A DNA stretch of 64,000 bases from Bacteroidota bacterium (lineage in GTDB: Bacteria > Bacteroidota > Bacteroidia > Chitinophagales > Saprospiraceae), in contig JAIUPL010000015.1 of the NCBI GenBank assembly GCA_020160935.1, positions 62,001 through 126,000 of the forward strand, given 5' to 3'. Made by a program: the position numbers and the translations under genes. Under the pieces are notes generated by a model that was given only the letters and a program-made list of their open reading frames with translations, ran no database searches and was not told the DNA's origin. This document shows, one piece after another, positions 1 to 64,000 of this stretch (the stretch's first letter is position 1; every line of letters begins with the position of its first letter).

Positions 1-384
1 CTCACCTTGTTGTTTCACCGCGCATTCAAAAAACTGCCGCTGACGCTGAACATATTCGATGCGATCGGACTGGGTTTTGCCACCATTGTGGGGCTGCAAC
101 GCGGACTGGAGGCTCAACTCAGCCCCACTATCTGTGTCACGCTGGGTATGGTGAGCGGCTGCTTTGGCGGCGTGGTGCGCGATGTGCTGCTCAATGAAAT
201 TCCGCTGGTGTTTCGGAAAGACATTTATGCATCGGCGTCGTTGCTGGGTGGCCTGCTGTTTTTTCTATTTTCTGCCTGGGAAATGGTGGCGCCGCTGGCG
301 GCTACACTATCGATTTTGGCAGTGGTGTTGCTGCGGCTGGCGGTGATGCGGTTTGGGTGGAGATTGCCGGATGTGAGGGGGTAG
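1..384 (+). CDS. TRIC-type (UPF0126) membrane channel protein, C-terminal part
   Basis: The frame is open from the first base, so the N-terminus lies outside the window and 127 residues are visible. The family (UPF0126/TRIC, YicG-like) forms trimeric cation or small-molecule channels in the inner membrane, built from two repeats of three helices. What is visible matches the second repeat: an FDAIGLGFATIVGLQ segment, then the conserved GGVVRDVL...IPLVFRKDIYA block, then two hydrophobic helices. The stop lies 24 bases from the stop of the convergent nucleotidyltransferase gene. The substrate cannot be told from sequence. Confidence 0.85.
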   Translation, partial: LTLLFHRAFKKLPLTLNIFDAIGLGFATIVGLQRGLEAQLSPTICVTLGMVSGCFGGVVRDVLLNEIPLVFRKDIYASASLLGGLLFFLFSAWEMVAPLAATLSILAVVLLRLAVMRFGWRLPDVRG

Positions 385-408
385 TTTGCAATTGCTTTCT
401 CTATGTCT

Positions 409-744
409 TCAAGCCATACTTTGACTTCCACTTGCATACACAAGCATTTTTTGTTCATTAAGCAGATTTTCAAACACCCTGTTTTTTATTGCTTTTTGTT
501 CGAGCAAGTCTATCTTCCTTCCAAATATTCGCTCCAGTTCAAATTTCAACTCAAAATAGTTTTCTGCATATTCAATCGGGTCATCCGAACTAATAGAGAC
601 AACAAAGTCCATATCACTTGCCTCATTAAACTTTTCAGTGAGTATGGACCCAAATACATATAGTTTGTCTACCTTATGGGACAAACATGCTTCATTCAAT
701 TCCTTGATATGTTGATGAATTAATCGCACTTTTAAATTTTTCAT
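409..744 (-). CDS. MNT-type minimal nucleotidyltransferase, without a HEPN partner
   Basis: A 111-residue protein, if the start is the ATG at 744 (MKNLKVR). An ATG ten codons further upstream is also in frame but lies in a terminator-like T run. The GS-x10-D-x-D signature of DNA polymerase beta-type minimal nucleotidyltransferases is intact (G32, S33, D44, D46). In the family such proteins are often antitoxins that AMPylate a HEPN RNase encoded next door (HEPN-MNT). No HEPN gene is present on either side: one neighbour is the channel gene, the other the divergent NADH dehydrogenase. It is therefore an orphan, or it acts on a partner elsewhere. The cellular role is inferred from the family only. 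Confidence 0.75.
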   Translation of the reverse strand: MKNLKVRLIHQHIKELNEACLSHKVDKLYVFGSILTEKFNEASDMDFVVSISSDDPIEYAENYFELKFELERIFGRKIDLLEQKAIKNRVFENLLNEQKMLVYASGSQSMA

Positions 745-768
745 TGCAAATATAGGTTTTTGCACCAA

Positions 769-791
769 AAACAAAAAGCCGGATTCCCGGC
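769..791 (-). terminator. intrinsic terminator-like hairpin upstream of the nucleotidyltransferase
   Basis: Read on the minus strand it is GCCGG-GAAT-CCGGC followed by TTTTTGTTTTT, a good rho-independent terminator. It ends about 25 bases before the ATG of the minus-strand nucleotidyltransferase. No convincing minus-strand gene lies before it, so the transcript it would stop is unknown. Confidence 0.6.
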
Positions 792-1045
792 GCTACCCAT
801 CCCCATCCACAAAAAATACCTTTCATCCGTTCTCCCATCCAGCAACAGCGGGAATTTTTAAAACGAGGCAATCCCAAAATATTATTCCGAGCGCGCCCTC
901 CAACCCGGTCCCAAAACAAACTTTCAATTTTTTTTGAAAATTAACATTCAGAATAAAAACTATCCTCTCGCTCATTCGTTTAACCAATACAAAACATTCT
1001 TCTGAAAGCACACAACTACCTCTTCTCACAAAGCCCTACCCTGCT
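792..1045. other. non-coding region upstream of the NADH dehydrogenase
   Basis: AT-rich stretch before ndh with runs such as TTTTTTTTGAAAA. It should hold the ndh promoter, but I find no clean Bacteroidota -33/-7 pair. Minus-strand frames here have no recognisable product. Confidence 0.4.
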
Positions 1046-2341
1046 ATGCAATTCAACATACCGGACACAGGCCAGAAACGTGTAGTGATTGTCGGCGGCG
1101 GATTCGCCGGCCTCACGCTGGCCCGCAAACTCAGCAAGTCCAAGAAGTTTCAGATCGTCCTGATCGACAAAAACAACTACCACCAGTTCCAGCCGCTTTT
1201 TTATCAGGTAGCCATGGCAGGCCTGGAACCTTCGAGCATCGTTTTCCCGCTGCGCAAGGTGTTTCAAAACAACAAAGACGTATTGATTCGGGTCACCAAA
1301 GTCAAATCTGTCGACCCCGTTCAGCGTGAAATCCATACCGACATCGGCTCGCTGCACTACGATTACTTAGTACTGGCCATCGGAGCCGACACCAACTGGT
1401 ACGGCAACGAACAGGTGCGCGCCAATGCCATTCCCATGAAGTCGGTAAGTGAAGCGCTGTACCTGCGCAACACCATTTTTGAAGATTACGAACGCGCCGT
1501 GACGGCCCCCAACGCCGAAGAACGCCAGCACTACCTCGACATTGTGGTGGTAGGCGGCGGCCCGACCGGCGTGGAAGTAGCAGGCTCGCTGGCAGAAATG
1601 CGCAACCTCATCATCCCGAAAGATTACAGCGACCTCGACCGGCGCGAGATCAATATTCACCTTATCCACGGCGACCCGAGGCTGCTCAACACCATGTCGC
1701 CCCAGGCCTCCGAACAAGCGGAAAAATTCCTCCGTGAACTCGGCGTTCAACTCTGGATGGATAAAGTGGTAAAAAACTACGATGGCAAAACGGTGTTTGT
1801 AGACGACGGCTCCACGATCAGGGCCGACAAGGTTATCTGGGCTGCCGGCATCACCGGCAATACCGTCGAAGGGCTGCCGGAAGCCGCCCGAACCCGTGGC
1901 AATCGCCTGAAAACCAACGCGTTCAATGTCGTAGAAGGCACGGAAAACATTTATGCCCTCGGCGACATCGCCTTTCAGCAGCACGATACGCCCTGGCCCA
2001 ACGGCCACCCGCAGGTTGCCCAGGTAGCCATTCAGCAAGGTAAAAACCTGGCATCCAATCTGTTGAAAATGGAAAAAGGGCAGCAGCCCTCGCCGTTTAA
2101 ATACCGTGACCTCGGCTCTATGGCTACCATCGGTCGCCACAAAGCGGTGGTCGACTTGCCGTTCTGGCGTTTTCAGGGTCTTTTTGCGTGGTTTACCTGG
2201 CTGTTCGTACACCTGTTCGCCATTCTCGGCGCCAAAAACAAGGTGATTATTTTCCTCAACTGGGTGTGGAACTATTTGACGTATGACCAGAGTTTGAGGC
2301 TGGTGATCAAGCCGTGGAAGAGAACAAGTCCTGAGTCCTGA
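1046..2341 (+). CDS. ndh: type II NADH dehydrogenase (NAD(P)/FAD-dependent oxidoreductase)
   Basis: A 431-residue flavoprotein of the NDH-2 family, which passes electrons from NADH to quinone at the inner face of the membrane without pumping protons. The FAD-binding Rossmann motif GGGFAG is at 17-22 and the NADH-binding motif VVVGGGPTGVEVAG at 167-180. The second FAD contact is the ALGDIAF segment near residue 305. The C-terminal 55 residues are rich in Trp and Phe, as expected for the membrane-anchoring amphipathic helices of this family. The last residues (SPES) and the stop codon are encoded by the first units of a downstream inverted repeat, so the native C-terminus may have been altered by that element. 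Confidence 0.9.
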   Translation: MQFNIPDTGQKRVVIVGGGFAGLTLARKLSKSKKFQIVLIDKNNYHQFQPLFYQVAMAGLEPSSIVFPLRKVFQNNKDVLIRVTKVKSVDPVQREIHTDIGSLHYDYLVLAIGADTNWYGNEQVRANAIPMKSVSEALYLRNTIFEDYERAVTAPNAEERQHYLDIVVVGGGPTGVEVAGSLAEMRNLIIPKDYSDLDRREINIHLIHGDPRLLNTMSPQASEQAEKFLRELGVQLWMDKVVKNYDGKTVFVDDGSTIRADKVIWAAGITGNTVEGLPEAARTRGNRLKTNAFNVVEGTENIYALGDIAFQQHDTPWPNGHPQVAQVAIQQGKNLASNLLKMEKGQQPSPFKYRDLGSMATIGRHKAVVDLPFWRFQGLFAWFTWLFVHLFAILGAKNKVIIFLNWVWNYLTYDQSLRLVIKPWKRTSPES

Positions 2342-2477
2342 GTCGTTAGTCCTAAGTCCCAAGTCCTAAGTCCGTAGAGTACACGTTGATACCTTTGGTA
2401 TTTATCAATAATGTATGCCAAGGGTATCAATGTGTACTCTACGGACTTAGGACTTAGGACTCAGGACTTAGGACTCA
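2326..2477. repeat. family A hairpin with AAGTCCTAAGTCC-type tandem arms, between convergent genes
   Basis: Left arm (2326-2398) carries AAGTCC/GAGTCC units, then CCGTAGAGTACAC and TTGATACC. The right arm (2421-2477) is its inverted copy. The left arm contains the ndh stop codon, and the right arm contains the stop codon of the convergent DUF6569 gene at 2475-2477. The inner CCGTAGAGTACAC / GTGTACTCTACGG pair is shared with the elements near 6.5, 51.5 and 57.9 kb. It probably works as a bidirectional terminator, whatever its origin. Confidence 0.85.
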
Positions 2478-3470
2478 CTTTTTGAACAAGTGTACCCATT
2501 TCCCATCCACTCCAAATTTCCCAACCGTTTCCGTCGAGGTGGCTTTGGGAGCGGCTAAAGCAGCCACTTCTTTAAATGCTGTTTGTGCAGCATGTTCGCT
2601 GTTGGATTTCCCGCAGGTAGCCGTAGCGGCCTCGGCCACATAGCCGTGTAACAGGGAAGGATATTCGCGGCGAAACAAGTCGGAGTGGCCGAAAATATCG
2701 ACCCCCAGCACCTGATCTCCACACACGGCTACCATGCCTACTACTCCGGCTTCTTGATCAAACTTTCCATCGAAGAAACGGAGGTAGGCGTCGCGACGGT
2801 TTTTCTGGTCATTGGCCGTTTCCAATGCAGCATACGTAGACGTCGAAGAAGTAGCGCCGTTGGCTTCCGTCACGCTGGCAACGGCTGCCCACACCTCATG
2901 CTGGCTTCCGCTGCGCTGCACGGCCTGCCGCACTTTCGGACTGGCCACACTGTAGTAGCCACTGAAGGCGTACAATTTTTGCTGTTCCGGGCTGGCCGTA
3001 GTATCCTGGTAACGCCAGCGGCCTTTTTCCACACAAAACACATCCATATTCCGAATGGTACCGGGCATCACGATCTGGTCGTTGGCAATAACGCGGTCCT
3101 GTTTCCCGCCAGTGACGACATCGCCGGAAAGGATATATACCGTGTCACGGCTTTTGTTTTGCACCGTCAGCAGGTTGTAGGTACGCTCGTCGGAGCGGCC
3201 AAACTGTTTTTGTTCGGTGATACGGAAGCCGGGCGTTTGAATGCTTTCCGACAGGGTTTTCAGGCTCGCCAGGCTGGCCTGCGCATCCAGCACCGAAGCG
3301 TCGGCAATGATCGGATACAGCCGCAGGTTTTCATATTGCCAGGCCGGGTTGGCATCGGTACGCAATTGCAGGCCGGATGCTGTTGCGCCGGCATTCGTTT
3401 TCTTATCTTCCTTGCAGGCCGTCATGATTAAAAACAGTACGGCAGTGATGGGGAGCAGTTGTTTTATCAT
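2475..3470 (-). CDS. ARPP-1/DUF6569 family lipoprotein
   Basis: Start chosen at the ATG at 3470 (MIKQLLPITAVLF), which gives a 331-residue protein with a lipoprotein signal ending in MTAC. An upstream in-frame ATG would only add a non-signal extension. The body matches the ARPP-1 (DUF6569) family: YENLRLYPI near the start, then LSGDVVTGGKQDRVIAN and VFCVEKGRWRY. In this family these motifs precede a conserved all-beta core. The biochemical role of the family is not established. It is expected in the cell envelope, facing the periplasm or surface. It is convergent with ndh and shares the hairpin between them. No catalytic residues can be assigned. Confidence 0.75.
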   Translation of the reverse strand: MIKQLLPITAVLFLIMTACKEDKKTNAGATASGLQLRTDANPAWQYENLRLYPIIADASVLDAQASLASLKTLSESIQTPGFRITEQKQFGRSDERTYNLLTVQNKSRDTVYILSGDVVTGGKQDRVIANDQIVMPGTIRNMDVFCVEKGRWRYQDTTASPEQQKLYAFSGYYSVASPKVRQAVQRSGSQHEVWAAVASVTEANGATSSTSTYAALETANDQKNRRDAYLRFFDGKFDQEAGVVGMVAVCGDQVLGVDIFGHSDLFRREYPSLLHGYVAEAATATCGKSNSEHAAQTAFKEVAALAAPKATSTETVGKFGVDGKWVHLFKK

Positions 3471-3700
3471 AGGAGTGGTGATGGGTGAATGGGAAAATCT
3501 ATAGATCATTCTATTTCATCGGTTCGATTGGGAATTCAAATGTACCGGCATTCCGGCGGAGAGGCAATTTTTTTTCAAGGCCCGCCACATTTCCATTATT
3601 TTCACCCGCTCCGGAAAAAAAAATTCACCGACTTGTAACATCGTCTCCGCTACCGCGTCTTCCTTTCAACAACGCGCCAAACAACACCTGTCAACACTTT

Positions 3701-4216
3701 ATGAATTGGACCATCTTTCACGAGCAGGTATTTCCTATCCGGCACAAACTCTACCGATTTGCCCTGCGCATTACAGGTAGTGTTCATGAAGCCGAGGACG
3801 TCGTGCAGGAGGTACTTGAAAAAGTGTGGAAAACCTCGGCCGATCATTCGGCTACGGTGCAGAACTGGGAAGCGTGGTGTATGACCCTGACGAGAAACCG
3901 CTCGCTCGACAAAACCCGAAGCCAGTCGCTGCGCCGAACGGCTCCTCTGGAAAACCTGAGCGAACGCCGAACCGATACGCTCAACCCCGCAGAAGCGGCC
4001 GAGAGCAACGACCTGACGGAGAATATAAAGCGAATGATGCAAGAACTCCCTGAAAAACAACGACTTGTAATGCACCTGCGCGATATTGAGGAACTGACGT
4101 ACGACGAAATTGCCGAAACACTTTCCATCACGCTCGATCAGGTAAAAATAAACCTTCACAGAGCCAGAAAAACGATTCGAACAATGATTTTGGAGAGAGA
4201 ACGGATAAGTGGTTGA
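3701..4216 (+). CDS. ECF-type RNA polymerase sigma factor
   Basis: 171 residues from the ATG at 3701 (MNWTIFHEQVFPIRHKLYRFA). The frame continues upstream to 3485, but that part does not resemble the family. Region 2 is seen in the segment AEDVVQEVLEKVWK, and region 4 in LPEKQRLVMHLRDIEELTYDEIAETLSI with its helix-turn-helix. Size and architecture are those of extracytoplasmic-function sigma factors, which direct RNA polymerase to a small regulon after an envelope signal. The next gene encodes a single-span protein placed like an anti-sigma factor, followed by two DUF4252 genes. This sigma/membrane protein/DUF4252 arrangement recurs in Bacteroidota. The TGA stop lies in the first unit of a GGTTGAG repeat. 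Confidence 0.88.
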   Translation: MNWTIFHEQVFPIRHKLYRFALRITGSVHEAEDVVQEVLEKVWKTSADHSATVQNWEAWCMTLTRNRSLDKTRSQSLRRTAPLENLSERRTDTLNPAEAAESNDLTENIKRMMQELPEKQRLVMHLRDIEELTYDEIAETLSITLDQVKINLHRARKTIRTMILERERISG

Positions 4217-4350
4217 GTGGTTGAGTTGTTGAGGGGTTGAGGGGTTGAAGGATTTGATGCCTCACGACTCGAAAAATCAAAAAATTGATCCTTACAACAA
4301 CTGCAAATCCTCAACTACTCAACCCATCAACTACTCAACCCTCCCCCCCA
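4210..4350. repeat. inverted GGTTGAG-type tandem repeats
   Basis: GGTTGAG/TTGTTGAGG units starting at the sigma-factor stop codon (4210-4252) face CTCAACTACTCAACCC units at 4311-4350, with a loop of about 60 bases. The segment could fold into an imperfect hairpin in the mRNA between the sigma factor and the next gene. Confidence 0.7.
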
Positions 4351-4372
4351 TCAACCACAAAAACACATCCAC

Positions 4373-4993
4373 ATGTTCCAACTACAACACATCGAAGCCT
4401 TGCTCGAAAAATTCTGGGAAGGCGACACCACGCTCGAAGAAGAGCGTATGCTGAAAGCCTATTTCGCTTCCGGCCAGGTCGATGACAGCCTGAAGCAGTA
4501 TGCGCCCTTTTTTCAGGTGCTGCGCCAGGAACAGGCTGTGGAACTCCAACGCCCGCCAGTCGTAACGGAAATACGCCCGGTTACCTACAACTGGAAGCCC
4601 TGGCTTGCAGCAGCATCTGTGGCCCTGTTGTTGTCAGCCGGTTGGTGGTGGCACAGCCGACCGAACGTAGATGTACCCTATACAGCAGAAGTGCCACGAA
4701 GCACTACTCCGGTAACACAACCAGAGGCGCCCGTTCAGCCTCCAACCGCACAGTTAGCCTCGGAAACACCCGTACAATCAACCGGTTTTTTCAGGCGCAA
4801 AATCAATGCACACAAACCTTCACCGACGCCTCAACTCAATGAAGAAGAAGAAAAAGCCATGCAGGAAATCAAAGCAGCCCTCGCATTGGTATCTTCCAAA
4901 TTGAAAAAAGGCCGCCAGGAAGCCGTCAAAGGCACCGAACACCTGGAAACAATGGATAAGGTGTTTAAGAAGAAGAGAGACGGAGAGGGTTAG
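4373..4993 (+). CDS. single-pass membrane protein, putative anti-sigma or sigma-linked factor
   Basis: 206 residues with no family I can name. The first 65 residues are acidic and helical (LLEKFWEGDTTLEEERMLKAYF), which is how many Bacteroidota anti-sigma factors begin (a short zinc-free N-terminal domain). One membrane span follows at about 80-95 (WLAAASVALLLSAGWWW). A Pro/Thr/Gln-rich linker and a Lys/Glu-rich C-terminus come next, presumably outside the membrane. It lies 156 bases after the ECF sigma gene, in the same direction. The anti-sigma role is inferred from position, topology and the EEE(R)ML motif. The TAG stop lies in the first unit of the next tandem repeat. Confidence 0.6.
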   Translation: MFQLQHIEALLEKFWEGDTTLEEERMLKAYFASGQVDDSLKQYAPFFQVLRQEQAVELQRPPVVTEIRPVTYNWKPWLAAASVALLLSAGWWWHSRPNVDVPYTAEVPRSTTPVTQPEAPVQPPTAQLASETPVQSTGFFRRKINAHKPSPTPQLNEEEEKAMQEIKAALALVSSKLKKGRQEAVKGTEHLETMDKVFKKKRDGEG

Positions 4994-5135
4994 AGAGTGA
5001 GAGAGTGAGAGAGTGAGAGGGTGAGAGAGTGAGAGAGTGAGAGAGTGAGAGAGGGTTAGAGAGTGAGATAGTGAGAGAGTGAGAGAGTGAGAGGGTGAGA
5101 GAGTGAGAGGGTGAGAGGGTGAGAGGGTGAGAGAA
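4985..5135. repeat. GAGAGAGT/GAGAGGGT polypurine tandem repeat
   Basis: About 150 bases made almost only of GAGAGTGA and GAGAGGGT units, beginning at the stop codon of the upstream gene and ending about 57 bases before the next ATG. Nearly all bases are purines on the plus strand, apart from the T of each unit. Each unit carries stop codons in more than one frame. No inverted partner is seen. Confidence 0.9.
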
Positions 5136-5191
5136 ATTAGATGTCAAGTATCAAAATCATATCAGTTTCAAACAAAAACAAAGTTGAGTCT

Positions 5192-5770
5192 ATGAAAAAG
5201 CAGTTTTTTCTGATCCTTACAGTCGTGCTGGGCACCATCCTGCAAGCACAGGCACAAAACGACGGTATCACCCGTTTCTTCAAACAATACGAAGACGACG
5301 AGCGCTTCACGATGGTGTACGTCAGCCCAAAAATGTTCCAAATGGTCGCCAAAATCGAAACCGATGACGAAGACTGGAACAACATCCGTGAAGTGGTGAA
5401 AGACCTTGGCGGCCTGCGCGTACTCACTGCCGACAGCATCGGCGACGGCGTAGCCATGTACAAATCTGCCCTGTCCAGAGTACCTCAAAACGAATACTCC
5501 GAACTGCTGACCGTTCGCGATGGCAAAGAAAATGTACGCTTCTGGATCAAAGACAGCGGCAATATCATCGAAGAATTGCTGTTGCTCGTGGGTTCTGAAG
5601 ACGAATTCACTATGCTGAGTTTTACGGGTAAAATCGACCTCGACAAAATTTCCCAACTGTCGAAAAGCCTCGACATCGATGGCGCAGAGCACCTGGGTAA
5701 AATCAAGGGCTCGAAAAATAAGGACAAAGACAAGAACAAGGGCGAAGACAAAGAAGAAGACAAAAACTAA
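5192..5770 (+). CDS. DUF4252 protein, secreted, first of a pair
   Basis: 192 residues from the ATG at 5192 (MKKQFFLILTVVLG), which begins a clear signal peptide ending in AQA. The frame extends upstream to 5141 but without signal character. The body fits DUF4252: short beta strands FTMVYVSPKMFQMV, a helix, and a C-terminal SFTGKIDLDKISQLS segment. The family is common next to ECF sigma and anti-sigma genes in Bacteroidota. Its function is unknown. The last 20 residues are a Lys/Asp/Glu run. The next gene starts 13 bases downstream and encodes a second member, so the two are probably co-transcribed. Confidence 0.75.
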   Translation: MKKQFFLILTVVLGTILQAQAQNDGITRFFKQYEDDERFTMVYVSPKMFQMVAKIETDDEDWNNIREVVKDLGGLRVLTADSIGDGVAMYKSALSRVPQNEYSELLTVRDGKENVRFWIKDSGNIIEELLLLVGSEDEFTMLSFTGKIDLDKISQLSKSLDIDGAEHLGKIKGSKNKDKDKNKGEDKEEDKN

Positions 5771-5783
5771 AACCCTCTTTGCG

Positions 5784-6314
5784 ATGAAAACATTTCTTAG
5801 CATTATCTGCTTCCTGTTCTTTGCCCATACCCTGTCCGCTCAAGACGGATGGTTGTACTGGAAATACAAGGATTACGACGGAATGGCCTTTACTGTACCC
5901 AGATGGGTAGTGGATGCCGGCTCCTGGTTTCTCGATGAAAAAGCGGAGCGCAAACTCCTGCGCCGGGTCGACAAAGTACGGTTCATGGTTTTTGAAAATG
6001 ACATGAACCCGGTGTCTGATCGCGATATGAAAAAATTTACCCGCAAAGCGCACCGCCGCGAACTGGAAGACCTGGTGGTCGTGCGCGATGGCAAAACGCA
6101 GGTGCGCGTCATGGGCAAAGAAAAACGCGGCATCCTGCGGAAAGTGGTGGTGCTCGTTCATTCTCCTGAAGATTTTGTGTTCGTCAGTGTGAAAGGCCGC
6201 CTGCGCCTGAACGACATCAACCATATTATCGAGAAATACGACAAGGAAGACAAAGGCAAAAAGGATAAACCAATGGTGCCGCCTGTCGTGAAAATTCCGG
6301 TATCCAGGGTGTAG
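5784..6314 (+). CDS. DUF4252-like secreted protein, second of a pair
   Basis: 176 residues from the ATG at 5784 (MKTFLSIICFLFFA), with a signal peptide ending at LSA. The middle and end (VRFMVFENDMNPVS, ELEDLVVVRDGKTQVRVMGK, FVSVKGRLRLNDINHII) parallel the preceding DUF4252 protein, so it is probably a diverged tandem duplicate. It is more basic than its partner (many Lys/Arg). Its place 13 bases after the first copy, under the ECF sigma cluster, suggests the same regulation. Function unknown. Confidence 0.7.
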   Translation: MKTFLSIICFLFFAHTLSAQDGWLYWKYKDYDGMAFTVPRWVVDAGSWFLDEKAERKLLRRVDKVRFMVFENDMNPVSDRDMKKFTRKAHRRELEDLVVVRDGKTQVRVMGKEKRGILRKVVVLVHSPEDFVFVSVKGRLRLNDINHIIEKYDKEDKGKKDKPMVPPVVKIPVSRV

Positions 6315-6337
6315 TTGATATTCCTTCAAGAATACGG

Positions 6338-6376
6338 AATCCCGAATGTTGCTTTTGCAATGTTCGGGATTTTTTA
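6338..6376 (+). terminator. intrinsic terminator after the DUF4252 pair
   Basis: AATCCCGAA and TTCGGGATT form a 9-bp stem, with a further TTGC/GCAA pairing in the loop, followed by TTTTTTATTT. It closes the plus-strand sigma/DUF4252 cluster. Confidence 0.8.
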
Positions 6377-6397
6377 TTTCCTGTAAATTAGTTTTCC

Positions 6398-6590
6398 GTA
6401 GAGCCCGTAGATTAATTTCCCGCAGAACTCGCAGATTTTCCCGCAGAACTCGCAGAACGTAGAGTCCACATTTTGATCGCTTTGAAGAAAAAGGTGTACT
6501 CTACGTTCTGCGAGTTCTGCGGGAAAATCTGCGAGTTCTGCGGGAAACTACTCTACGGAAAATTACTCTACAGACTCTGCGGGAAACAAA
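6398..6590. repeat. family A hairpin with CCCGCAGAACTCGCAGA tandem arms
   Basis: Left arm 6417-6465 holds two CCCGCAGAACTCGCAGA-like units, then AACGTAGAGTCCAC. The right arm 6491-6547 is the inverted copy (GTGTACTCTACGTT and units). The inner loop, TTTTGATCGCTTTGAA, is nearly identical to the loop of the element at 57.9 kb. The element lies between the convergent DUF4252 and uxaC genes, and its last units come within about 8 bases of the uxaC stop. Confidence 0.85.
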
Positions 6591-6591
6591 C

Positions 6592-8001
6592 CTACACCCC
6601 AAAATACCCCTTCGCATTGTTATAACACACATCCTGCACCACCTTGCCTATCCATTCATAATCAGCCGGCAATTCACCATTTTCAATATCCTGGCCAAGG
6701 AGATTGCACAAAATCCGCCGGAAATATTCATGGCGCGGAAACGACAGAAAACTGCGCGAATCGGTCAGCATACCCACAAAACGGCTCAGTAGCCCCATGT
6801 TCGACAGCGCATTGAGTTGCCGTTCCATACCGTCTTTCTGATCCAGAAACCACCAGGCAGAACCCCATTGCACTTTTCCGGCGATGGAGCCGTCGTTGAA
6901 ATTCCCGATCATGGTGGCAAACAGTTCGTTGTCGGCCGGATTTACGTTGTACATAATGGTTTTGGCCAGTTGATTGCCCGAGTCCAGCCGATCAAGGAAT
7001 TTTGATAGCGCGCGCCCTTGTGGCAAATCGCCCATCGAGTCCCAGCCCGTGTCGGGTCCCATTTGTTTCAACATGCGCGTGTTGTTGTTCCGAAACGGTC
7101 CCAGGTGAAATTGCTGCGTCCATTTTTTCTCCCAGTTCCAGGTACCGAAGTACACCAGCATGGCGGATTTAAACTGGCGCACCTCCTTCATTTCCAGCGT
7201 TTTACCGCTGCGTACCCGATTAAAAATCACCTCGATATCCATGTCCGTATAATCCTCTGCATATGCTTCTTCCAGGCCGTGGTCGGACATGCAGGCGCCC
7301 ATTTCGGCAAAATAGTCGTGGCGCATTTTCAAGGCATCCAGAAAATCATGGAAACGGATAATGTCCTTCCTGGAAACCGCTTCCAGTTTCACCAAATAGG
7401 TATTAAACGCCTCCGTATTTTCCACCGCCATTGCCTTGTCAGGCCGAAATGCAGGCAATACCCTGATTTCGAACCCTTCTGCTGCCATTTGCCGATGAGA
7501 CTCCAGGGAATCGGTCGGGTCGTCGGTAGTACACAGCACCCGCACCTGCATTTTTCGCAGCAGGTTGCGCACCGAAAAATCAGGCGTTTGCAACAAGGTA
7601 TTGCAATGCTCATAAATACGGGCGGCCGAAGCAGGTGTCAGCAATTCTTCCACGCCGAAATACCGCATGAGTTCCAGGTGCGTCCAGTGAAACAACGGAT
7701 TACGAATGGTATAAGGTACGGTAGCCGCCCATTGCTGGAATTTCTCCGCATCCGGGCGGCTACCTGTACAATATTCTTCTGCCACACCATTGGCACGCAT
7801 AGCCCTCCATTTGTAATGATCGCCATGCAGCCAAACCTGTGTCAGGTTATCAAATATTCGATCTTCTGCAATTTCGGCCGGAGGTAGATGGTTGTGGTAA
7901 TCGATCAGCGGCATTTTTTCTGCATAATCGAAATACAGCCGTCGGGCCGCTTCAGTTTGCAGCAGAAAGTTGTCGGTAATAAAGGTTGGCTGGGCTTTCA
8001 T
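6592..8001 (-). CDS. uxaC: glucuronate isomerase
   Basis: 469 residues, the usual length for UxaC. The enzyme interconverts D-glucuronate and D-fructuronate (and D-galacturonate and D-tagaturonate), the first cytoplasmic step of hexuronate breakdown. The amidohydrolase-like metal motif DYHNHLPP is at about 34-41, and the family segments WLHGDHYKWRAMRANG, CTTDDPTDSL, FAEMGACMSDHG and GMLTDSRSFLSFPRHEYFRR are intact. It is the last gene of a minus-strand run, 20 bases after the symporter gene. It acts on the glucuronate that the GH67 enzyme of this locus would release from xylan side chains. Confidence 0.93.
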   Translation of the reverse strand: MKAQPTFITDNFLLQTEAARRLYFDYAEKMPLIDYHNHLPPAEIAEDRIFDNLTQVWLHGDHYKWRAMRANGVAEEYCTGSRPDAEKFQQWAATVPYTIRNPLFHWTHLELMRYFGVEELLTPASAARIYEHCNTLLQTPDFSVRNLLRKMQVRVLCTTDDPTDSLESHRQMAAEGFEIRVLPAFRPDKAMAVENTEAFNTYLVKLEAVSRKDIIRFHDFLDALKMRHDYFAEMGACMSDHGLEEAYAEDYTDMDIEVIFNRVRSGKTLEMKEVRQFKSAMLVYFGTWNWEKKWTQQFHLGPFRNNNTRMLKQMGPDTGWDSMGDLPQGRALSKFLDRLDSGNQLAKTIMYNVNPADNELFATMIGNFNDGSIAGKVQWGSAWWFLDQKDGMERQLNALSNMGLLSRFVGMLTDSRSFLSFPRHEYFRRILCNLLGQDIENGELPADYEWIGKVVQDVCYNNAKGYFGV

Positions 8002-8021
8002 ACAAACGTGTTTCGGCGCAT

Positions 8022-9638
8022 TTATCCGGTAAAACTGGTCATCACATAAATGACAATTCCAACTACCACCACAGACACCACGATGTCCCAGACGCTGTAA
8101 CTGCCACGGTTGGATGCGACCTGTTCAGGGGTAAGGGTACCATACGTAAGGCCTGCGATGCTTTCGGGAGCGGGCGGCGGCGACAACAGGCTGGCAACCA
8201 CACAAACCACCACGGAAAACAGGAAAAACCAGGCGGCGAAAGTGAGGAAATTGCTGGCTGCAAAAGCATACAGGATACCGTCCTGCGGCAAAGCGCCCTT
8301 GCTCAATTCCAGTATCAGTCGGATAACGGCTACACCCAAACCAGCAATGAGCGTCGTCATGGCGCCCCTGCTGTTGATTCGTTTGGAAAAAATACCCAGC
8401 AGGAACACGGCCGTAATCGGCGGTGCAATGTATGCCTGCACCGACTGCAGGTATTCATACAATACGCCGGAAATGTTCTGCATAATTGGAATCCAGGCAA
8501 TCCCAAGAATAACCACGATGGTGGTGGCTACACGACCTACCCGCAGCAGGTCTTTTTCCGAGGTCTCCGGGCGCAGTTTTTTGTAAATATCCACTGTAAA
8601 CAAAGTGGAACAGGAGTTGAACACCGATGCCAGCGAACTCATCAAGGCGGCCAGCAAACCGGCGGCTACCAGGCCTTTCAGCCCGGCCGGCGTTTTTTGC
8701 ATCAGCAGGGTGGCAAACGCCTGGTCGGCAGTGTCCCATTGCAGTTCACCGCGGTTTTTCAGTGCCAAGGCTACAATTCCCGGAATCAGGAACAGAAATA
8801 CAGGCGTCAGTTTGAGGAAGCCGCCAAAAATAGCGCCCCGGCGGCCTTGTGTAATGTTGCGTGCTGCCAGCGTACGCTGCACAATATATTGATCCGTACA
8901 CCAGTACCATACACCCACAATGGTGCTCGTTACCACCAGGCTCGGCCAGGGAAACTGCGGGTCATCGGCCGGGCGCCACATATTGAGGTAGCCGGGTGGC
9001 AACGACGATTTCATGCCATCCCAACCCCCTACGGCGTTCAAGCCTACGAATGTCAGGGTGGCGGCTCCTATCAATAGTACAATGGTCTGCATAGCCTCTG
9101 TGTACACCACCGCGCGCATGCCGCCCAAAACGGTATAAAAGCCTGTGAGTATGACAGTTATAAGTGCTCCAAACCAAAAGTCGATGTGCAGAAGAGAAGA
9201 AATCACGATACCTCCGGCGTACACCGTCACCGACACTTTTGTCAGTACATAGGCCAGCAAGGAAAAAATACTCAGGAACCAGCGGGTTTGTGGACTGAAT
9301 CGTTTTTCCAGAAATTCGGGGGTGGTAAAAATGCCACTGCGCATGTAAAACGGCAGAAATACCCAACCCATGAGCAGTACGATCCAGGCATGAAGTTCGT
9401 AAATGAGCATGGGAATTTTTCCACCAGCGCCTGCGCCTGCAAGCCCGACCACGTGCTCGGAGCCAATATTGGAAGCAAAAATGGAGGCGCCCACTACAAA
9501 CCAGCCCATATTGCGGCCAGCGAGAAAGTAGTCTTCGGTGTTTTCGTTTTTTCGGGTCATTACCCACACGGCTATGCCAATGAGGGTGAGGAAATAAGCG
9601 GCGATAACAATCCAGTCCAGGGTAGCAAAACTTGCCAT
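8022..9638 (-). CDS. sodium:solute symporter, probably for hexuronate or sugar uptake
   Basis: 538 residues with about 13-14 hydrophobic segments, in the SSS family close to the vSGLT-type sugar transporters. Typical family sequences are ASNIGSEHVVGLAGAGA near residue 55-70 and LASVFNSCSTLFTVDIYKKLRPE near residue 340-365, the region of the second sodium site. It is placed 20 bases upstream of uxaC and downstream of the SDR gene in the same direction. Uptake of glucuronate or a related product is therefore a reasonable inference, although the family also moves glucose, galactose and others. Confidence 0.85.
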   Translation of the reverse strand: MASFATLDWIVIAAYFLTLIGIAVWVMTRKNENTEDYFLAGRNMGWFVVGASIFASNIGSEHVVGLAGAGAGGKIPMLIYELHAWIVLLMGWVFLPFYMRSGIFTTPEFLEKRFSPQTRWFLSIFSLLAYVLTKVSVTVYAGGIVISSLLHIDFWFGALITVILTGFYTVLGGMRAVVYTEAMQTIVLLIGAATLTFVGLNAVGGWDGMKSSLPPGYLNMWRPADDPQFPWPSLVVTSTIVGVWYWCTDQYIVQRTLAARNITQGRRGAIFGGFLKLTPVFLFLIPGIVALALKNRGELQWDTADQAFATLLMQKTPAGLKGLVAAGLLAALMSSLASVFNSCSTLFTVDIYKKLRPETSEKDLLRVGRVATTIVVILGIAWIPIMQNISGVLYEYLQSVQAYIAPPITAVFLLGIFSKRINSRGAMTTLIAGLGVAVIRLILELSKGALPQDGILYAFAASNFLTFAAWFFLFSVVVCVVASLLSPPPAPESIAGLTYGTLTPEQVASNRGSYSVWDIVVSVVVVGIVIYVMTSFTG

Positions 9639-9795
9639 AAAAGTTAGTTTACAGGGAAGCCAGCCCCAGCGAGGCTTCGGAAAGATGTTTTCGTACCGAA
9701 CTGGGGTTCGGCGATGTCATACTTTTAGAGATTTTTTTTGGCCGTGCTAAAAGTAGTCGAATAATTGTTCTGCGTATGTTTTCAAATACAACATT

Positions 9796-10590
9796 TTAAA
9801 ACCCAATGGAATTTCCGCCGTCTACAGGCAATGAAACACCCGTGATATAACGCGCCGCATCCGAAGCCAGAAAAACAGCGGCCCAGCCAATGTCTTCCGG
9901 CTGGCCGAAATACCCGATGGGCGTGCGGTCGAGTGCCTTGTGCATGCGATCGGGGTCGCTGCTCATAGCGGTGCGCATCATGCTGGTTTCAATAAATCCC
10001 GGAGCGATGGCATTCACCCGAACATGGAACCGGGAGAATTCGGAAGCCAGCACCCGCACCATGCCTTCCACACCCGATTTGGAGGCAGCATACGCCACTA
10101 CCCTGTCGAGACCATAATAGGCAGCCATGGAAGAAATCATGATAATGGAACCGGAACTGCGCTCTACCATCCTGCGCGCACATGCACGTGTCAGCGCAAA
10201 TACCGCCTGCAAATTGGTGTGGATAATGCGCTGAAAATCATCGTCGCTCACCTCCAGCGCCGGTTTTTTCATGTTGATGCCGGCATTGTTGATCAAAATA
10301 TCGATGGAGCCAAAATCAGCCTCCAGGCCCTCGATCAGCCCCTCCAGCGTGTCCAGTTGCGTCACGTCGTTCACCCGGTAGGCGGCGCGTTCGCCCAAAC
10401 TGGCTACGGCTTCTTTCAAGGGTTCTTCCCGTCGGCCGGTAATGATCACCTGCGCGCCTGCCGCCTGCAAGCATCGGGCAATATCAAAGCCTATACCACT
10501 GCCGCCTCCGGTAATCAGGGCAGTTTTTCCCTGTAATGAAAAGGTTGACGGGAATTGCCTGGTCTGTGTGGTTGGTTGCTCGTTTTTCAT
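9796..10590 (-). CDS. SDR-family oxidoreductase, candidate fructuronate reductase
   Basis: 264 residues from the ATG at 10590 (MKNEQPTT); an ATG five codons upstream (10605) is possible. It is a classical short-chain dehydrogenase: GGGSGIGF cofactor loop, NNAG, catalytic Ser in ISSMAA, and YAASK. The closest functional classes are gluconate 5-dehydrogenase/KduD and the SDR-type D-mannonate oxidoreductase known from Bacillus (YjmF/UxuB). It lies 157 bases upstream of the symporter-uxaC pair, and no long-chain UxuB is visible. I infer that it may reduce fructuronate to mannonate after UxaC. KduD-like activity is the main alternative. Confidence 0.8.
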   Translation of the reverse strand: MKNEQPTTQTRQFPSTFSLQGKTALITGGGSGIGFDIARCLQAAGAQVIITGRREEPLKEAVASLGERAAYRVNDVTQLDTLEGLIEGLEADFGSIDILINNAGINMKKPALEVSDDDFQRIIHTNLQAVFALTRACARRMVERSSGSIIMISSMAAYYGLDRVVAYAASKSGVEGMVRVLASEFSRFHVRVNAIAPGFIETSMMRTAMSSDPDRMHKALDRTPIGYFGQPEDIGWAAVFLASDAARYITGVSLPVDGGNSIGF

Positions 10591-10630
10591 GCTTAATATG
10601 GGCATTACAGGTTTGGTGACTATTTTGTAT

Positions 10631-10705
10631 TAACTATCCACAGATTGTACTCCACTGTTGGAATGGGCTCCAATACAACAATAGAGTACCATATGCGGAT
10701 AGTCA
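10631..10705. promoter_or_regulatory. motif R inverted pair upstream of the SDR gene
   Basis: Plus-strand TAACTATCCACAGATTGTAC at 10631-10650 faces its inverted copy at 10686-10705 (minus strand TGACTATCCGCATATGGTAC). The same motif occurs upstream of the GH43 gene (13756-13775) and upstream of the PhlG/FAD gene (19451-19470, with an inverted copy at 19706-19728). In all three places a plus-oriented copy is nearest the minus-strand start codon. It could be an operator or the terminal repeat of a small element. Confidence 0.6.
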
Positions 10706-10735
10706 TTTTTTTAAATGTTTTACACATTACTTCAC

Positions 10736-12691
10736 TTACCATTCATCCGTACGAAACGGCGAAGCCGGCAATCCTTCCCGGTTTATCAGATTCGCATCGG
10801 CCGGGTTGTCGGCCCAGGCATACCGAACGGCGACAGGGTGTAACACAGCAGGGCATTCCAGGATGACCCGCCTGCCATCCAGCCGTGCCTCTGCCCAGTA
10901 AAAATGCCGATCCGGCCCGGCCAGCGCAAATCCTTTTAATGCGCTGCCACCACGTATGGCAAGTCCGCTGCCCCCCGGGTCGAATTCCAGTACGGCTTTC
11001 CCTTCGGAAAAAGTGGATTTCAGGAGTGCTGGGCCATTGCACACTACTTTTGAATCTTTGTACGCCACGCGTTGTGCCAGCAAGGCCAGGCGTCGGCCCA
11101 CTTCCTTTTTGTTCAACGGGTGAATGTCGTTCCACTCGCCAATGTCGATGGCAACGGCCATGCCGGTTTGGGGCAATGACAGCGTTTTGCGTTGCGACTC
11201 GCGCAACCTGGCCCAGTCGCTTTCACCCGGTTCAGGTCGGGTTTCCAAAAAATTGGCTAACTGCACAAATAAAAACGGAAAATCGCCCTGCCCCCAATGT
11301 ACTCGCCAGTCGCGAATCATAGCAGGGAACAATTTTTCATATTCCGCCGCCCGCCGGGTATTGCCTTCTCCCTGGTACCAGATGACGCCTTTGATGCGGT
11401 AATTCAGCAAAGGATGCAGCATCGCATTGAACAGCCCCGTCGGTTTCCAGCGAATAAATGTTTGCGGCGCCAGGGGCTCCATCGCAGCGCCCAGTCGGTA
11501 TTGCCAGGGGCCACGCAGATCGATCGTGTCGCCGTTTGCTATCAATTCGTACGGTTTGTCGAGCACAAAACCGCCCTCGCCGGAATTGTTGATGACCCGC
11601 ACCACGAGGCTGTTCTCGCCTTCTTTCAGCACCTTTTCCGGCACCTGATACCAGCGCGGCGGGTATTTGTAACTCGTAGTTCCTACCAGCACGCCATTGA
11701 GATATACCGAATCGGCATCCACAATGCACCCGAGGTTGAGAAAAGCCGGTTTCCCCGACATAGAAGCAGGCGCCTGTATGTTTTTTCGGAACCAGACCAC
11801 GCCATTCACCGGACCGAGTTCGGTTTTTGACCAGTAACCAGGCACCTGCATGGTTTTCCAGGCAGAAAAATCCTGTGTGTCTTGCAACCATGAACCCTTC
11901 GGATCGACATATCCGGCGTCTTTTTTGCGCAAGGAAGCGTACCAGTTGGCAGATCGTTCGCGGTCGGCCCGTTCGATGTTCTGGATAAGCACCGTGTCTT
12001 TGAATGTCGCCGCTTCGGCAGCCAGATCGGGAAAGGCTTTCAAGGCTGATTCAGACATCCATGCTTCGGCGGGTGAGCCACCCAGGCTGGAATTGATCAG
12101 GCCGATCGGTACATGGTATTTTTCATACAGGTTTTGTGCAAAAAAATAGGCTACGGCGGAAAAATCCAACACAGTTTGGGGGGTCAGCGCTTTCCAGGCG
12201 CTCGCGCGAAGGTCTGCTTGCGGGGTGTTGAAATCGAAACGTTGCGGCACCTCGAACAGTCGGATTGCCGGATTGTCGGCAGCGGCCATTTCTTTTTCAT
12301 AACGGGGCCGAACGCGGCGCATTTTCAATTCCATATTCGACTGGCCGGAACAAACCCATACCTCGCCGATCATAATATCGGACACGAGGATTTCATTGGT
12401 TCCGCGCACCCGCATTTGAAATGGCCCGCCTGCTGTTTGCGGTGCGATATTTACCTGCCACTTGCCGTCCGAATCTGTCTTTGCCGGGTATTTTTTTCCT
12501 TTAAATTCTACTACAACCGACTCGTCGGGGTTTGCCCAGCCCCACACCACCAGCTGCGTATTGCGTTGCAGCACCATGCCGTCGCTGATCAGCCGGGGCA
12601 GGCGCACCTGGGCCTGCAAGGGGTGTTGCAAAGCCGACAGGATAAGGAGTAACAGCAACATTGCCGCCAACCGTGTGGTATGGTTGCTCAT
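10736..12691 (-). CDS. sialate O-acetylesterase family esterase, probably acetyl-xylan side-chain removal
   Basis: 651 residues with a signal peptide (MLLLLLILSALQHPLQA) and so exported. The SASA domain motif with the catalytic serine is at GEVWVCSGQSNMELK (residues about 112-126), and GVIWYQGEGNTRRA forms the second conserved block near 440. Between them is a beta-sandwich insert (WYQVPEKVLKEGENSLVVRV), as in other two-domain members of this family. The 3-base gap to the GH43 gene upstream means the two are translated from one mRNA. In a xylan locus such esterases usually remove acetyl groups from the backbone or side chains, so that role is inferred here rather than sialate metabolism. Confidence 0.85.
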   Translation of the reverse strand: MSNHTTRLAAMLLLLLILSALQHPLQAQVRLPRLISDGMVLQRNTQLVVWGWANPDESVVVEFKGKKYPAKTDSDGKWQVNIAPQTAGGPFQMRVRGTNEILVSDIMIGEVWVCSGQSNMELKMRRVRPRYEKEMAAADNPAIRLFEVPQRFDFNTPQADLRASAWKALTPQTVLDFSAVAYFFAQNLYEKYHVPIGLINSSLGGSPAEAWMSESALKAFPDLAAEAATFKDTVLIQNIERADRERSANWYASLRKKDAGYVDPKGSWLQDTQDFSAWKTMQVPGYWSKTELGPVNGVVWFRKNIQAPASMSGKPAFLNLGCIVDADSVYLNGVLVGTTSYKYPPRWYQVPEKVLKEGENSLVVRVINNSGEGGFVLDKPYELIANGDTIDLRGPWQYRLGAAMEPLAPQTFIRWKPTGLFNAMLHPLLNYRIKGVIWYQGEGNTRRAAEYEKLFPAMIRDWRVHWGQGDFPFLFVQLANFLETRPEPGESDWARLRESQRKTLSLPQTGMAVAIDIGEWNDIHPLNKKEVGRRLALLAQRVAYKDSKVVCNGPALLKSTFSEGKAVLEFDPGGSGLAIRGGSALKGFALAGPDRHFYWAEARLDGRRVILECPAVLHPVAVRYAWADNPADANLINREGLPASPFRTDEW

Positions 12692-12694
12692 GAA

Positions 12695-13735
12695 TTAGCG
12701 ATATGCTTCAATGGTTTGAATGGTGCCGTCGGCGTTGTATTTCAGTTCGGTTACTTTGACGTTGCGCAGGTGCGTTTTGCCCGACAACTGTACGTCGTGG
12801 TAGAACAGGTACCATTTCCCTTTGATTTCCACGATGGAATGGTGGTTGGTCCAGCCTTGCACCGGCTTCAGCACGATGCCTTTGTAAGTGAAGGGGCCGT
12901 AAGGGCTGTCGCCGATAGCATAGCACAGGTTGTGGGTGTCACCCGTGGAATAGGAAAAGTAATATTTACCGTTGTAGCGGTGCATCCAAGCGGCTTCGAA
13001 AAAGCGTTTGTCATTGTTGCTTTCCAGAAACAGGTTGCCTTTTTCGTCCAGAATGCGCACTTCCTTTATCGGCTCAGCAAAACCCTTCATGTCGGGCGTG
13101 AGTTTGGCGATGCGCGGCAGGATTGCCGTTTCATTGGGTTTGCGGAGTATGGCCTGAGCATGGTAGGTGTTGTTGTCCCAACGCTGCAATTGTCCGCCCC
13201 AGATACCACCGAAATACATGTAGTAAGTGCCATCGGTATCTTTAAAAACGCAAGGATCGATGCTATAACTGCCTTCCATCGGCTGTGGTTCGGCCTTGAA
13301 AGGGCCTTCGGGTTTGCTGCTGGTGGCCACCCCGATCCGGAACACATCCTTTTTGTCTTTTACCGGAAAATAGAGGTAATACGTACCATCCTTGTACGCT
13401 GCATCAGTGGCCCAGAGTTGGCGGCCAGCCCAGGGAATATTGCGAATATCGAGCGCTACGCCGTGGTCTTTCACCTTGCCTCCTACCTTTTTCATGGAAA
13501 GAATGTGGTAGTCTTTCATGTCGAAATGACCGCCTTCATCGTCTTCCTTCGCGCCCGATTCAATGTCGTGGGAAGGGTAAATGTAAATTCGTCCTCCAAA
13601 CACATGCGCCGAGGGATCGGCCGTGTAAATGTGCGAAACGAGGGGTTGAGAAATGAGCTTTTTATTGCTGTCATTCTGTGCATGTAAAATGCAGGAAAAA
13701 GCCAACAACATATTCAAAAACAAAATTTTACGCAT
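12695..13735 (-). CDS. glycoside hydrolase family 43 enzyme (arabinofuranosidase or xylosidase)
   Basis: 346 residues from the ATG at 13735 (MRKILFLNMLLAFSCILHA), which opens a signal peptide. An upstream in-frame ATG at 13780 would cross motif R. It is a five-bladed propeller enzyme of GH43: the catalytic base is the Asp of YTADPSAHVF, the pKa-modulating Asp lies in YSIDPCVFKD, and the acid is the Glu of RFFEAAWMHRYNGKYY. GH43 members cut arabinofuranose or xylose from xylan and arabinan; the sequence alone does not tell which. It is co-transcribed with the esterase, which starts 3 bases after its stop. Confidence 0.88.
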   Translation of the reverse strand: MRKILFLNMLLAFSCILHAQNDSNKKLISQPLVSHIYTADPSAHVFGGRIYIYPSHDIESGAKEDDEGGHFDMKDYHILSMKKVGGKVKDHGVALDIRNIPWAGRQLWATDAAYKDGTYYLYFPVKDKKDVFRIGVATSSKPEGPFKAEPQPMEGSYSIDPCVFKDTDGTYYMYFGGIWGGQLQRWDNNTYHAQAILRKPNETAILPRIAKLTPDMKGFAEPIKEVRILDEKGNLFLESNNDKRFFEAAWMHRYNGKYYFSYSTGDTHNLCYAIGDSPYGPFTYKGIVLKPVQGWTNHHSIVEIKGKWYLFYHDVQLSGKTHLRNVKVTELKYNADGTIQTIEAYR

Positions 13736-13755
13736 ATTATTTATTTTAAAAAAAA

Positions 13756-13775
13756 TGACATTCCGCATATTGTAC
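13756..13775. promoter_or_regulatory. motif R site upstream of GH43
   Basis: Plus-strand TGACATTCCGCATATTGTAC, 20 bases before the GH43 start codon. Matches the sites at 10631-10705 and 19451-19728 (consensus about TGACNWWCCGCATATNGTA). No clear inverted partner is seen here. Confidence 0.55.
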
Positions 13776-13861
13776 CCCATCGGTTTTTGCTGTTAGCGAG
13801 GACCCCAACAGCGGCATTTCGTCGCAAATCGAGCACAAATTTTGAACTGGATTAGGTTTTA

Positions 13862-13920
13862 TGACAACAACAGCCAGAGCGAAAGGAGCGGTAGTATGGG
13901 CTTTAGCCCATACTACCGCT
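13862..13920. repeat. family B element, short copy
   Basis: CAACAACAGCCAGAGCGAAAGG followed by the perfect palindrome GCGGTAGTATGGGCTTTAGCCCATACTACCGC, given here in two parts: GCGGTAGTATGGGCTT and its complement AAGCCCATACTACCGC share the centre. The flank matches the right end of the long copy at 60.3 kb (CAACAATAGCCAAGCG). It lies between the GH67 stop and the GH43 start and may also end the GH67 transcript. Confidence 0.7.
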
Positions 13921-13943
13921 TGGCAAATCTCACTTCTTTAGGT

Positions 13944-16031
13944 TTATTTCAACTGATACCACGCCACGATTTTTTTCATGTCTTCCAGCGTACGCTCCGG
14001 CGCTTTGTACGGCGCCGGTATTGGCATGCGCGAATACGTCTGGAAATACAGCACACAGGCGTCGCGCCAGTTGAGCGCTTCGCGGTGCTGTGCTGCCAGC
14101 CGTCCCGCTACATCGGCAAACATCTCGGCATCTACCCAGGGCTGGATGCGCGCCCACTGGGCTTGCATCCTGGCTACTTCTTCCACGCCGCGATAGTAAC
14201 GTGTGCAGAGTTCATCCCAAAGCGTATTTCCAGTTGACAGGCGTTTGTTCCACCCGACATGGTGAAACCACAGCAAATAGTTGAGGTCACACGTTTCCGG
14301 TTTTTCCCATGATTGTTTTACTTCCGGTCGGTACAATGCGAGTGAATTGTTTCCAGTAGCCGTCCGGTCAAAACCCAGGCCGACAGAATCGGCGCGGTGG
14401 TAGTACACAGAAGTCCAGTCGGGGCGTGCGCTTTTTTCCAGCCAGGGTTCGGGGCCGAAATGAATGCCCTGTCCCATGATGTGGTGCAGCCCGAGCGGGG
14501 TGGTAAAATCCACGTATATCTGCCTGGATTTCAACAAAATATCTTTGATAATGGCCACTGCTTCGGGTCGTTTGGTCCAGGTCATCCGTATCCATTCGTC
14601 GGCAATGTCGGCTTCTCCGAGCGTATGATCCCAGGCCAGTCGGCCGAAAGCGTACCAGTTGGCCTGGCTCATCAGGTGGCCGGTCCAGTTGCGGTCGGAG
14701 CCTGTATTGGCCACCCCGGCCATGGCAGTAATGGAATACGCATGCACCGACCCATCGACTATGCGGGCCACGGTAGCGCCTTTCCCCTTGGCATAGGTAT
14801 CTGATTCGAGGCATTCTTTGTACAAAGAGGCTTGATACACCAGGTTGGTGGAAAAGCCTAGGTATTCCTGCGTTATCTGAAATTCCAGGGCCAGCGGCGT
14901 GTGCGGCATGGCGCCCAAAATCGGGTGAAAAGGTTCGCGTGGCTGGAAGTCGATCGGACCGTTTTTTACCTGTACGATCACATTGGAAGCAAAAAGGCCG
15001 TCCAGGGGTTTGAATTCGTTGTAGGCTTCGCGGAATCGGTCGCCTCGTGGATCCGGACTGTACACAAATGCCCGCCAGATCACCCGTCCGCCGTGCGGCT
15101 TTAAGGCTTCGGCCAGCATATTGGCGCCGTCGGCATGGGTGCGGCCGTATTCTTGCGGGCCGGGCTCGCCTTCCGAGTTGGCTTTCACCAGAAATCCGCC
15201 GAAATCAGGGATGTATCGGTACACTTCTTCGGTTTTTTCCCGCCACCACTGGCGCACTTGTGGGTCGAGGGGATCGGAGGTCGTCAGGCCACTCAGTATT
15301 TTGGGTGATGCAAAATTAATGGACAAAAACACCTGAATGCCATACGGACGGAACACATCGGCCAAAGCCTTTACTTTTTGCAGGTATTCCGCTGTCAGAA
15401 AACGGGCGCTGGCATTTACATTGTTGACTGCCACGGCATTGATGCCGATGGATGCGTTGGCGCGGGCGTAGTCAGTGTAGCGCGGGTCGATCACTTCGGG
15501 CAGTTCGTACCATTTCCACAACGACGCGCCTGCATAGCCGCGTTCGATAGTGCCCAGCGGATTGTCCCAGTGGTTGAGCATGCGCAACTGAACCTTGGGC
15601 GATTCGGAGATGGGAAGTTTGGAAATGGCTTGCCCCGTTTGTATCAGCCGAAGCAGCGTGAATGCGCCATAAAGAATACCTCGGTCGCTGCCGCCCGACA
15701 CCAGCAAATTTCCGCCTTTTAATTCGATGCGAAAACCTTCATCCGGCAAATGCTGGTCGCGAAGCAGGCGGATTCCGCCGGTTTTTCGGCCAGCAATGGC
15801 TGGTTTTGCACCCAGCATTCCCTCAAATCCTCGCAGCAATTCCGTTTTGGCCGCCATTTGTATGGAAGAAGAAGGTGTTTCCAAATCGACAAACCCAGCA
15901 AAACGCAGGTATTCCTTTCGCCTGGCAGCATCTTGTATGCGATCGTATTTCAGCCAAAGGCGATACCCGTCGTCGGCATGGGCATCGACTGAAAACAACA
16001 TGAGCAGCAGGAGGATATACTTGTTTGACAT
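13944..16031 (-). CDS. aguA: alpha-glucuronidase, glycoside hydrolase family 67
   Basis: 695 residues, the usual GH67 length, with a short signal peptide (KYILLLLMLFSVDAHA), so it acts in the periplasm or outside. GH67 enzymes remove (4-O-methyl)glucuronate from the non-reducing end of xylo-oligosaccharides. Family segments seen in order are DGYRLWLKYDRI at the N-terminus, SLWKWYELPEVIDPRYTDYARANASIGINA, GGFLVKANSEGEPGPQEYGRTHADGAN with a catalytic Glu, and DLNYLLWFHHVGWN...LWDELCTRYYRG near the end. It is the first gene of the minus-strand xylan run and is divergent from the LacI regulator. Its product feeds UxaC. Confidence 0.93.
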   Translation of the reverse strand: MSNKYILLLLMLFSVDAHADDGYRLWLKYDRIQDAARRKEYLRFAGFVDLETPSSSIQMAAKTELLRGFEGMLGAKPAIAGRKTGGIRLLRDQHLPDEGFRIELKGGNLLVSGGSDRGILYGAFTLLRLIQTGQAISKLPISESPKVQLRMLNHWDNPLGTIERGYAGASLWKWYELPEVIDPRYTDYARANASIGINAVAVNNVNASARFLTAEYLQKVKALADVFRPYGIQVFLSINFASPKILSGLTTSDPLDPQVRQWWREKTEEVYRYIPDFGGFLVKANSEGEPGPQEYGRTHADGANMLAEALKPHGGRVIWRAFVYSPDPRGDRFREAYNEFKPLDGLFASNVIVQVKNGPIDFQPREPFHPILGAMPHTPLALEFQITQEYLGFSTNLVYQASLYKECLESDTYAKGKGATVARIVDGSVHAYSITAMAGVANTGSDRNWTGHLMSQANWYAFGRLAWDHTLGEADIADEWIRMTWTKRPEAVAIIKDILLKSRQIYVDFTTPLGLHHIMGQGIHFGPEPWLEKSARPDWTSVYYHRADSVGLGFDRTATGNNSLALYRPEVKQSWEKPETCDLNYLLWFHHVGWNKRLSTGNTLWDELCTRYYRGVEEVARMQAQWARIQPWVDAEMFADVAGRLAAQHREALNWRDACVLYFQTYSRMPIPAPYKAPERTLEDMKKIVAWYQLK

Positions 16032-16092
16032 GCCGAAGAAATGAACCGGCGACTAACTGCGAGGTGGCCAAAAGTAAACGGTTTTTCAAAAA

Positions 16093-16106
16093 TGCAACCG
16101 ATTGCA
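16093..16106. promoter_or_regulatory. LacI-type operator between GH67 and the LacI regulator
   Basis: TGCAACCGATTGCA, a near-perfect 14-base palindrome with a central CG step, which is the hallmark of LacI/GalR operators. It is 62 bases upstream of the GH67 ATG and 93 bases upstream of the regulator ATG, in the shared divergent promoter region, so the regulator probably controls both itself and aguA. Confidence 0.7.
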
Positions 16107-16198
16107 TAGTATTATTTTTTCACTTTCGGCATACCTTTACCGGAAGCCAGGCAACAGGACGGCTCGGGAATGATTGACAGACAAGACATTAACCCTAC

Positions 16199-17221
16199 AT
16201 GGAGCGGAAAAAGAAAGAAGTCACGATTTACGACATTGCAGCGCAACTGAACGTATCGGCAGCCACCGTGAGCAGGGCTTTGCGGGATGATCCAGCCGTG
16301 AGCGCCCCTACCAAAAAAAAGATTTTTGAACTGGCGGAAGCGCACGGGTACCAGGCTAACCTGTTTGCCCGCAATTTGCGGCAGCAACAAACCCGAACCA
16401 TTGGCGTCATTGTACCGCGCCTAAACAGTTATTTCATGGCAACAGTCATTTCCGGTATTGAACACCTGGCCAATGAAGCGGGCTACAATTTGCTCATCAG
16501 CCAGTCGTCGGAACTTCCGGAACAGGAAAATGCGATTGTAAAAACCATGTTCAATAACCGTGTCGACGGGCTGCTGGTGTCATTGGCATACCCAACGGCC
16601 GACTTGCAGCATTTCAAACGTTTTTCCCAAAAACACATACCGGTTATCTTTTTCGACCGCACGCTGGAAAACAACATTTTTACCAATATCCGCATCGACA
16701 ACCAGCAGGCAGGGTACGATGCTACCCGGCATCTGCTTGAATTGGGCCGTCGGCGCATCCTGCACGTCAGCGTGTCGCATACGCACAATATTTACCGGGA
16801 CCGTTTCAATGGGTATGCGCAAGCCTTGCAGGAATTTCATATTCCGTTGGATAGGAACTATTTGTATCTGGATGACCTGTCGCTGGAAGCCGGCGCGCGC
16901 GCAGCACGGCATGCGCTGGAACTACCAGAGCGACCCGACGGGATTTTTGTTGCCAACGACAACTGCGCCGCAGGCTGCATGATGGCACTCAAAAAAGCCG
17001 GTATCCGTATTCCAGAAGACATTGCCCTTGTGGGTTTCAACGACGACCCGGTGTGCCAGATCGTGGAGCCCAACCTCACGAGCATCCACTACCCTGCCTA
17101 TGAAATGGGGAAAATGGCCGCGCACCACCTGTTTCGGCAGTTGGCGGCGGATGAAGCGCTGAGGACGACGAAGGTGGTGGGGTTGAGAGCAGAGTTGGTG
17201 GTGCGAGGGAGTTCAGGATAA
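16199..17221 (+). CDS. LacI family transcriptional regulator
   Basis: 340 residues. The N-terminal helix-turn-helix (YDIAAQLNVSAATVSRAL, residues 11-28) with the hinge helix after it is typical LacI/GalR. The rest is a periplasmic-binding-protein-like effector domain (IGVIVPRLNSYFMATVISGIE, DGLLVSLAYP, IPVIFFDR, GIFVANDNCAAGCMMALKKAG, IALVGFNDDP). It is divergent from the GH67 gene with a palindromic operator candidate between them. The effector is probably a glucuronate- or xylan-derived sugar, inferred from the neighbours. Repression versus activation cannot be told. Confidence 0.92.
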   Translation: MERKKKEVTIYDIAAQLNVSAATVSRALRDDPAVSAPTKKKIFELAEAHGYQANLFARNLRQQQTRTIGVIVPRLNSYFMATVISGIEHLANEAGYNLLISQSSELPEQENAIVKTMFNNRVDGLLVSLAYPTADLQHFKRFSQKHIPVIFFDRTLENNIFTNIRIDNQQAGYDATRHLLELGRRRILHVSVSHTHNIYRDRFNGYAQALQEFHIPLDRNYLYLDDLSLEAGARAARHALELPERPDGIFVANDNCAAGCMMALKKAGIRIPEDIALVGFNDDPVCQIVEPNLTSIHYPAYEMGKMAAHHLFRQLAADEALRTTKVVGLRAELVVRGSSG

Positions 17222-17234
17222 ATATGCCCCTCCC

Positions 17235-19370
17235 CTACACCTTGCTATGCCATTCAAAAAACACCCTCGTCGGGTCGTATTTCCCCCTGACTTCCTGTAC
17301 TTTTTGCAAGTTTTCAGTACTCATAAATGCCGCGGCGCGTTTGTGCAGCCCTTCATCAGCCAGTTGGATTCCTGAGCCCAGGTGTTGCATTTCGCGCATG
17401 AGATCGGGCGCCCAGTTGGCATAACGCGGCGTGTCGGCGCTGTTTTTCCAGCAACTGTACAGCGCCAGGTAAATGTTGTCTTCCTTGCTGTAGGCCATGT
17501 CCACACGTTGCGGATCAGGGTACCAGTTGAGCCACAGGAAATGGGAAGGCGCGGGCGGCAGCGTCTCCGCAATTTTCCGGATAAACGGCAAGAGGCTGTC
17601 GATGTCGGCGTGCGTCCACATGTTGTCTACGCCATAATGATAATTGGACGGATAGTGCGACATCGTGGCTTTATACAGCATATCGATACCCGGATTAAAA
17701 GCAGGCATCACCACTTTTGCTTTTTTCCGAATCGGGCTGTGGAGCATAAACGCCTTGGCCGCTTCAAATTCTTCTTTCGTATCGGCAAAAATAGGCGCCA
17801 GCGCTTCGATGCCCGGTCCAAGCAAATTGAGCATGTTCTTACTCATCATCAACTGAAACTCAACGGCTTTGGGAATTTCAGGGCCAATGTCGTACGCCCA
17901 GCGATACACATCTTCCAGGTGTTCAATCCCAAAATCATGGGCCATGATGGCGCGGTAGGGCGGCAGTGGAAACACCTGCAAATAAAACCTGACTACAATC
18001 CCGAAAAAACCGGGGCCGGAGCCGCGAGCCGCCCAGAACAAGTCGGCGTGCTGTTGGGCATTGGCGTGCACCAGTTCGCCATCGGCCGTTACAATGTCCA
18101 TGGCCGTTATATACTGGCAGGCGATGCCCATTTTTCGGCCATTCCAGCCATAGCCGCCCTGCAACAGGTAGCCACCGATACAAACGCCCTTGCAGTGCCC
18201 TGCCGGGAAAAACAATTGCTGCCGAAACAAAGCCTCCATCAATACGCTGCCGCCTACGCCCGGCCCGGCCTGCGCCGACATAGCCTCTTTATTAACCTCA
18301 TATTGATTGAAGTGTTTCATCAGAATCAGCAAGGCGTCTTCGCGGACGAAATTGGCGCTGAAACTGTGCCCCCCCGAACTCACCGTGATGCGTTTTCCTG
18401 TGCGTTTGGCATATCGAACGATTCGAATCACGTCTTCTACCGTATGCGGCTCAAAGATCATGGCCGGGCGTTGTACAGGGTCGATTTTGTTGAACAAAGT
18501 GCCCATCACCATTTCGTCAAATCCGGCATCGCCCCGGCGGGACACCTGGCCGTTGATGGCGATTTCATCGGCCTCGGAAACAAATTTTTGGTACAAGGCT
18601 GGTAAAAATGCTGCCAGATGGTTCATTTCCTCCGAACAATGGCGGAGCATATCGCGGCCGAAATCTTTTGGCAGCGACTTGAGTTTTTTCATGATGCCGA
18701 CCAGCCAGGAAGCCAACTTCCCTTCGTGTCGAGGCGTCACGTAACGGCCGCCCAGCCAAAAGCGCGAGCGCATTTCGGCGCCGCCTTCCACGGCCCTCAC
18801 CTGATGTACAAGATAGCCATAATCGATCGGGAGGCTGGGATGGCCGATTTTGGCACAGATGTACACGACCTTTTCCGGGTGGTTGACAGCCTCGAAGGAC
18901 AGGCCGAAGTCCAGCGGCGATTTGAACTGGACGATCACTTCCTGCAGCTTGTCGCCGATGTACTCTTTCACCTGCGAATTTCGACCGATATAGGCATGGT
19001 CATTTCTGCCGTCTTGCCAGCGCGCGCTCACGTGCGCGCCCGGGTGCCACAATTTGTAACGCCGATCCTGCGAACCATGCCAGCCAAACCACCAGGCCCA
19101 CATACGCGGATCAACGCCGGGCATCGGCGTGTGTACGGCAATGGCGATGCTTCCGTCGGATGCTTCGGAATAGCCCGTTTCAACAGCCTGGTACCCGGAT
19201 TTTTCCAAAACAGACAGGTCTGAAATATCGGGCAGCAGGCCCCAGGGAAGTGGCAGCGCAGCAAATGCCTCCGCCACAAGGGGCGGCACTGGCGCTATCG
19301 CAGCGTCAAAAAACGGAGCATATTCGGTTTGAAAATCGGCGGCGTTGAATCCGGTATGCGGCTTTGTCAT
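17235..19370 (-). CDS. PhlG-like (DAPG) hydrolase fused to a berberine-bridge-type FAD oxidase
   Basis: 711 residues from the ATG at 19370 (MTKPHTGF); the frame also opens 16 codons upstream. Residues 1-290 resemble the DAPG hydrolase (PhlG) family, zinc enzymes that cleave a carbon-carbon bond in diacetylphloroglucinol-like compounds. The signs are MWAWWFGWHGSQDRRYKLWHPGAH (93-113, in two parts here: MWAWWFGWHG and RRYKLWHPGAH) and an H-x3-E pair at H244/E248 in RHCSEEMNHL. Residues from about 310 on are an FAD-linked oxidase: VEDVIRIVRYAKRTGKRI, SSGGHSF (332-338), CKGVCIGGYLLQGGYGW, and a C-terminal BBE segment YDPTRVFFEWH. No signal peptide. Two catalytic modules in one chain suggest oxidation and C-C cleavage of one aromatic or phenolic substrate. 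The substrate is unknown. Confidence 0.7.
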   Translation of the reverse strand: MTKPHTGFNAADFQTEYAPFFDAAIAPVPPLVAEAFAALPLPWGLLPDISDLSVLEKSGYQAVETGYSEASDGSIAIAVHTPMPGVDPRMWAWWFGWHGSQDRRYKLWHPGAHVSARWQDGRNDHAYIGRNSQVKEYIGDKLQEVIVQFKSPLDFGLSFEAVNHPEKVVYICAKIGHPSLPIDYGYLVHQVRAVEGGAEMRSRFWLGGRYVTPRHEGKLASWLVGIMKKLKSLPKDFGRDMLRHCSEEMNHLAAFLPALYQKFVSEADEIAINGQVSRRGDAGFDEMVMGTLFNKIDPVQRPAMIFEPHTVEDVIRIVRYAKRTGKRITVSSGGHSFSANFVREDALLILMKHFNQYEVNKEAMSAQAGPGVGGSVLMEALFRQQLFFPAGHCKGVCIGGYLLQGGYGWNGRKMGIACQYITAMDIVTADGELVHANAQQHADLFWAARGSGPGFFGIVVRFYLQVFPLPPYRAIMAHDFGIEHLEDVYRWAYDIGPEIPKAVEFQLMMSKNMLNLLGPGIEALAPIFADTKEEFEAAKAFMLHSPIRKKAKVVMPAFNPGIDMLYKATMSHYPSNYHYGVDNMWTHADIDSLLPFIRKIAETLPPAPSHFLWLNWYPDPQRVDMAYSKEDNIYLALYSCWKNSADTPRYANWAPDLMREMQHLGSGIQLADEGLHKRAAAFMSTENLQKVQEVRGKYDPTRVFFEWHSKV

Positions 19371-19450
19371 GGTGTATGTTTGTTGTAAAAAACGACCCGA
19401 CAAAGGTATTTTGGGCATCCGCGCTGCGACATTGAATTAATTCAAGAAAA

Positions 19451-19728
19451 TGACCTACCGCATATGGTAACTTACTGATGAATTAGGCCCCAAGGCAACA
19501 ATTGTCAAGCGCTGCTCAGGTGGTGGTATGGGCTTTAGCCCGTCGGGACAGCGCCATTCATGGCGCTCTAAACAAAAACAATAAATAATGCGCCTTAAAA
19601 GGCGCTGTCCCGACGGGCTAAAGCCCATACCACCACCTGAACAACGCTTGGCTATTGTTGGAACTTTGGCTTATGCCAAGGTTTTTACCAACTGAAAACA
19701 TGGACAAGTAACAATTTGCGGATAGTCA
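19451..19728. repeat. nested inverted element: motif R ends enclosing a family B hairpin
   Basis: Outer ends are motif R at 19451-19470 (plus) and its inverted copy at 19706-19728. Inside lies a long family B hairpin: left arm 19494-19555, right arm 19601-19663, with GGTGGTATGGGCTTTAGC and CCGTCGGGACAGCGCC in the left arm and their inverted copies in the right arm. Loop about 45 bases. Together they fill the 378-base gap between the Crp-type regulator and the PhlG/FAD gene. No coding potential. The family B part has a close relative at 60.2-60.4 kb. Confidence 0.85.
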
Positions 19729-19748
19729 TTTCCAAGAAATACCGCGCC

Positions 19749-20366
19749 TTACTTTTTCACCCGTTTGAGTTTGCTCAGCCACTCGGCCGAAATGCCCATA
19801 AACTCGGCGATGTATTTGGAAGGCACTTTTTGAATCACAGAAGGCAGGTTTTCAAGAATGTAGTCGTACAGTTGCTCGGAGGTGTAGGCAATGATTTTGA
19901 GTTTCAATTCATTTTCCTCCGTCAGGGCGTGAATAACCAGCGTATCGTACACGTTCTTGAGGGTGGGATCTTCCTGCATCAACAGATCGATAGCCGATTT
20001 GGTCATCGACAACACGACAGAATCTTCCACAGCCCGAAGTTCGCACTGCGTAGGTGTCTGGGTGAAATAACTGTCGACGCAAGCCATGAACGGGTGCAAA
20101 TCGGGCAGGTAAAAGTTGATGGTTTTTTCTTTTTCAAATGCCTCATTGACGTAACGGCACACAAAACCGCCTTCTTTTACAAAATAAATACGGTCGCAAA
20201 CCTTGCCCGGTTTCACCAGCACGGAATTGGCCTTTACTTTTTGAATATGGATACCCGCCCTGATTTTTTCCATGGCGGCTTCTGAAATCTGAAATCCGCG
20301 CAGAAAATCGAACAAGGCATCCACGAGATGGGAAGAAGATGCTTGAGGGTTCATGGATAGAGGCAT
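19749..20366 (-). CDS. Crp/Fnr family regulator, cyclic-nucleotide-binding-type domain
   Basis: 205 residues. The N-terminal 130 residues form a cNMP-binding-type beta-roll (VKANSVLVKPGKVCDRIYFVKEGGFVCRY). The C-terminus has a short helix-turn-helix (VPSKYIAEFMGISAEWLSKLKR) typical of the Bacteroidota single-gene Crp/Fnr members. The conserved Arg of cAMP-binding proteins is not obvious, so the ligand is unknown. It is divergent from the glycosidase gene, with 105 bases between them that contain GCGGTAGCG and TACCGCTAA as a loose inverted pair, possibly an operator. Target genes unknown. Confidence 0.85.
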   Translation of the reverse strand: MPLSMNPQASSSHLVDALFDFLRGFQISEAAMEKIRAGIHIQKVKANSVLVKPGKVCDRIYFVKEGGFVCRYVNEAFEKEKTINFYLPDLHPFMACVDSYFTQTPTQCELRAVEDSVVLSMTKSAIDLLMQEDPTLKNVYDTLVIHALTEENELKLKIIAYTSEQLYDYILENLPSVIQKVPSKYIAEFMGISAEWLSKLKRVKK

Positions 20367-20471
20367 GGTTGAAACAACAGCGGGTAAATATCCTCAAAAA
20401 ATCTATGCGGTAGCGTTTTGAATTTGAAACATTGCAGGGTTTACCGCTAACCACATTCAACACACCTGCTT

Positions 20472-22673
20472 ATGTTGCGTTCCTGCATCCTGTTTGGGGC
20501 AATCCTGCTGTTTTACATAAACCTACCTGCACAAAACATCTCCCTTTCCGGCAACTGGAAATTCCACACTGGCGACAACCTGGCCTGGAAAGCCGAACAA
20601 ATAAATGAACAGGATTGGCAAACGATCTTCGTTCCATCGGCCTGGGAAAGCAGCCTGCTGCCCAACTACGACGGATATGCATGGTACCGCACAACATTTC
20701 AAATACCGGACAATCTGCTACGGCAGGATTGGGTGTTGAGAATCGGCGCCATCGACGATTCGGATGAAACCTGGCTCAATGGTACGTTTATTGGCAGCAC
20801 TGGCAAATTTCCGCCCGACGACCAATCTGCCTGGGATACCCCGCGCAACTACGTCATTCCAGCCGACCTGCTCAAAAAACAAAACACCCTGGCCATTCGC
20901 GTGTATGACGGCGCCGGTGGTGGCGGCATTTACCTCGCGCCGGTAGAATTGATGCCCCGAAAACAATACGACAAAATGCTGCGCAAACAGCGCAAACAGG
21001 GCCGCTCCTACCACCAACTGACCACCACCAACGGCCTGATCGCTGCTGTGTACAATACCGCCACGCATGAAGTGGAAAACGTGTATCCGCACATCTTTTC
21101 GGCCTATGACTCGGCTTTGTTTGTGCAGCCTTATATGTCGCAATTGACCCTTGACTCACCCGAAAAACCTCTCTCTGCCGCATATGTGCAAAACACACAC
21201 GTCATTGAAGTGCGTTACAAACGCTTCACTGTCAACTATTTCGCTTCGTTTGGAAATTCGGATCGGATGTTTTACGCCGTGCTGCGCGGCGATTCGGCAT
21301 ACATCGCCAACCTGCGTTTTGTGTACAAAAGTCCGGACGGGCTGCAAGTAACAAGCGTTTTCAAAAAAACAGGCAAACAGGCAGAAAAGTACTTTTTGTT
21401 CGGGCCTGCCGACGGCGATGACCTGAACCATAGCCGCGACTATTTAGCCGCTTTGCAAGGCTCGCTGGCCGATGCAGAAGTGGCCTGGATGCGGCATGTT
21501 TTTGAGCGCTGCCGTTTCCCGGAGGGATTAAAACGCGCCGAGCGCAACCTGATGGAGCAATCGGTGGCAGTGCTCAAAATGGCGCAGGTGGCCGACAATG
21601 AAATTTTTCCTTTTGCGGAAGGTCAGATAATGGCCTCCCTGCGGCCGGGTGTGTGGTCAATTTCCTGGGTGCGGGATGCCGCTTTCGCCATCGATGCGCT
21701 GACCCGACTCGGCCTGTACGAAGAAGCCCGGAAAGCGCTGCTGTTTATGCTTGCGACAGAATCTACCAATCAGTACAAACACTACTTCCATACCGACGGC
21801 AAAGACTATGGCATCGGCGTGGATTACCAGATTTCCGTAACGCGGTATTTTGGAAATGGCCGGGAAGAAAGCGACTTCGACCACCGCGGCCCCAATATCG
21901 AAATCGACGACTTCGGATTGTTTCTCATCGCCCTGTGTAATTATGTAAATGCAAGCGGCGACGCGGCCTTTTTCCGGCAATGGCAGCCTGTGTTACAATC
22001 AAAAGTAGCCGACGCCATCGTGCATAACATCAACAACCAGAACATTATACGCGCCGATTCGGGGCCCTGGGAACATCATTTGCCCGGACGGTCGTACACC
22101 TTTACATCCGGTGTCTGCGGGATGGGGCTGGAGCAATTTGCTGCCCTGCAACAGCAGTTTGGATATGAGTCTGACGCGTATTTAGAGGCTTCCAAACGAC
22201 TCAGGGCAGGTATCCTGGCGCACATGCTGTATGACAATCGGCTGCTGAAAGGCAATGCATCAGATACCTCCCCGCAGGATCATTATTTTTATGATGCGGC
22301 CACCTTCGAACTGTTTGCAGGCGGTTTTATACGCGATAAAACTTTGTTTCTTTCCCACATGCAAGCCTGCGACGCCACCCTGGGTGTAAAAACCGGTGCA
22401 AAAGCCGGTTATATCCGCATCAACAGTTCGGATTCGTATGAAAACCAGGAGTGGCCTTTTGCGGGCTTGCGGGTAGCGGTGGCGCAGGTGCGTTTTGGCA
22501 ACAAGGCAGAAGCCAAACGGCTGGTGAAGCGGGTGACCAACATTGCAGGACGCAACTACAACCTGATTCCGGAAATTATTACGCTGGATACGGAGTCGTA
22601 CAAAGGCTCCATTCCGATGGCCGGGTACGGAGCCGGGGCGTATGTGCTGGCTATTTTTGCTGTTTATGAGTAA
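20472..22673 (+). CDS. two-domain glycosidase: sugar-binding jelly roll plus GH15-like (alpha/alpha)6 domain
   Basis: 733 residues with a signal peptide (MLRSCILFGAILLFYINLPA). Residues 20-160 form a GH2-type sugar-binding jelly roll (SLSGNWKF, VPSAWESSLLPNYDGYAWYRTTF, DDSDETWLNG). Residues from about 340 to the end are an (alpha/alpha)6 barrel like glucoamylases and related families: VWSISWVRDAAFAIDALTRLGLYEEA, NIEIDDFGLFLIALCNYV, SGPWEHHLPGRSYTFTSGVCG, and a final Glu-containing ENQEWPFAGLRVAV. The catalytic glutamates cannot be assigned with certainty. It is probably exported and acts on an oligosaccharide; the linkage is unknown. Confidence 0.75.
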   Translation: MLRSCILFGAILLFYINLPAQNISLSGNWKFHTGDNLAWKAEQINEQDWQTIFVPSAWESSLLPNYDGYAWYRTTFQIPDNLLRQDWVLRIGAIDDSDETWLNGTFIGSTGKFPPDDQSAWDTPRNYVIPADLLKKQNTLAIRVYDGAGGGGIYLAPVELMPRKQYDKMLRKQRKQGRSYHQLTTTNGLIAAVYNTATHEVENVYPHIFSAYDSALFVQPYMSQLTLDSPEKPLSAAYVQNTHVIEVRYKRFTVNYFASFGNSDRMFYAVLRGDSAYIANLRFVYKSPDGLQVTSVFKKTGKQAEKYFLFGPADGDDLNHSRDYLAALQGSLADAEVAWMRHVFERCRFPEGLKRAERNLMEQSVAVLKMAQVADNEIFPFAEGQIMASLRPGVWSISWVRDAAFAIDALTRLGLYEEARKALLFMLATESTNQYKHYFHTDGKDYGIGVDYQISVTRYFGNGREESDFDHRGPNIEIDDFGLFLIALCNYVNASGDAAFFRQWQPVLQSKVADAIVHNINNQNIIRADSGPWEHHLPGRSYTFTSGVCGMGLEQFAALQQQFGYESDAYLEASKRLRAGILAHMLYDNRLLKGNASDTSPQDHYFYDAATFELFAGGFIRDKTLFLSHMQACDATLGVKTGAKAGYIRINSSDSYENQEWPFAGLRVAVAQVRFGNKAEAKRLVKRVTNIAGRNYNLIPEIITLDTESYKGSIPMAGYGAGAYVLAIFAVYE

Positions 22674-22720
22674 ATGAAATTGCAAACAAGACCTGTAAGA
22701 TTTTAAAAACTGAATATAAT

Positions 22721-23560
22721 TTACTGGTTTTCAAACCGCATCAATTCCCCCGCGCGGAAACGCCATTCCGGTGTATCGATCACCAAGGCATTGGAGTCCA
22801 ATGTGTACCAGGGACTCTGTTTCGGATCATCCGGATTGTGCAATACCTGAATTTCCTGGGCAGGCATGTAACTCTGTACCAGCATGAATACCTTTTGTCC
22901 GGCATTGTTTACAGCCATATCCACCACCAACACGGCATGGCCAGGCGAGCCGCCTCGAATGAACACATCGCCGATTTGCAGGTCTTGCAAGGCCACCTGC
23001 TGCAACTCTTTCGACAGGGAAAGTGTGCCAGCATAGTTGAACACCAATTCCAGGTACTGCCAAAACGTAGCATAGGAATCGGAAGCCGCAGCGGTTTTTA
23101 CCCATTCTGTTTTGTTGCCCGTCACTTTTACACGTTCGCCTTTGCGCCAGCGCTCGTAATCGACTTGAAAACCATTGGTCAGTTTGAAATGAATCCGGGA
23201 GAACTGCCGTTTTTGCCAGAAATATTCGGCTCGCAGGCGCATCACAGCATCGGCGCATTGATGCAGGTCTTTATTCCCGATGGGCAGGTCGACCACGGCC
23301 GCATAGGCTGCGGTATTCGCCTTTTTTCTTCCATCAAACAGCAACACCGGGCTGCCAGCCGGTTTGAGGGGCAATGTGCGCAGGTAAGCAGCAAAAGAAC
23401 CCGACGCCACTGTTGCCCGCTTGAATCCGGACGGGGGCGCAAACCGTAGTTCGATGGTAGAGTCAGTGGCCATCTGTCCTGCTTCTTTGGGGGCTACATT
23501 CGGAATGGAAGTGTGCAGGCAGGCAGGCAAAAAAGACAGAAAGAAGAGGAGGGTTTTCAT
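22721..23560 (-). CDS. DUF4846 domain protein
   Basis: 279 residues with a signal peptide (MKTLLFFLSFLPACLHT; the Cys may be lipidated). The core matches DUF4846, whose members carry PPSGFKR, SFAAYLRTLPLKP and LPIGNKDLHQCADAVMRLRAEYFW, and end with IGDVFIRGGSPGHAVLVVDMA. The His of GHAV and a Cys upstream recall NlpC/P60 papain-like folds, but that is my inference only. Function unknown. It is convergent with the glycosidase gene, 47 bases from its stop. Confidence 0.8.
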   Translation of the reverse strand: MKTLLFFLSFLPACLHTSIPNVAPKEAGQMATDSTIELRFAPPSGFKRATVASGSFAAYLRTLPLKPAGSPVLLFDGRKKANTAAYAAVVDLPIGNKDLHQCADAVMRLRAEYFWQKRQFSRIHFKLTNGFQVDYERWRKGERVKVTGNKTEWVKTAAASDSYATFWQYLELVFNYAGTLSLSKELQQVALQDLQIGDVFIRGGSPGHAVLVVDMAVNNAGQKVFMLVQSYMPAQEIQVLHNPDDPKQSPWYTLDSNALVIDTPEWRFRAGELMRFENQ

Positions 23561-23620
23561 GAATGCTTGTTGAGGATTTTTAGGGGAACAAGGTAAATGG
23601 GAAGTCGAGGTATTTGATTC

Positions 23621-23678
23621 AGAAACTGTTTTAAAACCCCTGCCGAGGTGAAAAGACTTGAGTTTTAAAACAGTTTCT
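23621..23678. promoter_or_regulatory. perfect 17-bp inverted repeat upstream of the DUF4846 gene
   Basis: AGAAACTGTTTTAAAAC at 23621-23637 and its exact inverse at 23662-23678, with a 24-base loop. It lies between the TonB receptor stop and the DUF4846 start, both on the minus strand. It may terminate the receptor transcript or act as an operator; no long T run follows. Confidence 0.65.
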
Positions 23679-23747
23679 CAACGCCCATTTTTGCTTTTTA
23701 AAATGCAGGATTCAAAGTTTTTAGGCTATCCCGTTCCCTCCTCTACC

Positions 23748-25610
23748 CTACCAGCGTACCTCTACCCCTGTCCGAAACCAGCGGCCGGGCATCGTCAGTA
23801 CTGCCGTATCGGAATAGCGGATTTCCCCGTAAGTGGCATCCAGCGCATTGATGGCTTCTGCGAACACCATTATCCGGCGGGTTTCGTACCAGATTTTTGT
23901 ATCGAGTACAGCGTAATCGCTTTTGGTAGCCGCATTTTGCACCACACGGTCGCACCAGCGGGCGCGCAGGCTGTGGCGAAGATTTCGCCAGATGCGGTAA
24001 TCGAAGCCGGCGTTCACCTGATGCCGCAAGTGATTCAACGCGTAGCGTGAAAAAGCCACCTGATCCGACACTTGTGCGTCGAGCAGGGTATATGCCAGTG
24101 TCAGGTGGGCAGGCCCGTTGTTGCCTGGGAAAAACAATTCGCCCGACCATTCCAGTCCTTGCATGAGCACGGTATTGAAATTGCGCGTTTGCCATTTATC
24201 CGCCTCGTTTTCCTTGGTCCAGTCGATCAGGTTGCGCCCGTCGCGTCGGAACAGTGCCAATTGCATGGAATGCCGGGGGGTGTTGCCCTGATATTTCACA
24301 CCTGTTTCGAGGGAAAACGCGCGTTCGGGTTGCAAATCGGGGTTTCCCTTGTTTCCAGCATCTTCGTAGTACAGGTCTGTAAATGTTGGAATACGGTAAT
24401 TGTACCCGGCATTGGCATATACGCACCAGTTGGGCGTGAGCCGCAACCCTGCATCAAGTCCCGGATACACAAAGGTTCCAAAATCGGAAAAATGGCTGAC
24501 AGATATACCCGGAACCACATTGATCCGGTCGCGCAGGAATGAAAATCGATGCTCCGCAAACAGGTTGAGCGTCGTGCGGGATCGAATGCCGAGGCGCGAA
24601 CTGGTTAGCGACGTGTATTCGGCATTCAGTCCCAGACCCGTTTGCTGTCCATTTGCCCAGCGGGCGGAGGCATTGCATTCGGCGCTGGCCACCTGGCTCA
24701 GGTGAAAGTTGACGGTATTAGCGGGATTTGTGCGTTGAAAATCGTACCAGTCCTGGTTGCGGCGCCAGGCCACACGTGGTTTCAGGGTCCAGCGGCCCAG
24801 CGCTTGCCGGGTGTAGGCGAGGCTTATCACATTGGTTTGTACCTCTTCATACTGATCTGTAAATTCGAGTCGGCCGTAATAACCATTTGCGCCAAAAGCA
24901 CGCTGGTTCCAGTCGGCCAACAAATTCCATTGGCCTTGGCCGTTTTTATCTTCCAGCGAGGCCTGGTAAAATGCGTTGAACACCTGAAAGTCGGTATTGC
25001 TGCGGTAGCCTTCCGAAGCATCTCTGGACATGGCTACGTGCTGACGCAAGCGGCCTTTGGGCAAACTGGCGTAAGCATTTGCACTCGAAAAGCCGAAATC
25101 ACCACCGGCAATGCCTGCCTTGAAGGCCCGCTCGGAAGGCACAGAAGTGATAATATTGACAGCGCAGGCAAAGGCATTTTGCCCATAAATGCGGGCGCCC
25201 GGGCCTTTCAGCACTTCAATGCGAGAGATGGCCGACCAGTCGACCGGCAGGTTCAAAATATGATGCCCGGTTTGGGGGTCGCTCAGTCGCACGCCATTGA
25301 GCAACACCAGTACCTGATCGAATCCGCCGCCTCTAACATGCAAGTCGGCCTGAATACCCAGGGGGCCACGCTGCCGCACGTCGATACCGGCTACACTTTG
25401 CAGGGCCTCCGCAACGGTGCGAATCGGCATAGCCTGCAACTGGCTACGAGACAATACCTGTATGGTGCGATTTTCTTCTGAAAAAGATAACTGAATACGC
25501 CCGGCGTGGATAGTGGTTTCTTCCAGCAGCACGGCCGACGAGTCTGTCTGGCCTTGCAATGTGCGCTGCGAAACGAACAAAAGCAATGCAAAAAGAGTAG
25601 TTTTGGTCAT
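23748..25610 (-). CDS. TonB-dependent outer membrane receptor, BtuB-like
   Basis: 620 residues with a signal peptide (MTKTTLFALLLFVSQRTLQG). Residues about 30-150 are the plug: a TonB-box-like start, TVAEALQSVAGIDVRQRGPLGIQADLHVRGGGFDQVLVLLNGVRLSD, then IEVLKGPGARIYGQNAFACAVNIIT. The remainder is a beta barrel with alternating aromatic strands. Size and plug are those of the smaller BtuB/heme/siderophore-type receptors, not of SusC. No cobalamin, heme or iron genes lie nearby, so the ligand is open. It takes up a compound across the outer membrane using TonB energy. No partner SusD is present. Confidence 0.88.
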   Translation of the reverse strand: MTKTTLFALLLFVSQRTLQGQTDSSAVLLEETTIHAGRIQLSFSEENRTIQVLSRSQLQAMPIRTVAEALQSVAGIDVRQRGPLGIQADLHVRGGGFDQVLVLLNGVRLSDPQTGHHILNLPVDWSAISRIEVLKGPGARIYGQNAFACAVNIITSVPSERAFKAGIAGGDFGFSSANAYASLPKGRLRQHVAMSRDASEGYRSNTDFQVFNAFYQASLEDKNGQGQWNLLADWNQRAFGANGYYGRLEFTDQYEEVQTNVISLAYTRQALGRWTLKPRVAWRRNQDWYDFQRTNPANTVNFHLSQVASAECNASARWANGQQTGLGLNAEYTSLTSSRLGIRSRTTLNLFAEHRFSFLRDRINVVPGISVSHFSDFGTFVYPGLDAGLRLTPNWCVYANAGYNYRIPTFTDLYYEDAGNKGNPDLQPERAFSLETGVKYQGNTPRHSMQLALFRRDGRNLIDWTKENEADKWQTRNFNTVLMQGLEWSGELFFPGNNGPAHLTLAYTLLDAQVSDQVAFSRYALNHLRHQVNAGFDYRIWRNLRHSLRARWCDRVVQNAATKSDYAVLDTKIWYETRRIMVFAEAINALDATYGEIRYSDTAVLTMPGRWFRTGVEVRW

Positions 25611-25676
25611 GTTTATGTGTTTAGGGCCGCAAGGTTAGGAAGAATTACAAAAATGGCCCTACAGATACCCATCTCA

Positions 25677-25910
25677 TTACCAGCGCCCTCGACGGCCTTT
25701 TACCTGCACATAATCATAACAATCAATAACGTAGTCGCTCATATACCTTCCTTTGGAGGGCGCTTCCAACAGGCCTTTGTACACCTTTTTGGGCACGTCA
25801 AAATACTGGTATGTTTTGCCCGAGTTGACAAAACGCACTTCCAGTATTTTTTCCGCAGCATCATAGCCGACCAGATCGATCATGGAGGAGTCTACTTCTG
25901 TGTACGTCAT
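25677..25910 (-). CDS. KTSC domain protein
   Basis: 77 residues. The KTSC domain fills the whole protein: SSMIDLVGYDAAEKILEVRFVNSGKTYQYFDVPKKVYKGLLEAPSKGRYMSDYV. The domain is named for its Lys-Thr-Ser-Cys motif; here the end reads SDYV, so the motif is diverged. Such proteins are small and soluble, and are linked to nucleic acid or lysyl-tRNA synthetase-type contexts in other bacteria. No function can be stated for this one. It stands alone, minus strand, 66 bases from the receptor. Confidence 0.7.
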   Translation of the reverse strand: MTYTEVDSSMIDLVGYDAAEKILEVRFVNSGKTYQYFDVPKKVYKGLLEAPSKGRYMSDYVIDCYDYVQVKGRRGRW

Positions 25911-26024
25911 TTGAGTTTCTATTATTGAAGCAACAACATAACAATTCTACGATAAATTTGTGCAAAATAAGTTCCTGTTTCACCCTGCCAACACATTAAT
26001 CCCACACCTCTAAAACAATTACCA

Positions 26025-26495
26025 ATGATTACAAGCATCATCAAAGGCATCAAAGACCTGCTTCTGGGCAAAGAAGTTTTTATTGATGACCCGCGCATCG
26101 GCCTGCTATCTGAACGTGTCCTGTCGAAAGACCCCGACAAACATTACTCCTGGGTAAGCGAACACCGCCTGCCCGATCAAAATGAAAAGACCACTTTTAT
26201 CGTCGACGGCAATTTTGAAGGGCCTTTCCCCGCGCAACTCACCGTTATCTACCGCATTCTCGACGAATTAAAGGGTATCAAGGAAAAAGTAGACAAGGAA
26301 TTGAGGAAAAACGCTTCCATTCCAGAAACGCTCACCACCTGGCCTGCCGAATTTTATCTCAGTTCGCTCATTCCGCTGGACTCTGAAACGCTGGAGTTTG
26401 AACTGATTTTCGAAGCCGAAGACCCGGAAGACATGACCTATGTATCAGCCACCTGGCTGAATGGGAAAATAAGCGAGGTAGAATTAATGGCATAA
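26025..26495 (+). CDS. uncharacterised 156-residue protein
   Basis: No family recognised. The sequence is acidic and soluble, without signal peptide or membrane span. A beta/alpha pattern is seen: SEHRLPDQNEKTTFIVDGNF, then an amphipathic helix ILDELKGIKEKVDKELRK and a C-terminal strand pair (LEFELIFEAEDPEDMTYVSATW). It reads like a small immunity-type or DUF domain protein, but this is impression only. It stands convergent with ftsZ, from which it is separated by a terminator and a repeat hairpin. Confidence 0.55.
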   Translation: MITSIIKGIKDLLLGKEVFIDDPRIGLLSERVLSKDPDKHYSWVSEHRLPDQNEKTTFIVDGNFEGPFPAQLTVIYRILDELKGIKEKVDKELRKNASIPETLTTWPAEFYLSSLIPLDSETLEFELIFEAEDPEDMTYVSATWLNGKISEVELMA

Positions 26496-26537
26496 AAATA
26501 AAAAAAGCGGCCTGGCGTCCCACACGCCAAGACCGCT
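26494..26537 (-). terminator. intrinsic terminator after the dcw cluster
   Basis: On the minus strand AGCGGTCTTGGCGT pairs with ACGCCAGGCCGCT and is followed by TTTTTTTATTTTT. It closes transcription from ftsZ. The loop side contains TCCCACACG, a sequence that also occurs twice upstream of mraZ. Confidence 0.8.
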
Positions 26538-26564
26538 ACCACTTAGCAGAAATAATACTTTATC

Positions 26565-26689
26565 GAGTGAGTAGTGAGTAGTCAGTAGTGAGTAGTCAGT
26601 AGTGAGTAGTGAGTAGTCAGTAATGAAATATTGGTTATTTTATTCAACTCACTACTCACCACTCACCACTCACTACTCACCACTCACTA
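26565..26689. repeat. GTGAGTAGT-type inverted tandem repeats after ftsZ
   Basis: Units of GAGTAGTGAGTAGTCAG at 26565-26622 face ACTCACTACTCACC units at 26645-26689, with a loop of about 22 bases. The ftsZ stop codon (26687-26689) is the first base triplet of the right-hand repeat. Confidence 0.8.
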
Positions 26690-28180
26690 ATCCACGTTGT
26701 CATGTAAATACGAGTTCCCGCCCACCTTGATTTCGCCTTCGTCTTCCAGCGAAACGGTCCAGTTGGACATGCTGGGTTGTTCGGCGTCGGGCACATCGTC
26801 GAGGTTGACACTTTTGCGCAGGTATGCCGGCTGGTTTTCCAATTCGATGATGGTCTGCGGCGAACTGAGTTTCACCACATTGATCGGGCGGTTGAGGGCT
26901 TCCTGCCGGCGGCGCTGCGCATCTTCGATGCGGCGGCGGCGCTCTTCCGGTGAAATCTCGTCCTCTTCCGGATGGCGGAGGTACGGATCGCTGTTCACCG
27001 GCGTTGTACGGCGGATTTTGTCAACGGTTTCCCGGATATTGTCGAACTCGAATTCGAGCGCGGTGGCAGCCTTCTCGTCTACCGGGGAGTACGCCTCATC
27101 GGCTGTAATCGTAAAGAGAGAAGGCTGGTTCTTTTTTCCGGCGGCCTCGTCGTCGAGGTGCACCACCTGGCGTTCGTTCGGATTGGCCTGGCGTTGTACG
27201 CCCAGTCCGCCGTTTTTGCGGTCGGCCACTTCAAAGCCGGTGGCGATGATGGTGACGGCCAGTTTTTCGCCGAGGCGCTCGTCGAAGCAGTTACCCCAGA
27301 TAAGGTTGGCATTTTCGCCGGCTTTTTCCTGTACGAACTGCGTGATTTCGAAGATTTCGTCCATCGTGGCTTCCTTGGCGCCCGAGGTGATGTTCACCAG
27401 GATGTTTTTGGCGCCGAAGATGTCGTTGTCTTCGAGCAGCGGCGAACGCAGGGCTTCGTCGGCTGCACGGAACGCACGGGTTTCACCTTCTACGGTAGCC
27501 GTACCCATGATGGCGACGCCTGAACCGCGCATGGTCGTGTTTACGTCTTCGAAGTCGACGTTTACATAACCCGGTACGGTGATGATTTCAGCGATGCCTT
27601 TTGCGGCCGTGCACAGGATATTGTCGGCTTGTGCGAAGGCGGCAGAAATGCTCAGGTTGCCGTAGATGTCGCGCAGTTTGTCGTTGGAAATGATCACCAG
27701 GCAGTCTACGTTTTTGCGCAGTTCCTCCAGGCCTTCCAGGCCATTGCCCACGCGGATTTTACCTTCAAACGTGAAGGGCAAGGTGACGATACCTACGGTG
27801 AGGATACCGAGTTCCTGCGCTGCTTTGGCAATGATCGGAGCGGCGCCCGTGCCGGTGCCACCGCCCATACCGGCAGTGATGAAGGCCATTTTGGTGCCTG
27901 TTTCGAGGAAACGTTTGATTTCGTCGATGCTTTCCAGGCAAGCCTGTTTACCTACGGAAGGTTTGCTGCCCGCACCGCGGCCTTCAGTCAGCAACTGGCC
28001 GAGGGAAATTTTGGTCGGCACCGGGCTGAGTTGCATGGATTGAGCATCTGTATTGCAAATAGCGTAGTCGACACCCACGATGCCTTGTTTGTACATGTGG
28101 GTTACTGCGTTGGAGCCGCCGCCGCCAACGCCGATTATTTTGATGATGGACGGTTCGTCCTTTGGAAGATCAAATAGCAT
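26687..28180 (-). CDS. ftsZ: cell division protein FtsZ
   Basis: 497 residues. It is the tubulin-like GTPase that polymerises into the division ring. The G-box GMGGGTGTG is at 104-112, with the N-terminal IIGVGGGGSNAV at 15-25. The core ends near residue 325; the 170-residue C-terminal tail is longer than in most bacteria, charged (EEDEISPEERRRRIEDAQRRR), and ends in a conserved-looking EGEIKVGGNSYLHD. It is the last dcw gene, followed by a terminator. Normally it directly follows ftsA, but here a four-helix-bundle gene lies between them. Confidence 0.97.
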   Translation of the reverse strand: MLFDLPKDEPSIIKIIGVGGGGSNAVTHMYKQGIVGVDYAICNTDAQSMQLSPVPTKISLGQLLTEGRGAGSKPSVGKQACLESIDEIKRFLETGTKMAFITAGMGGGTGTGAAPIIAKAAQELGILTVGIVTLPFTFEGKIRVGNGLEGLEELRKNVDCLVIISNDKLRDIYGNLSISAAFAQADNILCTAAKGIAEIITVPGYVNVDFEDVNTTMRGSGVAIMGTATVEGETRAFRAADEALRSPLLEDNDIFGAKNILVNITSGAKEATMDEIFEITQFVQEKAGENANLIWGNCFDERLGEKLAVTIIATGFEVADRKNGGLGVQRQANPNERQVVHLDDEAAGKKNQPSLFTITADEAYSPVDEKAATALEFEFDNIRETVDKIRRTTPVNSDPYLRHPEEDEISPEERRRRIEDAQRRRQEALNRPINVVKLSSPQTIIELENQPAYLRKSVNLDDVPDAEQPSMSNWTVSLEDEGEIKVGGNSYLHDNVD

Positions 28181-28189
28181 AACTTTCTG

Positions 28190-28760
28190 AGTGATGAGTT
28201 ATGAGTGATGAGTTATGAGTGTTTCTCAGTAATTCCTGGGCATTGTGAATGAAAATAGACTATCCTCTTTATCGTAAGGAGTCAAGTAGTTTATTTTCTT
28301 TCCTGGTCAATATTGCACTGCGAATGATCCGCAGAAGTTCTTCAGTATCCTTTTGTATGGATTGAAAGGCTGTTTCAGTGATACAATCAGTTTGATGTAG
28401 CAATTCAAGCCAGTACAGGGTTTCATCTGCTTCCTTTTGAGCGATTCCCAACTTGTGTGAGAAATCGGCGCCACTTACTCCATTTTGGGCCTCTCTAATA
28501 TTAGCCCCGATGGAAGTGCCGGATCTCAACAGTTGTTTGCTCAAAACATATTCTTTCTTTTCTCCAACCAGATATTTATGCAAATGGACGATTCGGATTG
28601 CGAGGCTCATCGATTTTTCCCGCATGGGAGAAGGCATAAATTTTTTCATAGTTGGAGCGTGATTAATGGTAAAGAGATGGATATGAGCGTCAAATTATCG
28701 GAATGAACAAGCGTTATAGAGTACAACTCATCACTCATCACTCCTAACTCATCACTCAAA
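28190..28760. repeat. repeat-armed segment around the first four-helix-bundle gene
   Basis: GAGTGATGAGTTATGAGTGATGA at 28190-28222 (given shortened: units GAGTGATGA and GTTATGA) faces ACTCATCACTCATCACTCC at 28723-28758. The two arms are inverted and enclose the whole four-helix-bundle gene, so the 570-base segment could form one long stem with the gene in its loop, as in 23S rRNA intervening sequences. Confidence 0.7.
28269..28649 (-). CDS. four-helix-bundle protein, 23S rRNA intervening-sequence type
   Basis: 126 residues from the ATG at 28649; an ATG eight codons later (28625) would also fit the family. The family core is intact: AIRIVHLHKYLVGEKKEYVLSKQLLRSGTSIGANIREAQ, then SHKLGIAQKEADETLYWLELL (each given here as family text broken by my reading of helices 1-3). 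Members were first found as the single gene inside intervening sequences of bacterial 23S rRNA genes, and relatives serve as Avd in diversity-generating retroelements. They form barrel-shaped homopentamers that bind nucleic acid. Here it separates ftsA from ftsZ, is flanked by inverted tandem repeats, and has no rRNA nearby. Function unknown. Confidence 0.85.
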   Translation of the reverse strand: MKKFMPSPMREKSMSLAIRIVHLHKYLVGEKKEYVLSKQLLRSGTSIGANIREAQNGVSGADFSHKLGIAQKEADETLYWLELLHQTDCITETAFQSIQKDTEELLRIIRSAILTRKENKLLDSLR

Positions 28761-28762
28761 TT

Positions 28763-30094
28763 CTATTTGTTGAAGTCCACATCCGGTTCCGCCTCAAACC
28801 ATTCCTTGGTTTTGCGGAAAACGTTGTCGAACCAGGAAGCGCCTTTTTCTTCCGATACGTTGGAAGGCTCTTTCGGCTCTTCTTTGGGTGCAGACTTCTG
28901 CTCTTCTTCTACGATTTTGGCCGGGTCGAGGTCGTTCAGGCCGCGCAGCAGCAGGCCGATGGCCGTGCTGAAAATCGGACTGCTGACCCGCTCGTGGTAG
29001 CCGTGTGCCAGTTGCTCGACGGGCACTCCGATGCGGCAAGACATGCCGGTGTGGAATTCCGTGAGTTTGTCGGTATTGGCCAGTAGCGAGCCGCCGCCGG
29101 TGAGTACGATACCGCCGATGAGTTTGCGCTCGTAACCGCTGCGGCGAATTTCCCACAGCACGTAGTCGAGCACTTCTTCCATGCGCGCCTGGATGATACG
29201 GGCGAGGTTTTTCTCGCTGATCTCCTTGTGGTCGCGGCCTTTCAGGCCTGGAATCGTGATAATGCGGTTGTCGAACACCTCGTTGGCGAGGGCGGAACCG
29301 AATTTCACCTTGAGTTTTTCCGCTTGCGGTTGCATCACGGTGCAGCCTTCCTTGATGTCGGCTGTGATGACGTTGCCGCCGAAAGGAATCACGGCCGTAT
29401 GGCGAATGATGCCTTCGTGGAAAATGGTGATGTCGGTGGTGCCGCCACCGATGTCGACGAGGGCCACGCCTGCCTGTTTTTCCTCTTCCGACAGCGTCGC
29501 ATCGGCGCTGGCAATGGGTTCGAGGGTGAGGTCGGCAACCTTGAGTCCGGCTTTTTCAATGCAGCGGTAAATGTTGTTCACTGCCGTGATCTGGCCGGTA
29601 ATGATGTGGAAATTGGCTTCCAGGCGCACGCCGCACATACCGACGGGGTCGGTGATGCCCTGCTCGGAATCTACGGTGAATTCCTGCGGGAAGACATGGA
29701 TGATTTTGTCTCCCGGAGGCAGCACGAGTTTGAACATGTCGTTCACGAGGCGATCGATGTCGCGGTGTGCAATTTCCGTGTGGTCGCTTTCGCGGGTAAG
29801 GATGCCGCGGTGTTGCAGGCTTTTGATGTGCTGGCCTGCAATGCCGACGTGTACGGAGCGGAATTTCATGCCGGACTGGCGTTCGGCGATGTCCACCGCT
29901 TCGCGGATGGCATTGACTGTTTTTTCAATGTTGCTAACGACGCCACGCAGTACGCCGATGCTTTCGACTTTGCCGATACCGACAATTTCGAGTTTTCCAT
30001 GGGAGTTCCTGCGTCCTGCCAGGCAGCACACTTTCGTGGTACCGATGTCCAGAGCAACAACTACATCATGGGGTTGTGGGAGCAATTCCGTCAT
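28763..30094 (-). CDS. ftsA: cell division protein FtsA
   Basis: 443 residues, an actin-like ATPase that tethers FtsZ to the membrane. Phosphate loop DIGTTKVCCLAG at 16-27, the SHS2/1C domain after it, and the second phosphate motif VDIGGGTTDITIF near 205. LTGGGSLLAN near 330 is the adenosine motif. The C-terminus ends in WFDNVFRKTKEWFEAEPDVDFNK (shown as its key part, an amphipathic helix for the membrane). It lies between two four-helix-bundle genes, 173 and 113 bases away. The stop is 5 bases before the next tandem repeat. Confidence 0.96.
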   Translation of the reverse strand: MTELLPQPHDVVVALDIGTTKVCCLAGRRNSHGKLEIVGIGKVESIGVLRGVVSNIEKTVNAIREAVDIAERQSGMKFRSVHVGIAGQHIKSLQHRGILTRESDHTEIAHRDIDRLVNDMFKLVLPPGDKIIHVFPQEFTVDSEQGITDPVGMCGVRLEANFHIITGQITAVNNIYRCIEKAGLKVADLTLEPIASADATLSEEEKQAGVALVDIGGGTTDITIFHEGIIRHTAVIPFGGNVITADIKEGCTVMQPQAEKLKVKFGSALANEVFDNRIITIPGLKGRDHKEISEKNLARIIQARMEEVLDYVLWEIRRSGYERKLIGGIVLTGGGSLLANTDKLTEFHTGMSCRIGVPVEQLAHGYHERVSSPIFSTAIGLLLRGLNDLDPAKIVEEEQKSAPKEEPKEPSNVSEEKGASWFDNVFRKTKEWFEAEPDVDFNK

Positions 30095-30214
30095 AATGTT
30101 ATCTGTTTAAGTGGTTGAGTTTCGGTTTGGTTTTCCTTCTGCTAACGGCTCGAAACTCTTATCCGTTTGGCAAAGGTATTTTTAAAATATTTTGTTTCAA
30201 AAAAAATTTTTGTT

Positions 30215-30263
30215 GAAGAGGGTTGATGAGGTTGATAGGGTTGATGAGGTTGATAACAGTCGG
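30215..30263. repeat. GGTTGAT-type tandem repeat between ftsA and the second four-helix-bundle gene
   Basis: Units GGTTGATGA and GGTTGATAG, the same units as at 30657-30722, so the second four-helix-bundle gene is bracketed by direct copies. Inverted units follow at 30749-30875. Confidence 0.75.
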
Positions 30264-30267
30264 CGAG

Positions 30268-30636
30268 TCATGGTCTGTTTGGTTTTTTTCCACTTAGTTG
30301 GTTGATTTGATATGTCAACATTTCCAACTCAGGTCGAATTTCCAGATAATCACCGTCAGACAAATAGCCTAATTCTTTACTGATTATCAAGAGATTGATT
30401 ACTTCCACAGCGCTACCAAAAGCAATCTCATAAAACCGACTTTGATCTGCATGACTAATTCTTGCACTTCCTTCAGCCAGATTACAGCAGATCGAAACCC
30501 CTGCTCTTCTAATCTGGCTTGTCATTCCAAAAGATTCTTCCCTTGGAAAACTTTTTGTTTTTACATAAATGTTTTTTACCGCATTTTTGGCGACATGCCA
30601 TACGGCCATTTTTTCAAATGCGTACGTGTATTTCAT
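30268..30636 (-). CDS. four-helix-bundle protein, second copy in the cluster
   Basis: 122 residues from the ATG at 30636 (MKYTYAFEKMAVWHVAKN). The frame runs open 38 codons further upstream, but that part is translated from tandem repeat (Ser/Thr/Asn-rich) and should be ignored. The family pattern is clear: FEKMAVWHVAKNAVKNIYVKT, MTSQIRRAGVSICCNLAEGSAR, then FYEIAFGSAVEVINLLIISKELGYL. It belongs to a different subgroup from the copy at 28.4 kb (FEK..VW start, NLAEGSAR instead of NIREAQ), so the two are not recent duplicates. It separates ftsQ from ftsA. Confidence 0.85.
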   Translation of the reverse strand: MKYTYAFEKMAVWHVAKNAVKNIYVKTKSFPREESFGMTSQIRRAGVSICCNLAEGSARISHADQSRFYEIAFGSAVEVINLLIISKELGYLSDGDYLEIRPELEMLTYQINQLSGKKPNRP

Positions 30637-30656
30637 AGGATTAGATTGTTTAAATG

Positions 30657-30875
30657 AAGGTGTTGGGTTGTTGGTTGATAGGGTTGATAGGGTTGATGAG
30701 GTTGCTGAGGTTGATATTGAATGATTTATAAAAAATAAAATGTTCAGCATACCTCATCAACTCTTATCAACTCTTATCAACTCTATCAACCTCATCAACT
30801 CTATCAACCTCATCAACCCTATCAACCCTATCAACCCTATCAACCCTCATCAACCCTATCAACCTCATCAACCCT
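30657..30875. repeat. GGTTGAT / ATCAACC hairpin with tandem arms before ftsQ's stop
   Basis: GGTTGATAGGGTTGATGAGG units (30665-30722) and inverted CATCAACCCTATCAACC units (30749-30875), with the 26-base loop TTGAATGATTTATAAAAAATAAAATG between them. The ftsQ stop is inside the right-hand repeat. Confidence 0.85.
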
Positions 30876-31644
30876 ACCTCCGACAAACCACCTGCCCGCT
30901 ATACTTCAAATTGATCGTCTCATATTTCCGCCAGCCTTCATACGGCATTCCTTCCTGGTAAAAAATCTTCAGTCGGTCCAGTTTGTCGTCGAGTCGGCGG
31001 GTGCTTCCCAGAACAATCTTTTGGTCGCCGATCAGCGGCACGAGGATAAACTCGCCTGCGTTGTTCACATGAATCTGCTGAATAAAAGAAGCCGTGAAGT
31101 CGTCTTTCAGCAGGGTTTGGGTCAGATTAAAAAGGTCTTTGAGGCTGCTTTTTTTCTTTTTCAAAAACTCCGGTGTGTATGCCGAAATGTTGCCAGTAGC
31201 CACCAACACCCGCGCTGCGAAGTTTTTGGAAGCAGGCATTTTGGCGCCATTGCGGTCGAGGTAATAGTTGCCGCCATTGTTGTCGAGCACACGCACCAGG
31301 GGTTCGCGCTGGGTAATGGTCATATGCAGTACATTGTGCTGATCCACATACGCTTCGGCATCCAGCACAAACGGGTCTTCTTCGAGCACGCGTTCCATTC
31401 GTTCCACTTCCAGCAAGGCCAGTTCGGTGCCTTCGAGCGTGTTGCCGAAAGAGCGCAGCAACGCCTGCCGCACATCCCGCTCGCTGATGAGTTTGTCGCC
31501 GCTTTCCAGCGGGATGACCACGACTTCCACGCCGTCGGCAAAACTGTTTTTCTTTTTGCCAATTGCCGAATACAGGATCACCGCCACGAGTACCAGAAAG
31601 GCAACCCAGGCGAAGCGATCGTATCGGAGGTGTGGCAAATTCAT
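30874..31644 (-). CDS. ftsQ: cell division protein FtsQ/DivIB-like
   Basis: 256 residues. One membrane span at about 11-27 (FAWVAFLVLVAVILYSAI) after a short cytoplasmic start, then a POTRA-like part (LISERDVRQALLRSF...LEEDPFVLDAEAYVDQHNVLHMTITQREPLVRV, cited in pieces) and a beta domain with YLDRNGAKMP. The pattern is FtsQ, although overall similarity in Bacteroidota is low. It links the early and late division proteins (FtsB/FtsL complex) in the periplasm. It starts 36 bases after murC, as usual in the phylum. Confidence 0.88.
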   Translation of the reverse strand: MNLPHLRYDRFAWVAFLVLVAVILYSAIGKKKNSFADGVEVVVIPLESGDKLISERDVRQALLRSFGNTLEGTELALLEVERMERVLEEDPFVLDAEAYVDQHNVLHMTITQREPLVRVLDNNGGNYYLDRNGAKMPASKNFAARVLVATGNISAYTPEFLKKKKSSLKDLFNLTQTLLKDDFTASFIQQIHVNNAGEFILVPLIGDQKIVLGSTRRLDDKLDRLKIFYQEGMPYEGWRKYETINLKYSGQVVCRR

Positions 31645-31683
31645 TTTGTTATTAGTTATTGGTTATTGGTTATTAGGGTATTA
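31645..31683. repeat. TTATTGG tandem repeat at the murC stop
   Basis: TTATTAGTTATTGGTTATTGG units (in pieces) between ftsQ and murC. On the coding strand the murC TAA stop is followed at once by TAATAACC units. Similar TTATTGGTTATCGG repeats are at 44.9 kb and 62.04 kb. Confidence 0.7.
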
Positions 31684-33057
31684 ATGCTTGGGATTTGTGG
31701 TTAGCAAGTTTTTGATGGGTTCTATGAGCGTGTCAATATCGCCGGCGCCCATGGTCATCAGCACTTGTATGTCTTTGGTTTTGAGGAGGTTGAGCAGATC
31801 TTTTTTATTAATGAGGTTTACGTTCGGGTTTTTCATCAGGTTGGCGATGGTAGCCGATGTGATGCCCGGAATAGGTTGTTCGCGGGCCGGGTAGATGTCG
31901 AGCAGGATGCATTCATCCAACAGATCGAGCGCTGCTGCAAATCCTTCGGCAAAATCGCGGGTGCGCGTAAACAGGTGCGGCTGAAAAATGCCGGTAATCT
32001 TCCGGTCTGGATACAGCATTTTGGCGGCGCTGATTGCGGCTTCCAGTTCGGCCGGATGGTGCGCATAATCGTCGATGTACACCACATCCTGGCGGCGAAC
32101 GATGTATTCAAAACGGCGTTTCACCCCCTGGAACCCTGCTACCGCCACACCAAGCAGTTCGGAAAAACCGCCCGCCGACAAAGTGGCAGCGATGGCCGCA
32201 GTAGCATTCAGTACATTGTGTTTGCCAGGGTAATTCAGCCTGAAATCGCTCCAGTCAAAAATGGTCGAATGCAGTCCGAATGCCATTTGGCCTTCTACTA
32301 CGCGCACGCTAAATGCCTCATAATCACCCTCTTCGATGCCAAAACTGAAGGCCTGGCGTCCGCTGGCCCGGAGTTCTGCCACCACATCTTCGATAGGCAG
32401 ACCGTACCGGTAAATCAATTTGCCGCCGGGTTTGATTTGGCGGATAAATTGCTTGTACGATTCCACTACTGCTTCTTCGGTGCCATATATATCGAGGTGG
32501 TCGGGGTCGATCGAGTTTAGCACGGCAATTTCCGGGTGCAGGTGCAGGAAACTGCGGTCGTACTCGTCGGCTTCCACCACTACCCAGTCGCTGGTACCTT
32601 CCACAAAATTGCTGCCGAGGTTGAGCGAAATGCCACCTACGAAAGCCGTCGCATCGATGCCGCAGGCCCGCATGAGGTGGCTGGTCATGGTGCTGGTGGT
32701 GGTTTTGCCATGGGTGCCAGCGATGGCGATGCAGCGTTTGGCGCGGCTGATGATGCCCAATACTTCTGCGCGTTTTTTTATGGGGTAGCCGCGTTCCAGG
32801 AACCAGTTCAGTTCGGCGTGGTCTTTTGGAACGGCAGGCGTAAACACCACCAGGTCGACATTTTCAGGAATGAACGCTACGTCATCTTCATAATGAATGT
32901 GCATCCCCTCGGCGGCCAGCGACCGCGTCAGGTCGGTTTCGGTACGGTCGTAGCCATGCACCTCCGCGCCGTGCAGGCGGAAGTAGCGGGCCAGGGCCGA
33001 CATTCCGATGCCGCCAATGCCTATGAAGTAGATTTTTTTGATCGCGTTGAATTCCAT
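31681..33057 (-). CDS. murC: UDP-N-acetylmuramate--L-alanine ligase
   Basis: 458 residues, the usual Mur ligase length. It adds L-Ala to UDP-MurNAc using ATP. Rossmann start YFIGIGGIGMSALA at 10-23; ATP-binding GTHGKTT at 114-120; the MurC-typical segments VVEADEYDRSFLHLHPEIAVL and DDYAHHPAELEA are intact. The last residues end in TTNPKH and the stop runs into a tandem repeat. It is 24 bases downstream of a small lipoprotein gene that separates it from murG. Confidence 0.96.
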   Translation of the reverse strand: MEFNAIKKIYFIGIGGIGMSALARYFRLHGAEVHGYDRTETDLTRSLAAEGMHIHYEDDVAFIPENVDLVVFTPAVPKDHAELNWFLERGYPIKKRAEVLGIISRAKRCIAIAGTHGKTTTSTMTSHLMRACGIDATAFVGGISLNLGSNFVEGTSDWVVVEADEYDRSFLHLHPEIAVLNSIDPDHLDIYGTEEAVVESYKQFIRQIKPGGKLIYRYGLPIEDVVAELRASGRQAFSFGIEEGDYEAFSVRVVEGQMAFGLHSTIFDWSDFRLNYPGKHNVLNATAAIAATLSAGGFSELLGVAVAGFQGVKRRFEYIVRRQDVVYIDDYAHHPAELEAAISAAKMLYPDRKITGIFQPHLFTRTRDFAEGFAAALDLLDECILLDIYPAREQPIPGITSATIANLMKNPNVNLINKKDLLNLLKTKDIQVLMTMGAGDIDTLIEPIKNLLTTNPKH

Positions 33058-33081
33058 GTCGTTGCGGGTTTGTCTTCCGGT

Positions 33082-33444
33082 TTATTTGCGGGCCAGTTTC
33101 AGGGTTTCTTTTTGTCCGCCTCGGTTCATTTCAAAATCGAGTGCTTTATCGTTGATTGTGAGCATTTTCACCATAATCTCCTGTTTTCCGGTTTCCTGGG
33201 TGTAGAGTTTGTCTTTTTCAGTGCGCCAGGTGCCCGATTGTTTCTGGTCACCGAACTGAGCGGAATACGTGCCATCTTCCTTGAATTCGAAGCCTACCTG
33301 TGCCGCATTCATGCCACTGGGTTTATCAAAAATGAGCCATTCCGTACCTTGCCATTGGCCAATAAGCAGCGGGTTTTTGTCATTGGCTTTCTGGCAGGCG
33401 GTCAGTCCGAGGCTTATGATGGCAATTAGAAATAAGTGTTTCAT
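33082..33444 (-). CDS. small lipocalin-like lipoprotein inside the dcw cluster
   Basis: 120 residues from the ATG at 33444 (MKHLFLIAIISLGLTACQ), with a lipobox LTAC; the frame opens 12 codons earlier without signal character. The rest is all beta: GQWQGTEWLIF, VGFEFKEDGTYSAQFGDQKQSGTWRTEKDKLY, LDFEMNRGGQKETLKLARK (in pieces), the pattern of lipocalin-like or DUF4488-type proteins of Bacteroidota. Outer-membrane or periplasmic. It is not a standard dcw gene; it lies 19 bases after murG and 24 before murC, so it is co-transcribed with them. No role known. Confidence 0.7.
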   Translation of the reverse strand: MKHLFLIAIISLGLTACQKANDKNPLLIGQWQGTEWLIFDKPSGMNAAQVGFEFKEDGTYSAQFGDQKQSGTWRTEKDKLYTQETGKQEIMVKMLTINDKALDFEMNRGGQKETLKLARK

Positions 33445-33463
33445 TTTATTGATTTTAAATGGT

Positions 33464-34624
33464 TTAGGATTTTTCATCATTTTCTTTTGGTGGTTTCCGG
33501 CGCGAAGGCCTTCGGGTGCTTGACGGCCCTTTTGCCAGCGCTATGGCTTCACCTGCAATCGCATCAGCGGCATTGGGCCTTCCCATTTGGCGGATGCTTT
33601 CACTCAGGCTGAACGACAATGCTTCGTTTTCGAGCACCAGCAAGGCTTCGTGCAGCATTTTCTCCGAGGCTTCCACATCGCGTACCAGCCGGGCAGCACC
33701 TTTTTCCACCAGCGCCAGGGCATTTTTGGTTTGATGGTCTTCGGCCACATTGGGCGAAGGCACCAGGATTGCCGGTTTTCCAACCAGGCACAACTCGCTG
33801 ATACTCAATGCTCCTGCGCGTGAAATCACTACATCGGCGGCGGCATACAACAGATCCATACGGTCTATAAAAGCCCGAAGGTGCACATTGGGGAGTCGGG
33901 CCGTTTCGCATTCTGCATATTGCAGTTCGTAAAACTTGCCGCATTGCCACAGCACCTGAATGCCATCGTATTTTTCAAAAAAAGCAGTGTTTTCCTGCAT
34001 GGCATTGTTGAGCGTCCGCGCGCCGAGGCTGCCTCCGATCACCACAACTGTTTTTTTCCCGGCATCCAGTCCATAGTACGCCAATCCTTCCTCGCGTTTT
34101 CCATCCAGATCGAGGATATCGGAACGCACGGGGTTTCCGGTAAAAACGATGCGTTCAGCCGGAAAAAAGGCATCCATATGGTCGTAAGCCACGCATATTT
34201 TCCCGGCTCTTTTGCCGAGGAGTTTATTGGTGACGCCCGCGTAGGAATTCTGCTCCTGAATCAGCGTCGGAATGTCCATGCGCTGGGCGCTCCGCATCAC
34301 TGGTCCGCTGGCGTAACCGCCTGTGCCGATTACTACATCGGGACCAAATTTTTCCACAATCCGGCGGGCTTTTACCATGCTGCTCAGCAGTTTGAACGGG
34401 AATGAGAGGTTGCGCAAACTCATACTCCGTTGAAAACCCGCCACATTCAGCCCTTCAATCGGGTAGCCTGCTTTGGGTACCCGTTCCATCTCCATTTTTC
34501 CCACGGCGCCGACGAACAGGAACTCTGTTTCGGGCAGCACCTTTTTTATAGCGTCTGCGATCGCGATGGCCGGAAAAACGTGTCCGCCGGTACCGCCGCC
34601 TGTGATCATTACTTTTAGGTTCAT
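33464..34624 (-). CDS. murG: UDP-N-acetylglucosamine--N-acetylmuramyl-(pentapeptide) pyrophosphoryl-undecaprenol GlcNAc transferase
   Basis: 386 residues from the ATG at 34624 (MNLKVMITGGGTGGHVFP); an ATG three codons earlier lies in repeat sequence. It makes lipid II from lipid I on the inner face of the membrane (GT28 family). The UDP-GlcNAc loops GGGTGGH at 9-15 and the second one, VVIGGSLGART near 190, are intact. The GALSISELCLVGKPAILVPSP block that holds the donor site is at about 270-290. Gene ends with a basic tail. It abuts an 87-base direct repeat upstream. Confidence 0.95.
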   Translation of the reverse strand: MNLKVMITGGGTGGHVFPAIAIADAIKKVLPETEFLFVGAVGKMEMERVPKAGYPIEGLNVAGFQRSMSLRNLSFPFKLLSSMVKARRIVEKFGPDVVIGTGGYASGPVMRSAQRMDIPTLIQEQNSYAGVTNKLLGKRAGKICVAYDHMDAFFPAERIVFTGNPVRSDILDLDGKREEGLAYYGLDAGKKTVVVIGGSLGARTLNNAMQENTAFFEKYDGIQVLWQCGKFYELQYAECETARLPNVHLRAFIDRMDLLYAAADVVISRAGALSISELCLVGKPAILVPSPNVAEDHQTKNALALVEKGAARLVRDVEASEKMLHEALLVLENEALSFSLSESIRQMGRPNAADAIAGEAIALAKGPSSTRRPSRRKPPKENDEKS

Positions 34625-34627
34625 TTG

Positions 34628-34800
34628 TAACACGGATTACGCAGATTTTTTACGGATTTTCACGGATTGGATCGGTGGAAATCCCTGGAATTTGCGATGA
34701 TTGGATACAGTTTGCAACACGGATTACGCAGATTTTTTACGGATTTTCACGGATTGGATCGGTGGAAATCTTTGGAAATTGCGGTGATTGGATTTGACAG
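34628..34800. repeat. 87-base direct duplication with CACGGATTACGCAGATT units
   Basis: Two copies of an 87-base unit (34628-34714 and 34715-34800), nearly identical, each holding CACGGATTACGCAGATT, ACGGATTTTCACGG and GGATCGGTGGAAAT. Inverted units (AATCCGTGTAATCCG) follow at 35268-35322 on the other side of the GxxExxY gene. Repeats of this CGGATTACGCAGATT kind are common near GxxExxY genes in Bacteroidota, to my knowledge. Confidence 0.8.
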
Positions 34801-34801
34801 T

Positions 34802-35200
34802 TCATGGTTCTTGGGGGATTTTTTTGCGGTTATTGGTGAATATGGTTCTTTCAAATTCGGGCTTTATTCCAAAGTTGAGCACAAAACCGAGTTCGATCGG
34901 CATGGCCCTGAGGTAGTGAAGTAATTGCGCTTCATGTTCCCCTTTTATCGTCGCCTGGGCTTTTAATTCCAGTATTATTTTTCCTTCCACCAGCAAATCC
35001 GCTCTGTATTTTCCCATCAACATTCCTTTATAGAGTACAGAGATTGGTTTTTCTTCTTCTACCAGAAGGCCCATTTCCTGCAACTCATACAGCAGTGCCT
35101 TTTGATAAATCCGTTCCCGAAAGCCATATTTCAATTGGTTATACACCTCGTAAAAGGCTTTCAAAATCTTGTCTGTCAGTTCTTTGTGTAAAATTTCCAT
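34802..35200 (-). CDS. GxxExxY protein (PDDEXK_3-like)
   Basis: 132 residues. The name motif GFRERIY is at 26-32 (G26, E29, Y32). The nuclease-like core reads YRADLLVEGKIILELKA, that is D68 and E78-x-K80, the arrangement of PD-(D/E)xK enzymes. The C-terminus ends with VLNFGIKPEFERTIFTN, typical of the family. The family is common in Bacteroidota, often with many copies per genome, and is predicted to bind or cut nucleic acid; no function has been shown to my knowledge. It separates ftsW from murG and is enclosed by inverted CGGATT repeats. Confidence 0.85.
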   Translation of the reverse strand: MEILHKELTDKILKAFYEVYNQLKYGFRERIYQKALLYELQEMGLLVEEEKPISVLYKGMLMGKYRADLLVEGKIILELKAQATIKGEHEAQLLHYLRAMPIELGFVLNFGIKPEFERTIFTNNRKKIPQEP

Positions 35201-35324
35201 ATTAGATGAAGCGATGTTTGATGTTTGTTTTTCAATCGATTAAAAAATACGCATCCCCCCAAAATCCGTACAAATCAAAATCCGTGTAATCCGTATTCCA
35301 TCCGCGCAATCCGTGTTTCACGTT
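35201..35324. repeat. inverted CGGATT repeats between ftsW and the GxxExxY gene
   Basis: AAAATCCGTACAAATC, AAAATCCGTGTAATCC and CGCGCAATCCGTGTTTCACG, complementary to the CACGGATTACGCAGATT units at 34628-34800. The pairing would enclose the GxxExxY gene in a loop. Confidence 0.7.
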
Positions 35325-36458
35325 TCACTCTAGGCTTTCAATATACTTACTCACACTCAATATCATTCCCAGCGCGATACTCGTAAACAGCATACTCGTT
35401 CCGCCCATTGAAATCATGGGCAGGGTGAGACCGGTAGCCGGTACGAGGTTGACATTCACCGCGATATTAGCCAGCGCCTGCACCGTGAGCATCAGGCTCA
35501 GGCCGATGGCCAGGAAAGCGCCGAATGCTTTGGGGCTTTTGGTAACGAGTTTTACGTTTCGGATAAACAGCATCACATACAGCACCAGGATGGTAGCCCC
35601 ACCGATGAGGCCGTATTCTTCACAAATGATGGCATAAATGAAGTCGGCATTGCAATAGGGCAGGTAATTGCGCATCATGCTGTTGCCGGGGCCTTCACCG
35701 ATAATGCCGCCTTTGGCAATAGCGATTTTGGCCTGCTGCACCTGAAATCCGCCGTCTTCGCTGTTGAGGAAGGTATCTACCCGCGAAATCCAGGTATCTA
35801 CCCGAATCAGGCCCGATTCCGGATACAATTGCCCGAAAGCAATCATGCCTGCAAACACCACCACTCCCAGCAGTCCGAGCAGGAAAATGTACTGCCAACT
35901 CACGCGACCCATAAACATGAGCAAAATGCAGGTCACGAACAGCAGCAGCGAGGTACTCAGGTTGGCTGGCGCAATGAGACCACAAATGATCAGCACCGGC
36001 ACGATGATCGGCAGGAAGGCATCGCGGAAACTGCTGATGTAATCCTGTTTGCGCGTCAATTCGCGTGCGATGTAGATAATCAGGGCAATTTTGGCAAATT
36101 CCGAAGGCTGGAAACTGAATCCGGCAAAACTGATCCATCGATTGGCGTCGTTGATGTTTTGTCCGAAAAACAGCGTGAAAGCCAGCAGCGGCACAGCCAG
36201 CAGCATCAGGAATGGCGCCGCTTGCTGGTACCTGCGGTAGTGCATCAGGTGGCACACATACACCAAAAACAACCCAAAACCCAGCCGCACGGTATGCGAC
36301 AGCAGGAACACCGTGGTATTGCCGCCGTGGCCCGTCCAGGCTGCCCAGCCCGACGCCGAATACACGGCCAGCATACTGAAAAGGCTCAGTACGGCGATGA
36401 TCATCCAGATGGTACGATCGCCCCGAAGTTCTGCTGCTATGCGGTTGCCGAGTGACAT
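35325..36458 (-). CDS. ftsW: lipid II polymerase/flippase-type protein FtsW
   Basis: 377 residues with about ten hydrophobic spans, of the SEDS family. It polymerises glycan strands together with FtsI at the septum. The signature is present: SFQPSEFAKIALIIYIA near 114, NLSTSLLLFVTCILLMFMG, and the terminal VPATGLTLPMISMGGTSMLFTSIALGMILSV region (in pieces). Position between murD and murG is the usual one for ftsW rather than rodA. It is separated from murD by a lipoprotein gene and from murG by a GxxExxY gene. Confidence 0.95.
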   Translation of the reverse strand: MSLGNRIAAELRGDRTIWMIIAVLSLFSMLAVYSASGWAAWTGHGGNTTVFLLSHTVRLGFGLFLVYVCHLMHYRRYQQAAPFLMLLAVPLLAFTLFFGQNINDANRWISFAGFSFQPSEFAKIALIIYIARELTRKQDYISSFRDAFLPIIVPVLIICGLIAPANLSTSLLLFVTCILLMFMGRVSWQYIFLLGLLGVVVFAGMIAFGQLYPESGLIRVDTWISRVDTFLNSEDGGFQVQQAKIAIAKGGIIGEGPGNSMMRNYLPYCNADFIYAIICEEYGLIGGATILVLYVMLFIRNVKLVTKSPKAFGAFLAIGLSLMLTVQALANIAVNVNLVPATGLTLPMISMGGTSMLFTSIALGMILSVSKYIESLE

Positions 36459-36490
36459 TTTAGTGAGTGGTGAGTAGTGAGTAGTGAGTG

Positions 36491-36492
<2 letters not shown>
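36459..36492. repeat. GTGAGTAGT tandem repeat between the lipoprotein and ftsW
   Basis: GTGAGTGGTGAGTAGTGAG on the plus strand in the 32-base gap. The lipoprotein stop on the minus strand is followed at once by CACTCACTACTCAC. Confidence 0.7.
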
Positions 36493-38653
<2,161 letters not shown>

Positions 38654-38664
38654 ATTGATTTTTT

Positions 38665-38760
38665 TAGCCCGCTTGCGCGGGTGATTTTTTTGGCTCCCGC
38701 TTGCGCGGGAGGTTTACTTGGATTTTGCGGATCGGGCGGATTTTTGGGATTTTGATTTTT
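38665..38760. repeat. CCCGCTTGCGCGGG repeats and CGGATCGGGCGGATT arm, before the degraded GxxExxY gene
   Basis: Two copies of CCCGCTTGCGCGGG (38668-38681 and 38696-38709) and then TTTTGCGGATCGGGCGGATT (38723-38742). The second arm AATCCGCCCGATCCGCAAAA, its exact inverse, is at 39174-39193 and is followed by CCCGCGCAAGCGGGG. The whole gene is thus enclosed. Confidence 0.85.
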
Positions 38761-39133
38761 TATGGAAGGTTTTTTCGTTCGTTGCTCCAGGTTTTTCGTT
38801 GAAATTTGGGTTCCAGTCCAAAATTGAGCAGGAGCCCTACTTCTATGTTTGTGGCTTTCAGGTAGTTGATGAGTTGTTTTTCATGTGCTTCTGTCAGGGT
38901 TGCAACGGCTTTCAGTTCTACAATTACTACCTCGTTTATCAAGAGGTCTGCATAATAACTGCCAACCAACCGCCCCTTTCGGTACACTTTGATGCCTTTT
39001 TGAGATTCCACTTTTAGCCCCCGGCTGAGTAATTCAAAATACATCGCATTGTGATATACCCTTTCGAGAAAACCAAATCCCAAATCATTGCGCCGATCAC
39101 CTGTTGAGTGATCTCACTGAACTTGAGTTCCAT
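38760..39133 (-). pseudogene. GxxExxY protein, frameshifted
   Basis: The N-terminus starts at the ATG at 39133 (MELKFSEITQQVIGA) in one frame and the rest continues in another (NDLGFGFLERVYHN...YYADLLINEVVIVELKA) to the stop at 38760. Compared with the family, about four residues (the normal helix end before the NDLGFGF segment) are missing where the frame changes, near 39085-39090. This points to a small deletion. The GFLERVY motif and the D...ExK core are otherwise intact, so the break is recent. If the frameshift is real the protein is not made. It separates mraY from murD. Confidence 0.75.
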
Positions 39134-39159
39134 AAATGAAGATGTTTGATTATGAATAG

Positions 39160-39222
39160 AAAAAATCAATAAAATCCGCCCGATCCGCAAAATCCACGAC
39201 CCTCTCCCGCGCAAGCGGGGAT
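39160..39222. repeat. inverted arm matching 38723-38742
   Basis: AATCCGCCCGATCCGCAAAA, exact inverse of the arm before the GxxExxY gene, then CCCGCGCAAGCGGGG close to the mraY stop (39223). Confidence 0.8.
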
Positions 39223-40482
39223 CTATCGAATCTTAAGAGTAATCACCGTCAGCACCGCCAACAACACCTGCACAATCCAGAACCGCACCGAAATCGTCAC
39301 CTCATGGTATCCCTGTTTCTGGTAGTGGTGGTGCAGCGGGGCCATCAAAAACACCCGGCGGCCTTCTCCGTATTTGCGTTTGGTGTATTTGAAATACCAC
39401 ACCTGAATGATCACCGACAGGCTTTCTATGAGGAACACGCCACACAGCAGCGGAATCAGCAGTTCCTTGCGCAGGATGATCGCCATGGAAGCGATGATAC
39501 CACCCAGGGTAAGGCTGCCCGTATCGCCCATAAATACCCGCGCCGGAAACACGTTGTACCACAGAAATCCGAAACATCCGCCCAGCAGACAGGCCGCGAA
39601 AATCACCAGTTCGCCACTGTACGGGATGTACAGAATTTTCAGAAAATCAGCCGCTACCGAGTTGCCGCTCAGATAAGCCAGTATGCCCAGCGCCGTGATG
39701 ACAATGGCCGAAACCCCTGCCGCCTGTCCGTCGAGGCCGTCGGTCAGGTTGGCGCCATTACTGACTGCTGTGATGACCAGAATAGCCATGATGACAAACA
39801 AAATAGAACTCAGGTCGCGGGCATTGTCGCCGAGAAACCACAACAGCCGCGAATAGTCGAGTTCGTTGTTTTTGAAAAACGGCACATTGGTAATCGGCGC
39901 TTTCACATACACCATTTCCCTGTAGGAATTGGGTGCAGTGTTGTCTTTCACAAACAGGTTCTCGGTCACATGGTATCCGCCGGCTTCGGCCACTTTGGGG
40001 TCCATACGCACCACTACTTCGTCACTCATCAGCATCGTAACGCCCACAATCAGTCCCAAACCTACCTGCCCCATCACCTTGAAAATACCTTTCAGCCCTT
40101 TCTTATCCTTTTTGAACACCTTGATGTAGTCGTCGACAAACCCGATAGCGAACATCCACAGGGTGCTGAAGATCATCAGCACGATATATACATTGTCGAG
40201 CCGGGCCATCAATAGGCATGGAATCAATGTAGCCGCAATGATGATAATGCCGCCCATGGTTGGTGTGCCCGCCTTGGAAGTTTGGCCTGCCAGCCCCAGA
40301 TCGCGTACGGTTTCACCGATTTGCAGGGTCTGCAGCCAGCGAATAATCCGTTTGCCGATGATCATGGAGATCAGCAGCGACAGTACCATCGCCACACCTG
40401 CACGGAAGGAGATGTACTGAAACAACCCGGCCCCGGGCAGGTCGTACGTTTTCTTCAGGTATTCAAAAAGATAGTACAGCAT
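39223..40482 (-). CDS. mraY: phospho-N-acetylmuramoyl-pentapeptide transferase
   Basis: 419 residues, longer than the about 360 of many bacteria, as usual in Bacteroidota where an insert of 60 residues follows the fourth helix. It moves phospho-MurNAc-pentapeptide to undecaprenyl phosphate and makes lipid I. About ten spans. The catalytic segments are clear: [19 protein letters not shown] (64-82), FVDDYIKV near 116 and [16 protein letters not shown] near 245, with [11 protein letters not shown] near the end. The 338-base gap to murE upstream is the largest in the cluster. Confidence 0.96.
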
Positions 40483-42302
<1,820 letters not shown>

Positions 42303-42328
42303 AATTCCTGTTTATTGTTGTCGGCGGT

Positions 42329-44473
42329 TTATTCGAGGAAAAGGGTGCACACCTGATTTCCATTGGCGCGTGTGCCGGGCGCCAGGCTTTGTTGTCGTAC
42401 TTTGCCCACTCCCTGCACGCGCACGCGGCAACCGCGGTTTTCGAGCAGGTAAATGGCATCTTTCAAGCCCATTCCAATCACGGAAGGGATGGTTTTGTCG
42501 GGTACAGTTCGATGTTGTATCAAAAGCGAGTCACCACGTTCAGCGGTAATGACCGACCATTCGGGCAGGTCCGGTTCTCGGTAATAATCCAGTCCCAGCC
42601 ATTTCAATCCTTTGCGCAGGTCGTCGGTAGCGCCGGCGTCGTAGGTAGGCAGTTGAGCAGTGGCCAATTTGGGGCGGTCATTTTTATTAATCGGCTCGTG
42701 CAAATCGGCTTTCATGGCAAAACACTTGTCTGCAATGGTCCGAAATACCGGCGCCGCTACTTCCGCGCCATGGTAGCCGCCGCGTTCGGGCTCGCTGATC
42801 ACGACGATACAGGAATACACCGGATTGTCGGCCGGAAAAAAACCGCAAAATCCGGCCTGGTGGCGAATGCCTTTGGATGCGCGGAATTTGTGGTAGTTCA
42901 ACTGGGCAGTACCAGTTTTGCCGGCAATAGCAAAGTAGGGCGACTCGATGCTGTGGGCCGTACCTTTTGAAACCACTAATTTCAGCAGTTCTTTAGCGCG
43001 GGTCAGGGTGCTTTTGGAAGCGATACTGCGTTTTACCACCGTTGGTCGGAATTCCTTTACCACTTCGCCATAGCGTTCGGTGCGCTGCACGATGTAAGGT
43101 TTCATCATGCGACCGTCGTTGGCTACGGCATTGTAAAAGGTCAGCATTTGCAGGGGCGTCAGCAGCAGTTCGTAACCAATGCTCATCCAGGGCAGCGAAG
43201 TACCCGACCATTCGCTTTTGGGATCGTTTGGGTTCTTGATAACGGGCGCTTCCTCACCTCCCAGTTCAATATTGGTAGGCAAATCGAGTCCGAAATCGCG
43301 GATTTGTTCCACAAACGCGGCCGGATTGGGTTTAAAAAACTTCATTGCCAGGGTGGCAGTGCCGACGTTGGACGAGCGGGCAAATACCTCCTTGATACTC
43401 ATGGAATCCATGCCATGCGGTTCTGCATCCTGCAACTCCTCGTCGTATATCTTCACTTTACCACCGTAAACGGGTATTTTTTCATCCAGGTTGTCCAGTT
43501 CGCCGGCTTCCATCATGGCCATGAAAGTGGGCAGTTTGAACATGGAACCCGGCTCTACGCGCTCACCTACGGCGTAATTGTAGGTTTCCCACCAGCCTTC
43601 TGGCGTACGGCCGATATTGGCCATCGCGCGAATTTTGCCGGTTTTCACTTCCATGACGATGGCGCATCCGTGGTCGGCATTGTGCGTTTTGCAGGCATTC
43701 AGCAGGGCATTTTCGGCCACATCCTGAATATTGATATCGAGCGTGGTCACTACGTCGTCGCCGGCCTCGGGTTCTATTTCCGCCAGGTCATTGACAGGGA
43801 TGTAGATGTCACCCGGCACCCGGATCATCAGTTGTTTGCCTTCCTTACCTTCCAGTACGTTGTTGAAACTGCCCTCCAAACCCACCGGGAGCGCACCTTC
43901 GCGGGTGTAGCCGATGGTGCGCTGCGCCAGCAATTTGAAGGGGCGTTCACGCCGGTTGGTTTGTTCCATAATAAAACCGCCTTTGAATCGCCCTTCTCTG
44001 AAAACTGGGAAGTTCTTGACAATCAAGGCTTTATTATATGGCAAATCCTTGGCGATGGGAACATATCGGATGCCTTTGGTGTCGGCTGGCGATTTCCGGA
44101 GGGTATCCAGAAAATCACGCCAGGCGCCCGGCGTGTATTGTTGATCCACATACGACGACAAGAGCCAGGCGAGGCTGTCGACCGCCTGCTGATTAAAAAT
44201 TTCGTCGGTCAGGCCTTCTGCTTTCGCATCAAAATGTATGTCAAAGAACGGCAGCGAAGTAGCCAGCAAACTTCCGTCGTCGGCCAGGATGTTGCCGCGC
44301 TGCGACGGTGCATCCACAAATTTCACATACAGGCTGTCGGCTTTGGCTTCCCATTTGGGCGCATCCGTCACCGTCAGTCGAAACAATTGCATGAATATCG
44401 CTACCGCCACGAGCAGAACCAGTGCCGCTACTGCGTACACTCGAACCAGAACTTCGTTTTTGATATTCAGCAT
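42329..44473 (-). CDS. ftsI: septal penicillin-binding protein (FtsI/PBP3) with a PASTA domain
   Basis: 714 residues. The membrane span is at about 9-30 (VYAVAALVLLVAVAIFMQLF), followed by the pedestal domain and the transpeptidase. The active Ser lies in EPGSMFKL at about residue 310, SSN in FARSSNVGTA, and the KTGT box in AGKTGTAQLN at about 517. The C-terminal 60 residues are one PASTA domain (IPSVIGMGLKDAIYLLENRGCRVRV, shortened), which Bacteroidota FtsI often has. It cross-links septal peptidoglycan. It lies 107 bases after ftsL and 26 before murE. Confidence 0.95.
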   Translation of the reverse strand: MLNIKNEVLVRVYAVAALVLLVAVAIFMQLFRLTVTDAPKWEAKADSLYVKFVDAPSQRGNILADDGSLLATSLPFFDIHFDAKAEGLTDEIFNQQAVDSLAWLLSSYVDQQYTPGAWRDFLDTLRKSPADTKGIRYVPIAKDLPYNKALIVKNFPVFREGRFKGGFIMEQTNRRERPFKLLAQRTIGYTREGALPVGLEGSFNNVLEGKEGKQLMIRVPGDIYIPVNDLAEIEPEAGDDVVTTLDINIQDVAENALLNACKTHNADHGCAIVMEVKTGKIRAMANIGRTPEGWWETYNYAVGERVEPGSMFKLPTFMAMMEAGELDNLDEKIPVYGGKVKIYDEELQDAEPHGMDSMSIKEVFARSSNVGTATLAMKFFKPNPAAFVEQIRDFGLDLPTNIELGGEEAPVIKNPNDPKSEWSGTSLPWMSIGYELLLTPLQMLTFYNAVANDGRMMKPYIVQRTERYGEVVKEFRPTVVKRSIASKSTLTRAKELLKLVVSKGTAHSIESPYFAIAGKTGTAQLNYHKFRASKGIRHQAGFCGFFPADNPVYSCIVVISEPERGGYHGAEVAAPVFRTIADKCFAMKADLHEPINKNDRPKLATAQLPTYDAGATDDLRKGLKWLGLDYYREPDLPEWSVITAERGDSLLIQHRTVPDKTIPSVIGMGLKDAIYLLENRGCRVRVQGVGKVRQQSLAPGTRANGNQVCTLFLE

Positions 44474-44584
44474 GGTGAGTGGTGAGTGGTGAGTAGTGAG
44501 TGGTGAGTGATGAGTAGTGAGTGGTGAGTAATGAGTGGGAGTGTTTTACTGACTACTCACTACTCACTACTCACTACTCACTAC
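44474..44584. repeat. GTGAGTGGTGAGTAGT inverted tandem repeats, ftsL-ftsI gap
   Basis: GTGAGTGGTGAGTAGTGAG units at 44476-44537 face ACTACTCACTACTCAC units at 44551-44584. The ftsL TAG stop is the first triplet of the right-hand repeat. Confidence 0.8.
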
Positions 44585-44889
44585 TTGATTTCAATCACTT
44601 TAGGTCCTTTATTCTCCAGATCAAGTCCGACGGGTTCGAGGCTTTCGTCCATCTGACTTTGCATGGATTTGTACATGGTTTCACTTTTGATGGAAGTGTA
44701 TTCCCATTTCAGTTCCTTGATTTCTTTTTGGATGCGCTGGATGTCGCGTACGTTTTTTTCGGCGAAATGCGCATTGGCGATGTACACGATGCCCAGGAAA
44801 CCCAGGAAAAGCAGGTACGAAAAGTTGCCGAATACCAGTTCAGTCGTTTTGTGACTGACATTGAATGCTGCAAGCAGTTTGTTCGCCAT
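44581..44889 (-). CDS. FtsL-like small division protein
   Basis: 102 residues: a short cytoplasmic start, one membrane span at about 22-42 (FSYLLFLGFLGIVYIANAHF), then a coiled coil with regular heptads (VRDIQRIQKEIKELKWEYTSIKSE). Size, topology and position between rsmH and ftsI are those of FtsL, the scaffold that joins FtsQ and FtsB at the division site. Sequence similarity across phyla is low, so the name rests on position and topology. Confidence 0.85.
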   Translation of the reverse strand: MANKLLAAFNVSHKTTELVFGNFSYLLFLGFLGIVYIANAHFAEKNVRDIQRIQKEIKELKWEYTSIKSETMYKSMQSQMDESLEPVGLDLENKGPKVIEIK

Positions 44890-44894
44890 TTTTT

Positions 44895-45001
44895 GTTATC
44901 AGTTAATGGTTATTAGTTATCAGGGGTTCATTATCAAGCATTTGCAGTTTCCCTACTCACTACTCACCACTCACCACTCACTACTCACCACTCACCACTC
45001 A
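44895..45001. repeat. TTATTAG and GTGAGTGGTGAG repeats in the rsmH-ftsL gap
   Basis: TTATCAGTTAATGGTTATTAG (44896-44918, in pieces) and ACTCACCACTCACTACTCACC units (44955-45001). The rsmH stop (TGA on the minus strand) begins the second repeat. Confidence 0.75.
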
Positions 45002-45907
45002 CTTCTTTTTAGCAATTCTCAGTTTCGAACTTCTCGCGCGGTTATTCACTTTGAGTTCCGCTTCGGAGGGTTCTATCGGTTTTTTCGTGATCAGTTCCCA
45101 GGGACGTGTGATGTTTCCATAAAAATCCTTGTCCAGTTCGCCTTCCACGTTGCCCGCTTTCATAAAATTCTTCACCATACGGTCTTCCAGCGAGTGGAAG
45201 GTGATGACTGCCAGCCGACCGCCGGGCGCCAGCATTTCATAGGCATCTTTCAGGAAATCGTGCAATGCACCCAGTTCGTCGTTCACTTCCATGCGCAGCG
45301 CCTGAAACACCTGCGAGAGGTAGCGCATGCGTTCGCCCATCAGGTGCTGTTCGCAGAAATCCGTCAGGTCGCCCGTCGTTTGAAAAGGCCTGATATCGCG
45401 GCTGCGCACCACGGCTTGTGCCAGTGTGCGGGCGTTGCGTACTTCGCCGAGTTCGCTAAACATGCGTTGCAGCGCTTCCGCATCGTAGGTATTCAGCACA
45501 TCGGCGGCTGTTGGGCCTTCCTGCCGGTTCATGCGCATATCCAGATCGGCCTGAAAACGGTAGGAAAATCCGCGTTCGGCCGTATCGAGTTGGTAACTGC
45601 TTACACCGAGGTCGGCCAGAATGCCTTGCACTGAACCGGGCCGTATGGCTTCTGCGCGCAATTGCCTTTTGAGGAAACGGAAATTGGAGTGCAGGAACGT
45701 GAAAGCCGGCTCGTGGGCGAATTCTGCTGCATTTTGTGCAGCATCGGTATCCTGGTCGAATGCATACAGGTGGCCTTTGCCACGCAGTTGTTCAAGAATG
45801 AGGCGCGTGTGACCGCCGCCACCGAACGTAGCATCCACGTAGATACCGCCGGGTGTAACACCCAGAGCATCAACAGATTCGTGAAGAAGAACAGACGCGT
45901 GGTACAT
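44999..45907 (-). CDS. rsmH: 16S rRNA (cytosine(1402)-N(4))-methyltransferase
   Basis: 302 residues from the ATG at 45907 (MYHASVLLHESVDALG), the start typical of the family; the frame runs open 22 codons upstream but without similarity. It methylates N4 of C1402 in 16S rRNA using S-adenosylmethionine. The SAM loop is YVDATFGGGGHT at about 24-35, and the segments ILADLGVSSYQLDTAERGFSYR and LDMRMNR are the standard ones. The end AKKK runs into the repeat. It is 68 bases after mraZ. Confidence 0.95.
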   Translation of the reverse strand: MYHASVLLHESVDALGVTPGGIYVDATFGGGGHTRLILEQLRGKGHLYAFDQDTDAAQNAAEFAHEPAFTFLHSNFRFLKRQLRAEAIRPGSVQGILADLGVSSYQLDTAERGFSYRFQADLDMRMNRQEGPTAADVLNTYDAEALQRMFSELGEVRNARTLAQAVVRSRDIRPFQTTGDLTDFCEQHLMGERMRYLSQVFQALRMEVNDELGALHDFLKDAYEMLAPGGRLAVITFHSLEDRMVKNFMKAGNVEGELDKDFYGNITRPWELITKKPIEPSEAELKVNNRARSSKLRIAKKK

Positions 45908-45975
45908 CGTTTCGGTGTTGCTTGTCAGCAACGCTGCGTTGTTTGTACCGATGAGATCGGACCAACGAAGCAACG

Positions 45976-46467
45976 TTACAGTTCAATATCCCCTACTCCT
46001 TCGGCGCCGCCGCCCATCACGTCATTTGCCAGATCGGCAAAAGCGTTGGGATCGAACGTAGCCATCGAAGTGTGTTGCTCCGGCGACCAGATTTCAATCC
46101 GGTCGTCCATCGCAAGGAGAATGGCTTCCTTGGTGATGCCCGCGTAATCCAGCAATGGTTTTTGTAACAGAATCCGATCCGCGCTATCGGTTGTGACAGG
46201 GTATGCTCCGAGATAAAAAGAGCGTACAAAGGCGCGGTTCCGGTCATTAAAACGATTGAGACGGCTTAACCTGGCAGAAATGCCATCCCAGACCGGTTTG
46301 GGGTAGAGTGTGAGACACTTCTCAAAACCCCTGTTTACTACAAACTCATACGTCGCCTCTTCGCCCGTGTCCGCCGCCTGGGCAGACAACTGACGGAGCA
46401 GCGCAGTTGGAAGGCGCATACGGCCCTTGTCATCAAGGGCAACGGGATATTCGCCAATGAGTTGCAT
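45976..46467 (-). CDS. mraZ: MraZ, regulator of the dcw cluster
   Basis: 163 residues with two AbrB-like SpoVT halves: IGEYPVALDDKGRMRLPTALL in the first, and SFYLGAYPVTTDSADRILLQKPLLDYAGI in the second (shortened). MraZ forms a ring and binds TGGGN repeats to repress its own operon; in E. coli these are spaced by 5 bases. It is the first gene of the cluster. A TGGGA-N5-TGGGA pair is found 92-106 bases upstream, on the coding strand. Confidence 0.95.
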   Translation of the reverse strand: MQLIGEYPVALDDKGRMRLPTALLRQLSAQAADTGEEATYEFVVNRGFEKCLTLYPKPVWDGISARLSRLNRFNDRNRAFVRSFYLGAYPVTTDSADRILLQKPLLDYAGITKEAILLAMDDRIEIWSPEQHTSMATFDPNAFADLANDVMGGGAEGVGDIEL

Positions 46468-46472
46468 TCGTT

Positions 46473-46521
46473 CGTGTGGGACTAACTATTTCTGCTAAGC
46501 AAACCGGGATACCGTGTGGGA
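46473..46521. promoter_or_regulatory. CGTGTGGGA pair around TATTTCTGCTAAG, upstream of mraZ
   Basis: CGTGTGGGA occurs at 46473-46481 and 46513-46521, with TATTTCTGCTAAG between them (46487-46499). The inverse of both words is found together after ftsZ: TCCCACACG at 26518-26526 and CTTAGCAGAAATA at 26542-26554. So both ends of the dcw cluster share these sequences, in opposite orientation. Confidence 0.6.
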
Positions 46522-46558
46522 CAGATCACCAATTCACTGGCACAAACGTAAGTTCTTT

Positions 46559-46573
46559 TCCCATAAATTCCCA
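46559..46573 (-). promoter_or_regulatory. MraZ box pair
   Basis: On the minus strand TGGGA-ATTTA-TGGGA, two TGGGN repeats 5 bases apart in the coding orientation of mraZ, as in known MraZ targets. It lies 92 bases upstream of the mraZ ATG and suggests autoregulation. Confidence 0.7.
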
Positions 46574-46965
46574 CAAAACGACACTTTTTTATTATTTTTT
46601 ATAAAATTTTTCTGGCATTAATTTTTAAAATATTGATTATCAATACTTTAAACAAAAATAAAAAAACATCGTTTTTTTGAACAGGAATTGATAAATGAGT
46701 AAAATTTTAGATTCCCTCATCTATTCCCGTATCGTTGGGCATTACAAAAGTATCAAAAAAGGTAAAAAAGGTGAGGCTTTGAAATAAAAATTATTCAAAG
46801 CACAAAACATGTGGGAGAAAGTGGAAACACTAACTAGCATTTGCAAGTGCAGTGGTAAAAAGTGGAAACCCAAGGCCGTATCCAAAGAAAAAATGCCCGT
46901 AGAACATCTCTGAAATGCCTATTTTTGCATTTTACATGGTTTTCCCGCACTTCAAACTTGTTCTC
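46574..46965. other. AT-rich divergent region between mraZ and the amylase gene
   Basis: Strongly AT-rich at 46575-46700, with ATTGATTATCAAT and long A/T runs. On the minus strand TATTTTTG at 46653-46660 fits the Bacteroidota -7 box (TAnnTTTG) and could start the dcw transcript. On the plus strand TATTTTTG at 46920-46927, 39 bases before the amylase ATG, fits as well. Clear -33 boxes were not seen. No gene found. Confidence 0.4.
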
Positions 46966-49440
46966 ATGAATCGATTGTTTACCCTTGCATGCTTCCTTAT
47001 CTTTTCTACCAGTATTGCTGTTGAAGCCCAGGCGCCTGTCAAAAAGGTATTGCTGGAAGGATTCTGGTGGGATTACAAAAACAACAATTTTATCGATGGC
47101 TGGGCCAATTACCTGACCGAACTGGCGCCCCGCCTCAAAGGCATGGGTGTGGATGCCATCTGGATTCCACCTTCCGTCAAAAACCAGAATTTTGGTGAAA
47201 AAGGGGTAGGTTACGCGCCTTATGACCATTACGACCTGGGCGACAAATACCAGAAGGCCGATGTAAAAACCCGCCTCGGCACCAAAGACGAACTCCTTCG
47301 TATGGTGGCCGTTATGCATGCCAATGGCGTGGAAGTCATTCAGGACATCGTACCCAACCACGTCATCGGGGCAGGCAGCGACAACGGCAGCGGCGGGCAA
47401 GATCCTTCGGCGCCTGCAATGGGTTGTACAGACTTATGGAAAAACTTCCGCTATAGTTGTTATGCTACGCCAGCCACGGACCAATCTTCTACCGACTACC
47501 TCTCACGCATCGGTCGTTTTCCCAAAAACCACCAGAATTTTCACCCCAACCCGGATCATGCCTGTACACCAAACCTCTGCGATGCCAATACAAATGCTAT
47601 TTGCTGGCAAGGCTTCGGCCCCGATGCCTGTTACTTTGATGGCGCACTGGGTCAAAGCAGCAATGCCATATACAATCCTACCCAAAGCACCTACTCGCCC
47701 TATGGCAACGGAGGCACCGGCAGCGGCAACGGCTACATGCGCAAACACACGCGCGAGTGGCTGGTATGGTGCAAAAAACAAATGGGTTTTGATGGCGTCC
47801 GCATCGATGCCGTCAAACACTTTCCTTCTTTCGCCTCCGAAGACTTTCTGTACAATCTACAGCAAGGCGCCGGCTGGGCCAATGGCGGAGACCAGATGTT
47901 TGCCGTAGGCGAATGGGTAGGCGGTACCAGCGAACTGGATGCCTGGACCAATGCTGTACAAACCCGGGCAGGTACCTTCGATTTCAACCTGCGTGCATAC
48001 GATGGCAATGGAGGACTGCGGGGCATGATTTACGGAAATGGCGGTTTCGACCTCGCCAACCTTCCTGGTGCTCAGCAAACTATTCGCTATACCGACATCA
48101 GCGGACAGCGTATTCACCGCACCGTACCTTTTATCAACAACCACGACACCTACCGCCCCATCAAGGCTGTCAATGGCAATATCACGGGCTGGGATTCGGG
48201 CAATGAACTGTCGGCACATGTTGAAATCACCGAACCGCGCCTCGCTGCCGCCTACGCCGCCATGTGCGCCATGGACGGCAATCCACAAATCTTTTTTGAA
48301 GACCTTTTCAATATTGCCAATACCGGAAAACGCTTCTCGCACCAGCCGGAGAACATAACCGATTTACCGGAAAACTCCGATATCGCCAATATCATCAAGG
48401 CCCATGGCGCGCTCAATTTCAAAGGCGGTAATTACAAAGTGCGCAGCGCGGAAGGCTCCATGTACAATGTGGTGACCGGCACTTGCAGCGGCTCCAATGC
48501 CAATGCTGATAACGATATTCTGGTGATCGAAAGAAGTGGAAAGGCCCTGATCGCCGTAACTGACAATTGGGACACCGACCAGGAGGTTTATGTCAACACC
48601 GATTTCCCGGTAGGTACTGTGTTGCAGGATTATTCGGGTGGATACGGAACTACTACTACGGTTTTCGCTGCCAGCGCCGACGGATGTACGCCTGCTGCCA
48701 ACCGGGTCCGCATTCAGACCCGTGCGGTGGCCTGGCCTGATGACGGCGCCCCCGGCTACAACGACGACTATTCAACCTCCTATGCCGATCATGGGGCGCA
48801 TTACCATGGTTATTCCATCTGGGCGCCAGTAGGTATCAACCTGAATTCGTACGCGAATGCCGCCATTCCTACTACCCAGGAATGGGAAATGGAAGACGAC
48901 CTGGGCGACAGCCATTGCCAGTCGCTGGGGCAAGGCGGTCGCACACCCAGTAATTCGCCCAATGAACGGGTAGTGGGCAAAATCTTCGCCAAACAGAATT
49001 CCAGTGTTTCCTACACCCTGTTTCTCGGTACACCCGCCAATAGCCTTACACTTGAATTTTACGACCTGGCCGGCAACCTGATCGATGTAGGCGGCGGTAT
49101 GTTCGCTTCTTATTCCGGCACAGGCACTTCCATTTCAGGCTCCTTCACGAATACCGTCACGCGCTGGATTTCTATTAAAGTGCGCAATACCAGCGCGGCC
49201 ACTGCGGGACAGAAATGTTATGTAAGGGTAACCTATGAAGCGCCAGAAACGGTGAACACGGTCGATTATTCGGCTCAAAACACTGCTTATATCTGGAACA
49301 GCAACGGCGGCTCCAGCGACTGGTACGATTGCCACAACTGGGAAAGCGGTATGATTCCACCTTGCGGCAACGCCCGTTATTCCGCACACGGTGCTGTTTA
49401 TGCCAGATGTACCTTCGTGTTTCACGGGTACGCTCACTAA
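46966..49440 (+). CDS. GH13 alpha-amylase, exported, cut short by a frameshift
   Basis: 824 residues in this frame from the ATG at 46966 (MNRLFTLACFLIFSTSIAVEA, signal peptide); an upstream frame start is not signal-like. GH13 barrel: GVDAIWIPP, DIVPNHVIG, catalytic nucleophile Asp 281 (GVRIDAVKH), acid Glu 316 (VGEWVG), and Asp 394 (INNHDT). After the barrel come a beta domain C (near 500-590) and a pre-peptidase-type beta domain (SVSYTLFLGTPANSLTLEFYD). The last 20 residues (ARYSAHGAVYARCTF) are out of frame with a following T9SS tail. An extra C in the CCC at 49373-49375 would explain it. Corrected length: about 1012 residues. Confidence 0.88.
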   Translation: MNRLFTLACFLIFSTSIAVEAQAPVKKVLLEGFWWDYKNNNFIDGWANYLTELAPRLKGMGVDAIWIPPSVKNQNFGEKGVGYAPYDHYDLGDKYQKADVKTRLGTKDELLRMVAVMHANGVEVIQDIVPNHVIGAGSDNGSGGQDPSAPAMGCTDLWKNFRYSCYATPATDQSSTDYLSRIGRFPKNHQNFHPNPDHACTPNLCDANTNAICWQGFGPDACYFDGALGQSSNAIYNPTQSTYSPYGNGGTGSGNGYMRKHTREWLVWCKKQMGFDGVRIDAVKHFPSFASEDFLYNLQQGAGWANGGDQMFAVGEWVGGTSELDAWTNAVQTRAGTFDFNLRAYDGNGGLRGMIYGNGGFDLANLPGAQQTIRYTDISGQRIHRTVPFINNHDTYRPIKAVNGNITGWDSGNELSAHVEITEPRLAAAYAAMCAMDGNPQIFFEDLFNIANTGKRFSHQPENITDLPENSDIANIIKAHGALNFKGGNYKVRSAEGSMYNVVTGTCSGSNANADNDILVIERSGKALIAVTDNWDTDQEVYVNTDFPVGTVLQDYSGGYGTTTTVFAASADGCTPAANRVRIQTRAVAWPDDGAPGYNDDYSTSYADHGAHYHGYSIWAPVGINLNSYANAAIPTTQEWEMEDDLGDSHCQSLGQGGRTPSNSPNERVVGKIFAKQNSSVSYTLFLGTPANSLTLEFYDLAGNLIDVGGGMFASYSGTGTSISGSFTNTVTRWISIKVRNTSAATAGQKCYVRVTYEAPETVNTVDYSAQNTAYIWNSNGGSSDWYDCHNWESGMIPPCGNARYSAHGAVYARCTFVFHGYAH

Positions 49441-50005
49441 TAATTCTTCCACCCCGCTGCCCCTCGAACTCATTGATTTTCACGCACAAGCGTCGCAAAA
49501 AAGTATCCTGCTCAACTGGAAAACGGCTGAAGAACAGGATTTTGCAGGATTCGAGCTTCAGCGTTCACAGGATGGAAATACTTTCAGCAAAATACACTGG
49601 ACTGCCGGCAAAGGCACGGCTGACAATCGATACACTTTTGATGACCGAAATGTGCGCGAGGGGATTCGTTACTACTATCGCCTGAAAATGCTGAATGTGG
49701 ACGGCAGTTTTTCGTATTCGGGTATTCAAAGCGCCGTTTTGGGTAGCAACTGGGGCCAATTGACGGTGATGCCCAATCCGGCTGACAGCAAGTGCACTAT
49801 TTCCTTTGAAGCGCCGGAAAGTGGTGATGGCCGCCTGCAAATCATCGATGCCAATGGTCTATTAGCCATACATCGCCCTGTTTCTTTTGAAAAAGGAAGC
49901 AACAAAATTGAACTGGATTTCGAAACGCTCAGAGCAGGCGCCTACGTGCTTCAGTTTACAACGGGCAGCGTTATTCGCAATGCGCGCCTTGTGATAAACC
50001 ATTAA
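49376..50005 (+). pseudogene. T9SS type A sorting tail of the amylase, out of frame
   Basis: Reads VIPHTVLFMPDVPS...STPLPLELIDFHAQ, then a fibronectin-like domain (ILLNWKTAEEQDFAGFELQRS), then the T9SS C-terminal domain (QLTVMPNPADSKCTISF ... LDFETLRAGAYVLQFTTG ... RLVINH). The LPLELxxFxA-LNWKTxxExxxxxFExxRS linker is standard in Bacteroidota cargo. It lacks its own signal peptide and is reached only if the frameshift at 49373-49375 is a sequencing error or is bypassed. If the break is real, the amylase would lose its surface anchoring. Confidence 0.8.
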
Positions 50006-50079
50006 ATGGAGGCATAACCGAAAAATTAAATGAACTCTTGTTTCCCTGAATCATGGTTTTAAAAAAATAACATTCACAC

Positions 50080-51312
50080 ATGAGAGGTTCTAATTTATTA
50101 TCCGCCTTTGCAATCACAGGATACGTTTTCCTGTTTGCTTTCTCCATTTCCAGCGCGACTGCACAAAATATTAGTTCCGGGGAGCCTGTACAGGTGGTGG
50201 GCTCCTTCAATGGCTATTCGACGACACCTTATGGCAGCGATTACCGCACTTCTTCTTACCGTCGGGTTTCCATCACTACAGGTAATCCCACAGACGGGCG
50301 CGGGCAATGGGCAACAACCATCGCTGTTCCCGGTAATGTAGCGGCAACCAATATGGCCGGAGGAAGTGGCAATGGATTCCTGTTTATTTCCGGCCCTTCC
50401 GGCAACCGTTTTATGAACAAATGGGTGTTCAGCAACGTCGGTCAAGGCGCCCTGGATGCGATCAATAACAACACTGCATACAACTCGGGGCAAGATATGG
50501 GCCTGAATATGAGCGCCTCCGGTTATTACACTTTTGTAATGAATGACTGCGGTTACACCCTTACCAACGCCCGATATTATGTAGGGTACACTTCGGCAAG
50601 CCCGGTGGATATCACTTCCGTCGGCGCTACACCACAGGTGGGCGGAACGGCGCTCATCAGCGTCACGACAAGTGCTACCCCTTCTTCCGAGGAAAAAATA
50701 TACGTCCGATATACTACCGGCACAGACTTTACCACTTCTACCGGCCTCGTACAGGTGTCGATGGCTGGAACCAATGGCACGGCCACTATTCCGGGTTATC
50801 CGGTCGGGCAGACAGTACGCTATTACGTTTTTTCCTCTACCCGAACGCTCGCACAATTGAACGGCGACTCGGAAGGGAACCGCAGCCTGGCCACCCTTCG
50901 CTACAACGACAACAGCGGAAACAACTACACCTACGCAGCCCTGCCAGTAACCCTCACCAGTTTTACAGGCGAAATCAAAAACCGATCGATTCAACTGGCA
51001 TGGGCGACCGCTACCGAATTCAACAATGCCTATTTTGACATACAGCGCAGCGCGGATTCCAGGCAATGGCATACCATCGGCAGTGTGGCTGGGAACGGCA
51101 CCTCCTTGCAAGCCCACACTTATTCATTTACGGATGACGCACCGCTTTCGGGGCTCAATTTTTACCGGCTCGTTCAAACCGATCGGGATGGAAAAACGAA
51201 CTATTCTCCGATTATTCGCATAAAAATAGATGTCACCGGGGAGGTGCTCGTATTCCCCAACCCTGTTATCCACGATGAAATTTTCCTTGAGTTTTCAGAA
51301 CATCAGGAATAA
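50080..51312 (+). CDS. T9SS cargo protein, ending early in its sorting domain
   Basis: 410 residues with a signal peptide (SAFAITGYVFLFAFSISSATAQ, shortened). Residues 30-120 (EPVQVVGSFNGYSTTPYGSDYRTS) look like a carbohydrate-binding or GH-associated beta domain; the middle (VDITSVGATPQVGGTALISVTTS) is a fibronectin/CBM-like segment. Then LPVTLTSFTGEIKNRSIQLAWATATEFNNAYFDIQRS starts the standard T9SS linker, and VLVFPNPVIHDEIFLEFSE the sorting domain. A TAA at 51310-51312 stops it, but the frame continues open to 51477 and completes the domain. It follows the amylase by 75 bases, so the two are probably partners in starch use. Confidence 0.75.
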   Translation: MRGSNLLSAFAITGYVFLFAFSISSATAQNISSGEPVQVVGSFNGYSTTPYGSDYRTSSYRRVSITTGNPTDGRGQWATTIAVPGNVAATNMAGGSGNGFLFISGPSGNRFMNKWVFSNVGQGALDAINNNTAYNSGQDMGLNMSASGYYTFVMNDCGYTLTNARYYVGYTSASPVDITSVGATPQVGGTALISVTTSATPSSEEKIYVRYTTGTDFTTSTGLVQVSMAGTNGTATIPGYPVGQTVRYYVFSSTRTLAQLNGDSEGNRSLATLRYNDNSGNNYTYAALPVTLTSFTGEIKNRSIQLAWATATEFNNAYFDIQRSADSRQWHTIGSVAGNGTSLQAHTYSFTDDAPLSGLNFYRLVQTDRDGKTNYSPIIRIKIDVTGEVLVFPNPVIHDEIFLEFSEHQE

Positions 51313-51477
51313 ACAACTGCTCGCCTGTACGATTCTCAAGGCACTTTGCTGCGAGAATGGCCGGTAACGGCGGAAAACCACGCCCCTGTTCGCCTCGATT
51401 TGTCGGGCATTCCGGGTGGCCGGCATTTTTTGTGGGTGAATGGGAAAGGGTATCAAGTCCTAAGTCCTAAGTCCTGA
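51313..51477 (+). pseudogene. rest of the sorting domain after the in-frame stop
   Basis: The same frame after the TAA reads TTARLYDSQGTLLREWPVTAEN...VRLDLSGIPGGRHFLWVNGKGYQ, the usual end of a T9SS type A domain, then LSPKS and a stop encoded by the repeat that begins at 51455. The final strand (normally ending in a Lys/Val-rich motif) is missing. This suggests a nonsense mutation, and separately that the repeat replaced the last few residues. Confidence 0.7.
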
Positions 51478-51589
51478 GTCCTGAGTCCGTAGAGTAGACC
51501 TGATTACCCTCGGTATCTATTAATAGGATGCCAAGACTAATCAGGTGTACTCTACGGACTTAGGACTTAGGACTCAGGACTTAGGACTT
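51455..51589. repeat. family A hairpin with AAGTCCTAAGTCC arms, second copy
   Basis: Left arm AAGTCCTAAGTCCTGAGTCC then CCGTAGAGTAGACC (to 51500); right arm is the inverse (51539-51589). Inner loop GGTATCTATTAATAGGATGCCAAG matches the loop at 2.4 kb. It starts inside the read-through frame of the T9SS protein. Confidence 0.85.
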
Positions 51590-51653
51590 TAATTATGTCA
51601 TCTCAATAAAATGACAGACTTTTGGCGGCGAATTCAGAAACGCCTGTTTCAGG

Positions 51654-51661
51654 TAGTTTTG
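51654..51661 (+). promoter_or_regulatory. possible -7 box before the desaturase
   Basis: TAGTTTTG fits TAnnTTTG, 22 bases before the desaturase ATG. The nearest TTTG upstream (51621-51624) is farther than usual for a -33 box, so the assignment is weak. Confidence 0.3.
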
Positions 51662-51683
51662 TCGACATAAATCTTCGTTTTCA

Positions 51684-52718
51684 ATGGGAAATTCACACTA
51701 CAAGTACGACCCCGCCATTCTCCAAAAACTTCCAGCCATTGTAAAATCCTATCAACTTCCTGACACGCAGAAAGCCACCATCCAGATTCTCAACTCGTTT
51801 TTACCGTTTGTTGCTATTTGGATTGCCATGTACTTTCTGGTGGATGTATCGTTCTGGCTCGTTTTGCCACTGGCAGTGGTAAATGCCTTTTTTCTGGTAC
51901 GTATTTTCATCATTCAGCATGACTGCGGACACCAGTCGTTTACGGCTTCCCGAAAAGCCAACGATGTGATTGGCGAAGTATGTAGTATGTTCAGTTTTAT
52001 GCCTTATCGCTATTGGGCAAAAGGGCACAATTTCCACCACGGCCACAACGGCATGTTGTGGGAGTTTCGTGACATTGGCGACATCAACTTGCTCACTGTC
52101 AACGAGTTTCACCAACTTCCCTGGTACAAAAAACTGCACTATGTATTGTTTCGCAGTGCCCCGGTATTGTTCCTGTTGGGACCAGCCTGGTACCTGCTCG
52201 TTCAGAATCGCCTGCCGCTGATTCGCATCAAAGGTTGGGAACACGCGCATCGCTCGCTGCTGAAGCACAACCTGCTGCTCGTGGCCGTTCATATGGGCAT
52301 TATCCTGCTACTGGGCTACAAGGCATTTGTAATGGTGCACCTCCCCATTCTCTTGTTTTTTGCCTGTATAGCCGTGTGGTTCTTTTATGTTCAGCACCAG
52401 CATGAAAGCACTTACAAGGAGTGGAAAGACAAGTGGGACTACATCCGTGCAGCCGTTCAGGGCAGCACTTTTTACAACCTCCCACGCCTGATGCACTGGC
52501 TGACCGGCAATATCGGTTATCACCATATTCACCACCTCAATTCGCTGGTGCCCAACTACGAACTGGCGCGTTGCCACCACGAAAACCCGATCCTGGATCA
52601 GGTGGCCAACAAGATCACGTTCTGGGAAAGCCTGCGTTGCGTATTCAACAAACTCTGGGATGAAGATCAGCAACGTATGATTTCGTTCCGGGAATATTTT
52701 AAGCGGAATAAGAGTTGA
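51684..52718 (+). CDS. fatty acid desaturase
   Basis: 344 residues with four to six membrane spans. The three histidine boxes of membrane di-iron desaturases are present: HDCGH at 79-83, HNFHHGH at 115-121 and HHIHHLN near 270. It introduces double bonds into membrane acyl chains, with an electron donor not encoded here. Acyl-CoA or acyl-lipid position cannot be told; its similarity is to omega-type/DesA-like enzymes. The TGA stop is in the first unit of a GTTGAGAAG repeat. Confidence 0.9.
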   Translation: MGNSHYKYDPAILQKLPAIVKSYQLPDTQKATIQILNSFLPFVAIWIAMYFLVDVSFWLVLPLAVVNAFFLVRIFIIQHDCGHQSFTASRKANDVIGEVCSMFSFMPYRYWAKGHNFHHGHNGMLWEFRDIGDINLLTVNEFHQLPWYKKLHYVLFRSAPVLFLLGPAWYLLVQNRLPLIRIKGWEHAHRSLLKHNLLLVAVHMGIILLLGYKAFVMVHLPILLFFACIAVWFFYVQHQHESTYKEWKDKWDYIRAAVQGSTFYNLPRLMHWLTGNIGYHHIHHLNSLVPNYELARCHHENPILDQVANKITFWESLRCVFNKLWDEDQQRMISFREYFKRNKS

Positions 52719-52862
52719 GAAGTGTTGAGAAGTGTTGAGAAGTTGAGGGTTGAGAAGTTGAGATATTTACTTTCGGCATTCATTATTGAGTAGCCAAAAG
52801 TAAATGTCTCAACTTCTCAACCCTCAACTCCTCAACTTCTCAACCCTCAACTCATCAACCCT
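52715..52862. repeat. GTTGAGAAG inverted tandem repeats
   Basis: GTTGAGAAGTGTTGAGAAG units (52715-52763) face CTCAACTTCTCAACCC units (52806-52862). Inside, ATTTACTTTCGGC and GCCAAAAGTAAAT pair as well, so the whole segment can form one long hairpin between the desaturase and the symporter gene. Confidence 0.8.
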
Positions 52863-52892
52863 CCCACCCTTCCTAACCACCACCACCAAACA

Positions 52893-54443
52893 ATGCTCCA
52901 CCTCACCCCCACACTGGTACTGGTTGTTTTGCTGCTCTACTTTGCCATGCTGGTAGGAGTGGCCTGGTATACCGGTCGGGGTGTGAGCAATTCTGGCTTT
53001 TTTCTAGCCAATCGAAAAGTGCCGTGGTATGTGGTGGCGTATGCCATGATCGGCACGAGTATCAGCGGCGTCACGTTTATCAGTATTCCGGGGGCTGTAG
53101 GCGGTACGGGGCTCAATATGGCCTTTTCGTACATGCAGGTGGTGTTCGGTTATTTACTGGGCTATCTGTTTATCGCTACGGTGCTGATGCCCCTGTATTA
53201 CCGGCTCAACCTGACGAGCATCTACGGGTACCTGGAGCAACGATTCGGATGGTGGTCGTACAAAACCGGAGCGGGGTTCTTCCTGTTGTCGCGGACGATC
53301 GGCTCGGCAGCGCGTATGTTCCTGGCAGCCAGTGTGTTACAGACATTTGTATTTGCGCCGTTGGGCGTACCTTTTGCAGTGACTGTCATCCTAATGCTGG
53401 CACTGATTTACGGATACACTTATAAAGGTGGTCTGAAAACGATCATCTGGACCGATACGATCATGACCACTTTTTTCCTTGCAGCGCTGGTTTTTACGGT
53501 GTTTACCATCGGAAAAGCCCTGAACCTGGGAGGTGGCGACCTGTTTTCGGTGGTCGTTGGTGGTCGATACGGAAAGATGTTCTTTTTCGATAATTTCCTG
53601 ACCGATCCCAATCACTTTGTCAAACAATTCGTGAGCGGCGCATTGATCGCCATTGCCATGACCGGGCTGGATCAGGACCTGATGCAAAAAAACCTGGCCT
53701 GCAAAAACATCCGGGAAGCACAAAAAAACATGCTGTTGTTTTGTGTCAACCTGGTCATTATCAATTTCCTGTTCCTCACGCTGGGCGCATTGCTGTATCT
53801 GTATGCGGGCTCTATCGGACTGGAAATTCCTGCGCGTACCGACCATTTGTACCCCAAAATCGCCTTTGATCACCTCGATGCTGTTGCCGGTATTTTCTTC
53901 ATTCTCGGGCTGGTAGGGAGTACGTATGCCAGTTCGGATTCGGCGTTGACGGCCCTGACCACCAGTTTTTGTGTGGATTTCCTGAATTTTGAAAAACAGG
54001 AAAACCCGTCCGCGCACTTCGCCTACGAAGAAGAGCGTGCCGCCTACCTGCAGCAAGTGGAACAACAACAACGCAAAACGCGCACCCTCGTACACCTGGG
54101 TTTTTCTGCCGCTTTCGTGGTTATTATATTGATTTTGAATGCCGTAAGCAGTTCGGCCGTCATTTCCCTGCTTTTTAAAATTGCCGGCTATACCTACGGT
54201 CCGCTGCTGGGGCTGTTTTCTTTTGGGCTTTTCACCCAAAGGCAGGTGAAAGACAAATGGGTATTGTACATCTGCCTGGCCGCACCTTTTATCACCTACA
54301 TCATCGAAATGACGAGTAAAAACTGGTTCGACGTAGGTTTTCTCACCATTCTGATCAACGGCGCGCTTACCTTTGGCGGCTTGTGGGCAATTTCGCACCA
54401 ACAGGAAGCGCACATCGATGAATCGAATCCTTCAATTCTCTAG
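52893..54443 (+). CDS. sodium:solute symporter
   Basis: 516 residues with about 13 hydrophobic spans, SSS family. Typical segments are YAMIGTSISGVTFISIPGAVG at 48-68, GLDQDLMQKNLACKNIREAQKN in the middle, and GSTYASSDSALTALTTSF near 345, the region of the sodium site. The last 26 bases overlap the start of the next gene, so the two are translationally coupled. A symporter coupled to a secreted sugar or polyol oxidase suggests that it takes up a related carbohydrate. The substrate cannot be named. Confidence 0.88.
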   Translation: MLHLTPTLVLVVLLLYFAMLVGVAWYTGRGVSNSGFFLANRKVPWYVVAYAMIGTSISGVTFISIPGAVGGTGLNMAFSYMQVVFGYLLGYLFIATVLMPLYYRLNLTSIYGYLEQRFGWWSYKTGAGFFLLSRTIGSAARMFLAASVLQTFVFAPLGVPFAVTVILMLALIYGYTYKGGLKTIIWTDTIMTTFFLAALVFTVFTIGKALNLGGGDLFSVVVGGRYGKMFFFDNFLTDPNHFVKQFVSGALIAIAMTGLDQDLMQKNLACKNIREAQKNMLLFCVNLVIINFLFLTLGALLYLYAGSIGLEIPARTDHLYPKIAFDHLDAVAGIFFILGLVGSTYASSDSALTALTTSFCVDFLNFEKQENPSAHFAYEEERAAYLQQVEQQQRKTRTLVHLGFSAAFVVIILILNAVSSSAVISLLFKIAGYTYGPLLGLFSFGLFTQRQVKDKWVLYICLAAPFITYIIEMTSKNWFDVGFLTILINGALTFGGLWAISHQQEAHIDESNPSIL

Positions 54444-57400
54444 TCTTTGGGCCCTGGCCCTCTGTGGCTGGTTTGCCTGCCAGGCGCCGGTACCACCCCG
54501 CATCCTCATTTTTTCCAAAACCAGCCCGCACGGCTATCGCCACCAAAGTATAGAAGCGGGTAAAAATGCGCTGGTAGCACTCTGCCGCCAAAACGGCATT
54601 TGGGCCGACACCACGGAAGACAGCCACTTGTTCAACGAAAAGAACTTGAAACGCTACGCTGCCGTCGTGTTTCTCAGCACCAATGGCGAAGTGCTGGGCC
54701 CCGACGAAGAAGCGGCTTTCGAACGCTACATCCAGGCCGGCGGCGGCTACTGCGGCATCCACGCTGCTTCCGCTACTGAATACACCTGGAAATGGTATGG
54801 CGCGCTCGTAGGGGCTTATTTCAAAGACCACCCTGCTTTTCAGGACGGATATGTGCAAGTGGAGCGCTGCAACGATCCATCTACCACACATTTACATTGC
54901 AGCGACTGGAAATGGAAAGACGAATGGTACAATTTCCGGAAATACGAACCCGACCTCGAAGTCCTGTTGAGCATCGACGAAAACAAATACAAGGGCGGCA
55001 CACTCCCCAAGGGCCAATACGAACCGGCACACCACCCGCTGGCCTGGCAACACCAATACGACGGCGGCCGCGCTTTTTACACTTCACTCGGGCACGCGGA
55101 CGAATCCTACCTCGACCCTGCATTTCTGCAACACCTGCTGGGCGGTATCCGATACGCTATTGGCGACCATAAACCCTTGAATTACAATAAGGCCCGTACC
55201 CTGCCCCGCCCCGATCAGACGCGATTTGTAAAAACAGTGGTGGCCGACCACCTGCGCGAACCTATGGAACTGGATCAGTTGCCCGACGGTAAAATCCTGT
55301 TTGTGGAACGACACGGTTACCTCAATATGTTCGATCCGGCGACAGCCCACCTGGGCGTGATAGCCAAATTAGATGTGTATTCTGAAATGGGCGACGGCCT
55401 CATGGGCATCGCGGTCGACCCGGAATGGCCGCGTACGCACCACATTTTCCTGTATTATTCTTCCAAAAAGGATTCGATGAACCAGTTGTCGCAATTTGTT
55501 TTTTACGACGACTCCCTGCATCGAAATACTGAAAAAGTGATCCTGACCGTGCCGACCAACCACGTCAATGGCTTCCACGCTGCAGGTAGCCTGGCATTTG
55601 GCCCTGACGGGTACCTGTACCTGTCGACCGGCGACAACACCAGCCCGTTCGCCTGCGATGGCTTCAACCCCATCGATGAACGACCTGGCAGACGGGCGTT
55701 CGATGCGCAGCGCTCGTCGGGGAATACGATGGATTTGCGGGGAAAAATTTTGCGCATTCGGGTGCATGATGACGGCTCCTACTCCACCCCGTCCGACAAC
55801 CTGTTTGCGCAAAACAAGCAGGGACGCCCCGAAATATACGTCATGGGCTGCCGAAACCCCTTCCGCATCAGCATCGACCAGCGGCGCAACTGGTTGTACT
55901 GGGGCGACATCGGCCCGGATGCAGGCAAAACCGACACAGCGCGCGGGCCAATGGGGCATGACGAAATCAACCAGGCGCGCCGGGCCGGCAACTATGGCTG
56001 GCCTTATTTCAATGGCGACAACCAGGCCTACCGATATTACGATTTCGAGGCACAAAAACCGGGCGCCCGCTTCGATCCGCAACATCCGGTCAATCGCTCG
56101 CCCAACAACACCGGCGCCGTCGACCTGCCGCCTGCCCAGCCCGCATTTATCTGGTATCCGTACGGCCGAAACCGCGATTTCCCCATGCTCGGCGAAGGAG
56201 GCCGCAACGCGATGGCCGGGCCGACGTATTACTGCGACAATTACCCCGAAAAAACGCGTTTCCCGGACTATTACAATGGGAAAACCATCATATACGACTG
56301 GATGCGCAACTGGCTCATGGCTGTAACGGTAGACTCAGCAGGTCAGTTTTATCACCTCGAACCACTGGCTGATTCTATACAAATGGTGCGCCCGATGGAT
56401 ATGATCGTCGACCGGAAAACGGGCTCCATCTGGATGCTGGAATACGGCAAAAGTTGGTACTCCACCAATGAAGACGCCCGCCTGAGTCGCATCGATTATG
56501 TGCGCGGCAACCGGGCGCCTATCGCCCGGCTTGAAGCCGACCAGGCAGCAGGCGCTGTTCCGCTCACCGTACGTTTTCATGCCAAAAAAACCGAAGATTA
56601 CGACCACGATGCACTCACCTATGAGTATTCCTGTGCAAATACCTGGTATAAAAAAACAACGCGCCCCGACACCCTTTCCTGGACATTTCAGCAGCCGGGA
56701 AAATACCGGGTGGTGCTCAAAGTGACCGATCCGCATGGCACCGTTTCCACTGACACTGTCGAAATTCTTGCCGGCAATTCGGCGCCGCGCGTTCAGTTCG
56801 ACCTGCATCGCTACAACCGCAGTTTTTACAGGCCCGGCGACACCTTGTATTACGACATTCTTGTGCAAGACCCCGAAGACGGCGCTTTGCAGGCGGGTAT
56901 TATGCCTGAAAATGTACAAACGGAAGCCGATTACCTGGAAAAATCGCTGAATCCGGCAAAACTGCCGAAGAAGGCGGAAGAGCGCTCGGAGCAGTTTGCC
57001 CGCGGCAAGATGCTCATTGCCAGTTCCGACTGTTATTCCTGCCATGCCGTCGACCGGCAGGTGAACGGTCCTGCATTCGAGGCCGTGGCTGCGCGGTATC
57101 GCTCCAATCCGGATTTTGCCGTGCAAATCGTTTACCGGAAAATTATTTACGGCGGCTCCGGCAACTGGGGCAATCACCCTATGAGCGCGCACCCGAATAT
57201 CCGCGAGGAAGATGCCATCGAAATGGCGCGCTGGATCATGGCCCTGGGCGATCCGCCCAAGCCCCGGCAAAGTCTGCCACTATCGGGCGCTTATCCGCTC
57301 CCTACCGACAAGGGTACTTACCTTTTGCAGGCGGCTTACCGCGACCGGGGCGCTTATTCCTTGCCGTCGTTGAGCCATGAGGCCGTGCTGGTGCTGCGCC

Positions 57401-57819
57401 CGCAGGTTTTTCAGGCCGAATTATGCGATGACCGCAGCCGGGGTGTCGGCAATTACAAACCTTTCGGCAACGATACGATGACACTGAATGAATTGAAACA
57501 CAATGCCTGGTTTTCTATTGCTCAGGCCGATATGAGCAATATCCGTTCGCTTACCCTGCGGCTCGGCAGCAGCGACGCGCGCAATACGTATTGTGGCGGT
57601 CGCATCGAATTGCATGCCGGCAAGCCGGCCGGCCCTCTGCTGGCAACCCTGAATGTGCAGCCAATGCCCGCTCAGCGTATGGTATTCCGTGAAGTGGACA
57701 TGCCGCTGAGCGGCGCTGTTCCCGAGCAGCCGGTATCGCTTTATTTTGTTTTTAAAAATGAAGTGAATCAGGGGCAAGGGGTTGTGGGGGTAGATTGGGT
57801 GCGGTTTAATTTCCGGTAG
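54418..57819 (+). CDS. multi-domain lipoprotein: ThuA, sorbosone-dehydrogenase-type propeller, PKD, cytochrome c, CBM6-like
   Basis: 1133 residues from the ATG at 54418, which overlaps the symporter gene by 26 bases; the signal ends in WFACQA (lipobox). Order: ThuA-like domain (about 28-250, ILIFSKTSPHGYRHQS, GYCGIHAAS); six-bladed propeller of the glucose/sorbosone dehydrogenase type (about 270-690, MELDQLPDGKILFVERHG, GCRNPFRISIDQ, GNYGWPYF); PKD domain (about 695-780); a cytochrome c domain with CYSCH at 872-876; and a C-terminal carbohydrate-binding-type domain (about 996-1133). Electrons from sugar oxidation could pass to the heme. Similar fusions are known in Bacteroidota, to my knowledge; the substrate is unknown. 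Confidence 0.85.
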   Translation: MNRILQFSSLWALALCGWFACQAPVPPRILIFSKTSPHGYRHQSIEAGKNALVALCRQNGIWADTTEDSHLFNEKNLKRYAAVVFLSTNGEVLGPDEEAAFERYIQAGGGYCGIHAASATEYTWKWYGALVGAYFKDHPAFQDGYVQVERCNDPSTTHLHCSDWKWKDEWYNFRKYEPDLEVLLSIDENKYKGGTLPKGQYEPAHHPLAWQHQYDGGRAFYTSLGHADESYLDPAFLQHLLGGIRYAIGDHKPLNYNKARTLPRPDQTRFVKTVVADHLREPMELDQLPDGKILFVERHGYLNMFDPATAHLGVIAKLDVYSEMGDGLMGIAVDPEWPRTHHIFLYYSSKKDSMNQLSQFVFYDDSLHRNTEKVILTVPTNHVNGFHAAGSLAFGPDGYLYLSTGDNTSPFACDGFNPIDERPGRRAFDAQRSSGNTMDLRGKILRIRVHDDGSYSTPSDNLFAQNKQGRPEIYVMGCRNPFRISIDQRRNWLYWGDIGPDAGKTDTARGPMGHDEINQARRAGNYGWPYFNGDNQAYRYYDFEAQKPGARFDPQHPVNRSPNNTGAVDLPPAQPAFIWYPYGRNRDFPMLGEGGRNAMAGPTYYCDNYPEKTRFPDYYNGKTIIYDWMRNWLMAVTVDSAGQFYHLEPLADSIQMVRPMDMIVDRKTGSIWMLEYGKSWYSTNEDARLSRIDYVRGNRAPIARLEADQAAGAVPLTVRFHAKKTEDYDHDALTYEYSCANTWYKKTTRPDTLSWTFQQPGKYRVVLKVTDPHGTVSTDTVEILAGNSAPRVQFDLHRYNRSFYRPGDTLYYDILVQDPEDGALQAGIMPENVQTEADYLEKSLNPAKLPKKAEERSEQFARGKMLIASSDCYSCHAVDRQVNGPAFEAVAARYRSNPDFAVQIVYRKIIYGGSGNWGNHPMSAHPNIREEDAIEMARWIMALGDPPKPRQSLPLSGAYPLPTDKGTYLLQAAYRDRGAYSLPSLSHEAVLVLRPQVFQAELCDDRSRGVGNYKPFGNDTMTLNELKHNAWFSIAQADMSNIRSLTLRLGSSDARNTYCGGRIELHAGKPAGPLLATLNVQPMPAQRMVFREVDMPLSGAVPEQPVSLYFVFKNEVNQGQGVVGVDWVRFNFR

Positions 57820-57824
57820 GGTTA

Positions 57825-58004
57825 TTTCCCGCAGATTTGCGCAGATTTTCCCGCAGATCTCGCTGAGCGTAGAGTAGTTTCCCGCAGATCGCGCAGATTT
57901 TCCCGCAGATCGCGCAGAACGTAGAGTACACTTAGAGTACACATTTTGATCGCTTTGAAAAAATAGGCATACTCTACGTTCTGCGAGATCTGCGGGAAAC
58001 TACT
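57825..58004. repeat. family A hairpin with CCCGCAGATCGCGCAGA arms, second copy
   Basis: Arms at 57825-57935 (two sets of units, then AACGTAGAGTACAC) and 57970-58004 (inverse). The loop ATTTTGATCGCTTTGAA is nearly the same as at 6.47 kb. It begins about 6 bases after the stop of the fusion gene. The rest of the gap to parE (58005-58259) is AT-rich with AAATTTTTTGTTTTAAAAATAAAATTTTTG-like runs and no gene. Confidence 0.85.
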
Positions 58005-58259
58005 CAAGCAAAAAAACACTCCAAGCCAATACCCTTATCATTAATAAATTTTTTGTTTTAAAAATAAAATTTTTGTTTTAAATTTGCCCTCGTTACAAAC
58101 CATCCGGATTTCATGCGGAGGTTTATCCAACAAAGTCTCGACAATAATTTTTAAAACTCCGTTACTTTGGGCGCAAATTACAGAACAGCGAAGCAAGCAA
58201 AGGCCGCCAAACCGTCTGCCAAAGACACCAAACCGGCCGCCAAAAACCCAGCACAAGTT

Positions 58260-60158
58260 ATGCAAGAGGTGAGTTATTCCGAAGACGATATTAAGTCGCT
58301 CGACTGGCGCGAACACATCCGCCTGCGCCCGGGCATGTATATAGGCAAACTCGGCGACGGCAGCAGCCCCGACGACGGTATTTACGTCCTCATCAAGGAG
58401 GTACTCGACAACTGTATCGACGAATTCGCCATGGGCTACGGCAAGGTGATCGATATCAGCATCAACGAAGCCGGCGTGACTGTGCGCGACTTCGGACGCG
58501 GTATTCCGCTCGGAAAAGTGGTAGATGTCGTTTCCAAAATCAACACTGGCGCCAAATACGACAGCAAGGCCTTCAAAAAATCAGTGGGCCTGAACGGGGT
58601 CGGTACCAAAGCCGTGAATGCGCTGTCGGAGCATTTCCGCGTCACCGCTTTCCGCGACGGACAATGCAAAAGCGCCGAATTTCAGTTTGGAAACCTCAAA
58701 AAGGAGAGCAAACTGGAAAGCACCAAGGAAGAAAACGGCACCCTCGTCTTTTTTAAACCCGACAACGGGCTGTTCCGCAATTTTCGCTGGGTGTATGAAT
58801 ACGTCGAGCAACAACTCTGGAACTACGCCTACCTGAATGCGGGCCTGAAAATTCAGTTCAACGGCAAGTCGTTTATTTCCAAAAACGGCCTGCTCGACCT
58901 GCTGGAGAAAAAAACAGGCGCCGAAAGCGTCCGCTACCCCATCATTCACCTCAAAGGCGACGATGTGGAAATCGCGCTGACGCATGGCGAGCATTACGGC
59001 GAACAATACTACTCTTTCGTCAACGGACAAAATACCACGCAGGGCGGCACGCACCTCAATGCCTTCCGGGAAGCGCTGGTGAAAGTGGTGCGCACGCACT
59101 TCAAAAAGGAATTCGACGCCAAGGACATCCGCGAAAGCGTCATTGCCGCCGTAGCCGTTCGCGTCGAAGAACCCGTGTTTGAGAGCCAGACCAAAACCCG
59201 CCTTGGCTCAGAACGCATCGCGCCCGACGGGCCAGCCATGCGCACCTGGATGAACGATTTTCTGAGCAAAGCCCTCGACGATTACCTGCACCGCCACCCC
59301 GACACGGCCAAGGAAATGCTGAAACGCATACAGCAGTCGGAACGCGAGCGCAAGGATATTGCCGATGTAAAAAAACTGGCCAACCAGCGCGCCAAAGCAG
59401 CCAATATCCACAACAAAAAACTGCGCGACTGCCGTTATCACCTCAATGAAAAAGGGCAGGAAGACCAGCGCCTGAACAGCACGATTTTTATCACCGAGGG
59501 CGACTCGGCCAGCGGTTCGATCACCAAAGCCCGCGATGTGAATTCACAGGCTGTGTTCAGTCTGCGTGGCAAGCCGCTGAACTGCTACGGGCTGACCAAA
59601 AAAATCGTGTACCAAAACGAGGAGTTCAACCTGCTGCAACACGCACTGAACATTGAGGACTCGATGGACGACCTGCGCTACAACCGCGTGGTGATCGCCA
59701 CCGATGCCGACGTGGATGGCATGCATATCCGACTGCTGCTGCTTACGTTTTTCCTGCAATTTTTCCCCGACCTGGTGCGCAACGGCCACCTGTATATCCT
59801 GGATACGCCCCTGTTTCGGGTGCGCGACAAACAACAGACGTTTTACTGTTATTCAGAAGCGGAGAAGCAGGCGGCGGTACAAAAACTGCGCGGCAAACCG
59901 GAAATTACCCGATTCAAAGGTCTGGGTGAAATCAGTCCGAATGAGTTTGCCGACTTTATTGGCAACAATATTCGCCTCGATCCGGTGCTGCTGCCGGAAG
60001 ATACCAACCTCGACCACGTGTTGAGTTACTACATGGGCAAAAACACGCCGGAACGCCAGGATTTTATCATTGAAAACCTGCGCGTGGAAATCGATGTGAT
60101 CGATACGCCGGAGGAGGAAGCGCAGATTGAGCCGGAGGCGGCGGCCCAGGAAGTATAG
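58260..60158 (+). CDS. parE: DNA topoisomerase IV subunit B
   Basis: 632 residues from the ATG at 58260 ([19 protein letters not shown]). The frame is open back to a TTG at 58167, and the extra 31 residues are Lys/Ala/Pro-rich ([16 protein letters not shown]), so a longer form is possible. GHKL ATPase: [13 protein letters not shown] near 42-55, DFGRGIPLG and [14 protein letters not shown]. Toprim: ITEGDSASG and the [10 protein letters not shown] metal site near 480. The [21 protein letters not shown] start is the Bacteroidota ParE type, not GyrB. It decatenates daughter chromosomes with ParC. No parC gene follows inside the window. Confidence 0.92.
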
Positions 60159-60232
60159 GCTAAGAGCGTGTTGAGATGTTCCTTGTAACGGGATTGAAAA
60201 ACGAATGGTAAGAACCAATCTTAATGGCCAAA

Positions 60233-60402
60233 GTTGCAAGATATGCCAAGTGCTGTTCAGGCGGTGGTATGGACTTTAGTCCGTCGGGACAGCGCCATTT
60301 ATGGCGCTCACAATAACCATCATACTTTAAGCGCCTTAAAAGGCACTGTCCCGACGGACTAAAGTCCATACCACCGCTCCTTTTACGCTTGGCTATTGTT
60401 GT
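60233..60402. repeat. family B hairpin, second long copy
   Basis: Left arm 60250-60295, right arm about 60340-60402, with GCGGTGGTATGGACTTTAGT and CCGTCGGGACAGCGCC in the left arm and the inverse in the right arm. Compared with the 19.5 kb copy it has GGACTTTAGTCC for GGGCTTTAGCCC on both arms, so the arms changed together. Outer flank CAACAATAGCCAAGCG is shared. It fills most of the gap after parE; the remaining 60159-60232 and 60403-60517 hold nothing recognisable. Confidence 0.85.
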
Positions 60403-60517
60403 ATTGGCGCCAAATCCAAAGGTGGGATACATAGTCAATTTATTTTTTATTTGACCACGAACGTCACAAGGGGCATAGCCAAATAAGTTCTTGATTCCAA
60501 AAATCGGGACGACTCAT

Positions 60518-60552
60518 CAAAAACGGCCGCCCGGAATACCCGGGTCGGCCGT
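60518..60552 (-). terminator. intrinsic terminator after the small cytochrome-like lipoprotein
   Basis: On the minus strand ACGGCCGACCCGGG pairs with CCGGGCGGCCGT and is followed by TTTTTGATG. Confidence 0.75.
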
Positions 60553-60608
60553 ACAATTAAAAAGCCCTGTTTCTTATTTTCTCGCATCTCACCTCTCGCA
60601 TCTCACCT

Positions 60609-60971
60609 CTACTCCGGCTGTCCGTTCTGAATCCAGCAGTATATTTTCTGAATGCTGGCTGTAGGCAGTTTGGAAGCGCCTTCCGGCATGGATTTATAGC
60701 CTGCCTGATGCTCCATGGAACCCAGGAAACGATCGTTTGCACTCTCAGCCTTTACGCCCGCATAGGAACTCAGGTTGATGCCAGCCTCCCGCGTAGCGGC
60801 GTCGTGGCAATCTGAAATCGCGCAACTGGCGTTCATAATTGCTTTAATATCATTGGTGTAGGTGGGAGTCAGGCCAGTACAATCGTAAGTAGTCGTCGAT
60901 TCTTTTTGGCACATCGAAAGGGTAAGCGTCGCGCATGCCAGCAGGAGGCCGGCCATCACATTTTTGAGCAT
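60609..60971 (-). CDS. small lipoprotein with a cytochrome c-like CxxxxCH site
   Basis: 120 residues from the ATG at 60971 (MLKNVMAGLLLACATLTLSMC), with a lipobox ending at Cys 21; a start 14 codons upstream lacks signal character. The pattern YTNDIKAIMNASCAISDCHDAATREAGINLSSY resembles the cytochrome c-type domains of Bacteroidota, which normally have CxxCH. Here the spacing is CAISDCH, four residues, a known but rarer heme motif. The MPEG and WIQNGQPE segments near the end fit a class I-like fold with a distal Met. Heme binding is plausible but unproven. Cytochrome-type neighbours are absent. Confidence 0.65.
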   Translation of the reverse strand: MLKNVMAGLLLACATLTLSMCQKESTTTYDCTGLTPTYTNDIKAIMNASCAISDCHDAATREAGINLSSYAGVKAESANDRFLGSMEHQAGYKSMPEGASKLPTASIQKIYCWIQNGQPE

Positions 60972-61025
60972 GGTACAGTAAGCGTTTTGGTGTGAATGAA
61001 TCCTTTGAAGCAATACTGTACCAGT

Positions 61026-61062
61026 ACGAAAAAAAATACCCGGAAGTTGCGTCCGGGTATTT
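61026..61062 (-). terminator. intrinsic terminator after the 256-residue lipoprotein
   Basis: On the minus strand AAATACCCGGA pairs with TCCGGGTATTT and is followed by TTTTTCG. On the plus strand the stem could also serve as a weak terminator. Confidence 0.8.
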
Positions 61063-61105
61063 GAATATTAGCAAATTGGCTAATATTGGCGTAAGCAGAT
61101 TGTTT

Positions 61106-61876
61106 TTACTTCATTTTTATGGTGCATTCCAGTTTGCCGTGGTCTTTCATGACTTCCGTCAGCGGGAACTTGGCGTGCACGTCGTTGCCATCTTTTGCAT
61201 AGCCATCCGTAGAAACACGTTTTACTTTTTTGGGCAGGTGAAACTTCAATTCATAGGTTCGGTTGCGCATCATCATTTTCACCATAGGGTTATCGGAATC
61301 CTCAAACATTTCACCCATCAGTTCTGCGCCGTCGTTTTCTTCGCTTTCTATGGTGCGTTGGAAGGTTTTTCCTTTCCATTGCATTACCGGCGTACCGCCC
61401 AGCATTTGTTGAATGTTTCCGATAGCAGGAAAGTCGAGCACCTTGCTTTTTTTGATAACCGAATCCTTTTGTATTTCCTCAATTGCCGTCAGTGTCTGCC
61501 AGAAATGATGCAGGCTATCGAGGTGGCTGAAAGGATACTGAAAACGAAATTTGATACCTTTCTCCATTTTCATGTAAATCTCCAGCGTTTGTACGACATC
61601 CTGGTATGGCAGCATTTTCTGGATGGAATCGGGCAGGTTGCGCAGGTAAATGGTGGTATCTGTCGGGCGGGGTGGTAGCCCCAACGCCATCAGCGAATCG
61701 TTGGATTTTTTCTGAGCCGCCTGGATCATATTGGCCATCGGGCCGGAGCCCATCGTGACGGTGAGTTCGTAGCGCCCCGACTGATCTTTGTTGAGCCAGA
61801 GTTCTTCCAGGATGTCAAAACAGCCACTCAGGAGCAGTGGCGCAAGCAGGAGCAGAAATTTTGCAAAGGTTTTCAT
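61106..61876 (-). CDS. lipoprotein of unknown function
   Basis: 256 residues. Signal MKTFAKFLLLLAPLLLSGC is a clear lipobox. No family recognised. The N-terminal half has a beta-rich start (SGRYELTVTMGSG), then a Met-rich helix (PMANMIQAAQKKSNDSLMALG); the rest alternates strands and short helices. It is expected in the cell envelope. Two hairpins frame it: a terminator after it, and 31 bases upstream the small membrane protein gene at 61908-62024, in the same direction, so the two may form an operon. Confidence 0.6.
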   Translation of the reverse strand: MKTFAKFLLLLAPLLLSGCFDILEELWLNKDQSGRYELTVTMGSGPMANMIQAAQKKSNDSLMALGLPPRPTDTTIYLRNLPDSIQKMLPYQDVVQTLEIYMKMEKGIKFRFQYPFSHLDSLHHFWQTLTAIEEIQKDSVIKKSKVLDFPAIGNIQQMLGGTPVMQWKGKTFQRTIESEENDGAELMGEMFEDSDNPMVKMMMRNRTYELKFHLPKKVKRVSTDGYAKDGNDVHAKFPLTEVMKDHGKLECTIKMK

Positions 61877-61907
61877 GTGGAGTGGTATTTGGTTGAAAAT
61901 GAAATAT

Positions 61908-62024
61908 TTACTGGTCTCTATCCTTATTTTTCCTGTAAAAATAGGCGATGATCACCACCAGGATGCTACCGATGGTGAGAAAAGAATAGAAAATGAGTCC
62001 GGGGGTGGGGGTAATGGGTTCCAT
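61908..62024 (-). CDS. 38-residue single-span membrane protein
   Basis: Read on the minus strand: MEPITPTPGLIFYSFLTIG, then SILVVIIAYFYRKNKDRDQ and a stop. One span (LIFYSFLTIGSILVVIIAYFY), a Pro/Thr start outside and a positive RKNKDR end inside, which fits the positive-inside rule. It ends 31 bases before the start of the lipoprotein gene. Function unknown; small Bacteroidota membrane proteins of this shape are often missed by gene callers. Confidence 0.6.
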   Translation of the reverse strand: MEPITPTPGLIFYSFLTIGSILVVIIAYFYRKNKDRDQ

Positions 62025-62194
62025 CGTTTTGTTATCCGTTATTGGTTATCGGTTATCAGGGGGTGTACATCTGGCATCTATGGTGAGTATCACATAGTCG
62101 GCACTCGCCTTGAAATCTGCGAGCAGGTTGTATATCTGGCATTTATGGAGAGTGTCCAAAATAGTATGTCAAGCCAAATTTTGTAACATTTTTT
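62025..62194. other. gap with TTATTGGTTATCGG repeat
   Basis: TTATCCGTTATTGGTTATCGG (62033-62057, in pieces) next to the small membrane protein start, then unstructured sequence with GGTGTACATCTGGCAT and TTGTATATCTGGCATT as a loose direct pair. No gene. Confidence 0.4.
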
Positions 62195-62329
62195 GCAGCC
62201 AATTGCCGCAATGCCGCCTTGTCGTCCTGACGGGAACTGTCCACTCTACGATGGGAAATTTGCTGTTACCCACCGTAGAGTGGACAGTTCCCGTCAGGAC
62301 GACAAGGCTGCAGGGTGGCAATTGGCTGC
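62195..62329. repeat. hairpin with 56-base arms, family A core
   Basis: Arms 62195-62250 and 62274-62329, with a 23-base loop. Inner part TTGTCGTCCTGACGGGAACTG and its inverse are perfect; outer part is slightly imperfect. The inner end CTCTACG / CGTAGAG is the same as in the other family A hairpins, but the arms are unrelated and not tandem repeats. Confidence 0.85.
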
Positions 62330-62507
62330 GGAAAAAATTGCTGAATGGCGGAGTCGCTCAATACCTTCATCACTCAATCGCAGCCTCCATACACTTTATC
62401 ACTCACGCTCCATCTAAGAGAAAAAAGCCAAAAATTCCACCTAAAAGCCAAGCGCAACGCACACCAAAACACAAAAACACCAAAACACCAAAACACTCAA
62501 AACACAC
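62330..62507. repeat. CACCAAAACAC tandem repeat after lysS
   Basis: CCAAAACACAAAAACACC and CCAAAACACCAAAACAC units (62460-62500) lie directly after the lysS stop on the minus strand (TGAGTGTGTTTTGAG). The preceding 62330-62455 shows no gene. Confidence 0.7.
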
Positions 62508-64000
62508 TCACTCCTTCGTTTCCGGGCGCATTTGCGGGAAAAACAGCACTTCCTGAATACTCGCCTGACCCGTGAACAGCATCGTCAGTCGGTCGATACC
62601 GAAACCGATACCTGCCGTGGGTGGCATGCCGTATTCGAGTGCGCGCAGAAAATCCTCGTCCATGGCCATAGCCTCCTCATCGCCGCGTTCGGCCAGGCGC
62701 AATTGCTCTTCAAAGCGTTCGCGCTGATCGATCGGGTCGTTGAGTTCGGAGTAGGCATTGGCCACTTCCTTGCCGTTGACAAACAATTCAAAGCGCTCGA
62801 CGAGCCCCGGTTTGCTGCGGTGTTTTTTGGTCAGCGGCGACATCTCCACCGGATAATCGATCAGGAAGGTCGGCTGGATGAGATTGGCCTCTACTTTTTC
62901 ACCAAAAATTTCGTCAATCAGTTTGGCCTTGCCCATTGTGGCGTCGATGTCGATGTGTTCCTTTTTGCAGTAGGCACGCAGTTCGGCCTCGTCGGCCGTC
63001 TCCACGTTCAGGCCGGTGTATTCCTGGATGGCATCGAACATCGTCAGGCGGCGATACGGGCCTGCAAATTCGATGGTACGATCGCCCACCTGCACTGTAG
63101 AGCCGCCTTCCGAGTGGATGGCACGCGCCACACGTTCGAGCATTTGTTCGGTCACTTCCATCATCCAGTTGTAGTCCTTGTAGGCAACATAGAATTCCAG
63201 GGCTGTAAATTCCGGGTTGTGCGTGCGGTCCATGCCCTCGTTGCGGAACATTTTGGCAAACTCGTACACCCCGTCAAAACCCGCCACAATCAGGCGTTTC
63301 AGGTACAATTCGTTGGCAATACGCAGGTACAGGGTCATATCCAGCGTGTTGTGGTGCGTTTTGAACGGACGCGCCGCTGCGCCGCCATGAATCGGTTGCA
63401 GAATGGGCGTTTCCACTTCCAGCAGGCCCAGGTCGTCGAGGTAGGCCCGCATGGTTTTGATGAGTTTGGTGCGCTTAATGAAAATTTCCCGGAATTCGGT
63501 GTTCACCGTCAGGTCCACATACCGCATGCGGTAGCGCTGTTCGGGGTCGGTAAAGGCATCGTAAATATTGCCTTCCGCATCTTTTTTCACCACTGGCAGC
63601 GGGCGCAGGGATTTCGACAGGAACTTGAAATCCTGCACATGCACGCTCACCTCGCCGGTTTTGGTACGGAACGCATAGCCCCTCACACCGACGTAATCGC
63701 CCAGATCAAGCAGTTTTTTGATGACGGTATCGAACATCGGCGAGTTTTCGTCGCCGCCATTGATTTCTTCCTTGCGCAGGTACAACTGGATACGGCCCGT
63801 TTGATCCTGCAGGTTCATAAACATGGCTTTTCCAGCCTCCCGGGAAGCCATGATACGGCCAGCCAGGGCAATTTGCTGATAATTGAGGCGGTTTTTGGTA
63901 CCGTCTTCGAGTACTTCTTCCTGGTAATTGGCCACGATATCGGCCGCAAAAGCCGTTACTTCAAACAGTTCGGCAGGATATGGGTCGATGCCCAGTTCAC
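62508..64000 (-). CDS. lysS: lysyl-tRNA synthetase, class II, N-terminus beyond the window
   Basis: 497 residues are visible, starting at [21 protein letters not shown], the usual part about 20 residues into the family, so only the first 15-25 residues lie beyond 64000. OB-fold anticodon domain ([23 protein letters not shown], shortened). Class II motif 2 is [20 protein letters not shown], and motif 3 is [16 protein letters not shown]. It charges tRNA-Lys in the cytoplasm. The frame stays open to the window edge, with no stop. An internal GTG at 63935 is not the start. Downstream the stop is in a tandem repeat. Confidence 0.95.

Follow-up and report, generated by a model that had tools for sequence, protein, structure and literature searches.

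Among the closest described systems are the REPINs, numerous gene-less extragenic hairpins of two inverted repeats; they fall into several separate families, and next to each family lies one characteristic gene found with no other, and the repeats multiply while the genes, coding for the Y1 tyrosine transposase RAYT, largely follow species descent (as described in PMC3116915). A second system is the 23S rRNA intervening sequence (IVS), in which a long stem closes off a loop that contains an S23p/IVP gene (PF05635); in Coxiella, 7-nt repeats precede the gene and RNase III cuts the IVS in vitro (PMC4990558). Avd, an accessory protein of diversity-generating retroelements that resembles PF05635, is described as essential for retrohoming, in which a repeat is copied onto a repeat (PMC10053308), and Cas4 and other PD-(D/E)XK nucleases also belong among the closest known systems. 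The TAACTGA 7-nt repeats of Beggiatoaceae, Cyanobacteria and Bacteroidetes form intergenic arrays, nearly all direct and patchily distributed, for which the account in PMC4679880 names no evident transfer mechanism; the terms four helix and S23 are absent from its main text. IVP genes have already been reported within cas loci (PMC3936711). In the open-access literature, we found no link of IVP or GxxExxY proteins to palindromic repeats.

In the 64-kb stretch of DNA analysed here (the window), the dcw genes are separated by four small ORFs, two coding for S23/IVP four-helix-bundle proteins and two for GxxExxY proteins. As the earlier note had stated, all four lie in one orientation, on the minus strand, which is the direction of the dcw genes. 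IVP1 (28269-28649) occupies the ftsA/ftsZ gap and IVP2 (30268-30636, with its likely start at 30636 in an ORF open to 30750) the ftsQ/ftsA gap, and both match PF05635/TIGR02436 in profile searches (E 1.1e-26 to 9.4e-30). GxxExxY1 (34802-35200), in which the PD-(D/E)XK motif residues are present, lies in the ftsW/murG gap and GxxExxY2 (38760-39083) in the mraY/murD gap; these two match PF13366/TIGR04256 (E 7e-33 to 1.9e-36). The family of GxxExxY2 is thereby confirmed, but comparison by eye indicated that its 5′ end is disrupted relative to the relative in genome G016. For the cassette genes of the window dN is well below dS (IVP1 against the G043 copy, dN 0.045 and dS 0.412; IVP2 against the G006 copy, dN 0.159 and dS 1.479), several of the dS values in these comparisons being saturated.

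The earlier note's further observation, that each gene is bracketed by inverted repeats, was borne out when the 500 nt left of each gene were aligned to the 500 nt on its right taken in reverse complement: the resulting arm scores were 33, 36, 23 and 40 for IVP1, IVP2, GxxExxY1 and GxxExxY2, respectively. Such scores are rare by chance: of 3688 control anchors without Ns, taken from 400 kb of this genome (G000), 15 reached 18 and 6 reached 22, and of 68 control ORFs coding for 100-200 aa, one reached 18 and none 22. Of the 15 IVP and GxxExxY genes of this genome, 11 scored at least 22, a level that none of the 68 ordinary small genes attained. The genus-wide arm test covered 39 of 210 IVP and 34 of 118 GxxExxY matches, that is, all 15 own loci plus the best locus per family in 29 genomes, leaving out loci cut by contig ends (2 IVP, 1 GxxExxY).

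The arms themselves are built of short repeated words. Those of IVP1 (28188-28244 and 28702-28758; 57 nt, 79% complementary) consist of GAGTGAT/GAGTTAT units. IVP2 has a single arm of GGTTGATGA-type units on its 3′ side (30212-30255), which pairs with stretches inside 30784-30875, and a hairpin on its 5′ side (30654-30889) with nested arms (30654-30716/30802-30868), the outer part of which also pairs with the single 3′-side arm. The arms of GxxExxY1 (34626-34658 and 35288-35320; 33 nt, 79% complementary) carry the word CACGGATTACGCAGATT; the inverted pair reported earlier at 34.8 kb is present, but its left arm is duplicated, with a second copy at 34713-34745. GxxExxY2 is flanked by arms (38696-38753 and 39162-39219; 58 nt, 84% complementary) made up of CCCGCTTGCGCGGG plus GCGGATCGGGCGGATT.

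Genes of these two protein families are not the only ones to be bracketed, since GAGTGGTGAGTAG arms (44475-45002) also flank an ftsL-like gene (within 44528-44949; named by position), and a complete hairpin lies between this gene and ftsI. Furthermore, the window holds hairpins that contain no gene at all. One of them, with GAGTAGT-type 7-nt units in its arms, lies downstream of ftsZ (26569-26692); this hairpin and the bracketed ftsL-like gene are to be added to the four cassettes of the earlier note. Two others (2339-2477 and 51455-51589) belong to the AGTCC family, none being seen at the place in G043 that matches the second. A TTGAGAAG hairpin (52712-52853) matches the IVP cassette L001, the same site in G043 carrying a hairpin with other words, and a hairpin with CGCAGATC-type words (57899-57999) matches the flank of the GxxExxY gene L012 and has a similar counterpart at the same G043 site.

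A census of a 484-kb sample of the genome returned at least 86 inverted repeats, a lower bound because the search was limited by seed and score and missed the GxxExxY1 arms; in 82 of the 86 the loop is shorter than 200 nt, which leaves no room for a gene. Among the 81 members outside the dcw stretch, 78 lie outside ORFs and one has a 930-nt loop. For 49 of the 81, an IVP or GxxExxY gene exists whose two flanks both match the hairpin, these matches being shared among eight genes, whereas random sets of 15 genes matched at most 2 of the 81 on both flanks. The IVPs of this genome are distant paralogues. Counted by gene, both-side matches were found for 8 of the 15 IVP/GxxExxY genes but only 2 of 68 ordinary small genes, the contrast being smaller for one-sided matches (10 of 15 versus 29 of 68). 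The clearest layout is that of a hairpin, an IVP gene and another hairpin. We therefore favour, with a probability of roughly 0.55, the reading that the four cassettes are gene-bearing members of palindrome families resembling REPtrons and REPINs, in which the resident protein would be a non-Y1 protein, either an Avd-like bundle or a PD-(D/E)XK nuclease.

Several counts go against a resident gene. Hairpins occur near 29 of the 68 ordinary small genes, mostly on one side only; 20 of the 81 hairpins match no cassette of the genome; and 5 of the 15 IVP/GxxExxY genes, GxxExxY2 of the window (L015) among them, have no hairpin match. Hairpins beside ordinary genes, like the bracketed ftsL-like gene, would suit a passenger role, with the hairpins multiplied by another transposase, a RAYT, or replication slippage or template switching, and the IVP and GxxExxY genes trapped between a pair of hairpins and retained for some other role. 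Slippage easily makes 7-nt units, and the genome does encode two Y1_Tnp (PF01797) proteins. We consider this explanation unlikely, given the both-side matching and a word grammar that is specific to each protein across the phylum (see below), which would not be expected of a passenger; moreover, RAYTs were rejected as the mobiliser, as RAYT flanks matched none of 105 pooled hairpins (80 of them from this genome).

The cassettes could also act at the RNA level, as an intervening-sequence design placed in protein operons; the stem that the arms form in the mRNA would then be cut by RNase III, and the IVP or GxxExxY protein would either bind this stem or be a mere by-product. Predicted RNA folds agree with this in that the arms pair in all four window cassettes, which fold better than shuffled sequences (z -7.2, -8.2, -15.2 and -3.5); the stem-with-gene design is seen outside rRNA, between dcw genes, as had been proposed, and the Coxiella IVS offers a precedent for the cutting. 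No Rfam match was found anywhere in the window. The shared orientation holds for the four window genes but is only a tendency in a wider set of 93 loci, in which, with crude ORF calls, cassettes between two co-directional neighbours were sense in 35 cases and antisense in 16, and the latter, 16 of 51, argue against a role in the mRNA. A demand for pairing in RNA should leave an excess of G-U over A-C mismatches; such an excess is present in GxxExxY arms (112 G-U versus 74 A-C, P 0.003) but not in IVP arms (56 versus 73). Since RNA cassettes alone would explain neither the gene-less hairpin families nor the two word grammars, the RNA-level account is in our judgement unlikely.

The two grammars differ by protein: IVP flanks favour 7-nt units, whereas GxxExxY flanks favour C[AG]C[AG][AG]A[GT] words that converge. 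At least four such words were present at 26 of 30 GxxExxY but 0 of 30 IVP genes from other genera of the phylum, a comparison that is not blind, as the word was defined after the phylum arms had been viewed; the lag-7 rule for IVP flanks was first noticed within the genus, before the phylum set. The phylum sets are the best-scoring loci, one per genome, and not a random draw, and inverted bracketing is weaker in them, with 12 of 30 and 17 of 30 loci scoring at least 18 compared with 10 of 350 in a swapped null. A classifier combining lag-7 and word left 45 of the 81 hairpins unclassed, because several IVP-type families use 8-10-nt units; the 7-nt rule for IVP families is thus a strong tendency and no law. 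Plasmids also carry such loci: four IVP loci on cyanobacterial plasmids (from 20 plasmid records with IVP) had arm scores of 27, 29, 17 and 12, and four plasmid GxxExxY loci, two of them Bacteroidota (from 8 plasmid records with GxxExxY), had arm scores of 13, 18, 15 and 20 with 3, 3, 0 and 4 words. That each of two unrelated proteins tends to pair with its own kind of repeat is a hint that these may be self-spreading elements of a new type.

Comparison with relatives bears on what moves. The presence of dcw cassettes differs between genomes, so that the same four genes do not occupy the same sites in all relatives, and the suggestion that the cassettes are mobile is upheld to that extent; the gene copies at one dcw site, however, mostly cluster as one clade across genomes, which fits gain and loss at old sites better than free gene hopping. 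One exception is a G051 copy from another location that groups with the ftsQ-ftsA clade. Judged from these sequences, the hairpins seem to spread more than the genes do. In an alignment of G000 with G043, some sites had been replaced, some hairpins were common to both genomes and array length differed by 47 nt, and no target-site duplication or clean single-hairpin empty site was found. In the syntenic C20/C143 block, a cassette and three gene-less AGTCC hairpins are at the same places in both genomes, which suggests that the AGTCC family may be old and quiet. The co-occurrence of hairpins and genes rests on close relatives, and two genomes count against it: G047 has weak AGTCC matches and no matching IVP hit, and G016 has the IVP and only three weak partial hairpin matches. 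The match between own cassettes and own hairpins is likewise weak in G009 (4 of 11) and G022 (3 of 14).

The intergenic position of nearly all hairpins (78 of 81) and the covariation that keeps their pairing would agree with a use by the host, as terminators or mRNA-stability elements, with IVP and GxxExxY proteins as regulators binding them. We regard this as very improbable: a family can be limited to close relatives (AGTCC is present in 5 of 42 genus genomes) and the same site can hold different families in G000 and G043, a pattern better suited to selfish turnover.

For the favoured reading, in which IVP and GxxExxY proteins are resident in hairpin families, the following scheme may be proposed. 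The hairpin of a family is typically 100-250 bp long, and its arms are made of short words in tandem. Most copies are intergenic and carry no gene, and a few flank or enclose a small gene, for either an S23/IVP bundle or the unrelated GxxExxY protein. The resident protein would recognise its family's arms when these are folded up as single strands of nucleic acid, and would help to copy the hairpin to further intergenic positions. GxxExxY, a putative nuclease, would do so by cutting or trimming DNA, and IVP would be an Avd-like chaperone of a copying step for which other enzymes are responsible. The genes of both proteins would mostly remain at old sites and sometimes be lost. By its sequence, GxxExxY is a member of the PD-(D/E)XK superfamily, with a PF13366 match above the profile's cut-off and D68, E78 and K80 invariant in 34 of 34 sequences; its structure was modelled with a pLDDT of 90.3, a sequence search against the PDB returned no relative, and our best guess is that the protein may be Cas4-like.

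Both proteins belong to widespread families that are often present in several copies; among 296 genomes sampled from the phylum, 232 have S23/IVP and 151 have GxxExxY. To our knowledge, neither has a settled function, and we know of no catalytic activity of IVP. More tentatively, two classes of palindromic repeat in Bacteroidota and beyond may each be mobilised specifically by one of these proteins, S23/IVP or GxxExxY, with no transposase involved: each word array (7-nt units, or C[AG]C[AG][AG]A[GT]), folded as DNA or RNA, would be read by the protein that goes with it, an Avd-like pentamer or a Cas4-like nuclease, which would copy the hairpin to intergenic sites. A fixed link between protein and repeat word gives both families a function that can be tested, and it points to a possible agent behind the unexplained spread of intergenic 7-nt repeats (PMC4679880). 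If correct, a REPIN-like mode of life has arisen with proteins that are not Y1 transposases, and the collecting of small inserted genes in essential operons such as dcw would be explained; rRNA intervening sequences, IVP genes in cas operons and cyanobacterial 7-nt repeats would then form one element class.

Set against the known systems, the families described here share with REPINs the many gene-less extragenic hairpins; distinct families that would each sit beside a gene of their own, and repeats that seem to multiply while genes largely follow descent, are further probable likenesses (PMC3116915). They differ in that the place of the RAYT is taken by an S23/IVP bundle or a PD-(D/E)XK protein and in that arrays of words, 7 nt or about 9-10 nt in length, make up the arms. 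The IVP1 and IVP2 cassettes resemble 23S rRNA intervening sequences in their stem, resident gene and 7-nt repeats (PMC4990558); unlike these, they sit between protein genes and are accompanied by gene-less hairpin families. With the TAACTGA repeats (PMC4679880) they have in common intergenic 7-nt arrays and a patchy distribution, the repeats here being inverted and not direct.

All four extra genes of the dcw cluster, two of the IVP type (S23/IVP four-helix bundle, PF05635) and two of the GxxExxY type (PD-(D/E)XK fold, PF13366), run in the direction of the cluster and are each enclosed by inverted arms of 33–58 nt, which bears out what the earlier note had claimed for them. That is, IVP1, for which 2rld is a close solved relative (E 1.5e-34), lies between ftsA and ftsZ, IVP2 between ftsQ and ftsA, GxxExxY1 between ftsW and murG, and GxxExxY2 between mraY and murD. 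The 5′ end of GxxExxY2 is disrupted relative to its counterpart in G016, a genome of the same genus, and the 104 codons left show a dN of about 0.08 against a dS of 1.5–2.6 in three comparisons (with G006, G016 and G047, all of the genus). The window is part of a genome of 5.84 Mb, and a contig search gave Saprospiraceae MAGs as its closest named relatives (murC 87% and 75% identical). An ftsL-like gene (window 44475–45002) also has GAGTGGTGAGTAG arms on either side, with a complete hairpin separating it from ftsI; it is an ordinary gene caught between hairpins, and bracketing is therefore not exclusive to IVP and GxxExxY genes.

For the bracketing score, the 500 nt on the left of a gene were compared with the 500 nt on its right, taken as reverse complement. 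The genome carries 10 IVP and 5 GxxExxY genes, of which 11 of 15 scored 23–102 and the other four 10–14. Among 3688 N-free control anchors from 400 kb of the same genome, 15 scored at least 18, 6 at least 22 and none at least 30, while non-overlapping control ORFs of 100–200 aa reached 18 in 1/68 cases and 22 in 0/68. Evaluable loci of the genus scored at least 18 in 31/37 (IVP) and 26/33 (GxxExxY) cases, and at least 22 in 28/37 and 23/33. Inverted bracketing was weaker at phylum level, with scores of at least 18 in 12/30 IVP and 17/30 GxxExxY loci versus 10/350 swapped pairs.

The arms belong to repeat families that also occur as gene-less hairpins. In 484 kb of the genome, a census counted 86 inverted repeats with scores of at least 22, or roughly one every 5.6 kb; loops were shorter than 200 nt in 82 of them. 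Among the 81 beyond the dcw stretch, 78 have their midpoint outside ORFs of at least 150 aa, although such ORFs make up about 0.89 of the sampled sequence. Of the 81, 61 match the 400 nt on one or other side of an IVP or GxxExxY gene of this genome, and 20 do not. A fair control is sobering for such one-sided matches: sets of 15 small genes drawn at random match a mean of 35.8 hairpins, and 61 was reached in 3 of 2000 draws. However, 49 hairpins match both flanks of a single cassette (eight cassettes in all), whereas two-sided matching was seen for 2/68 control genes and no random draw exceeded 2 hairpins. Of the window cassettes, IVP1, IVP2 and GxxExxY1 are each matched by hairpins elsewhere in the sample; none of the 81 matches GxxExxY2. 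Hairpin families at window positions 19496–19660, 60261–60377 and 62178–62346 (GGTATGGACTTTAGTCC; CCTTGTCGTCCTGACGGGA) match no IVP or GxxExxY flank of this genome. A GxxExxY gene on a Persicobacter plasmid (L432) has GGATTGAAAGGATT-like arms and, because these by eye resemble the unassigned hairpins L016 7262, L028 4209, L030 5235 and L034 2866 of our genome, the latter may also be of GxxExxY type.

The clearest case is locus L003, where a complete hairpin of the AGTCC family is followed by an IVP gene and a second complete hairpin, whose first unit contains the stop codon. In an alignment of 28 AGTCC copies with 42 pairs, both sides had changed at 15 pairs, and mismatches included 22 G-U and 25 A-C cells (our own count from the pair table). 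The lack of a preference for G-U wobbles suggests that the palindrome is maintained as DNA and not through RNA pairing. The arms could instead act at the RNA level: all four window cassettes are predicted to fold with paired arms, sense insertions outnumber antisense ones (35 versus 16) and GxxExxY arms favour G-U (112 versus 74), but IVP arms show no such preference (56 versus 73).

The two gene types also differ in arm grammar. Genus IVP arms repeat with a lag of 7 nt (mean self-match 0.55, 31 cassettes) and GxxExxY arms with a lag of 9 (0.38, 26 cassettes). Genus GxxExxY arms served as the model for the word C[AG]C[AG][AG]A[GT], but it was fixed after the phylum arms had been seen, which means that its count in the phylum does not test it blindly. 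When 60 loci of the phylum from outside the genus were scanned to 300 nt from the gene, converging copies of the word averaged 5.80 for GxxExxY genes (0.47 in shuffled sequence) and 0.43 for IVP genes; at least four words occurred at 26/30 GxxExxY versus 0/30 IVP loci (P 6e-12, with the same reservation), and within the genus at 18/34 versus 0/39. Conversely, 7 was the top lag at 23/30 IVP versus 2/30 GxxExxY loci of the phylum, and at 22/39 versus 1/34 in the genus. Four plasmid GxxExxY loci gave word counts of 3, 3, 0 and 4, and the word rule is therefore unproven beyond the sampled set.

In G043, by eye, different hairpins occupy the sites at 52712 and 60261, a different repeat stands at 62178, and 51455 has no hairpin; no such difference was seen at 57899 or for three gene-less hairpins in a syntenic block (C20/C143). 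With the top 20 candidates of each genome scored, AGTCC matches occurred in 5/42 genus genomes, being many in our genome, G043 and G006, and weak and partial in G047 (14) and G016 (3). Among the genus genomes, the matching IVP at 70% identity or more is restricted to ours, G043, G006 and G016, which makes G047 the exception. In G043 the IVP is 93% identical and hairpins up to 89% over their length; in G006 the values are 73% and up to 79%. Because the five genomes are close relatives, this co-occurrence is only suggestive. G009 and G022 have few hairpins, which match their own cassettes weakly (4/11 and 3/14); our cassettes match 0/11 and 2/14 of them, and theirs 2/80 and 6/80 of ours.

The genes themselves were compared at ftsA loci from 30 genus genomes, a few too short to cover both neighbours. 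Seven genomes (ours, G043, G047, G006, G052, G023, G050) have an IVP at the ftsA-ftsZ site, and six (ours, G016, G047, G006, G007, G042) have one at the ftsQ-ftsA site, where G052 has a fragment. G016 (FtsA 97% identical) has an 82-nt gap at the ftsA-ftsZ site, and G043 (FtsA 99%) lacks IVP2. The ftsW-murG GxxExxY gene recurs in G016 and G022, the mraY-murD one in G016, G006 and G047, and by eye several gene-free sites carry hairpins with different words. Two contigs of the G006 MAG (L147, L254) differ at the ftsQ-ftsA junction, one having an IVP cassette and the other a single arm; this could be a within-population polymorphism or, given flanks of 96% and 85% identity, a bin that combines two strains. 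In the lipocalin-like gene/murC interval, G043 (L349 1650–2480) and G006 (L147 3101–3890) have an insertion of ~770–790 nt, which in G043 resembles, by eye, a nucleotidyltransferase/HEPN-type pair. In the IVP tree, which has long branches and unsettled bootstrap, copies mostly cluster by site. Those at ftsQ-ftsA in six genomes make up one clade (100/99) with a single G051 copy from a different contig, and four ftsA-ftsZ copies cluster (87/97). The IVP genes therefore look like old residents with losses and one hint of movement. Of the mobility proposed in the earlier note, presence does differ by genome and one G051 copy lies elsewhere, but copies mostly group by site.

For the bracketing, family match, word grammar, covariation and selection on the proteins that we observed, the likeliest account is that a resident protein would recognise, in folded single strands, the array of words belonging to its own family and would help to multiply the hairpin, the gene-bearing copy persisting by supplying the protein. 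Single lines of evidence lose weight through the non-blind word, the weak G016 and G047 matches and the lack of matching hairpins for GxxExxY2, but the two-sided match and the contrast between IVP and GxxExxY families keep their weight.

IVP matches occurred in 20 plasmid records, and the four loci examined lie on cyanobacterial plasmids. In Anabaena sp. 90 the gene lies inside a CRISPR operon, between cas6 and cas4 (inverted GGTGACA arms, score 29), and in Picosynechococcus inside another, between cas10 and a cmr3-family gene (inverted GGAGATA arms, score 17); Nostoc and Scytonema scored 27 and 12. The IVP genes in these CRISPR operons (L427 1501–1869, L428 1501–1857) thus have inverted 7-nt arrays on either side. 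That IVP genes are listed in cas loci (PMC3936711) may therefore be a consequence of insertion and not of a role in CRISPR.

Our search of the open-access literature found no paper joining IVP or GxxExxY proteins with palindromic repeats. From 23S intervening sequences the cassettes differ in location, as they lie between dcw genes. They would work like a REPtron with its REPINs, but without the defining feature of that family, the Y1 transposase; the IVPs of our genome are distant paralogues of each other, as RAYTs are described to be in PMC3116915.
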